Virus record (IMG/VR): IMGVR_UViG_3300025698_000002
Coordinates: 1 to 43,313 of that record
DNA length: 43,313 nt
Direction: 5' to 3' (one strand)
DNA from: a virus
In this document: positions 1-43,313 of the stretch, one piece after another
Position numbering within the stretch: the stretch's first letter is position 1
Layout of the letters: each line of letters begins with the position of its first letter
The notes under the pieces: model-generated
The model's database searches: none
What the model saw: only the letters and a program-made list of their open reading frames with translations
Told to the model about the DNA's origin: nothing
Made by a program: the position numbers and the translations under genes

Positions 1-42
1 CATCTATATGATGAGCATATTCCCGTATTCTATAACTTTCAT
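1..42. repeat. Terminal direct repeat, left copy (circular overlap)
   Basis: Bases 1-42 are identical to bases 43272-43313. This is what a circular genome looks like when it has been cut open with an assembly overlap, so the unit length is 43,271 bp. A gene reads in frame through the joint once one copy is removed, which supports circularity over a short physical terminal repeat. Confidence 0.95.
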
Positions 43-127
43 CCCAATATGCAACAGGTTTATAGTATTCACCACATCTATCGCATTTTTTTCTAACTGT
101 TTTAATTACTTCTTTTACTGTAGTCAC
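1..127 (-). CDS. Zinc-ribbon protein spanning the circular joint (N-terminal part)
   Basis: This is the first part of a 71-residue protein. The rest lies at 43183-43271, and the two segments total 216 bases, an exact multiple of three. It starts at a GTG at 127, eight bases after an AAGGTG ribosome site. The protein has a CDRC pair near residues 15-18 and a CPDC pair near 56-59, so it probably binds one zinc ion. It overlaps the end of the preceding 53-residue gene, as expected within an operon. The function is unknown. Zinc ribbons of this size in viruses are often nucleic-acid or protein-binding adaptors, which is only inference here. Confidence 0.8.
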   Translation of the reverse strand, partial: MTTVKEVIKTVRKKCDRCGEYYKPVAYWDESYRIREYAHHID

Positions 128-263
128 TTTTTTTCACCTTTCCAAAATCAAGATGTGTTCGATAGTGTATTTTTTCGTTTATATCACAGTATACTAATAT
201 ACTACACTGTACACTCAAAACAATCTTAGTGTTGTCTCCAAATAACAAATAGTCTTTTATCAT
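102..263 (-). CDS. Small protein, unknown function (53 aa)
   Basis: An open frame of 53 codons whose ATG overlaps the stop of the upstream gene as ATGA, which suggests translational coupling. An AAGGAGATGAAAG ribosome site lies just upstream. The centre is rich in beta-branched residues (SVQCSILVYCDI) and the end is basic. No family is recognised. Its 3' end overlaps the start of the joint-spanning zinc-ribbon gene by 26 bases. Confidence 0.6.
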   Translation of the reverse strand: MIKDYLLFGDNTKIVLSVQCSILVYCDINEKIHYRTHLDFGKVKKSDYSKRSN

Positions 264-409
264 TCTTTCATCTCCTTTCTTTTTCTTTGTTCCATATGAT
301 CGTACTTCAATATAAACAACTCTATCTTATTGCACTCTGGACACATTAGTGTCTCTACAAACCAGAGCATCTCTCTGCCACAAAAGTAGCACAGTGGTTT
401 TTCATCCAT
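260..409 (-). CDS. Zinc-ribbon mini-protein (49 aa)
   Basis: Starts at the ATG at 409 behind an AAGGAG site. Residues CYFC (7-10) and CPEC (23-26) form a compact four-cysteine zinc ribbon, followed by a charged helical tail (EQRKRKEMKE). It is the first gene after the non-coding inverted-repeat region that follows the primase gene. The function is unknown. It is one of about a dozen zinc-ribbon mini-proteins in this genome. Confidence 0.75.
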   Translation of the reverse strand: MDEKPLCYFCGREMLWFVETLMCPECNKIELFILKYDHMEQRKRKEMKE

Positions 410-430
410 TTTTTTCTCCTTAATTCATAC

Positions 431-518
431 GCCTACACTCTTACCCCCCTAACACACTAGATACTTCCCACATACTACGTTATTTTTTCATTAGAGTATG
501 GGGGGTTAATGTGTAGGC
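431..518. repeat. Imperfect inverted repeat with C6/G6 core in the gap after the primase gene
   Basis: The 410-566 gap carries no supported gene. Its left arm begins GCCTACAC (431-438) and holds a CCCCCC run at 444-449. The right arm holds GGGGGG near 500-505 and ends GTGTAGGC (511-518). The arms pair in register over the outer eight bases and the six-base core, around a loop of about 38 bases that is mostly AT. It could be a terminator or processing hairpin in the leftward transcript, or a replication-associated dyad beside the replication gene. The sequence alone does not decide this. Confidence 0.65.
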
Positions 519-566
519 ATTAGAGGCTCTTCTGTTGAGCATCATATACAGTATAACTTATTGCTA

Positions 567-2591
567 TCATGCGTAGTCATCCATTTTTGTAATCTTTGGC
601 TTATTCGACCAAACGTACTCTAATTTTTTAAGTCCACGTTTCTGTTCTATCGAGCCTTCATCGGGTTCTGACATAAGCCGTCTTAGGTATCCTAGCCATA
701 CGAGTGCCTCACACTGCTTCTTTATTGTGTTCTTACCGTAGTTTAGTTCTTCGTGCAGTGTTTGTACTTTGAATGGCTGTTCTGGATACTGCTTCATAAA
801 GTGAAATAGTGTGTGTCGTGCTGTGTCTCCACTGCTTTTTACTATGTTCTCTACTATGCTCTTAAATTTTTCCACGGGATACTCAGCTTCGAGTGACATC
901 AGCGACTTATAGAGCAAGTTTATCTGCTGAATCAGTCGTGTTGGAACTTCTATTGTAACTGCACCACGTAGTTCGTTAGTTTGCCTTTCCCATGAACCTG
1001 CTGCTCGAAATACTGCAAGTTCCTTACACTTTGTCATCATCCACTCTCTTAGCTCATCATCTACCTTTACTTTGGGATTAAACTTGCGATGCTCAAGATA
1101 TGACTGTACAGCCTCTTGTAAGTCCTTGTGCATCTCTGCTTCTCGTTCCATGTGCTTCATAGCCATCTGCATTTTCTTTCCATCGTTAGTTCTGCTTGAC
1201 TGTACATCGTAGGAAAACTCTCTTGTTCCTAGCTGGTTGTGTATTGCGTACTCTGCTTTTATGTCTGGTGTAGTGCATGCTATGAGTGTTACGTGACAGT
1301 TATTGTACTGTGCCTTCGTATCGTTCCCTGTCATCTTGTTTATCCTTCCATCGTACAGTTCTCGGAACTGTCCCCATATTTCATTCTTGTTATCTGTGTT
1401 TAGTGACTTAAGTGAAGCTAAATCTGAGAAACATAGAATATGACTTGCATCTTGTAGTTCTTCTCCTAAATCTGGAACTTTTTTGTTCTTATAGGTCTTT
1501 CCTGTAGCTAGAGTGTTGGGTGTGATCTGATCTATTGGCTTTACACCTGGATAGTCCTTTAGTGCACCGAGTATTTCACTCTTTGCATCTCCGCTTTCTC
1601 CTATTATAAACACCCAAATCGGCTTAGTATTCTTTGCTTGATTTGAGAGAATTGCAGCTAAAACTAGGTCTATTCTTTGTGTATCTGTAATATACAGCCA
1701 CTTTCTCAGTTTTTCATAAAGTGCCTCTAGGTTCTTCGGTGGGTGCTTTAGATCAAGGTGCTTTCGTTTGTCTACTACCTTTGCCTCTTTTACGCTTTGT
1801 TCGATGCCGTACTTGTCTTTTGCTATCTTCTTAACAATTGTAAACTTCTTTCCTTCTAGCTTTTCATCGCACTTTATTTTCTTTTCTAGTATTCCTACTA
1901 AGCTCAGTGCATCGCCACCAGAATTACATCTGAAGCAGTGCCACAGGTTTTTCTCTGTATTTATTGTGAAGTTCATGCCACCTGTTGAGCCGTGTATAGG
2001 ATGTGGTCCCTGTAGTTCCTCTCCTATTCGTTTCATGCCGTGAATCTGTCCAGCTAGCTTTGAAATGTCAATATCGTTTGATTCACCCCACTTTACTTTC
2101 TTGTCTGGTATGAAGTCTATCAGTGCTTGTCTTAGCTGCTGTTGTGTGATCTCAGCTATCTGTGTTACAATTTTTGTTTTGTATAGCTCTCCGTTAGGGT
2201 GAACTGAGCCTGAACCGATAACCTGACTTCCTACGGACTGTACTTCACCGTAGTGCTTCTTTTTATCATCCTTTAGTACAATCTTATTCTCTAGGTCCTT
2301 AATTATATAGTAATAATGATATCCACCACTCCCTGTCTGTACTACAAATGTTTTTGGTAGATTCTTTGTAACAGCTAGCTCTATCTCTTTCTCATCTGCA
2401 TCTATTACTGCTAGATTACCCTTTCCGCATAGCACACCGTATCCTTTGGCTGTTTTCAGGTACTCTATGAATATACTATCTGTGTAACTGTAGTTATTAG
2501 TATTCTGCCAGTTTTTTTCAAGTGGTATCTTCCCGTCTTTAATCTTAATGAACCTGAAGTCTACATTCTGTAGTTGTTTAGGAAGCTTCAT
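567..2591 (-). CDS. Primase-polymerase with zinc finger and AAA+ helicase domain
   Basis: A 674-residue replication protein, and the only recognisable replicase in the genome. Residues 1-165 match the archaeo-eukaryotic primase (PrimPol) fold: a DAD metal pair at 64-66, SGGYH at 88-92, and a GSGSVHPNG signature with H131. Residues 197-226 look like a CHC2-type zinc finger (H200, C219, C222, then GGD). Residues 325-480 form a helicase domain with a Walker A GESGDAKS at 331-338 and a hydrophobic strand ending in D near 385-390. It probably primes and unwinds viral DNA and then recruits a host polymerase. The C-terminal 100 residues look like a winged helix. The ATG at 2591 overlaps the stop of a 24-residue zinc protein. 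This arrangement is frequent in archaeal viruses and plasmids but also occurs in phages. Confidence 0.9.
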   Translation of the reverse strand: MKLPKQLQNVDFRFIKIKDGKIPLEKNWQNTNNYSYTDSIFIEYLKTAKGYGVLCGKGNLAVIDADEKEIELAVTKNLPKTFVVQTGSGGYHYYYIIKDLENKIVLKDDKKKHYGEVQSVGSQVIGSGSVHPNGELYKTKIVTQIAEITQQQLRQALIDFIPDKKVKWGESNDIDISKLAGQIHGMKRIGEELQGPHPIHGSTGGMNFTINTEKNLWHCFRCNSGGDALSLVGILEKKIKCDEKLEGKKFTIVKKIAKDKYGIEQSVKEAKVVDKRKHLDLKHPPKNLEALYEKLRKWLYITDTQRIDLVLAAILSNQAKNTKPIWVFIIGESGDAKSEILGALKDYPGVKPIDQITPNTLATGKTYKNKKVPDLGEELQDASHILCFSDLASLKSLNTDNKNEIWGQFRELYDGRINKMTGNDTKAQYNNCHVTLIACTTPDIKAEYAIHNQLGTREFSYDVQSSRTNDGKKMQMAMKHMEREAEMHKDLQEAVQSYLEHRKFNPKVKVDDELREWMMTKCKELAVFRAAGSWERQTNELRGAVTIEVPTRLIQQINLLYKSLMSLEAEYPVEKFKSIVENIVKSSGDTARHTLFHFMKQYPEQPFKVQTLHEELNYGKNTIKKQCEALVWLGYLRRLMSEPDEGSIEQKRGLKKLEYVWSNKPKITKMDDYA

Positions 2592-2662
2592 TTTCTTTTA
2601 CACTCCTTACAGAATAAGCCTGGTTCAGTGTGTTTCTTACCGCATGTCCAGCATACTTTCAT
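2588..2662 (-). CDS. Zinc-knuckle micro-protein (24 aa)
   Basis: A 24-codon frame with CWTC at residues 4-7 and CKEC near 18-21, ending in a basic tail. Its stop overlaps the primase start (ATGA), and its own ATG overlaps the stop of the 70-residue zinc protein upstream. Coupling on both sides and the four spaced cysteines argue that it is translated. The frame also supplies the AAGGAG ribosome site for the primase. Confidence 0.6.
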   Translation of the reverse strand: MKVCWTCGKKHTEPGLFCKECKRK

Positions 2663-2871
2663 TTCATCACCACGAACAGTTTTACCGCATGTTTCCATAT
2701 GTATTCAGATGTTTCATAGTATTTCTTCGTTGTACATTCCAGCCAACACTTACCACACACATATGTTGCATCAGGTGGTTCTCCATCAAAGTAACCACCG
2801 TAGTTTGTATATGTCTTGGCATTTTTATCACTATATGAAATGAATCTACCGCACCAATCACATCTAATCAT
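2659..2871 (-). CDS. Zinc-ribbon protein (70 aa)
   Basis: Contains CDWC at residues 4-7 and CGKC near 39-42, followed by a helical tail, so it probably binds one zinc ion. The ATG at 2871 overlaps the stop of the 37-residue gene upstream, and its stop overlaps the next ATG downstream. It lies directly before the replication gene in the same leftward transcript. No specific family is recognised. Confidence 0.75.
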   Translation of the reverse strand: MIRCDWCGRFISYSDKNAKTYTNYGGYFDGEPPDATYVCGKCWLECTTKKYYETSEYIWKHAVKLFVVMK

Positions 2872-2981
2872 TTTCGTAACCTCAACCTTCGCATCTCTGT
2901 TTGTATCTGAGCATACTCTTCAAGATCGCTTGGATTGCGATGCTCGTCAAAGTCTGTTGTACCTAGTTGTTTTTTTCTCAT
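2868..2981 (-). CDS. Small charged protein (37 aa)
   Basis: A 37-codon frame starting ATGAGAAAA and joined by ATGA overlaps to genes on both sides. It is highly charged, with a predicted helix ending in RRLRLRK. It resembles no family known to me. Coupling is the main reason to call it. Confidence 0.5.
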   Translation of the reverse strand: MRKKQLGTTDFDEHRNPSDLEEYAQIQTEMRRLRLRK

Positions 2982-3091
2982 ATCTGTGCACTATCCTTAA
3001 CAGATTTGTTAACTTCGGTGCATATCATTGTGAATCCCCCTTTGGGTTTTGCTGATCTGTGATTTGGTGGTGAACCTTTACATCTTGTCAT
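2978..3091 (-). CDS. Small protein, unknown function (37 aa)
   Basis: Starts at the ATG at 3091, seven bases after an AAGGAG site embedded in the end of the phosphoesterase gene. It overlaps that gene by 14 bases and overlaps the next gene by ATGA. The N-terminal half is rich in Pro, Gly and Lys. The function is unknown. Confidence 0.5.
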   Translation of the reverse strand: MTRCKGSPPNHRSAKPKGGFTMICTEVNKSVKDSAQI

Positions 3092-4004
3092 TACATATCT
3101 CCTTTTCTAGTCCTATATTTCCATCGTACATTTTCCCGTTAATTATACACCTTCCGTTTATTATCATTGGTGTAAAGTAGGTAAATGTTCCGTCATCCAT
3201 CATGTACCAGAATAGAAACTGATGTACCCAATGGTTAGGCTTATTTTCCATATACTCAGGGTTTATGTTGCATAGACATCCTACACCTACACACTGCTTT
3301 GGAAGTGAGTATATTGGTGTTATACCTGTGTATACTTGTGGTGTATGTACGTGTCCAACGAAGATCATCTTTTGAACGATACTAAGTGTCTTTTCAGAGA
3401 AGTACTTGTTCCAGTACATTCCGTGTGCAAAGTACATGTCGCCTATGTTGAATATGTCATTGAATGGTATTATCGTATAGTCATCAAGCTTGAGGTTTGC
3501 TTCCAGTTCGATGAACCCCTCAAACTGTGTTGTTTTCTCTATCAGTCGTTCAATTCGATACTCGTGGTTTCCTACCATAAAGAACTTCTTACATCTTTTT
3601 GGTATTGCATCCTCAAATCTATCAAGTATATTTACTTGAAATCCAATGTACTCTCGTTTTATTCGTTTTCCTTCAATCAGCTTTGGTTTTCTAATGTTAA
3701 AGGATGATATTGTGTCCATTTGCATCTGGTCGCCACCGTATACTAGGTAGTTAGGCTTAAAGTCCCTTAGAAACTGCTCTATGACGTTCATACAGGCTTT
3801 ATCGTGTACAGGGTAGTGTATATCAAATAAAGCAACGCCTCTCGACTTGTACTTTATACCTGTGTTCATCTCAGCGTATGCTCTGCAATAGAATCGTGCT
3901 GTTGTTTCTGGTATATCAGCAAGCTTAGCAAGTTCCTTTCTTCCAATTTGAGGATTCTTCTGAATGTACTGCATTACGTGATTTGGGATTAGTTTCTTTT
4001 TCAT
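3078..4004 (-). CDS. Calcineurin-like metallophosphoesterase with N-terminal HTH
   Basis: A 308-residue protein. Residues 8-45 look like a helix-turn-helix (IGRKELAKLADIPETTARFY). The rest carries the ordered metallophosphoesterase motifs: D-x-H at 61-63 (FDIHYP), GGDQ near 90-93, GNHE near 146, and GHVH near the C-terminal third. It should coordinate two metal ions and cleave phosphoester bonds. Plausible substrates are DNA ends or small nucleotides, which is inference. The HTH fusion suggests it acts on or near DNA. It starts at an ATGA overlap with the upstream 82-residue gene, between the primase and the candidate small terminase. Confidence 0.85.
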   Translation of the reverse strand: MKKKLIPNHVMQYIQKNPQIGRKELAKLADIPETTARFYCRAYAEMNTGIKYKSRGVALFDIHYPVHDKACMNVIEQFLRDFKPNYLVYGGDQMQMDTISSFNIRKPKLIEGKRIKREYIGFQVNILDRFEDAIPKRCKKFFMVGNHEYRIERLIEKTTQFEGFIELEANLKLDDYTIIPFNDIFNIGDMYFAHGMYWNKYFSEKTLSIVQKMIFVGHVHTPQVYTGITPIYSLPKQCVGVGCLCNINPEYMENKPNHWVHQFLFWYMMDDGTFTYFTPMIINGRCIINGKMYDGNIGLEKEICNDKM

Positions 4005-4249
4005 CCGTACATACCTCTTTCTATATTTTCATTGTCTTTACTCTTTTTGTCTATTCCAATTTTTCTTTGAAGTTCATCTATATCTCTTATGAATACTATG
4101 TGGTCCTTATCAACTGCCTGTGCGAACTTCATAAGCCACTCCCACATTATGCGATGCTCGTACTTCGTTATTGGTCGCCAGCATGTCAAATAGAACCAAA
4201 TTTTTCTTATCCTATCTATTTTTTTTGCTTTAATCTTTTTTTCGTTCAT
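4001..4249 (-). CDS. Small basic protein, unknown function (82 aa)
   Basis: The start at 4249 (MNEKK) is preferred because GGAG lies nine bases upstream. A longer form would begin five codons earlier. It is basic at the N-terminus with an aromatic helical centre (WFYLTCWRP). It overlaps the 3' end of the terminase-small-like gene by 20 bases, which suggests coupling. No family is recognised. Confidence 0.65.
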   Translation of the reverse strand: MNEKKIKAKKIDRIRKIWFYLTCWRPITKYEHRIMWEWLMKFAQAVDKDHIVFIRDIDELQRKIGIDKKSKDNENIERGMYG

Positions 4250-4838
4250 CTTTATCACTCCCATCTAGTGTACTTTGACCGTCACCTGATTCAAACACGG
4301 TCTTTGATGCTTGTTTATCATCAGTGCTTTTCATAGGTATATCGTAGAACTTATGTCCACACTTCGGGCATACCTTTTCTACGTTTTCAAAGTGACCGAA
4401 TACTATCTTATGCATTGGTCTTTTAACTTCTGCTTGTCTCAACCTATGAGACATTAGCTTTTCTTCGTAGTCTATTTTTGTTTTTATAAGTGAGTTGTAT
4501 GTATTAAGTGCCTTACATCTATCCCCTGCTTTTTGTGATTCATCACCTGCTATACTTTTTGCTATTGTTATCCGCTTGTTTATTTCTTGTATTCTTGTGT
4601 TATCTTCTGGTATAGTAACCTGCGTATAGTTTATTAAATCCTTATCGGCAAGGTATGTGGCGACTGTTTGCCGTGTTACATTTTCACCTGTTTCTTCGTG
4701 GTATAGCTTTGCAATTTTCACAGAACTAGGTTCTCCTTTTGCATTGCGTATCTCATCTGGTCTGTTTGCCAAGACGTTTGCTATAAACGACTTAATCCTA
4801 GCCTCATTATTTTTTCCTTGTGGACCTCTTTTACCCAT
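4230..4838 (-). CDS. Candidate terminase small subunit (HTH, zinc-binding C-terminus)
   Basis: A 202-residue protein with an N-terminal DNA-binding helix-turn-helix (about residues 35-70, ending NVTRQTVATYLADK), a helical middle suited to oligomerisation, and a C-terminal CPKCGHKFYD segment that may bind metal. Small terminases recognise viral DNA and hand it to the large subunit. The large terminase starts on the opposite strand about 1 kb away. The call rests on this architecture and position, because small terminases diverge too fast for firm recognition. It could instead be a transcription regulator. Confidence 0.5.
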   Translation of the reverse strand: MGKRGPQGKNNEARIKSFIANVLANRPDEIRNAKGEPSSVKIAKLYHEETGENVTRQTVATYLADKDLINYTQVTIPEDNTRIQEINKRITIAKSIAGDESQKAGDRCKALNTYNSLIKTKIDYEEKLMSHRLRQAEVKRPMHKIVFGHFENVEKVCPKCGHKFYDIPMKSTDDKQASKTVFESGDGQSTLDGSDKDERKKD

Positions 4839-5053
4839 TATAAACCAAACTCCATCTTTTCTATCTTTATCTTGTGCATATTTTCAACTAGCTTAGCCTG
4901 TGATGATACTGTCATGTTTCTCATTATAATTACCACATTACCAGACCTTACCATAATAACCTCAAATGTATTGTTATAAAGTGTAGCTTTATACACGACA
5001 CCCTTACTTTGCCATAGCCAGGTGTGCTTTATTCTAGTTAGTTTATTCATCAT
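4838..5053 (-). CDS. Small beta-rich protein (70-71 aa)
   Basis: Starts with two consecutive Met codons (5053 or 5050). The middle reads as alternating beta strands (VYKATLYNNTFEVIMV). Its stop overlaps the ATG of the candidate small terminase (TAATG). The function is unknown. The fold pattern resembles the 71-residue protein at 34280-34495, but too weakly to claim homology. Confidence 0.65.
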   Translation of the reverse strand: MMNKLTRIKHTWLWQSKGVVYKATLYNNTFEVIMVRSGNVVIIMRNMTVSSQAKLVENMHKIKIEKMEFGL

Positions 5054-5210
5054 GTGTTACCTCAAGTTGCATCGTTTTTCCATTATATACAGCAGTATAC
5101 TTGATATCAGTCTTTACATCTAATACAATTGTCATTCCCAAATCATATTGGATATTCAAAACCTTAAACTTTTTAGTGAAAATTGCGTTACCCCACTCTT
5201 CTATTGTCAT
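5043..5210 (-). CDS. Small protein, unknown function (55 aa)
   Basis: An open frame of 55 codons from the ATG at 5210. It fills the gap between two stronger genes and overlaps the next gene's start by 11 bases. It is predicted beta-rich (MTIVLDVKTDIKYTAVY). No family is recognised. Confidence 0.55.
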   Translation of the reverse strand: MTIEEWGNAIFTKKFKVLNIQYDLGMTIVLDVKTDIKYTAVYNGKTMQLEVTHDE

Positions 5211-5215
5211 TTCTA

Positions 5216-5668
5216 TCACTTTAACAACTCCAATCTAATAAGTTCTGATTTAAGTTCATCCATTGTGGTGTCATAGAACTCAGGATACGTACACACATCT
5301 GTTTTACCGCACTTACTGCAAAACGTGTAGTGTCCACCACCACTAGGTCTACTTCCAATATAAACACGATCAAAGCCACAGTGTGAGCATGTTAGCTTAC
5401 GGTCAACATTATCACCAGACATATAGCGTAACAACAGTTGCAGCATTATCATTCGTTTTCGTCTAAGCACCTGAGTGTTTTTATCTTCTATTATAATATC
5501 CTTACAGTCAGTAAAGTAAAATATATCCATTTTTTCAAAGTCATTACGGTATACATTACCTGTTCTGCCATCGGCTAAGTCAGTGAAGTGCTGTATCCAC
5601 TCTTTCAACCATAATTCTACCTTAGCCTTTGACTTTTTCGGTAATTTTAGCTCATCAAGTGTTTTCAT
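5216..5668 (-). CDS. Zinc-ribbon protein, first gene of leftward operon I (150 aa)
   Basis: The start at 5668 is chosen because GGAGATACA precedes it and the TATA element at 5700-5708 predicts a transcription start near 5678. The longer form from 5698 would begin upstream of that start. The N-terminal 90 residues are helical. The C-terminus holds a zinc ribbon with CSHCGF and CSKCGK about 25 residues apart. As the first product of the operon that carries the replication protein, it may be an early regulator, but that is inference. Confidence 0.75.
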   Translation of the reverse strand: MKTLDELKLPKKSKAKVELWLKEWIQHFTDLADGRTGNVYRNDFEKMDIFYFTDCKDIIIEDKNTQVLRRKRMIMLQLLLRYMSGDNVDRKLTCSHCGFDRVYIGSRPSGGGHYTFCSKCGKTDVCTYPEFYDTTMDELKSELIRLELLK

Positions 5669-5684
5669 TGTATCTCCATATAAG

Positions 5685-5708
5685 AGTATGTCGTTCATCC
5701 TATATAAA
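5685..5708 (-). promoter_or_regulatory. Promoter for leftward operon I (TATA plus proximal element)
   Basis: On the minus strand this reads TTTATATAG, seven bases, GACATACT. The same arrangement faces right at 5751-5774, and a close variant lies at 41549-41570. With archaeal spacing the transcript would start near 5678, giving a ten-base leader with GGAGAT before the ATG at 5668. Read as a bacterial promoter, a TCTTAT -10 lies 17 bases from TTTATA, which is a weaker match. Confidence 0.7.
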
Positions 5709-5743
5709 GATGACCCTGCTTACTACCGTCATGGTTTAAGCAC

Positions 5744-5774
5744 CGAAACCTTTATATAGTACGGATGACATACT
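5744..5774 (+). promoter_or_regulatory. Promoter for rightward virion operon (BRE-like, TATA, proximal element)
   Basis: ACCGAAA (about 5742-5748) is followed by TTTATATAG (5751-5759), seven bases, and GACATACT (5767-5774). This fits an archaeal BRE, TATA box and promoter-proximal element, with a start expected near 5781 and the large terminase ATG at 5807. A bacterial reading is also possible: TATAAT at 5774-5779 lies 17 bases after TTTATA. The shared part of the three promoters is the TATA and GACATACT element, not TATAAT. Confidence 0.7.
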
Positions 5775-5806
5775 ATAATGTAGATATAAAGTATAAGGTT
5801 TTCATC

Positions 5807-7123
5807 ATGGATATATTCGAGAAAGTATATGAGGTTGAATCGCCCAGGAAGTTTCTTCCAAAGCAAATTGCCGTTCTCGATAGATGTCTCACAGATGAGG
5901 CAATACTATACTCTGGTGCGTTCAGAGCAGGGAAAACACTATTGCTTGCACACGCAGCAATAAGAGCCTGCTTAGAGAACCCAGGTGTTAAGGGACTTAT
6001 AGGTTCACAAACACACACAACACTTAAGTCGGTTGTTATGGATTTAGTTGAAGAGGAACTAGAACTATATCAAAAGAAAGTAAATGCTGCTGGTATAGAC
6101 CTTAAACTCGTAAAAAAGGCAATTCACTCTGATGGAAAGATGGAGATCACGTTCTTTAATGGTTCAAGGTTACTATTTAGAGCATGTGACATGGAAAGAA
6201 AGTTATCTGGATATACTCTTGATTTCTTCGGTATTGATGAACCTGTTGATGTTGCTGAACAGATATTTACTCAGTTGATTGGGAGAATATCAGGTACGGG
6301 CAACCTAAAGAACAAGTTTGGACTACTTACAACTAATCCAGGCTCAGATTTACACTGGCTATATAAGTACTTCTACCTTATGAAGTTGGATAGATATATT
6401 CATATAGACACTACAACGTATGATAATATACTACTACCTGATTACAAAAATTACATTAAAAGCAAAGAACAAGTATGGGATGCAGATTGGATTCGCAGAT
6501 ACCTAAACGGAAGTTGGGGTATGTTTGAAGGTCAGGTATATAAGGACTTCAATCCAGCCACTATGGTAGGCGACTTCAAAAAAACTCCCGTAGCGTATCA
6601 CATAGCTGGTATTGATTGGGGATTAGAGGACCCACACTGTGTCTTAGACATCGGAGTAACAGAAGATAGACGACTGATAGTGTTGAGAGAGCACTACGGT
6701 AAGAAGATGACAACATCGGAACTTGCACCGCTTATTGCATCTTGGAATAAGCACGTTAAGTTTCGCAAGCTGTACTGTGACCCTTCGGCTGCTGATCTAA
6801 TACAACAGGTATACAATAAGGGTGTACCTATTGCACACTCAGCTAACGGTAAAATAAAAGGATACGCAAACAACGATGTTGATAACGGTATAGCAAAGGT
6901 TAAGTCGATACTTCGTAATAAGCTAATACTTGTTGATGAATCGTGTACCAATCTAATAAGTGAGTTGCAAGCATATAGATATAAAGAAGGTACAGAGAAA
7001 CCAATTAAAGAAAACGATCACAGTTGCGATGCCTTGAGGTATGGGGTAACTGACTTCAATCCAGACACGGATACAATAGGATTTAAAGGAACACTTACAA
7101 AGTTATTTAAAAGGAGATATTAA
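5807..7123 (+). CDS. terL: Terminase large subunit
   Basis: A 438-residue DNA-packaging motor. The ATPase domain has a Walker A SGAFRAGKT at 36-44 and a Walker B followed by the catalytic acid (FFGIDEP, D143-E144). The RNase H-like nuclease domain opens with AGIDWG (D269), continues with CDPSAAD near 330, and ends at DHSCDALRYG near 415. It cuts and pumps DNA into the prohead through the portal. The start at 5807 is chosen over 5765 because the promoter predicts transcription from about 5781, and AAGG lies upstream of 5807. The portal gene follows after one base. Confidence 0.95.
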   Translation: MDIFEKVYEVESPRKFLPKQIAVLDRCLTDEAILYSGAFRAGKTLLLAHAAIRACLENPGVKGLIGSQTHTTLKSVVMDLVEEELELYQKKVNAAGIDLKLVKKAIHSDGKMEITFFNGSRLLFRACDMERKLSGYTLDFFGIDEPVDVAEQIFTQLIGRISGTGNLKNKFGLLTTNPGSDLHWLYKYFYLMKLDRYIHIDTTTYDNILLPDYKNYIKSKEQVWDADWIRRYLNGSWGMFEGQVYKDFNPATMVGDFKKTPVAYHIAGIDWGLEDPHCVLDIGVTEDRRLIVLREHYGKKMTTSELAPLIASWNKHVKFRKLYCDPSAADLIQQVYNKGVPIAHSANGKIKGYANNDVDNGIAKVKSILRNKLILVDESCTNLISELQAYRYKEGTEKPIKENDHSCDALRYGVTDFNPDTDTIGFKGTLTKLFKRRY

Positions 7124-7124
7124 A

Positions 7125-8489
7125 ATGACATTACTTGATAAAATAGATGCCATTAAAGAGAAGTACTACTCTCGTTCATCTAACTCAGAATCTAAGACAG
7201 AGCCAAAAGCTGACCCTGCATTTCAAAGTTCAGAATACGATGCAGCTAATCGTAAGTACAGTTCAGAGAACTTTACACCTGAAAGGCGTAGGAAATTAGC
7301 ACACGCTGCACCAATTTATATAAAGGGTATAAAGAAAAAGAGTTCTGATACATTCAGGGCTGGCATTAAAATTGAACGACCATTTACACAAGTTAAAGCA
7401 GCAGACTTTGATTTAAAGCTCATTGCTGCATTCAATAGACACTCAAGAATATGGAGTAAGCTCAGAATTGCCGATAGATGTTCTCACATATACGGTGATG
7501 GGCTTATGCTAATAAAGTACCTAAATGACAATAAGGATGGTGTTCATGGTTCACCTGATCTTACATTACCAGCACCACAGGGTGCTAAACCATACGATCT
7601 TGACCTACTAAACCCTGAATCAGTATACGAAGTTGCATGGTATGAAGATGACAAGAGACACAATTGGAAAAAACTTAACATTCAGCACTATCATCTTAAA
7701 GCAAAGGGCGGTGGTGAAAGATACATTCATCCAGATAGAGTTCTGTGTGCATCAAGAAATCAACTCCCATTTCAAAAGCTAGGAACATCTGATATAGATA
7801 TTCTTGCTGATATTCTAAACTCATACGCTGATATCAATATAGCTACTGGTGAAATACTAAAGTGGTTTTCACATGGTATTATTAATGTTACAAAAGACGG
7901 CATGGGTAAAGAAGAACGTGAAGAACTACTAAAAGAACTATCCAAGCATAACAACATATACGCTAATGATTCAAGGTATACCATAGAGATAATTAAGGGT
8001 GAGGCAATAGACCCAAGAGCATTCTATGATTTTATACTACAGAATATTGCTGGTGTTATTGGAATGCCTACACATATGCTAACTGGTGTTGTAGTTGGAA
8101 GGTCTAGCGGTGCTGAAACTGGATATGCTGACTACTATCGTGATGTTCGAGATGACCAAGATTTAATGTACACTTCACTTCTCATTAAACTATACAGTCA
8201 GCTATTAAAAGCATGGGGTAGAGAGTTCACATATGATATTATGTGGAATCAGATTTACATTGATGAAAAAGCAGAGGGTGACATTGATAAGGTTCGTGCC
8301 GAATCTGTACAAATACTAAAAAATGCTGGAATTATTGACAATAAGGAAGCACGACACAAGATGAACAAGGGCTATATAGAACTGGATGTAAATAAGGTAA
8401 TAAAACAACCAGTACAAAAGCCACTTGGACCAGCTACAAATAAACCAAAGGATAAGGAAAAGAAAGATGATGCTGAGGAAAAAACATGA
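7125..8489 (+). CDS. Portal protein
   Basis: A 454-residue protein directly after the large terminase with an AAGGAGATATTAAAATG start. Segments such as YGDGLMLIKY, the ordered crown and stem helices, and the tract AGVIGMPTHMLTGVVVGRSSGAETG near residues 305-330 are typical of portal proteins of the DUF1073/SPP1-like type. It should form the dodecameric ring at one capsid vertex. The C-terminus is a charged tail rich in Lys, Asp and Glu. An endonuclease remnant begins immediately at its stop. Confidence 0.88.
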   Translation: MTLLDKIDAIKEKYYSRSSNSESKTEPKADPAFQSSEYDAANRKYSSENFTPERRRKLAHAAPIYIKGIKKKSSDTFRAGIKIERPFTQVKAADFDLKLIAAFNRHSRIWSKLRIADRCSHIYGDGLMLIKYLNDNKDGVHGSPDLTLPAPQGAKPYDLDLLNPESVYEVAWYEDDKRHNWKKLNIQHYHLKAKGGGERYIHPDRVLCASRNQLPFQKLGTSDIDILADILNSYADINIATGEILKWFSHGIINVTKDGMGKEEREELLKELSKHNNIYANDSRYTIEIIKGEAIDPRAFYDFILQNIAGVIGMPTHMLTGVVVGRSSGAETGYADYYRDVRDDQDLMYTSLLIKLYSQLLKAWGREFTYDIMWNQIYIDEKAEGDIDKVRAESVQILKNAGIIDNKEARHKMNKGYIELDVNKVIKQPVQKPLGPATNKPKDKEKKDDAEEKT

Positions 8490-8628
8490 ATCAGAGTTAA
8501 TTGATTGGCATCATATTAATGATGCTTATGTCGTTGCATTACCAAGAGATTTACATTGCTTATATGGTGGTAAATTTCATAGAGAAAAAATTATGGAAAT
8601 AGTAAAACAATTTTATCTAGTGGATTAA
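8488..8628 (+). pseudogene. Remnant of an HNH homing endonuclease (C-terminal 46 residues)
   Basis: Read in frame from 8488, this gives the C-terminal HNH part of the endonucleases at 22160 and 23449. The shared signature is WHHIND, then VALPRDLH, then GKFHRE and a final KQ-aromatic helix. There is no start codon of its own and no N-terminal half. The frame differs from the portal frame. It lies exactly between the portal stop and the next gene, as expected if an inserted homing gene decayed. It might still be translated as a tiny peptide, but no ribosome site supports that. Confidence 0.8.
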
Positions 8629-8630
8629 AG

Positions 8631-9005
8631 ATGTCTTTAACTGTTACTGGTTTAAGTGAAGTAGTACGATTTAACAAAAACATATCAAACAATAAAAAGT
8701 ATGAACAGATGATGACTGACATAGTGAGAGATACGGTTTCTCTTATGTTGAGGAGAGCACCTGTTGATACTGGTAGACTACGTGATAACATATACTGGAT
8801 AAAACAAGGTAATGGTCAGTACAAAATATATGTCGCTGTTCCATACGCATACTATATGGAGTATGGGTTCAGTGGATTTGACATTGGAACGATTGAACAA
8901 CCAAAGTATATGAAGTCAGGTTATCATCCGTTTATGAGATCAAGCGTTTGGGAAATGAATAAGATATTCCCTTGGTACTTAAATAAAAACGTATTTAACA
9001 AGTAA
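8631..9005 (+). CDS. HK97 gp10-like head-tail protein
   Basis: A 124-residue protein with the family signature APVDTGRLRDNI near 41-52, and PYAYYMEYG near 71-79. Members of the HK97 gp10 family sit at the head-tail interface or in tail completion. Here it lies unusually early, right after the portal, separated only by the endonuclease remnant. The ATG at 8631 has no strong ribosome site, so its translation may have been altered by the insertion. Confidence 0.8.
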   Translation: MSLTVTGLSEVVRFNKNISNNKKYEQMMTDIVRDTVSLMLRRAPVDTGRLRDNIYWIKQGNGQYKIYVAVPYAYYMEYGFSGFDIGTIEQPKYMKSGYHPFMRSSVWEMNKIFPWYLNKNVFNK

Positions 9006-9017
9006 GGAGATAGAAAA

Positions 9018-9212
9018 ATGAAAAATGTAATATCGTTATGTTGTGGTAGACCCAACTGCCCTAAGTTGACACTACCAGTAATAAAAGGCGAAAAATATAA
9101 ACCAACAGATGTATTTTATTTGAAAGACGATTATGGTAATGAAGATAAACTTACATTTGCTCAATTACTTGAACTAGCAAAGGTAATTGGAAAACTACAA
9201 AAACAAGATTAG
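9018..9212 (+). CDS. Small cysteine-bearing protein (64 aa)
   Basis: Starts after AAGGAGATAGAAAA. The N-terminus has CCGRPNCPKL, a tight three-cysteine cluster that could bind metal or form a disulfide. The rest is a predicted strand-helix pair (DKLTFAQLLELAKVIGKL). It lies among head genes but matches no family known to me. The stop is TAG. Confidence 0.7.
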   Translation: MKNVISLCCGRPNCPKLTLPVIKGEKYKPTDVFYLKDDYGNEDKLTFAQLLELAKVIGKLQKQD

Positions 9213-9238
9213 TATAATATAATCGGGAGATAGGAAAA

Positions 9239-9787
9239 ATGGCACATAAAAAAGGTAAAAAAGCAGTTAAAAAAGTTAAAGAACCAATACCAAAGTCACT
9301 GGAAGAACTGTATCCAGTTAGATCATTATTTCAAACTGAAGCTGACCAATTTAAGGCTCTTACTACACTGAGCAATAACCGTGCAGCTATACTCAAGGAT
9401 ATTAAGGATAAAGAAATGGGTATATTGCAGATAAAGCTTACATCTGAAAAACTTAAAAAGGGAGACATTAAAGGTCCACTAATGCAACAAATATTGCCTG
9501 GTGTGTTTGCACAGTTTCCAGATACAAAAAAAGCTGCTAAAAAAGTTGATGAGCAAGTAGTAGTAGTGCAGAATGCCGTTGATATAGCAAAGGGTCAAAT
9601 AGGACATAGATACGAAGAGTACGTTGACAGTTTAATAAACTTTAGAGATCGACTTAATGAGATCATAGGCGATACAAAACGGTCCAATATTGCAGCACAC
9701 CGATTAGGTGCTAATGCTGGAAAAGAAAAGATCATATTCGAGAAGAGCTTTGAGGACTTCAAAAAAGAATCAAAAAAGGCGAAGTAG
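9239..9787 (+). CDS. Helical virion-module protein, unknown (182 aa)
   Basis: Starts after a GGGAGATAGGAAAA site. It has a very lysine-rich N-terminus (HKKGKKAVKKVKE) followed by long predicted helices, which may form a coiled coil. Its position between portal and capsid suggests a minor head or scaffolding-related role. That is inference from position only. Confidence 0.7.
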   Translation: MAHKKGKKAVKKVKEPIPKSLEELYPVRSLFQTEADQFKALTTLSNNRAAILKDIKDKEMGILQIKLTSEKLKKGDIKGPLMQQILPGVFAQFPDTKKAAKKVDEQVVVVQNAVDIAKGQIGHRYEEYVDSLINFRDRLNEIIGDTKRSNIAAHRLGANAGKEKIIFEKSFEDFKKESKKAK

Positions 9788-9792
9788 TTACA

Positions 9793-10635
9793 ATGGACAT
9801 ACTCTCATCGAACAGAGAGAAAAAACTACTTAAGCTAGGTATTTCTCTTGCTCGAACAAAGCTTGGTAAAAGGGCATCAACTACAGCTATCCATGATGAA
9901 CTCATAAATAGCAATCAGCCTTTCATACGCAAGACTGCAATCACAATTAAAAAGATACACGATAGTATTCCAGATAGGATGGCGTGGCAAAAAAGCGTTA
10001 TTTCGGAAGTTGGTGAATTTGTACTATGGTGTACAATTCATCATCCTAAGTATAGAAATATTATTCTAGCCATGCACGATGAGATGTTTAACGATAGTGA
10101 ACTATCATTTAAATATACTGATTGGGTATTTAGTAAGGTAGACATATATCTTGCTGATTTAATATTAAAGTATACATACAACAAGATATACGATAAGAAA
10201 CTAACAGAGAACTTCGTTACAAATATGAACCTGGCAAAGTTTAGTAATCCAGTAGTAGCAAAGTTTAATGATGTCATTACTAAAGCAATCAATGAAAGCT
10301 GCACAGAAAATGAAGTGGATAGGTATATACTATTCTCACGTTTATTACTGTACATAGTGATGCACGATACCGCTTATCGTGATGTGTTCTTTTGGGGAAC
10401 ATATCAACTTGCAAATAAGTTAACTAAAAAAATGGTAGAGCCATACTATGTACCTCTCAACAAATGTTACTTGAAGTTGTATGTAGATGCCAAGGTACAC
10501 ACAGAAAAACTTAAAGAAAAAGGAGTTCTAGCTGATTACGATAAATCACTACCAGAAAAGTACTGTGTTCCAAGGGCTAGGCAAAAGCACATTCAAAGAA
10601 TTATAAATGGTGGCAAGAAAAATGCTGAAAAATAA
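9793..10635 (+). CDS. Head-module protein, unknown (280 aa)
   Basis: A 280-residue, mainly helical protein starting six bases after the previous stop. It contains an aromatic helical core (EVGEFVLWCTIHHPKYR) and a basic C-terminus. Its end overlaps the start of the probable protease gene by up to 29 bases. It has no recognised domain. A minor head protein is a reasonable guess from position alone. Confidence 0.7.
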   Translation: MDILSSNREKKLLKLGISLARTKLGKRASTTAIHDELINSNQPFIRKTAITIKKIHDSIPDRMAWQKSVISEVGEFVLWCTIHHPKYRNIILAMHDEMFNDSELSFKYTDWVFSKVDIYLADLILKYTYNKIYDKKLTENFVTNMNLAKFSNPVVAKFNDVITKAINESCTENEVDRYILFSRLLLYIVMHDTAYRDVFFWGTYQLANKLTKKMVEPYYVPLNKCYLKLYVDAKVHTEKLKEKGVLADYDKSLPEKYCVPRARQKHIQRIINGGKKNAEK

Positions 10636-11398
10636 GAAAAGGATTGATACTATAGAATATGAGGAAGGTAAGCTATACCCATTCAAGTTCGACTGTCCAT
10701 CTGTTGACTTTGCTTTTGATGCTGATGGTAAGTTTATGGCATCAAGTGAGAAAGGATACAATATGGTTGTTGCCATAGGTAACAGATTTATGAACGGGGT
10801 ATACGTATCAAATAAGGTACTAAAGGATGCCAATAAGGGATTCAACAACACACCACATGATATGAATCATATGGGTACTGGTTATCAGGCTGGAGTGTTT
10901 ACAAGAGTACCAGCAGATATTTCGTATGTTGTTGGATATCAAGATAATCTACACTTTGATAATGAAAGTGGTGAAATTAGAGCAACCACGCACATTAGCG
11001 AAACTGCTGTGCGGTATGCTGAATGGAAAAGCTATGTTGATATATGTGCTAAAATGGGTAGAACACCCAATGTAAGTATGTTTGCAACTGGTAAAATTGA
11101 GTATATCGAAGCACGTAAGTTACCAAAGGGTAGTCACTATGGACAGCATGGTTATGCTGCTGCTGATTTAGTTCCTTGTATGGCTGAACTAAACCCTGTT
11201 GCTGTATCTACTGTATTTACTGGTGCTTGCAGTGATCGGGATGGTTGTGGTTTAGCCAATACGTATGAGGATGAAAAGTATAATTCAAATGAAGAAGATG
11301 AGGATGAAAAACAATTGCAATCCTTGATGGATGCCAAAAAAAGAGCATATATGGAAAAACGAATAAAAGATTTGAATGGAGAAGAGAAAAATGACTAA
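10607..11398 (+). CDS. Probable prohead protease / scaffold
   Basis: A 263-residue protein immediately before the capsid gene, the standard place for the maturation protease. A histidine-rich motif (NTPHDMNHMG, about residues 83-92) and a later NVSMFATG motif (near 155-162) match the His and Ser positions of the herpesvirus-type prohead protease fold. The C-terminus is an acidic, lysine-rich helical tail like a scaffolding segment. ACSDRDGCG near 206 adds a cysteine pair. An alternative start at 10622 has a better ribosome site (GGTGG). The family assignment is by motif and position. Confidence 0.6.
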   Translation: MVARKMLKNKKRIDTIEYEEGKLYPFKFDCPSVDFAFDADGKFMASSEKGYNMVVAIGNRFMNGVYVSNKVLKDANKGFNNTPHDMNHMGTGYQAGVFTRVPADISYVVGYQDNLHFDNESGEIRATTHISETAVRYAEWKSYVDICAKMGRTPNVSMFATGKIEYIEARKLPKGSHYGQHGYAAADLVPCMAELNPVAVSTVFTGACSDRDGCGLANTYEDEKYNSNEEDEDEKQLQSLMDAKKRAYMEKRIKDLNGEEKND

Positions 11399-12722
11399 AG
11401 AACAGTCAACAGAAGAAGTTGAGGCTGAGTATAGAGCTACACTTCTAAGGAAAACAAATGCCATGAAAGCAGAAGAAGAACGACTTGATAAGGTCGCTGC
11501 TGACGAAAAAATGGTAACAGATGCAGAAGCTGCAAAGGTTCAACGCATAGCTGAGATTCAAGAAGTAGTCGAAGCGTTAAAACCAAAAGCAACAGAAATA
11601 GATATTTCTGCTGGCGACCTTCCAATGGTAGACCCTGCTATTGACAATCAGGGTGCAGATGGTAAGGGTGGTTCAGCGTACACCAATGCAAAAACTCAGA
11701 AAGAAGTAGATTGGATGGAAGCATTCTTGAAGAGAAACGACTACAGTAGAACAGAGTATGCAAGTACTGATTTTTTACATGGTGCTGGTGCAAGTGAGTA
11801 TGCGTTCACTGAGTCTGATAGTGGTTGTGGAGATGATGTTTCTGCATGGACACCTGCTGATGTATGGTGTAACTCAATCTGGTATGCTGCACAGTGCGGT
11901 AGGCAACTTTCTGGTGTTGTAACTATGAGAGCCTGTGATATCAAAGCAGGCGATGGACTTGCTGTACAGATCAGAACTATATCTGCTGATGCTGGTATAG
12001 GTAATGCTCTTGGTCCTTGTGAGTGTGCATCGTGTGTTGGTAACACGTTTGATACACATACGCTTACCTTGCAAAGATTCGATATATACAAAGTAGCATG
12101 TAACCTGGATTTATTCAGCGTTGGACCTATACTCAAAGAATCTATGATTCAAACTATGGCTGATGCTTTTATTGCTGGTATTGATGCTGCGATATATACA
12201 GCACTTAGTGGTGCTACACCTGGACAATCTGAACAACTAGCTAGTGATGCTGCATGTGAACCAGCTGAACCTACTGATGGTACATGCTGCAGATTTGCTG
12301 CAAATCTGTATAGAGAAATTATACAGTTAGAGGCAACTATGCGTGCTGCTGGATACGGTAAGAAAGGATTTAAGTTAATTTTACATCCTACTGTTGCTTT
12401 GTATTTAAAGTACAAAGAAGGAGTGAACCCCCCACCTTGGGTAAACAACATCGTAATGGAAGGCAATGTACTAGCAAAAGTTGGTAGTATTGAGGTTATC
12501 GAGTATTGTGGTGCAACCGCTTGTACTGATTTGAGTGAAGCAGTAGTTGGAATTTTACTTGACCCAACACGAGCAGTTGGTGAAGCATACGGTAAAAAAC
12601 CATCCCTCAAAATAGATGAGGACCCAATTGAATGTGACAGCATGAAATACGTTATGAGAAGTTACTTCGCAGTTTCGGCTCTTGACTTAAACGCTATCGG
12701 TCACATCATAAACCCAACCTAA
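11391..12722 (+). CDS. Major capsid protein, HK97 fold, cysteine-rich
   Basis: A 443-residue protein. The start at 11391 is preferred over 11376 because GGAG lies about 9 bases upstream. The first 75 residues are a charged coiled-coil segment of the kind removed as a delta domain. The rest fits an HK97-type capsid protein, including a C-terminal region with LILHPTVALYLKYKEG and a final SALDLNAIGHI. It is unusual in having 14 cysteines, among them CECASC near residue 206 and a CC pair. Typical HK97 capsid proteins have few. A hairpin and T-rich stretch directly follow the gene. Confidence 0.85.
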   Translation: MTKEQSTEEVEAEYRATLLRKTNAMKAEEERLDKVAADEKMVTDAEAAKVQRIAEIQEVVEALKPKATEIDISAGDLPMVDPAIDNQGADGKGGSAYTNAKTQKEVDWMEAFLKRNDYSRTEYASTDFLHGAGASEYAFTESDSGCGDDVSAWTPADVWCNSIWYAAQCGRQLSGVVTMRACDIKAGDGLAVQIRTISADAGIGNALGPCECASCVGNTFDTHTLTLQRFDIYKVACNLDLFSVGPILKESMIQTMADAFIAGIDAAIYTALSGATPGQSEQLASDAACEPAEPTDGTCCRFAANLYREIIQLEATMRAAGYGKKGFKLILHPTVALYLKYKEGVNPPPWVNNIVMEGNVLAKVGSIEVIEYCGATACTDLSEAVVGILLDPTRAVGEAYGKKPSLKIDEDPIECDSMKYVMRSYFAVSALDLNAIGHIINPT

Positions 12723-12731
12723 ACATGAAAT

Positions 12732-12759
12732 AGGGAGTTAATCTCCCTCTATATTCTTT
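12732..12759 (+). terminator. Hairpin terminator or attenuator after the capsid gene
   Basis: AGGGAG, a five-base loop, and CTCCCT make a perfect six-pair stem ten bases after the capsid stop, followed by a T-rich stretch. It probably terminates part of the transcription or protects the 3' end of a highly expressed capsid message. A TATA-like GATATATA at about 12765-12772 follows and could restart transcription for the nuclease gene. Confidence 0.6.
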
Positions 12760-12808
12760 AATGCTGATATATACGGTATTTACTCTGTTCGATTCGGAGT
12801 GTCGGCTT

Positions 12809-13456
12809 ATGTCATTTAAAATTGTAGAACCAGTAGAGTTCTTATGTGAAAGTAATTACTATCTAATAAATGGTACGAAATATCCAAGAGTAACAAGAGT
12901 AAAGAGTATCATTAGCAATCCAGGGTTAGTTAACTGGCAAATTGCTGTTGGTAAAAAGAAAGCAAATGATATTATGAAAACTCGTGGTGATTTCGGTACA
13001 AGTATTCATAAGCTAATAGAACTCACACTAGATGGTAAAGCTATAGACCTTTCAAACTACGATGAAGAAACAAATGTTACGATGAAGCTATTTGATGATT
13101 TTACAACTGACCATGATGTAAAACCTAAGCTACTTGAACAACATCTATGGCTGGACCTTTCAAAAGACTATAGATACGCTGGTACTGTCGATTTCGTTGG
13201 ATATGTCGATGGTAAGCTAATGATCTTGGATTGGAAAACATCCAAAGCAATCTACGATGACTACTGGTTACAGCTAGCTGCATATATCGTTGCACTAGAA
13301 GCACTGACAGGTGAGAGAGTAGATTCTTGCGGAATACTTCATATTCGTGATGGTAAAAAGAAGTTTGTAGTAAAGTCATACAAAGAAATGATGGATGAGT
13401 TTAAGGTATTCAAAGCGTGTCTAGTGGTATATAATAGGTATAGGGTTAAGAAATGA
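12809..13456 (+). CDS. PD-(D/E)XK nuclease, RecB/Cas4-like
   Basis: A 215-residue protein starting at MSFKIVEP behind CGGAGTG. It carries the ordered exonuclease motifs: GTSIHKLIE (about 63-71), an E and D pair in the strand region (YAGTVDFVGYVDG), the catalytic DWKTSK motif, and a final QLAAYIVALE. Family members are metal-dependent DNA exonucleases in recombination. It is odd to find it between the capsid gene and the connector gene, after a terminator. It may process packaged or recombining DNA. Longer upstream starts exist but lack a ribosome site. Confidence 0.85.
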   Translation: MSFKIVEPVEFLCESNYYLINGTKYPRVTRVKSIISNPGLVNWQIAVGKKKANDIMKTRGDFGTSIHKLIELTLDGKAIDLSNYDEETNVTMKLFDDFTTDHDVKPKLLEQHLWLDLSKDYRYAGTVDFVGYVDGKLMILDWKTSKAIYDDYWLQLAAYIVALEALTGERVDSCGILHIRDGKKKFVVKSYKEMMDEFKVFKACLVVYNRYRVKK

Positions 13457-14481
13457 AGAAATATTTAATAGCAAACATCTGTGAGGGTGTTGAAGGTGGA
13501 ATATATCTTCGTGATGATTCATATTACGCTTGTGTTAGCTTAAGAAATAGTCAGTGTGAAGGTGGCATTTCTGTTATCACTGATGCAACACTAAAGATAA
13601 CCATAAGCAATCCATGTGGTACAGATTTAATAACTGAACAGGATATGACACACTCCGAAACATTAGACGGTACATATGCATACTGCTATGAACTAGCAGA
13701 TGATGCACTGTACGGAGAGTATGATGTTGAGATCGAGGTTACATCACCAAGTGATTGTATTACAAGAGTGCATGATAATTTCTTCGTGCTTCCTTGGGAT
13801 ATGACAAAGCACATACGAAGATTACTAGGTAGCGATTCAAAGACAATTGACGATCACGAGCTTGCTGAAATGGCATGGTATGCGTATGTTGAAGTACGTG
13901 ATAGAGCACTGGAACTTCAGTACAGAGAAAAGCTATGCTGTTGTGCTGATGGTATATGCTCATGCTGTGGTAATATTGAGTGCGATTGCATATGCGGTAC
14001 AAGTTCACCAACTACATGTACAATATGGAAACTAAACAACTTCCCAATTGCTGATTTCAATAACGATGATAATATTCACGGCTGCGAATGCGATGATACC
14101 AGTGAGGATTGTCAAAATGATGTATGTGTGATCTGGAAAGACAGCGATGGTGAGTGTCAAGCTGGTGCTGTTAAGGTAGAGCACGCTGACTGTGGTGAAA
14201 TAAAGGTATATCAATCAGATTGTGTTACGGCAATTCCATCAACAAACAAGGGTATATTTGTAACATACCATTCAACGTGGAAAACATTTACAATGCCTAA
14301 GTTCAAAAAAGCAGTTGCTTATCTTGCTGCATACGAGTTAGCGGTTAGATTTAACTTAGTATCAAAGAGTGTGCCTGGTTGTAACGAGCATTCTAAAGTT
14401 TCGTTTACTAAAATGCTATGGGAAAGATATCAAGTTATACTTGATTCTATCATAAAACCCTCATTCAGTGGGGTAGACTGA
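13453..14481 (+). CDS. Cysteine-rich head-tail connector candidate (342 aa)
   Basis: A 342-residue protein overlapping the nuclease stop by ATGA. It contains 24 cysteines, ten of them in one tract of about 29 residues near position 160 (CCCADGICSCCG and onwards). The N-terminal ~115 residues look like a beta-sandwich. The helical stretches near 117-155 (MTKHIRRLLG) and the C-terminal AVAYLAAYELAVRF helix resemble head-completion proteins of the gp6/gp15 type. The cysteine tract sits between these helical parts like an insertion. It could bind metal or form a disulfide-crosslinked knob on the connector. The function is inferred from position. Confidence 0.6.
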   Translation: MKKYLIANICEGVEGGIYLRDDSYYACVSLRNSQCEGGISVITDATLKITISNPCGTDLITEQDMTHSETLDGTYAYCYELADDALYGEYDVEIEVTSPSDCITRVHDNFFVLPWDMTKHIRRLLGSDSKTIDDHELAEMAWYAYVEVRDRALELQYREKLCCCADGICSCCGNIECDCICGTSSPTTCTIWKLNNFPIADFNNDDNIHGCECDDTSEDCQNDVCVIWKDSDGECQAGAVKVEHADCGEIKVYQSDCVTAIPSTNKGIFVTYHSTWKTFTMPKFKKAVAYLAAYELAVRFNLVSKSVPGCNEHSKVSFTKMLWERYQVILDSIIKPSFSGVD

Positions 14482-14966
14482 TGGCATACACGGCATTTGA
14501 TCCTAGAAAAGCAATACGCACTTCAATAAAAAGTGCAGATTTCTTTGTGCATGGGAAAGTAGAAGAGTGTATATCGGTAGTCGATAAAAACGGAAATCCG
14601 TTGCATGTCCCAATGTTCGTTGAAGAGGAAGTTGCTGTTGAGTGTCCACCATATCCGTATATAGAAATTAGTTTACTATCAATACCAGCAGAACCTCATA
14701 ATATTAAGGCAACAGTAAGGAAACACACATGCTTAGTAGCATTCGATATAAAGTTTACTAACGATGACAATAACGATGTTACGTCATTTGGAAAAAAAGT
14801 GGCTGACGTAATAGTACATCAAACGAGAACATACCAGTGCACTACAACTGGTGTTGACTTTATGAACGTGCACAATCAAGGTAGGATACACATTGAGCAT
14901 AACTGTGAAGATGCAATACTTCACTGGATAATGGAACTACAGGCAAACTACAATGATGCCTGTTAA
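14481..14966 (+). CDS. Tail completion / terminator protein candidate (161 aa)
   Basis: Overlaps the previous stop (TGATGG). Residues suggest an alpha-beta fold with a beta-strand core (YPYIEISLLSIPAEPHN, KHTCLVAFDIKF) as in tail terminator proteins that cap the tube and join it to the head. It lies directly before the tail tube gene, the usual position. Identity is by position and secondary-structure pattern only. Confidence 0.55.
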   Translation: MAYTAFDPRKAIRTSIKSADFFVHGKVEECISVVDKNGNPLHVPMFVEEEVAVECPPYPYIEISLLSIPAEPHNIKATVRKHTCLVAFDIKFTNDDNNDVTSFGKKVADVIVHQTRTYQCTTTGVDFMNVHNQGRIHIEHNCEDAILHWIMELQANYNDAC

Positions 14967-15003
14967 AATTAGAATAAAAAAAGATTAAAGGAGAAGAAAA
15001 ATA

Positions 15004-15945
15004 ATGGCTGAATTAGGAATGCCCTTCCAGGGCGACTTATGGTACTTCGTACAAGATGATTACGATACCTGTCCAACAGACGGTGATACGACCTATGCTA
15101 TATCATGTAAGATATTAGATGCAAAAGTTGGTATTGCTGACAAGCACGAAGAAATACGTGGTATCTCTTCGGCATGTGCATGTGATTTACATGAACTTGC
15201 AAATGACTACACATTCCATCTCGAATTTCATCCTCAGTGTGATAGTATCGACTTTATAGAGCACATTGTTGATAGAGATGCAAACTGCAAACTACAACCA
15301 CTAGGTTTTAGTCTATCAACTAACACCTGTGTCGCTGCTGCTGGTGATAAAACTTGTTTTCTTATTTGCGGTTGTAAACCAAAGACCGTTAGAATAAGTG
15401 CTGCATTCAATCAGTACTACACAATTACTGCTGATTTTTCTGCAAAAACTGTTATAACTGATGGTGATGCTTTATTCCCTGCTACTGCTGATTCGTCTGG
15501 TGTTGGTGATGCACCTGCTGATCTCGTTGGTGCTTACCTAGGATTTAATGTTGGTGGTTCAATACAAAAGGATGCCAATGATGTTGCACACATACTCGAC
15601 AGCTTTGATGTAACAGTAGATCATGGATTAAAAGATAAGTGGGACCACGATTCGCTTACTAAACAGTATGCGATAGAAGGAACACTTGGTATTTCAGGTA
15701 CTTGTGACATATCACTTGATGAGGGTGGTGGAGTGCATTTGGCTGAAGTTGTCAATCAAACCGAGTTCGATCTAGTTATAGACCTTGGCGGTGCTGGTTG
15801 TCCACGACTTACATTTACAGGATGCAAGTGGAAAACATCCGAGATAGATGTGAACATATCAGGTGATGATATGATGGAATCTGCACCTTGGACCTGTCAT
15901 CCAGACACATGTGCTGCTGGATTTATATCTGCAACACCTGAGTAA
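15004..15945 (+). CDS. Tail tube protein, cysteine-rich
   Basis: A 313-residue protein with strong expression signals: AAAGGAGAAGAAAAATAATG before it and a terminator after it. The sequence pattern (a DAKVGIADKHEEIRG segment, then an acidic tract with YTFHLEFHPQ) resembles tail tube proteins of long-tailed viruses, as does its place before the two chaperone frames and the tape measure. It has 15 cysteines, including CACD at a position where related proteins usually have none. Together with the capsid and connector it points to disulfide or metal cross-linking in the virion. Confidence 0.75.
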   Translation: MAELGMPFQGDLWYFVQDDYDTCPTDGDTTYAISCKILDAKVGIADKHEEIRGISSACACDLHELANDYTFHLEFHPQCDSIDFIEHIVDRDANCKLQPLGFSLSTNTCVAAAGDKTCFLICGCKPKTVRISAAFNQYYTITADFSAKTVITDGDALFPATADSSGVGDAPADLVGAYLGFNVGGSIQKDANDVAHILDSFDVTVDHGLKDKWDHDSLTKQYAIEGTLGISGTCDISLDEGGGVHLAEVVNQTEFDLVIDLGGAGCPRLTFTGCKWKTSEIDVNISGDDMMESAPWTCHPDTCAAGFISATPE

Positions 15946-15976
15946 AGAGATTAACCTCTCTTTTCTTTAATTTTTA
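15944..15976 (+). terminator. Hairpin terminator after the tail tube gene
   Basis: AAAGAGA pairs with TCTCTTT (15957-15963) across a six-base loop, followed by a T-rich run. The stem begins at the last base of the stop codon. Like the hairpin after the capsid gene, it marks the end of a highly expressed structural gene and probably reduces read-through into the chaperone and tape-measure genes. Confidence 0.65.
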
Positions 15977-16011
15977 GTTTAAGTAAGTTTAGTATATAAG
16001 GAGATAGAAAA

Positions 16012-16359
16012 ATGAAAAAAGAAAAAACAGAGTATGAACTACCTTTTGTAAATAACGGAAAAAAATTTACACTATCCAATTGGACTGTGGAAAAACACAA
16101 GGATGTTCTTCGTGAAGTTAAGCAAATTGAAGATAAAATAAAGGATGAGAAAAAACTAGACGAAAAGTACAGGAACATTCTCATCTTACGTGGACTTAAT
16201 GAGGTAGACCCTAATGTTACCGAAGATGATTTAGCTACAATGCACCCTGATGATTTAGTTGCTATTTTTGCAGCAGTATACTATCAAGGTAAGTGCGGTA
16301 TAATAGCTAAAGAGGATTTTCGGAAGGGTCAAAAGACCCAAAAGAGTTCCAAAAAGTAA
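16012..16359 (+). CDS. Tail assembly chaperone, upstream frame (G-like)
   Basis: A 115-residue protein after AAGGAGATAGAAAA. It is charged and helical, ending in a lysine-rich tail. Placed between tail tube and tape measure, it matches the first of the two tail assembly chaperone frames in long-tailed viruses. The last codons (AAA AAG TAA) form a probable -1 slip site into the frame that runs to 16613. The longer fusion product would bind the tape measure during tail assembly, as established for phage lambda G and GT. Confidence 0.7.
   Translation: MKKEKTEYELPFVNNGKKFTLSNWTVEKHKDVLREVKQIEDKIKDEKKLDEKYRNILILRGLNEVDPNVTEDDLATMHPDDLVAIFAAVYYQGKCGIIAKEDFRKGQKTQKSSKK
16350..16356 (+). promoter_or_regulatory. 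Probable -1 ribosomal frameshift site (CAAAAAG)
   Basis: The zero frame reads TCC AAA AAG TAA. A one-base backward slip on CAAAAAG moves the ribosome into an open frame (AAA GTA AGA CAG and onward) that reaches 16613 without a stop. A perfect hairpin, GGGTC, AAAA, GACCC (16326-16339), lies ten bases before the slip site. The position in the tail chaperone pair is exactly where such frameshifts occur in long-tailed viruses. Confidence 0.6.
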
Positions 16360-16613
16360 GACAGTTTCCAAGTGAACAGCTTGCTGCGTTGATCTCGTGG
16401 CAAGGTGAATTTTTTATTAACGGTCACACCATAGAGTATCTTGATTCTATGGTTTACTGGACATTCTTAGAAATAACTGACGGTATAAATACTTCACGTT
16501 TAGCACAACAACCATCACGACCTGGAAAAACTAAAAAGATATCAAAATCACAGCAGGTTATGAAGGAAGCACGAATTAAGCAGCGTGAAAAAGAAGGAAT
16601 ACATCATGGCTGA
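16353..16613 (+). CDS. Tail assembly chaperone, frameshifted extension (T-like)
   Basis: An open frame of 86 codons in the -1 frame relative to the upstream chaperone, with no good start of its own: the first usable codon is a TTG at 16389 without a ribosome site. It carries an aromatic segment (QGEFFINGHTIEYLDSMVYWT) and a lysine-rich tail. It is therefore best read as the C-terminal part of a frameshift fusion with the 16012 gene. It overlaps the start of the tape measure gene by eight bases. Confidence 0.65.
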   Translation, partial: KVRQFPSEQLAALISWQGEFFINGHTIEYLDSMVYWTFLEITDGINTSRLAQQPSRPGKTKKISKSQQVMKEARIKQREKEGIHHG

Positions 16614-19470
16614 TGACGTTACAAAAAATATTAACTATAACTACAAAACAAATGTTCAAACGCTTACTGCAAAGCATAAGAGTTTTGATTCAGTACTAGG
16701 TAGAGTAACAACTAGAACGGAAAAGTGGCAAAACACTATAGGTAAAAGTGATAAGAAGCTAATAGGATACAGTGAATCAACAAAATCTGCCACTAAGAAT
16801 ACAAAAAGAATGTCTAGTGGCATGCAAGGGTTAGCCACAAAGGCGAAAGGTTTAACTTCTGGTATGGGTGGACTTGCCTTACGTTTCGTTGGGTATAACA
16901 TGATTCTTAATCAAGTCATGGGTGCTCAACAAAAACTTATAGATTTTATAAAAGAATCTGTTGCAGCATATCGTGAATTTGAACTTAGACTTGCAGAAAT
17001 TAGTACTATACTCGGTTCTGACCAGATACCATTAATGGGAAGATTACAATCTGGAATAGAGAATCTATCAATTGCATACGGACAGGCAACAAGTGATATG
17101 TCTAAGGGTATGTACGACATCTTATCTGCTGCGTTTGATGCAGAGGATGCCATTAATCTTTTAACAACGGCAACACAGGCTAGCATTGCTGGTATATCTG
17201 ATATTAGAACATCCGTTGATATTTTTACAACAGTTTTAAATACATATGGTATGCAGGTTGAACAAGCAACCCAAGTTTCTAATACGTTATTTCAATCGGT
17301 TGTACGTGGTAAGTTCCAATTTCAGGATTTAGAGCAAGCGTTAGGTTATGTTGTACCAATTGCTGCACAAGCTGGAATTGCCTTTGATGAACTGATGGCT
17401 GCACTTTCAACTGCGACAAGACACGGTTTGCATCTTGATATGACAGCAAGAGGTTTAGCACTTGCTATTCAGGGTATTGTAAATCCATCTACTAAAGCTA
17501 CAAACGCAGCAGAGAAATATGGAATCGAAATGAATGGTCTAGCGTTGCGTGTAATGGGATTACACGGATGGTTTGAAAAACTAAATGAAGCAACAAAGGA
17601 GTTCGGTAGTAGTATACTCGGTGAGCTAATACCAAACATGCGTTCACTTCGAGTTGCTATGGTTTTAGCTGGTGATATCGGACTTGAGGGTTTTAGGAAT
17701 GATTTAGTAGAGCTTGCTAACATGGGAAATGCAACGTCAGATGCTTTGGAAGAAATAATGAACACAAGTCAGTTCGTTTCCAATCAATTAACTCAACAAT
17801 GGGAACAGGTAAAGAGAGATGTTGGTGAAGATTGGGATGAATTTGCGATTAACATCCAGAAGGGTGTTCTTGCTATAGCTAGTATTTTTAATCGTGGTGA
17901 ATATAAATCTAGTGCTGGTGAGGACTATAAGTTTATAAAAGATGATGATATACATAATGCAACATCGTATCTTAAGATTTTAGATGAAATTAAAAGCAAA
18001 GAGACAGAAAGAGATACGTTAGAACCTGATTTTATACCAAATCTTGCTAGGCAATGGTCTCCAATACACAGAATACGAGCCTCATTCGATGCAATAGTAG
18101 ATAAAATAACAGGTGCTAAAAAAGTTTCGTCAACACCTGTTTCTGATTTGAATGAAGATATTGCTGATTTACTTTTATCACAAGAAGATTTTCAGGATCC
18201 ATTTAATGATGTAGTTGGTGGAATTTCCACTGAAATAAATACACTAGGTGATCTGGAACTAACACTCAACAATGTAGAGCTTGCTATTGTTTCACTTGAG
18301 GATGATTTACTAAAAACATTTGTGTATGGTTTTCAGGATGCATCTGGTTCAATGAAAGAAGCATCTGTTAGTGTCAGTGATTTAACAACCCTAACACAAG
18401 AGCAACGTGAAGAGCTAAGTAAGCTAGGTACTACAATACAAGGTAACTTAGCATATCAGTACATGTCACTACATGCACAAAGAGAGTATGCTGATGCTAC
18501 ACACGATGTATCAATGGGATTAGAGGTTGCAGGTTATGCATATAAGGAAATTCCAGCTAACATACAAGCAGCGGTTAATGCGGTTCGTACATATAAAAAA
18601 GCACAGGATGAAAATCGTAAAGCTACACAGCGAATGACCGCAGCAATGAGGGTTTATCAAATACAATTATTAGAATTACAATTAAAGGGTATGATGCGTA
18701 GGCGTGGACTTACACGAATGGAAGAAAAGCAGATTAAAAAAATACAAATTTTACAAGCAAAAGCACGTCTTGAAAACATGAGATCACAAAAACAAACACT
18801 AGAAGCTGATGTCACTACAAATCAGGATAGTCAAGAACTTATTGATGATTATCTTGCAAAGATCAAAGAAAAGCAGTACGAGTTAAATTACACATACAAT
18901 CAACAAATAATAGACTTAGAAACGATGATTAGTCGAGAAGGGGAAAAGCTACAAACAAGATACGATTGGTGGGAAACTACAAACGCTAAAATAATCACTA
19001 ATTCTGATGAGCTAATAGAAACACTTAATAAAATAATGGATGAGCCATTGTTTTTATCCATGTTAAAGGATTACGGTTTGGATGTTGATGAGCTATCAAC
19101 AAAAATTCAAGGGTTACGGGATACTGCTGCTGGTAAAGTAGGAACATACTTAAAAGATGAAGATACTGCTAAAAAACCTTTAACACTACCAGTTGGTAAT
19201 TTTATGAGCCAATTTCAAAACCTTCCATCTAGTCTTTCTCTTCCTTTTATAGGACAAAAAGCAGTATCACCTATGGTGGGTATGAATAGACAAAGAGACG
19301 TATCGAACTCAAGATCAGATGGTGGAGTTAAAATAGATAATGTTACAATAGAAGTAAAAGAGATCGCTGAGATGAACAGTGTTGAAAAACTAGCAGCACT
19401 ATTATCAATAGCTGAAGGTAATGGTTTACTAAATAATGGTAGAACACAATATAAATTTAGGACAGGTTAA
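16606..19470 (+). CDS. Tail tape measure protein
   Basis: A 954-residue protein, the longest in the genome. The start at 16606 is chosen for its GAAGGAA site. The N-terminus is basic. Residues about 110-330 match the TP901-type tape measure core (YDILSAAFDAEDA, LLTTATQASIAGI, ELMAALSTATRHG). One or more hydrophobic helices lie near 85-105 (LALRFVGYNMILNQVM). Long coiled-coil stretches follow at about 670-800. It sets tail length and may aid DNA passage. At roughly 1.5 angstrom per residue this predicts a tail near 140 nm, using the usual helical estimate. Confidence 0.92.
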   Translation: MADDVTKNINYNYKTNVQTLTAKHKSFDSVLGRVTTRTEKWQNTIGKSDKKLIGYSESTKSATKNTKRMSSGMQGLATKAKGLTSGMGGLALRFVGYNMILNQVMGAQQKLIDFIKESVAAYREFELRLAEISTILGSDQIPLMGRLQSGIENLSIAYGQATSDMSKGMYDILSAAFDAEDAINLLTTATQASIAGISDIRTSVDIFTTVLNTYGMQVEQATQVSNTLFQSVVRGKFQFQDLEQALGYVVPIAAQAGIAFDELMAALSTATRHGLHLDMTARGLALAIQGIVNPSTKATNAAEKYGIEMNGLALRVMGLHGWFEKLNEATKEFGSSILGELIPNMRSLRVAMVLAGDIGLEGFRNDLVELANMGNATSDALEEIMNTSQFVSNQLTQQWEQVKRDVGEDWDEFAINIQKGVLAIASIFNRGEYKSSAGEDYKFIKDDDIHNATSYLKILDEIKSKETERDTLEPDFIPNLARQWSPIHRIRASFDAIVDKITGAKKVSSTPVSDLNEDIADLLLSQEDFQDPFNDVVGGISTEINTLGDLELTLNNVELAIVSLEDDLLKTFVYGFQDASGSMKEASVSVSDLTTLTQEQREELSKLGTTIQGNLAYQYMSLHAQREYADATHDVSMGLEVAGYAYKEIPANIQAAVNAVRTYKKAQDENRKATQRMTAAMRVYQIQLLELQLKGMMRRRGLTRMEEKQIKKIQILQAKARLENMRSQKQTLEADVTTNQDSQELIDDYLAKIKEKQYELNYTYNQQIIDLETMISREGEKLQTRYDWWETTNAKIITNSDELIETLNKIMDEPLFLSMLKDYGLDVDELSTKIQGLRDTAAGKVGTYLKDEDTAKKPLTLPVGNFMSQFQNLPSSLSLPFIGQKAVSPMVGMNRQRDVSNSRSDGGVKIDNVTIEVKEIAEMNSVEKLAALLSIAEGNGLLNNGRTQYKFRTG

Positions 19471-19472
19471 AA

Positions 19473-19631
19473 ATGAGGCAAACACAAGCTACAACCGCAA
19501 CATACCAAATGAAATCATATACCGATACCGATGCAATAGATATAACTAAAGATGATATTATAGTTGGTGTTGATTCACTTGGGAATACTTGGGTATTAAT
19601 AAAACAAACACAAGGGAGACTGTTCGAATGA
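19473..19631 (+). CDS. Small tail-module protein (52 aa)
   Basis: An open frame of 52 codons from the ATG at 19473, starting two bases after the tape measure stop. The second half reads DDIIVGVDSLGNTWVLIK, a predicted beta hairpin. The next gene has a similar segment (DVVVGIDINASPDKIVIFRI), so the two look like duplicated mini-domains. Its stop overlaps the next ATG. The function is unknown, but a baseplate or tube-tip role fits the position. Confidence 0.65.
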   Translation: MRQTQATTATYQMKSYTDTDAIDITKDDIIVGVDSLGNTWVLIKQTQGRLFE

Positions 19632-19774
19632 GATATACAGTTGATTATACTAGCCTAGTAGCTGATGCATATATAACACTAAACATAGGTGATGTTGTCG
19701 TTGGTATTGATATCAACGCATCACCAGATAAGATAGTTATATTTAGAATAGATAAAACAGGAAGGAATTTATAA
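19628..19774 (+). CDS. Small tail-module protein, paralogue of the previous gene (48 aa)
   Basis: The start at 19628 (MRYTVDYTS) is chosen because it overlaps the previous stop by ATGA and a GGGAG site lies upstream. A longer form from 19589 lacks support. It contains GDVVVGIDINASPDKIVIF, alike in pattern to the neighbouring 52-residue protein. Its stop overlaps the following start (TAATG). Confidence 0.65.
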   Translation: MRYTVDYTSLVADAYITLNIGDVVVGIDINASPDKIVIFRIDKTGRNL

Positions 19775-20349
19775 TGGGCTTAGAAGATCAACGAGATTTT
19801 ATTAAGTTCTACGGTATAGTGTATCCAGATTGGAACATAACATTCGGTATATTTACAGATCACACAGAACAACTTGTTAGTGATTATATTAGTGATGCTT
19901 GTTTAACAACTGAGTATACCGAAGCAGATGTCAATGGCTCTATAAGGATTGACTTCTTATTTCCACATCACATTAAAAAACAATACTATATCGAAGGTGT
20001 AATTGAGGGTGAAATTACATGTGCATGCAATGGGGATGATTCAACAGTTAGTGACTATCGTATAACAGTATCAAAAACAAACGAAACCTATAAGGGTGCA
20101 GAAGATTTCGTTACAACAGGATGGATAGCTGTAGCTCATGCTCTTACCTGGGATGCAATACACGATGTCGGTGATGAAATAACATATAACTACAAAATTG
20201 AGGCATGGGATGATATATACGAACTTCTTGTTGAAGATAGAGTATACATCAAAATAGAGGTTAGATTTGATAATGACCACGGTATACTAATGCACGCTAA
20301 CGATTCAGAGTGGCATGATGTTTGGATAAAAATTCCATTTAGGCTATAA
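19774..20349 (+). CDS. Tail protein, unknown (191 aa)
   Basis: A 191-residue, mainly beta protein in the distal tail module, acidic and with many aromatic residues (GIVYPDWNITFGIF near the start). A cysteine pair (CACN) lies near residue 87. It follows the tape measure and two small proteins, where distal tail or baseplate hub proteins are normally found. No family is recognised. Confidence 0.65.
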   Translation: MGLEDQRDFIKFYGIVYPDWNITFGIFTDHTEQLVSDYISDACLTTEYTEADVNGSIRIDFLFPHHIKKQYYIEGVIEGEITCACNGDDSTVSDYRITVSKTNETYKGAEDFVTTGWIAVAHALTWDAIHDVGDEITYNYKIEAWDDIYELLVEDRVYIKIEVRFDNDHGILMHANDSEWHDVWIKIPFRL

Positions 20350-20351
20350 AA

Positions 20352-21206
20352 ATGGTAAACGAAATAACACTTACACAAACAGCAAATCAACTGCACTCAC
20401 TGACGATACGACCCAATGCAAATGGTGATACTATAGAGTTAACAACTGAATGTGGACAGAACTTTCAGTGCGTTGATGAAGTAATACCAGATGGATATAC
20501 AACAATCAACTATGCTAGTGCTGGCGTTGGCGTTGACACTGATCTTTACGAACTAGAAGATCATACAACAGAAACAGGTACTATAGTTCAAGTTAACTGC
20601 TATGCAGTTGTAAACCCAATAAATGTAACAGGCTTTTGGTCTAATGCGATAATAAAAACACACGGAACAGAGTACGTTGGTGAAAAAATAAGCGAGCCAA
20701 AAAATACGTGGACAACAGTGCCATCGTACTTTCATGTGAACCCATATACGAGTGAAGCTTGGACCTGGGATGAAATAGATGCTTTGCAGTGTGGAGTTCA
20801 GATATATACAACTGGCTCTATACATCCTGTAACTCAAGTATATGCGGTTGTATACTACACCGTGCCATCTGTCACAGATTGTACACTTACAGCACCAGAA
20901 GAAGTATCAGATGACCACTCACAGAATGTAAAGATGCTGAACCTATGGAATGGTGAACGTATAGTATTCGGTTTATCACGAAGTAAATGGGGATTAGTTC
21001 TAACTGGTAGAGAGTGGTATGATGGTGCGTGTGAGAAGATTATGTGTGTACAAGATTTAGGATTAGATGATCTACCAATCACTATCGGTGGTTTAAATAA
21101 TATAAATTGGGATGGCGATTGGAGAATCATCAGCTTTGGATGGAAAATAATAAACGAATGTCCAGAGCATATTGAGTGGATGTTGGAGTTAGAAAAGTAT
21201 GAGTGA
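20352..21206 (+). CDS. Distal tail protein, paralogue A (284 aa)
   Basis: A beta-rich 284-residue protein. Around residues 110-165 it holds a domain with an EAWTWDEIDALQCGVQIY signature. The C-terminal part has NLWNGERIVFG and WKIINECPEHIEWMLEL. The next gene has the same order of features (TWTWADV, NLWKTTVKTRD, SPDYYGYNLVLEKV), so the pair arose by duplication. The C-terminal domain suggests a Dit-like role in attaching the tail tip. It overlaps the next gene by eight bases. Confidence 0.65.
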   Translation: MVNEITLTQTANQLHSLTIRPNANGDTIELTTECGQNFQCVDEVIPDGYTTINYASAGVGVDTDLYELEDHTTETGTIVQVNCYAVVNPINVTGFWSNAIIKTHGTEYVGEKISEPKNTWTTVPSYFHVNPYTSEAWTWDEIDALQCGVQIYTTGSIHPVTQVYAVVYYTVPSVTDCTLTAPEEVSDDHSQNVKMLNLWNGERIVFGLSRSKWGLVLTGREWYDGACEKIMCVQDLGLDDLPITIGGLNNINWDGDWRIISFGWKIINECPEHIEWMLELEKYE

Positions 21207-22158
21207 AAGTGAGTGTGGAAACTGCGAACTTTGTACATTCAATGTTGAACGATCTGAGATATTTTACTTCGATTCGTATGCTATGGATGGTCTTAGAGAT
21301 GGATGGGAAGATAACCCTGAAAACATGGTAGATGGTTTTTTAATATTACCTGCTATAACATATATTGATGATACAATACAGTGGTTAAATGAAAATACAG
21401 CAACAGTGCAAGTAGATAAGACAATAACTAAGGTAGAGTTCAGAGCGTATAGCACAACTGGTTCACTAAGTGGTCTTGCTGGTCCACTACTTCAATATCT
21501 AAGACCTGTATATGTTGCAGGTCAAGGTGATACTCAATCGTGGCAACCAAATACTACACCAGTTGGAACGGCTGTTGCAGGCTGGTCCGATTGGTATAAT
21601 ATAACAACCGATACAAATGCACCCGTTACTTGGACATGGGCTGATGTTGTTGCTATGGATATGGATACTTGGGGTGTTAGAACACCAAGTGGCGACCCAC
21701 AACTGTTGGCATGTTTTAGGGTAGAAGTACGTGTTACATGGAATGAATCAGTGCAAATTTACTTTCCTAAAAGTATAAAGGGTGGTCTATCAAAGAACAT
21801 AGATATATTTAATCTATGGAAAACAACAGTTAAAACTAGAGATTCTGGTTTAAATAGTCAGCCGTATACATTTAGTGGTGTTATGATGCCAATATGTGCT
21901 ATTGGCGGTGGTGCTGTATTATGTTTTCCAGTATGTTTTCCACTGTGCTTCGAAGCTGATACAGGAATTGATTTTGTAACTGCACCAAGTGTATTTAAAA
22001 CGATACACGAGTGGATTGAAAATCACGATAAGGTTATAATTAGTTGCTACGGAAAGTGTGCCAATGGTGTGTATATAATAAAGCAGTTTAGTACACACAG
22101 CATGCGAAGTCCAGATTACTATGGATACAATTTAGTATTAGAAAAAGTGAGAGATTAA
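21199..22158 (+). CDS. Distal tail protein, paralogue B (319 aa)
   Basis: A 319-residue relative of the upstream gene. It opens with a cysteine cluster (CGNCELCTF near residues 5-13), then has a beta domain with APVTWTWADVVAMDMDTWG around 135-155, and a C-terminal domain with further cysteines (CFPVCFPLCF near 240-250). It probably forms part of the tail tip. The cysteine clusters fit the pattern seen in the capsid, connector and tube proteins. Confidence 0.65.
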   Translation: MSESECGNCELCTFNVERSEIFYFDSYAMDGLRDGWEDNPENMVDGFLILPAITYIDDTIQWLNENTATVQVDKTITKVEFRAYSTTGSLSGLAGPLLQYLRPVYVAGQGDTQSWQPNTTPVGTAVAGWSDWYNITTDTNAPVTWTWADVVAMDMDTWGVRTPSGDPQLLACFRVEVRVTWNESVQIYFPKSIKGGLSKNIDIFNLWKTTVKTRDSGLNSQPYTFSGVMMPICAIGGGAVLCFPVCFPLCFEADTGIDFVTAPSVFKTIHEWIENHDKVIISCYGKCANGVYIIKQFSTHSMRSPDYYGYNLVLEKVRD

Positions 22159-22159
22159 A

Positions 22160-22594
22160 ATGGTAGATATAAAGAATTATCACAAACAATATTATTTAAA
22201 AAATACAAATAAAATATTGCAAGAATCAAAAACTTATCAACAATCTAAAAAGGGAAAAATAACATTAAGACGATATGACCAATCGGAAAAAGGTAAAATA
22301 AGAACAATACGATATACACAATCTAAAAAGGGAAGAGCATCTCAAAAAAGAAGGCGTGATATGTATCGACAGACAAAAAAGTGGAAAATAGCAAAAGCAA
22401 AAAGGAATCGAAATTTTGGTTGGATACTCATGTTTCCAAACCCATTTGCTACATCCGAAATTGTAGAGTATCATCACATTAATGATGCATATGTAATTGC
22501 ATTACCTAAAGATTTACATCATCAATATATGGGTAAATTTCATAGAGAAAAAACTATGGAAATAGTAAAACAAATATATTTAGGAGATAATTAA
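22160..22594 (+). CDS. HNH homing endonuclease with basic repeat region
   Basis: A 144-residue free-standing endonuclease between two tail genes. Residues 10-85 are very basic, with a repeated YxQSxKGK unit (three copies about 17 residues apart), probably a DNA-binding array. The C-terminus is an HNH nuclease: EYHHIND, then ALPKDLHH, then GKFHRE. A remnant of the same family lies after the portal gene and a second intact copy at 23449. It probably cuts genomes lacking the insert and spreads by repair. The base composition is more AT-rich than the neighbouring tail genes. Confidence 0.85.
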   Translation: MVDIKNYHKQYYLKNTNKILQESKTYQQSKKGKITLRRYDQSEKGKIRTIRYTQSKKGRASQKRRRDMYRQTKKWKIAKAKRNRNFGWILMFPNPFATSEIVEYHHINDAYVIALPKDLHHQYMGKFHREKTMEIVKQIYLGDN

Positions 22595-22595
22595 A

Positions 22596-23441
22596 ATGGC
22601 TAATATTAGCTGGTGTGAATCACCAAATGCACTCGACTGTCTTGCAGATGGTGAGTGGGATTTGATGGTTGAGTACATCAAGCATAGTGCAGTTACAGAT
22701 TTTACAATATATGACACTGAAGGAACATGTGTTGATACTGGACAGGCATTTAAGTTTTCAAGAGATGGCGTGCTATCTCAAATGTACGGTGGTGCTGATA
22801 CTGGTGATGATCTAGTTTTATTCGCAAACAGCACCGATGCGTATCCTTATATTCAACTGGATGGTACTGATGACATACGTCTGCATACTTCTGCTGATAT
22901 AGAGTTCTATAGCTCTGCTGAACTATCATTTAAGTTTTTAAATGCTGGTGATACGTCAACAATATCAGGTAGCGATGATACTGGTGATGTACTTAAGTTA
23001 CTTGCAAACAGCACTGATACCTATCCTTTTATACAACTGGAAGGTGATGACTACATTGAACTCGATACAACAAACTACATATACTTCAAAGAACAAGGTG
23101 AACAAACATTCTTGTTTGACCATACATCGCCAACATCGTACATGTACGGTAGCGATGATGCTGGTGATGATCTTATTATACTTGCAAATAGCAGCGATGA
23201 TTGCTCTTCAATATCATTGTTTGGAGATGTTGGAATTAAGTTTGAGATCAAAGCGACATCAGTATTTGAGGTTGCAACGTGCTCGGATGAAATACTATTT
23301 GAAATAGATAGTTCTGCTGGCGATCATCATATGGACTTCCACTGTCTTGAAGCAGATAACTTTGTACTAGAAAATAGAACAGATGACCCCTCTAGCCCCA
23401 CAGATCAAGGGAGAATCTGGTTTCGTGCAGACCTAGTATAA
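22596..23441 (+). CDS. Tail fibre protein with three 60-residue repeats
   Basis: A 281-residue fibre-like protein. From about residue 50 to 225 it consists of three repeats with an exact 60-residue period: DTGDDLVLFANST at 68-80, DTGDVLKLLANST at 128-140, DAGDDLIILANSS at 188-200. Each is preceded by an F-K/L-F strand. The C-terminus (DPSSPTDQGRIWFRADLV) is a motif found at the end of many viral fibres. It is probably a trimeric shaft. It is flanked by homing endonuclease genes on both sides. Confidence 0.75.
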   Translation: MANISWCESPNALDCLADGEWDLMVEYIKHSAVTDFTIYDTEGTCVDTGQAFKFSRDGVLSQMYGGADTGDDLVLFANSTDAYPYIQLDGTDDIRLHTSADIEFYSSAELSFKFLNAGDTSTISGSDDTGDVLKLLANSTDTYPFIQLEGDDYIELDTTNYIYFKEQGEQTFLFDHTSPTSYMYGSDDAGDDLIILANSSDDCSSISLFGDVGIKFEIKATSVFEVATCSDEILFEIDSSAGDHHMDFHCLEADNFVLENRTDDPSSPTDQGRIWFRADLV

Positions 23442-23448
23442 TGATAAC

Positions 23449-23982
23449 ATGAATCATGCTGAATATCAAAAACAATGGTATCATTCTCATCCAGGATATT
23501 ATACAAAATATAGGAATGAAAGGTATTTAAAAAATAGAATGGCAATTTTGAAACAGCAAAAAGGATATAATCAATCCGAAAAAGGAAAGGTTGTACATAA
23601 AAAAGCATATTTGAAATATGCCCATTCGAAAAAAGGGCAAAAGAAAATTAAAGAGTGGACATCAAAACATAAATCAGAATCAAATGCTAAATATTATCAA
23701 AAGAATAAAGAGAAATGCAAAATTAAATGTTCGGCATATAAAAAAACAGATAAGGGTAAAATGACAGTTAGTAAAATGATGGCAAAACGAAAACGTAATT
23801 TGGGATTTATATCATTGTTCGATAACCCATTCGATAAATCAGAATTAATAGATTGGCATCATGTTAATAACGATGACGTTGTTGCGTTACCAAGGGATTT
23901 ACATAGACATTTTCAAGGTAAATTCCATAGAGAAAATTTAATATACATAATAAAACAAATATATATGATGGAGATGATGTAA
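23449..23982 (+). CDS. HNH homing endonuclease, second copy
   Basis: A 177-residue relative of the 22160 gene. It has a longer basic repeat region (NQSEKGK, AHSKKGQ and KKTDKGK units) and the C-terminal HNH domain DWHHVNN, VALPRDLH, GKFHRE. It sits between the fibre gene and the next tail gene with only seven bases before it. It is close in sequence to the decayed copy after the portal (both read SELIDWHH). Confidence 0.85.
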   Translation: MNHAEYQKQWYHSHPGYYTKYRNERYLKNRMAILKQQKGYNQSEKGKVVHKKAYLKYAHSKKGQKKIKEWTSKHKSESNAKYYQKNKEKCKIKCSAYKKTDKGKMTVSKMMAKRKRNLGFISLFDNPFDKSELIDWHHVNNDDVVALPRDLHRHFQGKFHRENLIYIIKQIYMMEMM

Positions 23983-23983
23983 A

Positions 23984-24271
23984 ATGAGTAAAATAAGTGA
24001 AGCAAAAATAAAAATATTAGAAGAAATAAAGTCAAAGGAATTTGTAATAGATGTACAATTTGATGATAGTATATCTGATGATAAGCCATTGGGGTGGAAG
24101 TTTTTTAGATTAAATATCTTCCATAAAAATGATGATGGTGAAGCCACGTTTTCTGGTAAAGGTGTATATATCAATACATTAACTGGTGAATTTTTCTTAC
24201 ATAGTGGTGGAGTTAACAGTAAGGCATTAGAACCTAAAGAAGTTATCATAGAACCAGTAGTGGAAGGGTGA
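23984..24271 (+). CDS. Tail-module protein, unknown (95 aa)
   Basis: A 95-residue protein starting one base after the endonuclease stop. A helical N-terminus is followed by a beta-rich part (GEATFSGKGVYINTLTGEFFLHSGG). Its stop overlaps the GTG start of the adhesin-like gene, suggesting coupled expression. It could be a small fibre-associated or assembly protein. The function is unknown. Confidence 0.65.
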   Translation: MSKISEAKIKILEEIKSKEFVIDVQFDDSISDDKPLGWKFFRLNIFHKNDDGEATFSGKGVYINTLTGEFFLHSGGVNSKALEPKEVIIEPVVEG

Positions 24272-25503
24272 AAGACATCTGGGCTGATGTTAATTACGGT
24301 TATAAAAAGAAAATAACCCTTGAAAACGCAAAAGTTGATGGAGATGAAGTTGATTTCCCAGTTTTTGTGGGTGTGACTGATGCAAATCTAGCCGATGAGG
24401 CGAATGGTGGACATGTTAAATCTGCTAGTGGTTACGATATAGTTTTTTATAATTCTGCCGAAGATACATTACTCAAACATGAGATTGAATTATATACAAA
24501 TACAAATGGTAAATTATGTTTTTGGGTTAAGATACCATCAATAAGTAGTACACCCCCATCAACATATATTTATGCTTATTATGGAAAAGTAGGTGTTGTT
24601 GCCGATCCCTCATCTACCGACACTTGGAATGCAGATTACATATCTGTTTATCACTTCGTTGATAATACGGATAGTACAAGTAACGCTAAAACTTTAACAG
24701 AAAACAATGGAATAAGCTATGCAAATAGTGAGTTAGGTCGTGGTGCTGATTTAAATGGTACTGATGATTGTTTTTCACGTGCATCTGGTTCTGGATGGTT
24801 CACCACAGAAGATGACATCACAGTTATTTCCTATGTTGATACACCAAAAAGTGTTTCCGAAAGCAAAAAAATATTCAAACAAGCGAATACTTATGCTTCA
24901 ACGATAATCTTTCCTATATCACATCCGCCAGATGAATTGAATGCGTATGTACGTAGATCAGCAAATACAATATATCCAGGAACAGGTAACGATGAGTTGG
25001 ATGGCAATTATCACTTGTTTGCATTTAGAAGTGTTAGAAACGATAAAGTATATCTTCATAAAGATGACGATGCAGCAGTAACCGCAAATGAACTTGATAA
25101 TGTTGCATTTTCATTAGGTGCAACTGATAGAAATTTCGTTGGTTGTGATTCAATTGGTGGTCAAACGTGGGAAGGCATAATGGATGAGGTTCAATTGATT
25201 GGTGCTGATGTTGGTGCAAATTGGATAACTACATCATATAATTCAATGTCTGATCCTGGTAATTTTTTAACATGGGGTGCAGAAGAATCACAGAGTACCG
25301 ATGTAGATGTTAGTGCTGGTATAAAAGTATGGGATGGTACTGCTGACATAGAACTCGTAAAGGATAATACCTCACCAGTAAAAGTATTTGATGGTACTGA
25401 TGTTATAGGAGTAAAGCTTGTTGCCACCGATGATGGTGATGCAAGTGCAATTCGTATACGTCTTGATGGTAGTACAACAAAAGCATTTAAAAAGAAAACA
25501 TAA
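24268..25503 (+). CDS. DUF2341 plus concanavalin-like adhesin (receptor-binding candidate)
   Basis: A 411-residue protein starting at GTG within the upstream stop. Residues 5-125 match DUF2341 (YGYKKKITLENAKVDGDEVDFPVFVGV, then LCFWVKIPSIS, TYIYAYYG). Residues about 128-335 fit a LamG/concanavalin-type lectin domain (ISVYHFVD, a GADLNGTDDC stretch, and the closing MDEVQLIGADVGANW). The final 75 residues form a beta-rich tail with two copies of a WDGT/FDGT strand. Lectin-like domains at the end of the tail operon are typical of host attachment. It is the best receptor-binding candidate here. Confidence 0.75.
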   Translation: MKDIWADVNYGYKKKITLENAKVDGDEVDFPVFVGVTDANLADEANGGHVKSASGYDIVFYNSAEDTLLKHEIELYTNTNGKLCFWVKIPSISSTPPSTYIYAYYGKVGVVADPSSTDTWNADYISVYHFVDNTDSTSNAKTLTENNGISYANSELGRGADLNGTDDCFSRASGSGWFTTEDDITVISYVDTPKSVSESKKIFKQANTYASTIIFPISHPPDELNAYVRRSANTIYPGTGNDELDGNYHLFAFRSVRNDKVYLHKDDDAAVTANELDNVAFSLGATDRNFVGCDSIGGQTWEGIMDEVQLIGADVGANWITTSYNSMSDPGNFLTWGAEESQSTDVDVSAGIKVWDGTADIELVKDNTSPVKVFDGTDVIGVKLVATDDGDASAIRIRLDGSTTKAFKKKT

Positions 25504-25515
25504 GGAGATAGAAGA

Positions 25516-25713
25516 ATGGTAACAATAGAAATAAAACCAGAAGAAGTAAAGGCTTTAGATGAAGAACTATACAACAAAGCAATGTGCTCAATCCAAAGTG
25601 GATTAGTACTTGGATTGCTTAGAGCTAAAATTCAAGAAGCATTTAATGCCGAACTTAAAAAACTACAAAAAGCAAAAGCAAAGGAGATACTCGATGTCAA
25701 AAAGAAAGCTTAG
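25516..25713 (+). CDS. Small helical protein (65 aa)
   Basis: Follows an AAGGAGATAGAAGAATG start. It is a short charged helical protein ending in a lysine-rich tail (KKLQKAKAKEILDVKKKA). It overlaps the next gene by 20 bases in a different frame. The stop TAG is followed one codon later by TGA. The function is unknown. It is the first of four small genes at the end of the operon, where lysis or exit genes often lie. Confidence 0.65.
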   Translation: MVTIEIKPEEVKALDEELYNKAMCSIQSGLVLGLLRAKIQEAFNAELKKLQKAKAKEILDVKKKA

Positions 25714-25927
25714 TATTGATGATGCAGTTAAAGAAATAACAAAGCTGGCAAAAGAATTTAAGGAACGTAATGGGAACTCCTCATTACGTATACCAAACAA
25801 GGACTTCAACCTATGGTTAGTTAACTCAATGATTAGACAGAACGGTAGAATTGATAAGCTAGAAGTAACAACTAAAGTTTTGCTAGCCTTATTCTGTGGT
25901 ATAGTAATTAGATTAGTTGTAATTTAA
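25694..25927 (+). CDS. Small membrane-anchored protein (77 aa)
   Basis: The start at 25694 is chosen for its AAGGAGAT site. The longer frame from 25610 only duplicates the coding of the previous gene. A charged helical body is followed by a C-terminal membrane segment (TKVLLALFCGIVIRLVVI). Such tail-anchored proteins near holin-like genes may act in lysis, but this is inference. Confidence 0.7.
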   Translation: MSKRKLSIDDAVKEITKLAKEFKERNGNSSLRIPNKDFNLWLVNSMIRQNGRIDKLEVTTKVLLALFCGIVIRLVVI

Positions 25928-25942
25928 GGGAGACAAAAGGAT

Positions 25943-26110
25943 ATGAAAAAATTTATAAAGTCAAAAACACTATGGATAAATGTTATAGCTATCGGTGCGA
26001 TCATTGCTCAGTGTGAGTTTGGATTCATTGTAACACCTGAATCTCAAATCATAGTATTGAGTGCTGTTAATTTCATACTGAGGGTGATTACTAACGAGGA
26101 GTTGAAATAA
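25943..26110 (+). CDS. Holin-like small membrane protein (55 aa)
   Basis: A 55-residue protein with two hydrophobic segments (LWINVIAIGAIIAQ and SQIIVLSAVNFILRVI) separated by a short loop. The opening SKTLWINVIAI and the closing NFILRVITNEEL resemble small phage holin-like proteins. It overlaps the next ATG (TAATG). If the host is archaeal it may be another membrane protein, since no peptidoglycan hydrolase is seen. Confidence 0.6.
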   Translation: MKKFIKSKTLWINVIAIGAIIAQCEFGFIVTPESQIIVLSAVNFILRVITNEELK

Positions 26111-26250
26111 TGTGTGCTGGTTGTATTATCGCACTAGTATTCTGTTCTGGATTGATAACAATCAGCATAATACTAGGATTATGTTCTGGATTGATAACAA
26201 TCAGCATAATTGACCTATATCGCAGGCTAATTCAGTTTTTAAGCAAATAA
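26110..26250 (+). CDS. Small membrane protein with internal duplication (46 aa)
   Basis: A 46-residue hydrophobic protein coupled to the previous gene. Its middle is a 13-residue tandem duplication (CSGLITISII twice), encoded by two identical 29-base copies with a 39-base period. The identical DNA suggests a recent duplication that lengthened the membrane segment. It is the last gene of the rightward operon. Confidence 0.6.
   Translation: MCAGCIIALVFCSGLITISIILGLCSGLITISIIDLYRRLIQFLSK
26143..26210. repeat. Recent 39-bp-period tandem duplication
   Basis: The 29 bases at 26143-26171 are repeated without change at 26182-26210. The 39-base period keeps the reading frame and duplicates a membrane segment in the 46-residue protein. 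The absence of synonymous change argues for a recent event or an assembly artefact. Confidence 0.85.
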
Positions 26251-26273
26251 TGAAAAATAGGTTCAATTTAAAG

Positions 26274-26342
26274 CATCAAGGAAGCACATGCCTATCTCCC
26301 AGGTGATAACTATCCAGTTATACTTGATGTGCTTCTTTGATG
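26274..26342. terminator. Convergent stem-loop between the rightward and leftward operons
   Basis: CATCAAGGAAGCACAT (26274-26289) pairs with ATGTGCTTCTTTGATG (26327-26342) over 16 positions with one G-T pair. The 37-base loop contains its own small hairpin (ATAACT, ATCC, AGTTAT). It lies in the only gap between the converging operons, so it most likely ends transcription from both sides. A structured RNA is possible. Confidence 0.7.
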
Positions 26343-26370
26343 TGTTTCTGTTCGTTCTAAGTGATTAGGT

Positions 26371-27486
26371 CTATTTACAGTATTTTTTGTAAAAAGTCCA
26401 GGGTACTAGCTTAAAAGCACTGAGTATCCAAAAGAACCACCTGAATGTTTTAAAAAATCTATGGTATGTCTTAAAATCATAGTGTGTTTTTATGTGACCT
26501 GTTATCAATGAGCTAACATTGATTCGTAACTCATTTTCAACTCTATTTACCAGTTTCTTATTGATTGGTACTTCTTTTTCTAGTTCAGCTATTGCATTCT
26601 GTCTTGTCATGTTACCTGAACGTACAAGTGCAGCGTACTCAATTTTTCTTCGATCAGTTTCAAACTTACGTGGAAACATTACATTACCAAGGAACGCTGT
26701 GTACTCATTGTCTAGGTGATGTCCACCGTACCACTTAAAATCATAGAGATCACTAAGTACCTTTATCATAGTCTCTTTTTTAATGTCAACATGGTACAGT
26801 GGTCTAATGTGCTTGATTCTTTTTATTACAATCCAGTACAGCCACTTACGTAACCATAGGTTAGGCATATTCTTTGTTGCGTTTGGTATCCTACCGTATT
26901 TTTCATGTACATCTTTAATGTACCTTGCATCCATGTAGCACCATGATAGAGGACATATACCCTCTGTTCTAAAGTTGTGACCGTTCAGTATGTACTTCAC
27001 ATTATACTTATTGGCAACCTCATACACTGCTGCTGTTGCAGCCATGTCGTATGATATGTCACAGTCTTGAGAACCAGAGGATAAGAATGCTCTGTTAATA
27101 TCATTTACAAGGTTCTTATTAAATTTCCAGTGTACTGCATCAAATGGTATGTGCTCGTGTAGTTTTTTCATGTTATCTTCTGCGATCTTACCGTTCCATC
27201 CGTTATCATAGTGGACCGCTAGTATTCGTAGTCCAAGTAGGCTTGCCATGTGTATTAGGTACGTAGAATCACATCCACCACTGTATCCTATGACAACATC
27301 GTAGTTACTCTTTCGTTGTTTTTTTCTTATTTTTTCTCCCATTTTGACAAGTTCATCGTATCCTTCCATACCACCTGGATACTGCTTGCATAGGTTTTCG
27401 TATATTTTACAGAAGTTACATATGCCATCATCATCTAGTGTAACATCATCTATGTCGTCTGTCAGTGTACACTTTTTACATCTCAT
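26371..27486 (-). CDS. N-acetyl sugar amidotransferase (WbpG-like)
   Basis: A 371-residue protein matching the N-acetyl sugar amidotransferase family. The N-terminus has paired cysteines (CKKC at 3-6, CNFC near 23-26) that should bind zinc. The ATP-binding PP-loop motif GYSGGCDST follows near 68-76. In known pathways WbpG-type enzymes turn an acetamido group into an acetamidino group, using ammonia from a separate glutaminase. No glutaminase is present here, so one may come from the host. It is the last gene of leftward operon II, beside an oxidoreductase, a glycosyltransferase and an acyltransferase. Confidence 0.85.
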   Translation of the reverse strand: MRCKKCTLTDDIDDVTLDDDGICNFCKIYENLCKQYPGGMEGYDELVKMGEKIRKKQRKSNYDVVIGYSGGCDSTYLIHMASLLGLRILAVHYDNGWNGKIAEDNMKKLHEHIPFDAVHWKFNKNLVNDINRAFLSSGSQDCDISYDMAATAAVYEVANKYNVKYILNGHNFRTEGICPLSWCYMDARYIKDVHEKYGRIPNATKNMPNLWLRKWLYWIVIKRIKHIRPLYHVDIKKETMIKVLSDLYDFKWYGGHHLDNEYTAFLGNVMFPRKFETDRRKIEYAALVRSGNMTRQNAIAELEKEVPINKKLVNRVENELRINVSSLITGHIKTHYDFKTYHRFFKTFRWFFWILSAFKLVPWTFYKKYCK

Positions 27487-27488
27487 TT

Positions 27489-27587
27489 TTATTTCTCCAT
27501 TTTTCTACAAAAAAGGTAGAATGCAATAGCAAAGTATGCCATTGCTAGTGTTAGTACAAGAATGGCTGCACCTATTTCTTCTATCAT
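27489..27587 (-). CDS. Single-pass membrane mini-protein (32 aa)
   Basis: A 32-codon frame, almost all of it one membrane helix (ILVLTLAMAYFAIAFYLF), overlapping the previous stop by ATGA. Its end carries the GGAG site for the amidotransferase. The coupling and hydrophobicity suggest a real small membrane protein, perhaps anchoring the glycan enzymes. This is inference. Confidence 0.5.
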   Translation of the reverse strand: MIEEIGAAILVLTLAMAYFAIAFYLFCRKMEK

Positions 27588-28315
27588 TTTTCACCTGTTA
27601 TATACTTTCGCCATAGACGGTTATTTGAGTTAAGACAGTGCTTACCGCTTATTGGTGTGTCTATTCTATTACCCCTACGATATACTCTTTTCCATCCATC
27701 TGATTTACTCATTAGATTTTCAAAGTACGCAATGCTCTCTTTCCAGTTTAGCTTTGCATCACCGTCTGCTAGTTCTTTCAGTGTACCAAAGAACTTTACC
27801 ATCGTCTTACAGTACTCCGTGCCTGCTATCTTGTTGAACTCTGATGATTCGGGTGTATCACACAAATATGTGATTACCCCAAATCGTTCAATGTAATCGC
27901 ATGCTTCGTTACCCTCTTTTTCATTCAGTGCACCAACAAACATATCGTACTTTCTGATGTCTGCTTCAGTGTTTGGGTGTCTACAGTTTACTGATGCATG
28001 AACTACCGTACATCGTTTTATCTTCATATCAGCATCACAGAATATTGCATAGAGCTTTCTCGTTGTACCTATAGCACATGTAGTATGTATAATTATAATG
28101 TCTGGTGCATATTCGATTACGTAGTCTACCACCGTGTCTATAAACTTATCAGTATATGGTATACAAACGTGCATCACTGTTCGATCTGCTTCTTTAGCTT
28201 CATTACCATCTGTAGATAAAAATATATTCTCTTCTATCCCTAGAGTACCTTTGAATATTTTAAAGATTGCACTACCTATTTCTCCTCGATGTCCTACAAC
28301 TATTCTTTTTTCCAT
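27584..28315 (-). CDS. Rossmann-fold oxidoreductase, sugar-nucleotide dehydrogenase-like
   Basis: A 243-residue protein. The N-terminus (RIVVGHRGEIGSA) is a GxGxxG-type nucleotide-binding loop with the first glycine replaced by a GHRGEIG variant. The following pattern (VMHVCIPYTD, IIIIHTTCAIGTTRKL) is like UDP-sugar or 6-phosphogluconate-type dehydrogenases. It is shorter than full UDP-glucose dehydrogenases (about 400 residues), so it may hold only the cofactor domain and a short helical part. In this cluster a sugar oxidation role is likely. Confidence in the exact reaction is low. Confidence 0.6.
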   Translation of the reverse strand: MEKRIVVGHRGEIGSAIFKIFKGTLGIEENIFLSTDGNEAKEADRTVMHVCIPYTDKFIDTVVDYVIEYAPDIIIIHTTCAIGTTRKLYAIFCDADMKIKRCTVVHASVNCRHPNTEADIRKYDMFVGALNEKEGNEACDYIERFGVITYLCDTPESSEFNKIAGTEYCKTMVKFFGTLKELADGDAKLNWKESIAYFENLMSKSDGWKRVYRRGNRIDTPISGKHCLNSNNRLWRKYITGEK

Positions 28316-28331
28316 TATGTAACAACTCCCA

Positions 28332-29486
28332 TTACTTTAATAACTCCTTGTATGCATCAAGCATTCGCTTTGCATCTAACTCCCAATTGTACTCTTTTTT
28401 TGCTGCTTTAAGTCCGTTCTTTCCGTACTGCACACGAAGCTTTGGTTCTTGCAGTAGATACTCTAGTCCAACACGCAATCCAGCCCTACAGTGCTCAATA
28501 ACTAAACCGCAGTTGTTTTGAACTGTAACACGACCAGCATAGCTACCCCTAGATGTGATAACTGGTCTACCTGCAACCATAGCTTCGAGTTGCTTATTGG
28601 CAATAGCACGACCATTATTGTACTGTTCAGGGTCTAGCATACATAGTACAACATCGCACTGTCTTGTTATTGGAACAACAGACATGCAGTTGATTTGACC
28701 TATGAACTCGGAGTGCTTTACTTTCTTACACTCAGCTATAACACTATGATAGTACGGGTCACTTTGTGGACACCCACCTATGTAAAATTTTACACGACCG
28801 TTCATCTTTTCTACGACACCTATTGCTTCAAGTACATACCGTGGTTGTGATATTGTACCGAGAAACAGTAGATTAAGTGGCTCTGTATCATTATCACACT
28901 GTTTATATTTTTTGTAGATCAGTGGTCTGCTATTCCTAACCAAGCTTATCGGTGTTTTCTTATTAAACTTTCTAACCCACTCGTGTGTTATTTTTTCCAT
29001 TATAAAAATCCAATCTGCGTACTTCTGCATTTGCTTTTCTTTTTTCATATAGTACTCCTTAACAACATCACTGAACCCACGACCTGCCATCTCTGCGTAC
29101 ATTTCTCTCATGTCGTATACTATCTTGCACTGATACTTTGATTTTATTCTTATGGCAAGTGGCATGGTATCAAGATTATGTGCATGAACGACATCAATCT
29201 TTGGAACATTTTTTACTATGAACTTGTACATCAAGTACAAGGTTAGGATGTTTCTAAGTGGTGCAAGTACCTTTACTTTTGTAGCAGCACCCATTGTTTT
29301 TGATATCAGGTCATTCTCTGATTCGTGATAGTGTACTGTATCATCTTTGTGTAATAACCATATGTTTAACCCATCTTCGAATCGAATGAACAACTGATAC
29401 ACATCATAGCCTGCATCCTCTAGTGTTTTCTTTTGAAGAACCATTCTAAGATCATAGCTAGGCTTATCGTTATTTCTAATCATCAA
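28332..29486 (-). CDS. Glycosyltransferase family 4 (GT-B fold)
   Basis: A 384-residue GT-B enzyme. The N-terminal domain contains VHAHNLDTMPLA and a DMREMYAEMAG stretch. The C-terminal donor-binding domain opens with LNLLFLGTISQPRYVLEAI and ends with NKQLEAMVAGRPVITS, the conserved nucleotide-sugar binding region with its glutamate. It transfers a sugar from a nucleotide donor onto a glycan acceptor. It may modify a host surface polymer or a virion protein. It is adjacent to the acyltransferase and oxidoreductase genes. Confidence 0.85.
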   Translation of the reverse strand: MMIRNNDKPSYDLRMVLQKKTLEDAGYDVYQLFIRFEDGLNIWLLHKDDTVHYHESENDLISKTMGAATKVKVLAPLRNILTLYLMYKFIVKNVPKIDVVHAHNLDTMPLAIRIKSKYQCKIVYDMREMYAEMAGRGFSDVVKEYYMKKEKQMQKYADWIFIMEKITHEWVRKFNKKTPISLVRNSRPLIYKKYKQCDNDTEPLNLLFLGTISQPRYVLEAIGVVEKMNGRVKFYIGGCPQSDPYYHSVIAECKKVKHSEFIGQINCMSVVPITRQCDVVLCMLDPEQYNNGRAIANKQLEAMVAGRPVITSRGSYAGRVTVQNNCGLVIEHCRAGLRVGLEYLLQEPKLRVQYGKNGLKAAKKEYNWELDAKRMLDAYKELLK

Positions 29487-29494
29487 TACTGTTT

Positions 29495-30058
29495 TCAGTT
29501 TTCATCACCAAAGTTCCACTTGTTTCTTCTTAGGTACTTTGCAGGTGTACCAGCCCATATCTCATAGCTTTTAATGTTCTTTAGGACAACGCTGTTCATT
29601 CCTATCAGGTTGCCGTTACCTATCTTTACGTTTGGTCGTATACCAACACCGATGCCAATAAAGTTATTCTTACCAATGCTAACCTTACCACCGATTACAG
29701 TACCAGCAACGACAAGCGTGTTCTCCCCTATGAATACATCATGTGCAACGTGAACCAAGTTGTCTATCTTAACACCCCTACGTATAACTGTGTTACCGTA
29801 CAGTCCTCGATCAATACATACGTTGCTGTGTATCTCAACATTATCATGTAAAACAACAGTCCCTTTATGTTTTTTAAGGTGAGCAGTGCCATTCTCATCT
29901 CTCTTATAGTTGAAACCATCGAACCCTATTGAACAGTTCGGACCTATCACTACGTTTTTTCCAATAACTACATCGGGATGTACTCTAGCTGACTGATGAA
30001 TACCATAGTCTGTTACACCCATTCTTACTTCTAGTTCTTCTTTAGTATATTTTTTCAT
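29495..30058 (-). CDS. Left-handed beta-helix acyl/acetyltransferase
   Basis: A 187-residue hexapeptide-repeat protein. Repeats such as VIGKNV, VIGPNC, VEIHSNV, VKIDNLV and VSIGKNN run from residue 30 to 165, forming a left-handed beta-helix trimer. HVAHDVFIGENT holds the likely catalytic histidine. It resembles LpxD and the WbpD/PglD sugar N-acetyltransferases. With the amidotransferase gene nearby, a role in making a diacetamido sugar is plausible. The C-terminus (WAGTPAKYLRR) is a common ending in this superfamily. Confidence 0.85.
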   Translation of the reverse strand: MKKYTKEELEVRMGVTDYGIHQSARVHPDVVIGKNVVIGPNCSIGFDGFNYKRDENGTAHLKKHKGTVVLHDNVEIHSNVCIDRGLYGNTVIRRGVKIDNLVHVAHDVFIGENTLVVAGTVIGGKVSIGKNNFIGIGVGIRPNVKIGNGNLIGMNSVVLKNIKSYEIWAGTPAKYLRRNKWNFGDEN

Positions 30059-30158
30059 TTACATCACACCATATTTTAAAGTTCATTAGTCTATGTTCAA
30101 ATAGAACAGATGACTTAAGTAAACCAAGAGCCTTATCTTTTTTTAGTTTATTTTTTGA

Positions 30159-30323
30159 CTAAGCATTAGCGTAACTCCATGCATTTATAATTTCTGTATT
30201 TCCTTGATATGATTTAGATTCTATCAGCAGCAGTGTACCGTTGCTAATACCATAGCAATCAATGGTAACTCTTGCATCCTTATCTGTAATTGTGATACCG
30301 TTCAACCATGCTGTTGTTATCAT
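30159..30323 (-). CDS. Small protein with E-x-K motif, possible truncated nuclease (54 aa)
   Basis: A 54-codon frame overlapping the previous stop by ATGA. It contains VTIDCYG and then LLLIESKSY, a spacing that recalls the D and E-x-K of PD-(D/E)XK nucleases. The frame ends at TAG, but the same frame stays open for 37 more codons to a TAA at the start of the acyltransferase. It may be a longer gene interrupted by TAG, or simply a short gene followed by chance coding. The 30059-30158 stretch holds nothing else. Confidence 0.5.
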   Translation of the reverse strand: MITTAWLNGITITDKDARVTIDCYGISNGTLLLIESKSYQGNTEIINAWSYANA

Positions 30324-30574
30324 TCCACATCACCATTCTCTACTATCTTTGTATCCTCATATGGTACTTCCAATCTCCTGTATATTTCCTTCAAGCTCTG
30401 CTGACAGTCACCCTCAAATGCAGCGTAATCACCGTATCTTTTGCACATCTTCTTTGCCAATCTAAACAGTACATAGTTTAGGTTGCCAGTAATTCCAAGT
30501 GTTTTAAGTTCAGCAGCAAGATTGTCTATAATCCAATCAAGTCTTTCACGTTTCTCTTTTGGTATGTATGGCAT
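30320..30574 (-). CDS. DUF6899-type protein (84 aa)
   Basis: An 84-residue protein opening MPYIPKEKRERLD, with GNLNYVLFRL in the centre and PYEDTKIVENGDV at the end. These are hallmarks of a small family common in tailed viruses and often placed near nucleotide-metabolism genes. The function is unknown. It is overlapped by coupled genes on both sides. Confidence 0.8.
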   Translation of the reverse strand: MPYIPKEKRERLDWIIDNLAAELKTLGITGNLNYVLFRLAKKMCKRYGDYAAFEGDCQQSLKEIYRRLEVPYEDTKIVENGDVE

Positions 30575-30876
30575 TAGTAGACCTCTATTGTATCCTCTTT
30601 GAGTGTTATTTTTATTTCTAGTCCCTGGAATGATACAATACTATTGTATCTTAGTTTCATATACTCGTTAATATCTATAAGTTCTTTGAACCATATTGCG
30701 TACTCTTGACTAAGAATTAGTAGGTGCGGATAATAACCAGTTTCTTCATATAACTCCCGTATCTTGTCGTATATTCTAGTTAGGAGTTCTTCTGGTACTT
30801 TTAAGTCTATTCCAATAGTGTATAGTTTATCATCTTTCATGCTGGTAACTTCTTTTTTTGCATCTATTATTTTCAT
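30574..30876 (-). CDS. Unknown protein (100 aa)
   Basis: A 100-residue alpha-beta protein with a helical centre (ELLTRIYDKIRELYEETGYYP) and a beta-rich end. It overlaps both neighbours by single bases (TAATG). The pattern is seen in small early viral proteins, but I recognise no family. Confidence 0.7.
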   Translation of the reverse strand: MKIIDAKKEVTSMKDDKLYTIGIDLKVPEELLTRIYDKIRELYEETGYYPHLLILSQEYAIWFKELIDINEYMKLRYNSIVSFQGLEIKITLKEDTIEVY

Positions 30877-31169
30877 TAGTAGTCACCTAGCATTTTCTTT
30901 AGTCTTTCAAGCTTTTCATTCTTCATCTTATCAAACGGCTGGTTCTTAAGTACCTGTCGCATTTGTTCGCACATTATTTCAACATCAACAACCTCATATG
31001 CTATAAGTATTTCAGTCATTGCACGGTGCTTATCTGTCTTAGCACGCTTTGCCTTCTGAATAGCTTTAATCAACTCTGAGCACTCTTCAACAACCATATC
31101 AAGCTGTGCAAGTACACCCCACGATTTAATTGCTCGTTGGTATAGGTTAACTTTTTCTAGTGGTTTCAT
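30876..31169 (-). CDS. MazG-like nucleotide pyrophosphohydrolase
   Basis: A 97-residue all-helical protein with the MazG metal-binding signature: EECSE at 28-32 and, on the next helix, ExxD near 59-62 (YEVVDVEI). These enzymes hydrolyse nucleoside triphosphates to monophosphates and pyrophosphate, shaping the nucleotide pool or alarmone levels during infection. It is part of a nucleotide-related cluster with the deoxyribosyltransferase-like gene and the 34730 gene. Confidence 0.85.
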   Translation of the reverse strand: MKPLEKVNLYQRAIKSWGVLAQLDMVVEECSELIKAIQKAKRAKTDKHRAMTEILIAYEVVDVEIMCEQMRQVLKNQPFDKMKNEKLERLKKMLGDY

Positions 31170-31294
31170 TCTTTAACTCTCCAAGCTTTAAATACTAAAG
31201 GTTTTTTGTTCCTCATATCTATAACTAAGAAATTATAATCTACCTGCATTAATAATTCTTTTGATATTAAATCTTTTATTTCTTCTTTGTTCAT
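31166..31294 (-). CDS. Small protein, unknown (42 aa)
   Basis: A 42-codon frame joined to both neighbours by ATGA overlaps. A helical N-terminus is followed by strands (YNFLVIDMRNKKPLVFKAW). No family is recognised. It is called on coupling and on filling an otherwise empty gap. Confidence 0.55.
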   Translation of the reverse strand: MNKEEIKDLISKELLMQVDYNFLVIDMRNKKPLVFKAWRVKE

Positions 31295-31758
31295 TTTTTC
31301 AACCCATAATGTTTAGCAAAGTATTTTTCTAATGTTTTTCTGCTGGTAAATACAATTCTAGCGTGTTGTTTTATCCAAGGATGCCCTGCCCATTTCTTTG
31401 TGATGACGTAGACGGGTATTCTAAGCACTCTAGCAGCATAAAATATCTCCATAGGTGTTCCTATTCTAACATCATGTGCAAACGCTACAATACCATCACT
31501 TTGTCTAATCTTTTTTAGGTCATCTTCGACAATATCATATGAACTTCTCGATGATAGATAGTCACGTTGTTTTCTGCCACCTTCTTTCAAATTGTCCAAT
31601 GTTTCCATTTCACTTGCCCTATCTGGATTATCATAAAATGGATTATCCAAATTTACGTTGTATTTGCCCTCTATCTTTAATTCCCATTTTCTTAATGTTT
31701 TTCTAGTTAGGAAATTATGTGCTAAATAGAGGGTTTTAATTTCGCATTTTCTTTTCAT
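31291..31758 (-). CDS. Nucleoside 2-deoxyribosyltransferase-like protein
   Basis: A 155-residue protein of the nucleoside deoxyribosyltransferase superfamily. The typical N-terminal strand (TLYLAHNF) is followed later by IVEDDLKKIRQSDGIVAF and GTPMEIFYA, where the glutamate of the GT-ME motif is the expected nucleophile. Members cleave or exchange the base of deoxynucleosides, and some act in nucleotide salvage or base modification. It is a probable nucleotide-pool enzyme of the virus. Confidence 0.8.
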   Translation of the reverse strand: MKRKCEIKTLYLAHNFLTRKTLRKWELKIEGKYNVNLDNPFYDNPDRASEMETLDNLKEGGRKQRDYLSSRSSYDIVEDDLKKIRQSDGIVAFAHDVRIGTPMEIFYAARVLRIPVYVITKKWAGHPWIKQHARIVFTSRKTLEKYFAKHYGLKK

Positions 31759-31762
31759 TTAA

Positions 31763-32023
31763 TTACCTCTTATATTTCAACAACAAACGTAATATCATTA
31801 TAGTTACTATCATTTCAATACTAACAACTGCAAATGATAGCAACAAATTGGTCATTGAAAAACATATTAATGAGCAAAGTATTGCTAATATTTTAAGTTT
31901 GTAATGTGTCATGCTTATTGCTTTTGTGTGATGAGTTGTATGTATTTTATGAAATTGTTTTAATGTTGCAATGAGAAAGAAAGTCATCGCCATCATTCCA
32001 AATATATCTGCTATTGGTATCAT
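31763..32023 (-). CDS. Three-helix membrane protein, SemiSWEET/PQ-loop-like
   Basis: An 86-residue protein with three hydrophobic helices. The first helix (IFGMMAMTFFLIATLKQFHKI) leads into a HTKAISM turn, like the first helix and loop of SemiSWEET and PQ-loop sugar transporters, in which a short three-helix unit dimerises. The third helix ends in a basic tail. SemiSWEETs normally have about 85-95 residues, so the length fits. It could move a small sugar or act as a membrane partner. The start overlaps the HNH endonuclease stop. Confidence 0.6.
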   Translation of the reverse strand: MIPIADIFGMMAMTFFLIATLKQFHKIHTTHHTKAISMTHYKLKILAILCSLICFSMTNLLLSFAVVSIEMIVTIMILRLLLKYKR

Positions 32024-32463
32024 AGGTAACGATCCCCTTTCGATTCAAGATATTTTTTCCAGTTGCAGTTTCGGCACAACACTTGAAAATCTTGTGGATA
32101 ATTTTTACTTTTTACCCATTCGTATATGCTTCTATGATAACCAAGTTCCTTTCTAAGGATACAACCATCATTTTTTAGATGATCCAAATCCAAACAGTCA
32201 ATATCATCGTGACCACAATTGGAACACATCATAGCACCATCCGAATAGATTTGCAATGCTATTATTTTTAAATGCAGTCTATAAAGCTGTTTATTTCTTT
32301 TTGCTTTATCTGTTCTAATATATTTATGGTCTGATTGTTTTTTTGATTTAATTCCATTTGGTGTTTGCTGATATTTTTTCATTTTTTGCAGCACGTTATC
32401 TCTATTATTCCAATAGTATTTTTTTGATCGTTTCCTATTTTTAATCGTAGTTTTTTCATTCAT
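32020..32463 (-). CDS. HNH endonuclease, zinc-containing
   Basis: A 147-residue free-standing HNH nuclease between the cysteine synthase and the SemiSWEET-like gene. The N-terminal half is basic with the same style of repeats as the other two copies (KYQQTPNGIK, KYIRTDKAKR). The nuclease part has CSNCGH, LDLDHLKNDG and CRNCNWKK, with zinc-binding cysteine pairs. It probably spreads by homing. Its last residues (GDRYL) resemble the last residues of the neighbouring synthase (GNRYL). Confidence 0.88.
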   Translation of the reverse strand: MNEKTTIKNRKRSKKYYWNNRDNVLQKMKKYQQTPNGIKSKKQSDHKYIRTDKAKRNKQLYRLHLKIIALQIYSDGAMMCSNCGHDDIDCLDLDHLKNDGCILRKELGYHRSIYEWVKSKNYPQDFQVLCRNCNWKKYLESKGDRYL

Positions 32464-32471
32464 ATTACACC

Positions 32472-33278
32472 TTAAAGATACCTATTACCATCATCAGGTA
32501 ATACAGTTAGTATTCTTTTGTACTTATTTTTTATAACAGTTGAAGCATAGTAGTTTGCACCGCTAGATATTCCACAGTGTATACCGTGCTTTTGTGCTAA
32601 CCACCTTGCAGTTTCAATAGCCTTTTCTTTGGTGACTAGGATACTGTTTATTTGCAAACCTCTAGGTATAAGAGAAAGTTTAACTCCATCACAAATACCC
32701 TCGATATTTTCATCGTAAAGAACTTGAATGGTGAATACCTCTGCGTGAGGAAATACACTGTGCAATCCCATAAGTGTTCCACCTGTTCCAACACCAGCTA
32801 CTATTGCATCAAATCCAGTTATACGACCATGACTATTAAATGCCTCACTTGCCATGTTGATTTGTGCCTTTAGATTGTTTTTGTTATTAAACTGGTCAAG
32901 ATAGTGATGATTTTTACCACTACACCACACCTTCGCACTGTCAACACACTCTGTAATTGTATCGTACACATCGTATACCTTAGCACCGTATGCTTTCATC
33001 ATCTCCACTTTAACCCTACTTGTACTCATTGGTGTGCATATCTTGCACTTTAAACCAAGTGTTGCACATACCATAGCTATTGATACACCTGTATTCCCAC
33101 TTGTCGCTTCAACTATTGTAGTACGACTATTGCAATTATTGTTGTTGTCATAATCAAGTATCATTGCTTTTGCTACTCTATCCTTAATACTTCCACTTGG
33201 GTTGAACATCTCTAACTTGAAGTAAATATTGTCTATGTTCATAAGCGGAGTATTTCCTATTTTGTTTAGTATGTTCAT
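32472..33278 (-). CDS. Cysteine synthase (PLP-dependent, CysK/CysM family)
   Basis: A 268-residue enzyme making cysteine from an activated serine and sulfide. It has the PLP-binding lysine K32 in NPSGSIKDR, the TSGNTG loop at 59-64, the glycine loop GVGTGGT at 162-168, and GISSGAN near 236-242, where the serine contacts the PLP ring nitrogen. It is shorter than typical members (about 300-310) and stops right after LPDDGNRYL, lacking the usual tail. All catalytic elements are intact, so it is probably active. Several virion proteins in this genome are cysteine-rich, which may explain why it is carried. It is flanked by a homing endonuclease. Confidence 0.92.
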   Translation of the reverse strand: MNILNKIGNTPLMNIDNIYFKLEMFNPSGSIKDRVAKAMILDYDNNNNCNSRTTIVEATSGNTGVSIAMVCATLGLKCKICTPMSTSRVKVEMMKAYGAKVYDVYDTITECVDSAKVWCSGKNHHYLDQFNNKNNLKAQINMASEAFNSHGRITGFDAIVAGVGTGGTLMGLHSVFPHAEVFTIQVLYDENIEGICDGVKLSLIPRGLQINSILVTKEKAIETARWLAQKHGIHCGISSGANYYASTVIKNKYKRILTVLPDDGNRYL

Positions 33279-33472
33279 AACATCACTCCTTTATAAAATG
33301 TATCATGGTAAAATGGATCAAGTTTTGTACATCTTCCACAGTCACATATGAAACCGCAAGAACCCTCTGTCCATGCTTCCTTGTAAATGTACATTACTTT
33401 ATTTAACCTTCTGCATATTATATATCCAGAATGTTTTTTTGGATTCAATTTTGGTGCTTTCAATTCCGTCAT
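33275..33472 (-). CDS. Small cysteine-rich protein (65 aa)
   Basis: The start at 33472 (MTELKAP) is chosen because AAGGAG lies upstream. A longer frame to 33616 runs through a tRNA-like gene and is not real coding. The C-terminal half has SCGFICDCGRC, four cysteines that may bind zinc or iron. It overlaps the synthase start by ATGA, so the two genes are co-translated and may be functionally linked. Confidence 0.7.
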   Translation of the reverse strand: MTELKAPKLNPKKHSGYIICRRLNKVMYIYKEAWTEGSCGFICDCGRCTKLDPFYHDTFYKGVML

Positions 33473-33506
33473 TATACAACTCCTTTTTCTTTTATTGTGT
33501 ACATAG

Positions 33507-33578
33507 TGCGAGATACAGGAATTGAACCTGTCCTTCCCCATTGTATATGGAGTATATCTCCCTTGATATTTCTCCCGC
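33507..33578 (-). tRNA. tRNA-like gene, anticodon uncertain (best reading UAC)
   Basis: On the minus strand this 72-base stretch folds as a cloverleaf. The acceptor stem pairs six of seven (G-A mismatch at the base). The D stem is four A-T pairs around CAAGGGAG. The anticodon stem is CTCCA/TGGGG with the loop TATACAA. There is a four-base variable region, and a perfect T stem ACAGG/CCTGT with loop TTCAATT. No CCA is encoded. Position 33 is A rather than the usual U, so the anticodon (UAC, valine) is unsure and the gene may be degenerate or specialised. It lies in a gap between two protein genes. Confidence 0.6.
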
Positions 33579-33608
33579 AAAAATAAAGTTAGGGGATGAA
33601 CCCTAAAA

Positions 33609-34019
33609 TTACTCACGATCTACTTCGATCTTGTATGTGTATGATTCACCACGTTTTCCTTTTACCATACCAAGGAATGTGATTCGTACTTTGTTGCCTA
33701 TTATCACTGGTAGTTTAACTGACTGTTTCTCTTTGAGTATAGGTACACCATCTTGGTCCTTTATGAAGTCTCCTTTTTCGTTTGTTTGAAGTTCGTATCC
33801 CATTAGTCTACGCAGATTTCCATTACCTGTTGCTATAAGTGGCTCTTCAGATTTTTTTGATTGTAACTCAAATATATAACCATACTTGTCTGATGGTTTA
33901 ATGTTCAGTATGAGGAACTCTTCTGGTTTGTCCTCAAGTACAATATATGAGTTTTCTTTTGCCTTTTTTTTACCCCAAGCAATAAACTTACCGCTTTGTT
34001 CTTGTTCTTGATATGTCAT
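33609..34019 (-). CDS. Unknown protein, possible OB-fold (136 aa)
   Basis: A 136-residue beta-rich protein with regular strands (IATGNGNLRRLMGYELQ, KLPVIIGNKVRITFLGMV) and a final YTYKIEVDRE. The pattern resembles small viral single-strand-binding or gene-regulating OB proteins, but there is no diagnostic motif. It follows a cluster of small replication-era genes. The call is structural only. Confidence 0.6.
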   Translation of the reverse strand: MTYQEQEQSGKFIAWGKKKAKENSYIVLEDKPEEFLILNIKPSDKYGYIFELQSKKSEEPLIATGNGNLRRLMGYELQTNEKGDFIKDQDGVPILKEKQSVKLPVIIGNKVRITFLGMVKGKRGESYTYKIEVDRE

Positions 34020-34022
34020 TTT

Positions 34023-34268
34023 TTATGCCTCCAATACTTTGTCAACAAACTTTGATACTCGATAACATCTATTTTTAAGCTCATTATAGCCTGCTTGAAC
34101 GGACTTAAAATCCTCTTCTGCTTTATCAAGCTCTGTTTGTATCTGTAAAAGCAGTACCCCTGCATCATCTTGCGATGTAGCAAGCAGGTTCATCAGATTA
34201 TCGACAGATTCTATTTTAATGTCTACTTTTTTTCTTAGTGCTGTTATTTTATTTCCTGATTTACTCAT
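34023..34268 (-). CDS. Coiled-coil protein (81 aa)
   Basis: An 81-residue helical protein with heptad-like spacing throughout (LLQIQTELDKAEEDFKSVQ). It starts after GAGGTAATAAAAATG and ends two bases before the 33609 gene's ribosome site. It may form a dimeric adaptor for the adjacent beta-rich protein. The function is unknown. Confidence 0.65.
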   Translation of the reverse strand: MSKSGNKITALRKKVDIKIESVDNLMNLLATSQDDAGVLLLQIQTELDKAEEDFKSVQAGYNELKNRCYRVSKFVDKVLEA

Positions 34269-34279
34269 TTTTATTACCT

Positions 34280-34495
34280 CTAAATATAGTTTTTTCTTAG
34301 TCCAAACTTAGCTACAGTTTGGATATGGTCACGTATCGACCTTAGATACTTAGGTTCTTTGAGTATAGTGATTGTCTTTGAACCCTTTGTTACTTTTATT
34401 GCAAGAAATGTTTTGTCGTTGTATACTTTCCAGTATACCTCTACTTCTTGTTTTACATCAGCCTTTTTAGTTTCTTTTACTTTATTTTTTGCCAT
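34280..34495 (-). CDS. Small beta-rich protein (71 aa)
   Basis: A 71-residue protein with a lysine-rich N-terminal tail and an alternating beta pattern (VYWKVYNDKTFLAIKVTKGSK), preceded by a GAGGTAATAAG site. It ends at TAG, followed one codon later by TAA. No family is recognised. Confidence 0.65.
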   Translation of the reverse strand: MAKNKVKETKKADVKQEVEVYWKVYNDKTFLAIKVTKGSKTITILKEPKYLRSIRDHIQTVAKFGLRKNYI

Positions 34496-34513
34496 ACTTA
34501 TTACCTCAAATAT

Positions 34514-34564
34514 TGTTGAAGAGATGGGGGAATGGAGAAGAAATATAATCCCCTTACTTCAACA
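34514..34564. terminator. GC-cored hairpin in leftward operon II
   Basis: TGTTGAAG (34514-34521) pairs with CTTCAACA (34557-34564), and inside it GGGGG pairs with CCCC. The right arm covers the last codons of the 59-residue gene. A run of T is not obvious, so it may attenuate or protect the message rather than fully terminate it. It recalls the C6/G6 inverted repeat at 431-518. Confidence 0.55.
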
Positions 34565-34733
34565 TTTTGTCTAATCTTTGTTGGTCAGCCTCAGATAAGT
34601 ACTCACGCATTTTTATGTACTCCATATGGAGTGTTTCGTTTGCCTCTTTCCAATTGTCACAGTCATCAGCACGTATAGTGCATGACTTATATGGACCAAG
34701 TGGATATAAAACTATTGCTTTACCTACTTTCAT
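34554..34733 (-). CDS. Small protein, unknown (59 aa)
   Basis: A 59-codon frame starting MKVGKAIVLYPLG, with a helical second half (HMEYIKMREYLSEADQQRLDKML). It overlaps the stop of the DUF1599-like gene by four bases. The ending EADQQRLDKM is like a short helical dimerisation tail. It is called on coupling, length and codon pattern. Confidence 0.65.
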   Translation of the reverse strand: MKVGKAIVLYPLGPYKSCTIRADDCDNWKEANETLHMEYIKMREYLSEADQQRLDKMLK

Positions 34734-35086
34734 TTATTATACCTCTCTTTAATTAGTGCTTCAAGCAGTATTAGGTAGTTGATTGCATCTCCTATTTTCT
34801 CTTCTAACCTGTCAATATACTTTTCAGGGTCAAAACCTGGAAAACAATCAACCTCTGTTCCACACTTGTATTCTGTTTCATCGACAATGTCCAGTATACT
34901 AATGATGTGCTTTGTCCACATACCAACGAGTGCCTTCTCTGGTGAGCAGTTCAACATTGCACCTGCACGCTTAAAGTTGTGCAGTTTGTCGGATTCTGTG
35001 GAGTACTCATCACTTTTTGCTGATAGTACCCCTGTTGTTCGTTCAATTATCTCTTTAAGTAGCTTATTAAATTCAGGATGTTTCAT
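34730..35086 (-). CDS. DUF1599/MazG-like nucleotide protein (118 aa)
   Basis: A 118-residue helical protein with KSDEYSTESDKLHNFKRAG and WTKHIISILDIV, then EEKIGDAINYLILLEAL. These features are shared by DUF1599-type and nucleotide-modification-associated phage proteins related to all-alpha pyrophosphohydrolases. It probably acts on nucleotides, along with the MazG-like protein at 30876. Start after GGAGATAAAAAAATG. Confidence 0.75.
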   Translation of the reverse strand: MKHPEFNKLLKEIIERTTGVLSAKSDEYSTESDKLHNFKRAGAMLNCSPEKALVGMWTKHIISILDIVDETEYKCGTEVDCFPGFDPEKYIDRLEEKIGDAINYLILLEALIKERYNK

Positions 35087-35124
35087 TTTTTTATCTCCAT
35101 ATCTAATTATGTCGTTAATAATAC

Positions 35125-35451
35125 TTAAACCTTCGCTTGCTTTAGTGCCCTCAGTACCCTATCGTCTATCTTCTTAAGATGTCTGTTGTACTGATTACGA
35201 CCACTGGTTCGTACACTATCTGTTCTTTCTTTGATCTCTGTAGCGTTAACGGTATGCATTGACTTACAGAATGGACAGCTTATAATGAACACTCTTTTGT
35301 TTCCTTTGAACTGTACTGGCTCATCCCACATTACACGCTGTTGGTTGAACATGAACTGACCGTAGGTAATTGTTTTTTGTCTCCTACGTGTCTCCCTTGT
35401 ATCAAAAAACAGTTGCTTGCAGGTTAAACAGTACATTCTATCCATCATCAT
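35125..35451 (-). CDS. Zinc-ribbon protein (108 aa)
   Basis: A 108-residue protein with CLTC near residues 8-11 and CPFC near 62-65, and between them a basic, glutamine-rich segment. The long insert between the cysteine pairs is unusual for a zinc ribbon. It may bind nucleic acid through the basic region. It starts within the end of the preceding membrane-protein gene. Confidence 0.7.
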   Translation of the reverse strand: MMMDRMYCLTCKQLFFDTRETRRRQKTITYGQFMFNQQRVMWDEPVQFKGNKRVFIISCPFCKSMHTVNATEIKERTDSVRTSGRNQYNRHLKKIDDRVLRALKQAKV

Positions 35452-35582
35452 TCACTCCATACTCTACTAGCATACCACATTACTATACCAACACAGAGTA
35501 CAAACAGCAACACTCCAACTAGAGTGTTTACCGTAGGGTCACTGTTTAGTGTTGGTGTCGTAAAGGATGATATACTAAGCAT
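35448..35582 (-). CDS. Single-pass membrane protein (44 aa)
   Basis: A 44-codon frame with one membrane helix (LVGVLLFVLCVGIVMWYA) and a short charged end. It overlaps both neighbours by a few bases. A polar N-terminus of about 18 residues precedes the helix. It is probably real because the helix is well formed and the gap has no other coding. Confidence 0.6.
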   Translation of the reverse strand: MLSISSFTTPTLNSDPTVNTLVGVLLFVLCVGIVMWYASRVWSE

Positions 35583-35841
35583 GCTGTTCATTCCACCATT
35601 TGGCTAAGTCAAGACCGTACTTTATCATGTCTTTCTTTGCTTTCTTTGTTGGTTTTAACAACCCTATTGCGTATTTTTTCATGTTGATCTTTTGTCTCTC
35701 AGCACGTAGTCTATCTTTCTTTTTTTGATGTGATTTTCTTATCTCACTTGCGTTAACCTTTGGCTTAGCCATCATCATACCGTGTACAATCTTTAAACTC
35801 CAAAAGTTACTGTGATCTACTGCTTTTTTATTTGCTTTCAT
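35575..35841 (-). CDS. Basic helical protein (88 aa)
   Basis: The start at 35841 (MKANKK) follows GGAGAG. The protein is strongly basic (SHQKKKDRLRAERQK), mainly helical, and could bind nucleic acid. It ends in WWNEQHA and a TAG stop. No family is recognised. Confidence 0.65.
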   Translation of the reverse strand: MKANKKAVDHSNFWSLKIVHGMMMAKPKVNASEIRKSHQKKKDRLRAERQKINMKKYAIGLLKPTKKAKKDMIKYGLDLAKWWNEQHA

Positions 35842-35842
35842 T

Positions 35843-36058
35843 TTAATACTCTCCATTGCTATTATCATCTGGTATGTTAAACTTTTTTCTTTGTCCTAGT
35901 ATCATACTCTCTATAGTACTGTACTCTTTGAACTCCTGTACCTTATGGCACTTCGTACAGTACACCATGCCATAGGAGTTGATGTGCAGATCATCTTTGT
36001 CCTCGATCTCATGCCTACATCTTGAGCATCGTATTACTTCATCGTACTTGTCTTTCAT
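35843..36058 (-). CDS. Zinc-ribbon protein (71 aa)
   Basis: CSRC at residues 12-15 and CTKC near 34-37 make a typical zinc ribbon (about 18 residues between pairs), followed by a helical tail. The start overlaps the stop of a 32-residue zinc protein by ATGA. The function is unknown. Confidence 0.75.
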   Translation of the reverse strand: MKDKYDEVIRCSRCRHEIEDKDDLHINSYGMVYCTKCHKVQEFKEYSTIESMILGQRKKFNIPDDNSNGEY

Positions 36059-36153
36059 TTTTCTATCGCCACCTTACACCATATGCATATCCACACTGTC
36101 GTATTGCACATGAACCCTGTGAACATGTGACGTTTACACTGTGGACACATCAT
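36055..36153 (-). CDS. Zinc-ribbon micro-protein (32 aa)
   Basis: A 32-codon frame with CPQC (3-6) and CIWC (23-26, with another C at 16). It starts at tandem ATG codons and is coupled to the next gene. The spacing fits a small zinc ribbon. It follows the TAG-terminated gene at 36156 by two bases. Confidence 0.6.
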   Translation of the reverse strand: MMCPQCKRHMFTGFMCNTTVWICIWCKVAIEK

Positions 36154-36155
36154 GT

Positions 36156-36377
36156 CTAGCCCTTCACCTTGAATCTTTTTTGCAATCGTTCCATGATAGC
36201 TATTGCTTCTTTTTCTGCTTTTGCAGGGTCAATGTCGTAGACCTTAATCTTTGGTCTGACCTCATTACCTGCTGTTTGTGTCAACTCAACTGATGACATG
36301 CTAATAGTCACATCAGTCAGTGTTGCTATTGCTTTTTTAACTTTCTCTGTTTTTGATATTTTTACTTCTTTTACCAT
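36156..36377 (-). CDS. Small protein, unknown (73 aa)
   Basis: The start at 36377 (MVKEVKISK) is preferred, with AGGTG upstream. A beta-like N-terminal half is followed by a helix (DPAKAEKEAIAIMERLQKRF). It ends in TAG followed one codon later by TGA. The function is unknown. Confidence 0.6.
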   Translation of the reverse strand: MVKEVKISKTEKVKKAIATLTDVTISMSSVELTQTAGNEVRPKIKVYDIDPAKAEKEAIAIMERLQKRFKVKG

Positions 36378-36378
36378 A

Positions 36379-36534
36379 CTATTCACCTAATATTTTTTTA
36401 ATTATTGGTATTAGTTCTTCTATATCCGTTTTGTCTATGTTCACATATGAATTATAGCAATTAGGACCACCTTCGATATATGCACGTTCTATAACAGCAT
36501 CAACTATTGTGTTGACTTGTTTTGTTGTTACCAT
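36379..36534 (-). CDS. Small protein, unknown (51 aa)
   Basis: A 51-codon frame overlapping the resolvase stop. Helical N-terminus (VNTIVDAVIERAYIEGG) and a helical C-terminus. It ends at TAG two bases before the next start. It is called on coupling and codon pattern. Confidence 0.6.
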   Translation of the reverse strand: MVTTKQVNTIVDAVIERAYIEGGPNCYNSYVNIDKTDIEELIPIIKKILGE

Positions 36535-36893
36535 TTTATTACCTCACTGTTTGAATCAAAGTATACTATTGGTTTGTTTGGCTTAGCCCATGCAGTAATT
36601 ACCATAATATTCTTTGATACTGTTTTACTTAGCTCGTGTAAATTCTCACGTTCCTTTTTGCCTATCTTTGCACCGTACTTACACTGCACAAGTAGTACAT
36701 CTGGATACTGTACCTTTAAGCTGATTGCAACAAGATCAAATGAAGACTTACTACCTGCACTTCGTACAACTATATACCCTCTGTTCTCTAGGTCTTTCTT
36801 GACCCTGTATTCAAATGCACGACCTCTTACATAGTTTTTGTTCGGAATTATAAAACCCCCAAGTTTGCCTCGGTATCGTATAAATCCATCCAT
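36528..36893 (-). CDS. Hjc-like Holliday junction resolvase
   Basis: A 121-residue nuclease of the archaeal Hjc type. It has GRAFEYRV with E28, RSAGSKSSFDL with D53, and a QCK motif at 70-72 in place of the usual ExK. These form the metal-binding active site of the PD-(D/E)XK-like resolvases. It should resolve four-way DNA junctions formed in replication and recombination before packaging. The family is standard in archaea and their viruses and occurs in some phages. Its start overlaps the previous gene by 46 bases. Confidence 0.85.
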   Translation of the reverse strand: MDGFIRYRGKLGGFIIPNKNYVRGRAFEYRVKKDLENRGYIVVRSAGSKSSFDLVAISLKVQYPDVLLVQCKYGAKIGKKERENLHELSKTVSKNIMVITAWAKPNKPIVYFDSNSEVIKW

Positions 36894-37183
36894 ATGTACT
36901 CAAGTACACTATCTGCTATATTATCCCATTGGTAGCTGGTATGCATATCAAAGTACTTATGTAGTATATAGTGCATCGTTTCGTGATCTAGTGTTTCACC
37001 TGGGTTCATGTTGAACTTAATGATGTTCTTTGTGTTGATTGCTATCTTTTTAACTGCAAAACAGTAGCATCCACATAAGTTTTTCTTGAAGTACAGTACA
37101 AACCTGAGTAGTCTATAGTATGGTGCTCTTTGAAACCTAAAGTGTTCATGTATTGGCTTGTATGATAGGTACACATCGTTCAT
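36848..37183 (-). CDS. HExxH metallopeptidase-like protein (111 aa)
   Basis: A 111-residue protein with LDHETMHYILH: H67, E68, H71 and a third histidine at 75 give a compact HExxHxxxH zinc site. An N-terminal basic region and a CGCYC cluster near 37-41 precede it. It looks like a minimal zincin. A second such protein is encoded at 40422. Targets are unknown. Confidence 0.6.
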   Translation of the reverse strand: MNDVYLSYKPIHEHFRFQRAPYYRLLRFVLYFKKNLCGCYCFAVKKIAINTKNIIKFNMNPGETLDHETMHYILHKYFDMHTSYQWDNIADSVLEYIWMDLYDTEANLGVL

Positions 37184-37407
37184 CTGTGTCTAACTCCTGA
37201 TACTTGGTCTTTCATTCTTTCTAGGTTCTCGATCTGCTTCGCTGACATGCCCTCTACTATGTTAACTATTTGTCCACACCTAGTACACTTGTACTGTGAG
37301 TTGAACCCTCTACGTGTGATGAATGCCAGTAAGCCACCGCATTGATTTGCCTGATACTTTATATGATACTGTGGACACTGCACCTTTATTGCGTTCTCAC
37401 TTTCCAT
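37180..37407 (-). CDS. Zinc-ribbon protein (75 aa)
   Basis: A cysteine pair at 10 and 22 (QCPQYHIKYQANQCGG) and CTRC near 40-43 suggest a zinc ribbon. A helical tail (SAKQIENLERMKDQV) follows. It starts 10 bases after a GGAG site and overlaps the start of the next gene by ATGA. Confidence 0.65.
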   Translation of the reverse strand: MESENAIKVQCPQYHIKYQANQCGGLLAFITRRGFNSQYKCTRCGQIVNIVEGMSAKQIENLERMKDQVSGVRHR

Positions 37408-37409
37408 GT

Positions 37410-37538
37410 CTACATGTCTCCTTTTATTTTGTGCTCTTTGATGAGTTCCTTTGTGCGTATTGAAACCATGAGTACCTTTGATATAAACTTGATCTCCTCT
37501 GCTTCAGCTTCCGTGTTTAGTAAACCTACAATCATCAT
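37410..37538 (-). CDS. Small helical protein (42 aa)
   Basis: A 42-codon frame after GAGGTAATAAAAATGATG. The pattern NTEAEAEEIKFISKVLMVSIRTKEL suggests one amphipathic helix, possibly a DNA-binding or dimerisation module. It ends in TAG within the ribosome site of the next gene. No family is recognised. Confidence 0.55.
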   Translation of the reverse strand: MMIVGLLNTEAEAEEIKFISKVLMVSIRTKELIKEHKIKGDM

Positions 37539-37543
37539 TTTTA

Positions 37544-37981
37544 TTACCTCACTATCTTTTGTCTGTATAGTCTGCCAGTGAACTCAAAGTATTTGTACTC
37601 ACTATCATAACCTAGCTTTTTGTACTGTTTGACCCACCTAGCACCATTAATAGATTCGACCCACGTTGCATCAGCATCAAGAAATTGAAATGGGTTTGGT
37701 TTTGGTTTTGGTTCTACTTTTTCCAGTACAAAGAATGGATAGCTATAGCCTGATTTTAAACCTATACCACCACTTCTTATTGAAGAAATTGTAGCAGTTT
37801 GTCCAATCATAACATCCATTACATCTATCCAAGAGTTAATCCATCCGTTTTTGTAGCTCTCCGCTTTTCTTAGTATCTTTACTTTGTCTCCAACTTTTAG
37901 ACCACTTGCCTTTTGGTGTTCAACATATATTGTTTGTTCTGCTTTTTTAATAACTTTTTTTAATTCGCGTTCTTTACTCAT
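37544..37981 (-). CDS. SH3-like protein, tandem copy 1 (145 aa)
   Basis: The start at 37981 (MSKERELK) is chosen for its GGTGG site. Residues 26-90 have an SH3-like barrel pattern (GLKVGDKVKILRKA, IGQTATISSI, YPFFVLEKVEP). A second domain follows a proline-rich linker. The gene at 38162-38587 is a close paralogue, nearly identical over the first 30 residues. Similar proteins occur in many tailed viruses with no known function. Confidence 0.7.
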   Translation of the reverse strand: MSKERELKKVIKKAEQTIYVEHQKASGLKVGDKVKILRKAESYKNGWINSWIDVMDVMIGQTATISSIRSGGIGLKSGYSYPFFVLEKVEPKPKPNPFQFLDADATWVESINGARWVKQYKKLGYDSEYKYFEFTGRLYRQKIVR

Positions 37982-38159
37982 TTTTACCACCATTATTTAA
38001 AAAATCACGTAGTTTCTCCTGATCTGATTTATCTAACCATAAATCTACCTGCATTAGTCCTTCGGTAAATATTTTAATATGTAACATACGTTCATTTAAT
38101 AAATCAGAATCATAATATTCATAATCGAAGTTAAATCTTTTGACTATTGCCCGTCTCAT
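37974..38159 (-). CDS. Small protein between duplicated genes (61 aa)
   Basis: The start at 38159 (MRRAIVK) follows AGGTGG. The sequence is rich in aspartate and tyrosine near the start and has a helical end (KSDQEKLRDFLNN). It sits between the two paralogues and overlaps the next start. No family is recognised. Confidence 0.6.
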   Translation of the reverse strand: MRRAIVKRFNFDYEYYDSDLLNERMLHIKIFTEGLMQVDLWLDKSDQEKLRDFLNNGGKNE

Positions 38160-38161
38160 TT

Positions 38162-38587
38162 TTACCACCTTTTTTGTCTGTACAACATAGAACTATGGAA
38201 CGAATAATTATATTTGTCATCATGGTCTAGGTATTCATAATCGTTTATATCTTTTATACTATTCATTGATTTCACCCATTTGCCATTAAGGAGAACTTTT
38301 GTTGGTTCAAGTTGTACTTTTCTCAATACAAAAAATGGGTAATCATAGCCATCTGATTTTAACTGTATACCAGTATTATCATGCACACTGATAATTGTAT
38401 CAATTTGTCCAATACTACGATTCATTGTGTGTGCCCAAGAATTATCCCATCCGTTCTCATAATCTTTTGCTTTTCTCAATATCCTCACTTTGTCTCCAAT
38501 TTTTAAACCACTAGCTTTTTGATGTTCAACATATATTGTTTGTTCTGCTTTTTTAATAACTTTTTTTAATTCGCTTTCTTTACTCAT
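38162..38587 (-). CDS. SH3-like protein, tandem copy 2 (141 aa)
   Basis: A close paralogue of the 37544 gene, with the same first helix (ELKKVIKKAEQTIYVEHQK) and GLKIGDKVRILRKA barrel strand, and a divergent C-terminal half. It starts after GAGGTAATAAAAATG, about 34 bases after a TATA-like element, so it probably opens a sub-operon. The function is unknown. Confidence 0.7.
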   Translation of the reverse strand: MSKESELKKVIKKAEQTIYVEHQKASGLKIGDKVRILRKAKDYENGWDNSWAHTMNRSIGQIDTIISVHDNTGIQLKSDGYDYPFFVLRKVQLEPTKVLLNGKWVKSMNSIKDINDYEYLDHDDKYNYSFHSSMLYRQKRW

Positions 38588-38620
38588 TTTTATTACCTCA
38601 CTATCTATTTGTTGTTCCTA

Positions 38621-38652
38621 CTTTATATCACTTTCGGTATTTCATGTCAACA
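38621..38652 (-). promoter_or_regulatory. Internal promoter in leftward operon II
   Basis: On the minus strand ACCGAAA lies just before TGATATAAAG, like an archaeal BRE and TATA box, as at 5742-5759. The predicted start near 38600 gives a 13-base leader to the ATG at 38587. A bacterial reading is equally visible: TTGACA, 17 bases, TATAAA. The overlapping signals do not decide the domain of the host. Confidence 0.6.
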
Positions 38653-38682
38653 TTTAACATACTAAGCAATACACAATACTAC

Positions 38683-38757
38683 TTAAGTGTTTGCTGTAGG
38701 TTTCTTTATGCCTACCTTAAATTGATTTGTCCATTCTTTTGTGTTTAGCATCTGCAT
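38683..38757 (-). CDS. Possible micro-protein (24 aa)
   Basis: A 24-codon frame (MQMLNTKEWTNQFKV start) in the gap before the internal promoter. It has no ribosome site and no coupling. It is listed because it is the only plausible coding in this 200-base gap, and it may be noise. Confidence 0.25.
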   Translation of the reverse strand: MQMLNTKEWTNQFKVGIKKPTANT

Positions 38758-38792
38758 GTTATTCTTATATCTTAGCTTTTTGTTTTGCCATT

Positions 38793-39005
38793 TTATTCAC
38801 CCAACTTTGTTTGTCTGTATATAATTATATTACCATGTTTGTCAATATACCCTGCTTTAATTAGCTGTGTAGCCATACGACCATAAGACCCCTGCAAAGT
38901 CCATGCAGAGCCATCCTTTATTAGCATAGCAAATAAGTCTATGATCTGTTTGTCAGTTAGTGTGCCATCCTCAAATGCCATTATTAAGTCTATTTTGTCC
39001 ATCAT
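38793..39005 (-). CDS. Conserved small early-type protein (70 aa)
   Basis: A 70-residue protein with FEDGTLTDKQIIDLFAMLI and WTLQGSYGRMATQLIKAGYID. This pattern is common among small early proteins of tailed viruses (helix, WxLQGxYGR, then AGxI). The function is unknown. It may be a small DNA-binding or host-modulating protein. Confidence 0.75.
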   Translation of the reverse strand: MMDKIDLIMAFEDGTLTDKQIIDLFAMLIKDGSAWTLQGSYGRMATQLIKAGYIDKHGNIIIYRQTKLGE

Positions 39006-39019
39006 TTTTGTCCACCCAC

Positions 39020-39130
39020 CTAAATAAACATGTGTATTATTATTTCCTTTGGTACATTTTTGTACTTCTTTTTGTGGTCACGATCTCTACCAGCCTCTAA
39101 CATTTTGTCCTCATTCTCGTAGTCATTCAT
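39020..39130 (-). CDS. Small charged protein (36 aa)
   Basis: A 36-codon frame overlapping the stop of the next upstream gene. It has a strongly charged sequence (GRDRDHKKKYK) and a hydrophobic end. The stop is TAG followed five codons later by TGA. It is called on coupling. Confidence 0.45.
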   Translation of the reverse strand: MNDYENEDKMLEAGRDRDHKKKYKNVPKEIIIHMFI

Positions 39131-39381
39131 TATCTCATCACCTTTATTTTGTTTATAAACCTTCTCTTCTCTTTATCCATTAAGTATACCGTTTGGTCTA
39201 TCATCTGCAATAGTACACTTTCATACGGGAAACATTCCCATGTCCTGTTAAGGTAGTTTACCTTTGTTATATCGATTTTTATACCGTTCCTATATAGCGT
39301 AGCTGTGTGCTTAAATCCGTTTCTTGTGCTGCTAACTTCACATACAACAGAGTATGTTTTGTTTAGTGTAAATACTATCAT
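39130..39381 (-). CDS. Conserved small viral protein (83 aa)
   Basis: An 83-residue beta-rich protein with NGIKIDITKVNYLNRTWECFPYE. The NRTWE-F pattern recurs in small proteins of unrelated tailed viruses. The function is unknown. It overlaps both neighbours. Confidence 0.7.
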   Translation of the reverse strand: MIVFTLNKTYSVVCEVSSTRNGFKHTATLYRNGIKIDITKVNYLNRTWECFPYESVLLQMIDQTVYLMDKEKRRFINKIKVMR

Positions 39382-39447
39382 TTAATCACCTGCATTACTA
39401 CGTTTTACTTCTGTAGCGGAAGCGACCTTATTTGTTTTGTTTGTCAT
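39382..39447 (-). CDS. Possible micro-protein (21 aa)
   Basis: A 21-codon frame coupled to the glycosylase-like gene (TAATG). It is polar and low in complexity. It may be a translational coupler rather than a functional protein. Confidence 0.35.
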   Translation of the reverse strand: MTNKTNKVASATEVKRSNAGD

Positions 39448-40079
39448 TATTTCACCCATACATTTAAATCTTTTTGTTGGAAGTACTGATTAAGGTAATA
39501 ACTAAAGTCATTCGATTCTTTAAACTTTGTGTTGTTAAATTCAGTCTTAGCGTATACCCATAAGCACGCCTGTACTTCGTATGTCTTTATGTTTAGTTTG
39601 TCCGCTATAGTCTTAATGATCTCTGTTATATACTGTATATCGTACTTTGTTGGCGATCTACGTTTTAAGTTGAATGCTTTAAGCACCCATGTATCAATAC
39701 ATACAGAGCCACTCTTAAGCTTAAGACTACCTGCGAAGTTGTTAATTTTTTGTCCGCTAAATTGTTTTGTCTTAGTGTACCTATCTAAGTTTGCACGTGT
39801 ACGCTTATTTGCAAGACCATAAACAATATTGTTTTGTCTACCGTACTTTATAAGGTCGACCGTTTTTATTGTATTGATAAGGTTTAATCTCACGTTTGTT
39901 AATGGTGAGGTTATACTAAGTATATCAATAAACATACTAAAATCCTTAGGATAGTGTTGTTTAATTAGCTTATTACTGTTTAAGTACCAATCTTTATGTT
40001 TAATATACTGTAGGGTTTTATCAGTTAAGAATGTAATAGAAGGTACTTTATTCTTACGTGACCATGATCTTATGTCCAT
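39447..40079 (-). CDS. HhH-GPD DNA glycosylase-like protein (210 aa)
   Basis: A 210-residue helical protein. SGSVCIDTWVLKAFNL near 130-145 resembles the loop and catalytic aspartate of the HhH-GPD glycosylase family, and YEVQACLWVYAKTEFN resembles the final conserved helix. It may remove damaged or modified bases from viral or host DNA. The hairpin part is poorly preserved, so this is a structural suggestion. Similar proteins are widespread in tailed viruses. Confidence 0.5.
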   Translation of the reverse strand: MDIRSWSRKNKVPSITFLTDKTLQYIKHKDWYLNSNKLIKQHYPKDFSMFIDILSITSPLTNVRLNLINTIKTVDLIKYGRQNNIVYGLANKRTRANLDRYTKTKQFSGQKINNFAGSLKLKSGSVCIDTWVLKAFNLKRRSPTKYDIQYITEIIKTIADKLNIKTYEVQACLWVYAKTEFNNTKFKESNDFSYYLNQYFQQKDLNVWVK

Positions 40080-40417
40080 ATAACGACCCCATGCTTATTA
40101 TCATATATAGCTTTTTGACTAAACTTTTTAGCTATCTTTAATGCATATCGTTTACTTTTAAAGACCTTATTAAGTTCTATATAGTATATGTTTGTATCGG
40201 TATCTAACCAAGCACCTATTATACAGTTATTGGGTATACGTTGAATATTGTTATATAGAGTCTTGTCTTGTCTAACTTCTATTAACGTGAGATAGCTTAC
40301 AATATATGGTTTATCTGTACTTGAGTATTGGTTTATTGTACCGTTATTAAGTTCTACTGTATAACCATCTTTAAATATTTTAGATAGTGATATTAGCTTA
40401 TTAATTATATCATTCAT
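40070..40417 (-). CDS. Conserved small viral protein (115 aa)
   Basis: The start at 40417 (MNDIINK) is used. An alternative five codons upstream overlaps the previous stop. The pattern (DGYTVELNNG, PYIVSYLTLIE, IIGAWLDTDTNIYYIELNKV, ALKIAKKFSQKAIYD) is typical of a widespread early-protein family in tailed viruses with no assigned function. Confidence 0.75.
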   Translation of the reverse strand: MNDIINKLISLSKIFKDGYTVELNNGTINQYSSTDKPYIVSYLTLIEVRQDKTLYNNIQRIPNNCIIGAWLDTDTNIYYIELNKVFKSKRYALKIAKKFSQKAIYDNKHGVVIWT

Positions 40418-40421
40418 GGTA

Positions 40422-40838
40422 TTATACCCCATTGCAAATTAAGTACGCTTGTATAATGTCGTTTGTACTTATATGATAGTCATTTAAAAAATCTTTAAAA
40501 CCATACTTTATTATGCTTGTATTCCATGTTATAGGTGAGAGTTCAATGTTACATGATCGTATTGATTTAAACACTTTCTCTTTTAACTTGTGGTTATTTA
40601 ATAAATGTTCTACGGTATCGAATAACTTAGATGTCGTTGAATCAAACTCTCTCATAATGATAGCATGTAAAAACTCGTGTGTTATTGTATCAGATAAAAA
40701 AAGATTAAAATCCTTATCTGATAAGATTTTTTGTGCTTGTATAAATTCATATCCTAGTTGTATTTCGGTACCGTCATATGTACAACTGCTTAAATCTTGA
40801 GTATACTTTTTTATTGATATGTTAATATCTACGGACAT
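40422..40838 (-). CDS. HExxH metallopeptidase-like protein (138 aa)
   Basis: A 138-residue protein with a THEFLHAIIM motif: H54, E55 and H58 make a zinc-binding HExxH helix, and an acid-rich helix follows that could supply a third ligand (FDTVEHLL). It looks like a minimal zinc peptidase or a structural relative. A second, unrelated HExxH protein lies at 36848. Its place early in operon II suggests action soon after infection. Confidence 0.6.
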   Translation of the reverse strand: MSVDINISIKKYTQDLSSCTYDGTEIQLGYEFIQAQKILSDKDFNLFLSDTITHEFLHAIIMREFDSTTSKLFDTVEHLLNNHKLKEKVFKSIRSCNIELSPITWNTSIIKYGFKDFLNDYHISTNDIIQAYLICNGV

Positions 40839-40840
40839 TT

Positions 40841-40996
40841 TTAAACGACTCCTTTAATAATCTTAACTGGTTTTTGTAAGCTCAGTTGTACTTTAATCAA
40901 ATCTTTATAGTTTAATTCGTTACCGTGTAAGTTATTCAGTATTTGTATATCAGATATTAAGCTTTTAATATCGTTTTTAATGTACTCTATTGACAT
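40841..40996 (-). CDS. Small helical protein (51 aa)
   Basis: A 51-codon frame starting MSIEYIKND, helical throughout, ending with an AAGGAG site for the next gene. It opens like its neighbour at 40998, with MSI. No family is recognised. Confidence 0.6.
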   Translation of the reverse strand: MSIEYIKNDIKSLISDIQILNNLHGNELNYKDLIKVQLSLQKPVKIIKGVV

Positions 40997-40997
40997 A

Positions 40998-41105
40998 TTA
41001 AATACCCCCAACAAATAGTATACCCATAAGTATTAAGTTAAGTGCATGTATCCTTAATTGTTGTTTGGGGTTATGGCTACCAGTGACTAAGTAGTTTATA
41101 GACAT
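40998..41105 (-). CDS. Small protein with hydrophobic C-terminus (35 aa)
   Basis: A 35-codon frame after GAGGAGATGTAAGTATG. The last 18 residues are hydrophobic (LNLILMGILFVGGI), so it may insert into a membrane. It is coupled closely to its neighbours. The function is unknown. Confidence 0.5.
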   Translation of the reverse strand: MSINYLVTGSHNPKQQLRIHALNLILMGILFVGGI

Positions 41106-41107
41106 AC

Positions 41108-41233
41108 TTACATCTCCTCTAAATAATCAGACTGTACGAATAAAGAACCGTTAAAACGTAGTACCCTACCATGATCTTCATCTATAAACCTACTTAGGTA
41201 ATACATACCAAAAACTTCTGTATAGGTACTCAT
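41108..41233 (-). CDS. Small protein, unknown (41 aa)
   Basis: A 41-codon frame (MSTYTEVFGMYYLSR start) after a GGGAGG site at the end of the upstream gene. Its end carries GAGGAG for the next gene. It is predicted beta-rich. No family is recognised. Confidence 0.6.
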   Translation of the reverse strand: MSTYTEVFGMYYLSRFIDEDHGRVLRFNGSLFVQSDYLEEM

Positions 41234-41235
41234 GT

Positions 41236-41418
41236 TTATAGCCTCCCATTTATAATATCTATTAGTTTAGTTATATCTGGGTTCAATAATATTGCTTCTC
41301 TATTCCAGGGCAACAAATTATCCATAAAACGTATGTATTCACGTATTGCCGATTCACTATTTTTATCATCTATAGCTTTATTTAACCATTCCTTAGCTAT
41401 CTGCAAATCTGTTATCAT
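41236..41418 (-). CDS. Small helical protein (60 aa)
   Basis: A 60-residue helical protein (LQIAKEWLNKAIDDKNSESAIREYI), coupled to the first gene of the operon by TAAATG. The function is unknown. It probably belongs to the host-takeover set because of its place near the promoter. Confidence 0.65.
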   Translation of the reverse strand: MITDLQIAKEWLNKAIDDKNSESAIREYIRFMDNLLPWNREAILLNPDITKLIDIINGRL

Positions 41419-41541
41419 TTAAGCACCCCTCACCATCTTAATAAATTCAGATTCAGTAATTATCTTAATACCTACTTTATACTCTGTATCTATTGTATAT
41501 AGAACAACTGCTTTATTTACTGGCTCGGTTTCTTTTATCAT
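41419..41541 (-). CDS. First gene of leftward operon II, probably leaderless (40 aa)
   Basis: The start at 41541 (MIKETEPV) is preferred. The TATA element at 41564-41570 predicts transcription starting at about 41541, so this ATG would begin a leaderless message, which is common in archaea. Longer forms from 41550 or 41625 would lie upstream of the transcript start and lack ribosome sites. The protein is a short alpha-beta fold, of unknown function. Confidence 0.6.
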   Translation of the reverse strand: MIKETEPVNKAVVLYTIDTEYKVGIKIITESEFIKMVRGA

Positions 41542-41548
41542 ACTGTAC

Positions 41549-41570
41549 ATTATGTGGCTCATGCTATATA
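41549..41570 (-). promoter_or_regulatory. Promoter for leftward operon II (TATA plus proximal element)
   Basis: On the minus strand it reads TATATAG, exactly seven bases, CACATAAT, the same spacing and nearly the same sequence as the two divergent promoters at 5685-5774. GCACCATAAG upstream resembles the GCACCGAAAC upstream of the rightward promoter. It sits at the edge of the repeat-rich non-coding region. Confidence 0.65.
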
Positions 41571-42069
41571 TACTTATGGTGCAACAGTACCACACTGGCA
41601 TACTGTCGTACTGACATACTAGCACATGGTATGTGAATAATAATGATATGTATACGATGTGTATTATATATTGTATTGGATATATAGAATGTGTGTCCCA
41701 CCATACACTTATGTTTTATACCGTACATGCACGGTTCTACATTGCACGGTTCGGTTTCGCACCATTGCACAGTGCGGTATCGCACCATTGCACAGTGTAG
41801 TTCACTTATATCTAACTATTAATATATAACAACACATGTTACGTATCGCACATTTTATATTGTGTACTGTATAATAATGATGTGTGCAACACAAGTGACA
41901 GGACATACTATTATGTGTTACAGTATATAAAAATGAACCGCACGACCCCACACTATGAGATATATAATGCAAGTTGAATAAAAATGCCACGAGCAGAGCA
42001 AAAAGGTGGCGAGCAATGACCTCTAAGTGTGTGTTAAAATAGCGTTAAAACTCATGTTTGGTGTTAAAT
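41571..42069. other. Non-coding region rich in dyads, candidate replication origin
   Basis: About 500 bases with no supported gene. Open frames here on the minus strand have no ribosome sites and run through repeats. The content is AT-rich with many short inverted repeats (CAGTAC and GTACTG types), TATA-like runs (AATATATAAC, TTTTATATAC) and the 23-base tandem repeats listed separately. It separates the end of operon I from the start of operon II. These are typical traits of a viral origin, but no initiator site is proven. Confidence 0.55.
41742..41804. repeat. 23-bp tandem repeats with internal dyad
   Basis: Two full units (41742-41764 and 41765-41787) start TTGCAC and end CGCACCA. A partial third unit begins at 41788 (TTGCACAGTGTAG), and a degenerate unit precedes the first (ATGCACGGTTC). 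The second unit contains the perfect dyad GTGCG, GTAT, CGCAC. Such iterons are usual binding sites for an initiator or regulator. Confidence 0.8.
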
Positions 42070-42128
42070 AAAAAAAAAAGATTAGGACATAAACTGTATC
42101 TTGTCTTTTATGAATACAATTATGTCCT
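42070..42128 (-). terminator. Terminator of leftward operon I (hairpin plus ten T)
   Basis: On the minus strand AGGACATAA pairs with TTATGTCCT (nine pairs), followed within a few bases by ten T. The left arm lies in the last codons of the 54-residue zinc protein. Both bacterial intrinsic terminators and archaeal T-run terminators would accept this. It marks the end of operon I. Confidence 0.8.
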
Positions 42129-42246
42129 CTACGTGTGGACAGTTTACGCACATGTATCGCTTTATTAAAGTTGAACTTGTGGACAACTCTATGTCTCTAG
42201 CGAAGTACATTTTCATGCCACAAATAGGGCAGATTGGGACTATCAT
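42082..42246 (-). CDS. Zinc-ribbon protein, last gene of operon I (54 aa)
   Basis: CPIC at residues 6-9 and CVNC near 33-36 form a zinc ribbon, followed by a strand-helix (EDIIVFIKDKIQF). The start overlaps the stop of the Gly/Arg-rich protein by ATGA. Its final codons are part of the operon terminator hairpin. Confidence 0.75.
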   Translation of the reverse strand: MIVPICPICGMKMYFARDIELSTSSTLIKRYMCVNCPHVEDIIVFIKDKIQFMS

Positions 42247-42353
42247 TTACTTCTACCTTTTCCCTGTGGTCGTGTTGGTTTGCAATTACCACGACCTCTA
42301 TTTGCTCTTCTTCCTTTTCCGCTTCCATTACGTTTTGGTGTTCCTTTTGTCAT
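42243..42353 (-). CDS. Gly/Arg/Lys-rich small basic protein (36 aa)
   Basis: A 36-codon frame after GGGAGTGATATAAAAATG. The sequence (TKGTPKRNGSGKGRRANRGR) is almost entirely Gly, Arg, Lys, Asn and Pro, so it is probably disordered and nucleic-acid binding. Similar short proteins occur in many viral and metagenomic genomes. Confidence 0.65.
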   Translation of the reverse strand: MTKGTPKRNGSGKGRRANRGRGNCKPTRPQGKGRSK

Positions 42354-42400
42354 TTTTATATCACTCCCTTTCTTTTAAACATCTTTTGCATATAAGATAC

Positions 42401-42466
42401 TCACCCCAAGGCTTTAGCTGTCTTTAAAAACTTATTAGTTATTATTTCTTCTTTTGTTTTACTCAT
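42401..42466 (-). CDS. Possible micro-protein (21 aa)
   Basis: A 21-codon frame coupled to the previous gene (ATGAGTAA). It forms one basic amphipathic helix (EEIITNKFLKTAKAL). It is weakly supported. Confidence 0.35.
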   Translation of the reverse strand: MSKTKEEIITNKFLKTAKALG

Positions 42467-42689
42467 CACAATACCAATCCTTTAAATTAAATATTTCCCT
42501 AATTGCTTGTGCTTGCCAATAACCATGTGGATGATCTGTTAAATACTCACCTGATTCTTTTTCCAAATGTTTTATATGTTCTTTAACCAATTCTATTACA
42601 TCATCTGATTTTACATTATTCCAAGTTTTAGTAGGTTCATCTGTAAACCATGTCTTTATCTTCTTTATATCCTTATATGTTCTCATCAT
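42459..42689 (-). CDS. Unknown helical protein (76 aa)
   Basis: A 76-residue protein that may start at either of two Met codons. It contains DDVIELVKEHIKHLEKESGEYL, an amphipathic helix, and an aromatic C-terminal part (HGYWQAQAIREIFNLKDWY). No family is recognised. Confidence 0.65.
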   Translation of the reverse strand: MMRTYKDIKKIKTWFTDEPTKTWNNVKSDDVIELVKEHIKHLEKESGEYLTDHPHGYWQAQAIREIFNLKDWYCDE

Positions 42690-42757
42690 TTAACCACCTT
42701 TTCATATGTTCCACATTTTATACATTTCCATTTCTCGTTCCACTTTTTACATTTCAT
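42686..42757 (-). CDS. Cysteine-bearing micro-protein (23 aa)
   Basis: A 23-codon frame with C3, C12 and C15 (CIKC), coupled by ATGA to the next gene. It looks like a truncated or minimal zinc ribbon. It is called on coupling and cysteine spacing. Confidence 0.5.
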   Translation of the reverse strand: MKCKKWNEKWKCIKCGTYEKVVK

Positions 42758-42761
42758 TTAT

Positions 42762-42932
42762 TCACTTCCATTCGATAACTTTACATTTACGTTGCTTATC
42801 ATTATAGTAAAGCCTATCACACCTTTTACATGCAAAGAAGGAACCATGGCCTATGTGAAGTATTCCACCAGCAAAGTCATGTCCACGTATTGCACATACT
42901 AATCTATTTGCGGCTTGTTTTGAAGTTATCAT
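42762..42932 (-). CDS. Zinc-binding protein (56 aa)
   Basis: The start at 42932 (MITSKQAANR) is preferred, with AGGTG upstream. A cysteine near 13, histidines in the middle (RGHDFAGGILHIGHGS) and CKRC near 35-38 suggest metal binding in a Cys-His arrangement. The C-terminal DRLYYNDKQRKCKVIEW adds a further cysteine. The function is unknown. Confidence 0.65.
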   Translation of the reverse strand: MITSKQAANRLVCAIRGHDFAGGILHIGHGSFFACKRCDRLYYNDKQRKCKVIEWK

Positions 42933-42933
42933 T

Positions 42934-43083
42934 TTAGTTTGCACCTACTGATTTAGTTTTTATGTAATGTTCTATGCAATCCTTACACCAATATGTATAT
43001 GTGTTCCCACTTGATTCGTATTTATAAAATTCGGTAAGATGTTTTAGTTGATTACACTTTTGACACACTTTTGATTCTATCAT
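42934..43083 (-). CDS. Zinc-ribbon protein (49 aa)
   Basis: CQKC at residues 7-10 and CKDC near 33-36, with KHLTEFYKYE between them, match the small zinc ribbons often found next to or inside HNH nucleases. It starts at 43083, and its end overlaps the ribosome site of the next gene. Bases 43084-43182 hold only an 18-codon frame I do not call. Confidence 0.7.
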   Translation of the reverse strand: MIESKVCQKCNQLKHLTEFYKYESSGNTYTYWCKDCIEHYIKTKSVGAN

Positions 43084-43182
43084 TTTATCATCTTCCCTAT
43101 AAATCTAATTAACACTCCCATTTATCACCGAAGTATCCATCCTGACGTTATTGCTAAACTCCAATATCTTAGTTTCATCATT

Positions 43183-43313
43183 TCACCCATTGTTATCCAT
43201 AAATGCCACTAACTTACTTAAGCAATCTGGGCATATCTCCCAACTTCGTTCAACACACCTAGATGAAATACCATCTATATGATGAGCATATTCCCGTATT
43301 CTATAACTTTCAT
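43183..43313 (-). CDS. Zinc-ribbon protein spanning the circular joint (C-terminal part)
   Basis: This is the second part of the 71-residue protein whose start lies at 127. Without the duplicated 42 bases it runs 43183-43271. It holds the CPDC pair and the C-terminal SKLVAFMDNNG with a TGA stop at 43183-43185. The N-terminal part is described at 1-127. Confidence 0.8.
   Translation of the reverse strand, partial: ESYRIREYAHHIDGISSRCVERSWEICPDCLSKLVAFMDNNG
43272..43313. repeat. Terminal direct repeat, right copy (circular overlap)
   Basis: Identical to bases 1-42. Removing one copy closes the circle at 43,271 bp and keeps the joint-spanning gene in frame. Confidence 0.95.

Follow-up and report, generated by a model that had tools for sequence, protein, structure and literature searches.

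The window, by which we mean the whole 43,313-nucleotide stretch of viral DNA analysed here, is probably the near-complete or complete genome of a siphovirus-type tailed virus. The same 42 bases recur as a direct repeat at both of its ends, which makes a complete, circularly mapping genome probable. It holds a run of virion genes that are rich in cysteine and, on the other strand, a gene for an enzyme of the cysteine synthase type (Table 1). The capsid gene sits in the order terminase, portal, protease, capsid, and this order is kept in relatives. The terminase and the portal are family matches; the protease is assigned by position, since the candidate matches no family, and its gene is kept across the clade.

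Table 1. Coordinates of the virion-module and synthase-locus features in the window
Feature	Position	Strand	Basis or remark
Capsid-maturation protease candidate, 5 Cys	10607..11398	+	Adjoins the capsid gene upstream; position
Major capsid protein, HK97 fold, 14 Cys	11391..12722	+	Model and Pfam matches of relatives
C-x-C-x-x-C motif, capsid residues 210-215, predicted E-loop region	12018..12035	+	Invariant in 20 relatives
PD-(D/E)XK / Cas4-like exonuclease	12761..13456	+	Lies between the capsid and connector genes; kept across the clade
Head-tail connector candidate, 24 Cys	13453..14481	+	Function from position only
Small virion-module protein, 6 Cys, probable tail-completion type	14481..14966	+	Position
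Tail tube protein, T5/P74-26 type, 15 Cys	15004..15945	+	PF18906 match and model
Conserved gene fam3, beside the synthase locus	31291..31758	-	Window copy without Pfam match
Small membrane-protein candidate	31763..32023	-	Adjacent or close to the synthase in seven genomes
Cysteine-synthase-type PLP enzyme (CysK/CysM superfamily)	32472..33278	-	PF00291, key residues
Conserved small gene fam0	33609..34019	-	Borders the synthase locus on one side in seven genomes

Relatives were drawn from IMG/VR records, which we number with a G (G000 is the window), through terminase and capsid searches and later through a search with the synthase. The clade is a poorly known group of tailed viruses that infect bacteria or archaea, and its terminases are about 43-52% identical to that of the window, a few nearer copies excepted. 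One of the capsid scans used a pattern containing C-x-C-x-x-C, so that scan favours cysteine-rich capsids. The terminase scan is free of this bias, and every capsid homologue it recovered is also cysteine-rich. A capsid alignment run against 84,980 bacterial and archaeal species genomes gave no match. Single-protein searches of a phage collection with the capsid and the tail tube gave none either, and the connector candidate found just two weak matches there, to Bacillus phage G (E ~0.9).

The preliminary description of this DNA counted 14 cysteines in the capsid protein, 24 in the connector candidate and 15 in the tail tube, and a recount returns exactly these numbers. They amount to 3.2% of 443 residues, 7.0% of 342 and 4.8% of 313. 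Ten of the connector cysteines were said to lie within about 29 residues, and the measured span is 28. Set against the remainder of the window (1.62% Cys), the capsid has a binomial probability of 0.015, the connector one of 3.5e-9 and the tube one of 2.3e-4; set against 29 control viral loci (1.21% Cys), the values are, in the same order, 0.0012, 1.1e-11 and 8.8e-6. The tape measure has 961 residues and not one cysteine (P 1.5e-7), so the excess in the other virion proteins is not a compositional bias of the whole genome.

The capsid is where the cysteines are most firmly fixed. Its structural model matches the HK97 fold, with Z 16.0 to 8em6, about 15 to encapsulins and about 13.7 to the HK97 prohead; the mean pLDDT is just 58, and below 50 around the C-x-C-x-x-C motif, so we make this assignment at the level of the fold. 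Three relatives' capsids match Pfam Phage_capsid_4 (best E 6e-8). The conserved sites are C146, C169, C210, C212, C215, C237, C289, C299, C300, C373, C378 and C415. Ten cysteines are invariant in 20 of 20 capsid proteins whose mean identity is about 45%. C169 and C373/374 are each found in 19 of the 20, the sole exception being G019, which has neither. Among 18 capsids with a mean pairwise identity of 45%, the share of invariant positions is 70% for cysteine, 32% for tryptophan and 14% for glycine. By these comparisons the cysteine-rich capsid is old and under strong selection. It might be argued that the cysteines do nothing structurally and simply reflect a host whose proteome is rich in cysteine, and the proteomes of the clade are somewhat cysteine-rich overall, at 1.4-2.4%. 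That idea sits badly with the ten invariant capsid residues, and with a genome whose tape measure lacks cysteine and whose portal has 0.4% whereas capsid, tube and connector have 3-7%. We regard it as very improbable and already largely refuted.

The cysteines that do vary in the capsid are just as informative. They fall into sets with identical lineage patterns, {160,182}, {131,398} and {374, C-terminal}, and the window carries the pair C160/C182. In the 20-sequence set cysteine 288 has the same distribution over nine genomes as 374 and the C-terminal cysteine. The pairing has P=0.0004 against a control of frequency-matched other residues, a control in which shared ancestry partly remains. 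Cysteines that are gained and lost in pairs fit disulfides, and we believe cross-linking by disulfides is most likely the role of the capsid cysteines; those of the C-x-C-x-x-C motif may bind a metal instead.

The tail tube, which matches PF18906, tells a looser version of the same story. Its model has a two-domain fold with Z 21.4 over 288 residues to P74-26 and 17.6 to T5. Its cysteines are far less fixed than those of the capsid, C274 being the only one that is invariant in 18 sequences. It has four matched pairs, including C35/C303, C79/C266 and C23/C122 (66/179 in other lineages), at P=0.003, with a control that leaves some shared ancestry. In the connector candidate the ten-cysteine insert is common to G047 (18 Cys) and partly to G044 (13 Cys), and is absent from the other relatives compared, which have 1-9 cysteines. 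So high a count there is a feature of the window and a few relatives.

The same residues could be read differently. The conserved cysteines of capsid and connector could bind a metal, either zinc or an iron-sulfur cluster, and form no disulfides, with the C-x-C-x-x-C motif of the capsid and the C-x-C repeats of the connector as thiolate ligands. Cysteines spaced as C-x-C often serve as metal ligands. C210-x-C212-x-x-C215 is invariant, and the connector insert has a C-x-C-x4-C-x-C type pattern in G000, in G047 and partly in G044. However, the lineage-specific capsid cysteines are paired far apart in the sequence (131/398, 160/182), as they are in disulfides, and no metal-site Pfam family was matched, except that a single relative gave zf-C4H2 at E 0.08. 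We think metal binding in place of disulfides rather unlikely.

HK97 has the same fold, and its capsid has 1 cysteine in 385 residues where the window's has 14 in 443, so the statement that capsids of this type usually have few cysteines holds for HK97 itself. The HK97 capsid cross-links by isopeptide bonds. In a hand-anchored, ungapped alignment C215 and C415 each come to lie one residue away from a cross-linking residue of HK97, K169 and N356 respectively. When the capsid profile was compared with HK97 by hhalign the probability was <1, giving that correspondence no support, so we treat it as a hint.

A parallel is found in Agrobacterium phage Milano and its relatives, whose virions are linked by disulfides and have raised, conserved cysteines (PMC10491603, PMC10811340). 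Milano, 7-7-1 and OLIVR4 resemble the window in having raised cysteine in an HK97-fold capsid and in tail proteins. The Milano capsid has 10 cysteines in 465 residues, the sheath 16 in 503, and the tape measure none. Structural proteins enriched in cysteine, with the cysteines conserved among relatives, are one mark of the Milano type, and the window shares it. The differences are that Milano has a contractile tail and that its disulfides were seen by cryo-EM. Among the phage records listed with a match to the synthase, none is named as an Agrobacterium phage.

The second half of the argument concerns the enzyme. The preliminary description called it an apparently intact cysteine synthase, and this stands: the match to PF00291 is full-length (E 4e-52), there are no internal stops, and K32, the TSGNTG loop, Q129, G164-T165-G167-T168 and S238 are present. 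Nearly all of these key residues are kept in the synthases of the clade. The protein falls below the NCBIfam subfamily and equivalog cut-offs (cysKM 185.8 bits against 344.15 required) and, at 268 amino acids, is divergent and shorter than the curated CysK/CysM models, so we file it as a member of the superfamily. Judged by its residues, it looks functional.

The gene is widespread in the clade. It is present in nine of the 11 records of at least 37 kb (G000, G005, G007, G027, G029, G030, G031, G043 and G045), and no synthase is detectable in the other two, G037 and G044. This count covers records found without using the synthase. It leaves out G047 and G053, which were found through the synthase and also carry it, as well as G041, a 24 kb fragment with a partial copy. 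The outgroup records searched gave no synthase over the cut-off. Seven genomes have the gene at one locus, between fam0 or fam5 and the membrane-protein candidate fam2, and G045 has it at another site, beyond the primase. In the window copy of the membrane-protein candidate the PQ-loop family scores weakly, at 17.1 bits (E 0.0045) where 22 are required, and the PDB gave no match.

A tree of 56 synthases places those of the clade in two lineages, one of G000, G031 and G047 and the other of nine CysM-like sequences, with support of 99/98 and 100/98. A single origin is just marginally rejected (p-AU 0.047), and the synthase was probably acquired more than once in the clade. By its virion genes G031 is nested in subclade A, among genomes with the CysM-like type, and its synthase, which is of the window's type, occupies the locus where the CysM-like ones lie. 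This looks like a replacement in place, which argues for selection on synthase activity. How often the gene occurs, its two sites and its probable two origins likewise suggest selection for the activity. Within the clade the synthase is common, replaceable and dispensable. Matches to cysM in Acinetobacter 'phages' were discarded, because they were located amid ordinary chromosomal genes.

Are the enzyme and the cysteine-rich virion tied to each other? The preliminary description proposed that the virus makes extra cysteine to build particles stabilised by disulfides or bound metal. The conserved and paired capsid cysteines, and a synthase that looks functional and was probably re-acquired, favour this idea. 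A tight coupling is not supported. G037 and G044 have the same cysteine-rich shell with no detectable enzyme, so the two traits are not strictly tied. The capsid and tube of G037 are 92% identical to those of G045, which does carry the gene, and they have the same 15 and 9 cysteines. At the corresponding site G037 has a gene with a sulfotransferase-like start, as read by eye; its record may miss up to ~2.6 kb, and a relocated copy of the synthase is possible. The preliminary description named close relatives with equally cysteine-rich virions and no synthase as a refuting case, and G037 and G044, with their cysteine-rich capsids, supply it. In 68 synthase-bearing viral loci outside the clade all genes together, virion genes and others, have 1.23% cysteine against 1.21% in controls (p=0.36).

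These results lend weight to a plainer account, in which the synthase is an ordinary gene of sulfur metabolism, serving amino-acid supply, sulfide use or redox balance, and keeps company with this capsid through shared ancestry. Relatives of the synthase are encoded in 153 viral stretches, and 21 of 23 tested records with such relatives do not have this capsid. Loci with the synthase show no overall enrichment in cysteine, and two members of the clade are without it. Viral cysK is known elsewhere: viruses of Mariana Trench sediment encode a cysteine synthase as the window does, and differ in that it is reported there as a single metabolic gene (PMC8725595). What this account explains less well is the retention of the gene in nine of the 11 large records and its probable re-acquisition at the same locus, or that a separate group of phages pairs both traits independently. 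We hold it to be a serious contender, although somewhat short of an even chance.

That separate group is Lactococcus phage P087 and its relatives (Teubervirus), which have an annotated cysteine synthase together with cysteine-raised virion genes: 7 cysteines in 378 residues of the protein in the capsid position, 11 in 240 of the adaptor and 8 in 446 of the protein in the tube position. The preliminary claim that no described virus combines the two traits was therefore too strong. In P087 and AM6 the virion genes have 1.35-1.62% cysteine against 0.05-0.36% in the lactococcal phages 1706, sk1 and Q54, which are without an annotated synthase; the comparison covers few phages, with roles taken from annotation or position. 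The low values of the latter three also agree with the general scarcity of cysteine in capsids and tubes that had been assumed. The P087 synthase differs from those of the clade in that it falls among cellular CysK-like sequences, outside the two lineages of the clade, and no match in the phage collection connects P087 with the window capsid.

We give about an even chance, 0.5, to the view that the clade has an HK97-fold capsid stabilised by disulfides (or by metal) and keeps the synthase as a useful, replaceable supply gene. Most of the ~12 conserved capsid cysteines would form disulfides tying together segments of the capsid or neighbouring subunits, with the C-x-C-x-x-C group perhaps holding a metal instead, and the tube and connector would have gained further cysteines. 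Making many such particles would raise the demand for cysteine, and the enzyme would cover part of that demand of the virus. The gene would then be helpful and not essential, as may be seen in its probable several acquisitions, its two loci and the relatives in which it was not found. The conserved cysteines, their paired changes, the fold and the occurrence, absence and place of the synthase are observations; from them we infer the cross-linking, the enzyme activity and the service of the extra cysteine to the virion. It is plausible that the synthase supplies cysteine for making particles. A bolder version has a network of cysteine cross-links replacing the other locks of HK97-type capsids, at the chain-mail sites, with cysteine synthases repeatedly recruited to meet the demand, so that a metabolic gene would be retained to supply a building material of the particle. 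We find that version distinctly doubtful.

Cysteine-cross-linked virions and viral cysK were each known before, separately. A limited literature search did not find the conserved capsid cysteine pattern together with repeated acquisition of a synthase.

Auxiliary metabolic genes are usually explained by the supply of energy or nucleotides. The conserved cysteines of this clade offer a new natural case of an HK97-type shell that is possibly stabilised by disulfides or metal. If our reading is true, the link between such a gene and the amino-acid composition of the particle would be a concrete and testable reason for a virus to keep it.

Because a 42-base direct terminal repeat lies at the two ends of the window, the contig is probably complete. 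Within the capsid-connector module, an exonuclease gene is found clade-wide. The tyrosine- and lysine-rich genes are mutually related, and at loci L003 and L004 the interval between the portal and the next gene holds a fragment similar to both.

The small membrane-protein candidate adjoins the cysteine-synthase-type gene or lies close to it in 7 clade genomes. It is also present, with a different gene beside it, in G037 and G044, which have no detectable synthase, and in G045, which carries the synthase at another locus. The PQ-loop match of the window copy is weak.

A cysteine-containing protein is encoded in overlap with the start of the synthase gene; its sole match, to RavZ_cat, is sub-threshold and not meaningful. 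The repetitive frame of G037 (locus L217) has a counterpart in G045; the G037 frame may not be a real gene but an artefact of tandem repeats. The window also carries a surface-glycan cassette.

Features of the window and of two clade relatives
Feature	Position	Content
Terminal repeat	1-42; 43272-43313	
Tyrosine/lysine-rich genes	about 8490-8630; 22160-22594; 23449-23982	
Exonuclease	12761-13456	PD-(D/E)XK / Cas4-like
Surface-glycan cassette	26371-30058	N-acetyl sugar amidotransferase-like; nucleotide-sugar dehydrogenase-like; glycosyltransferase; LpxD-like acyltransferase
Membrane-protein candidate	31763-32023	
Cysteine-containing protein	33275-33616	113 residues, 7 cysteines
Repetitive open frame, L217 (G037)	2492-3406	30 cysteines
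Counterpart frame, G045	7665-8654	26 cysteines
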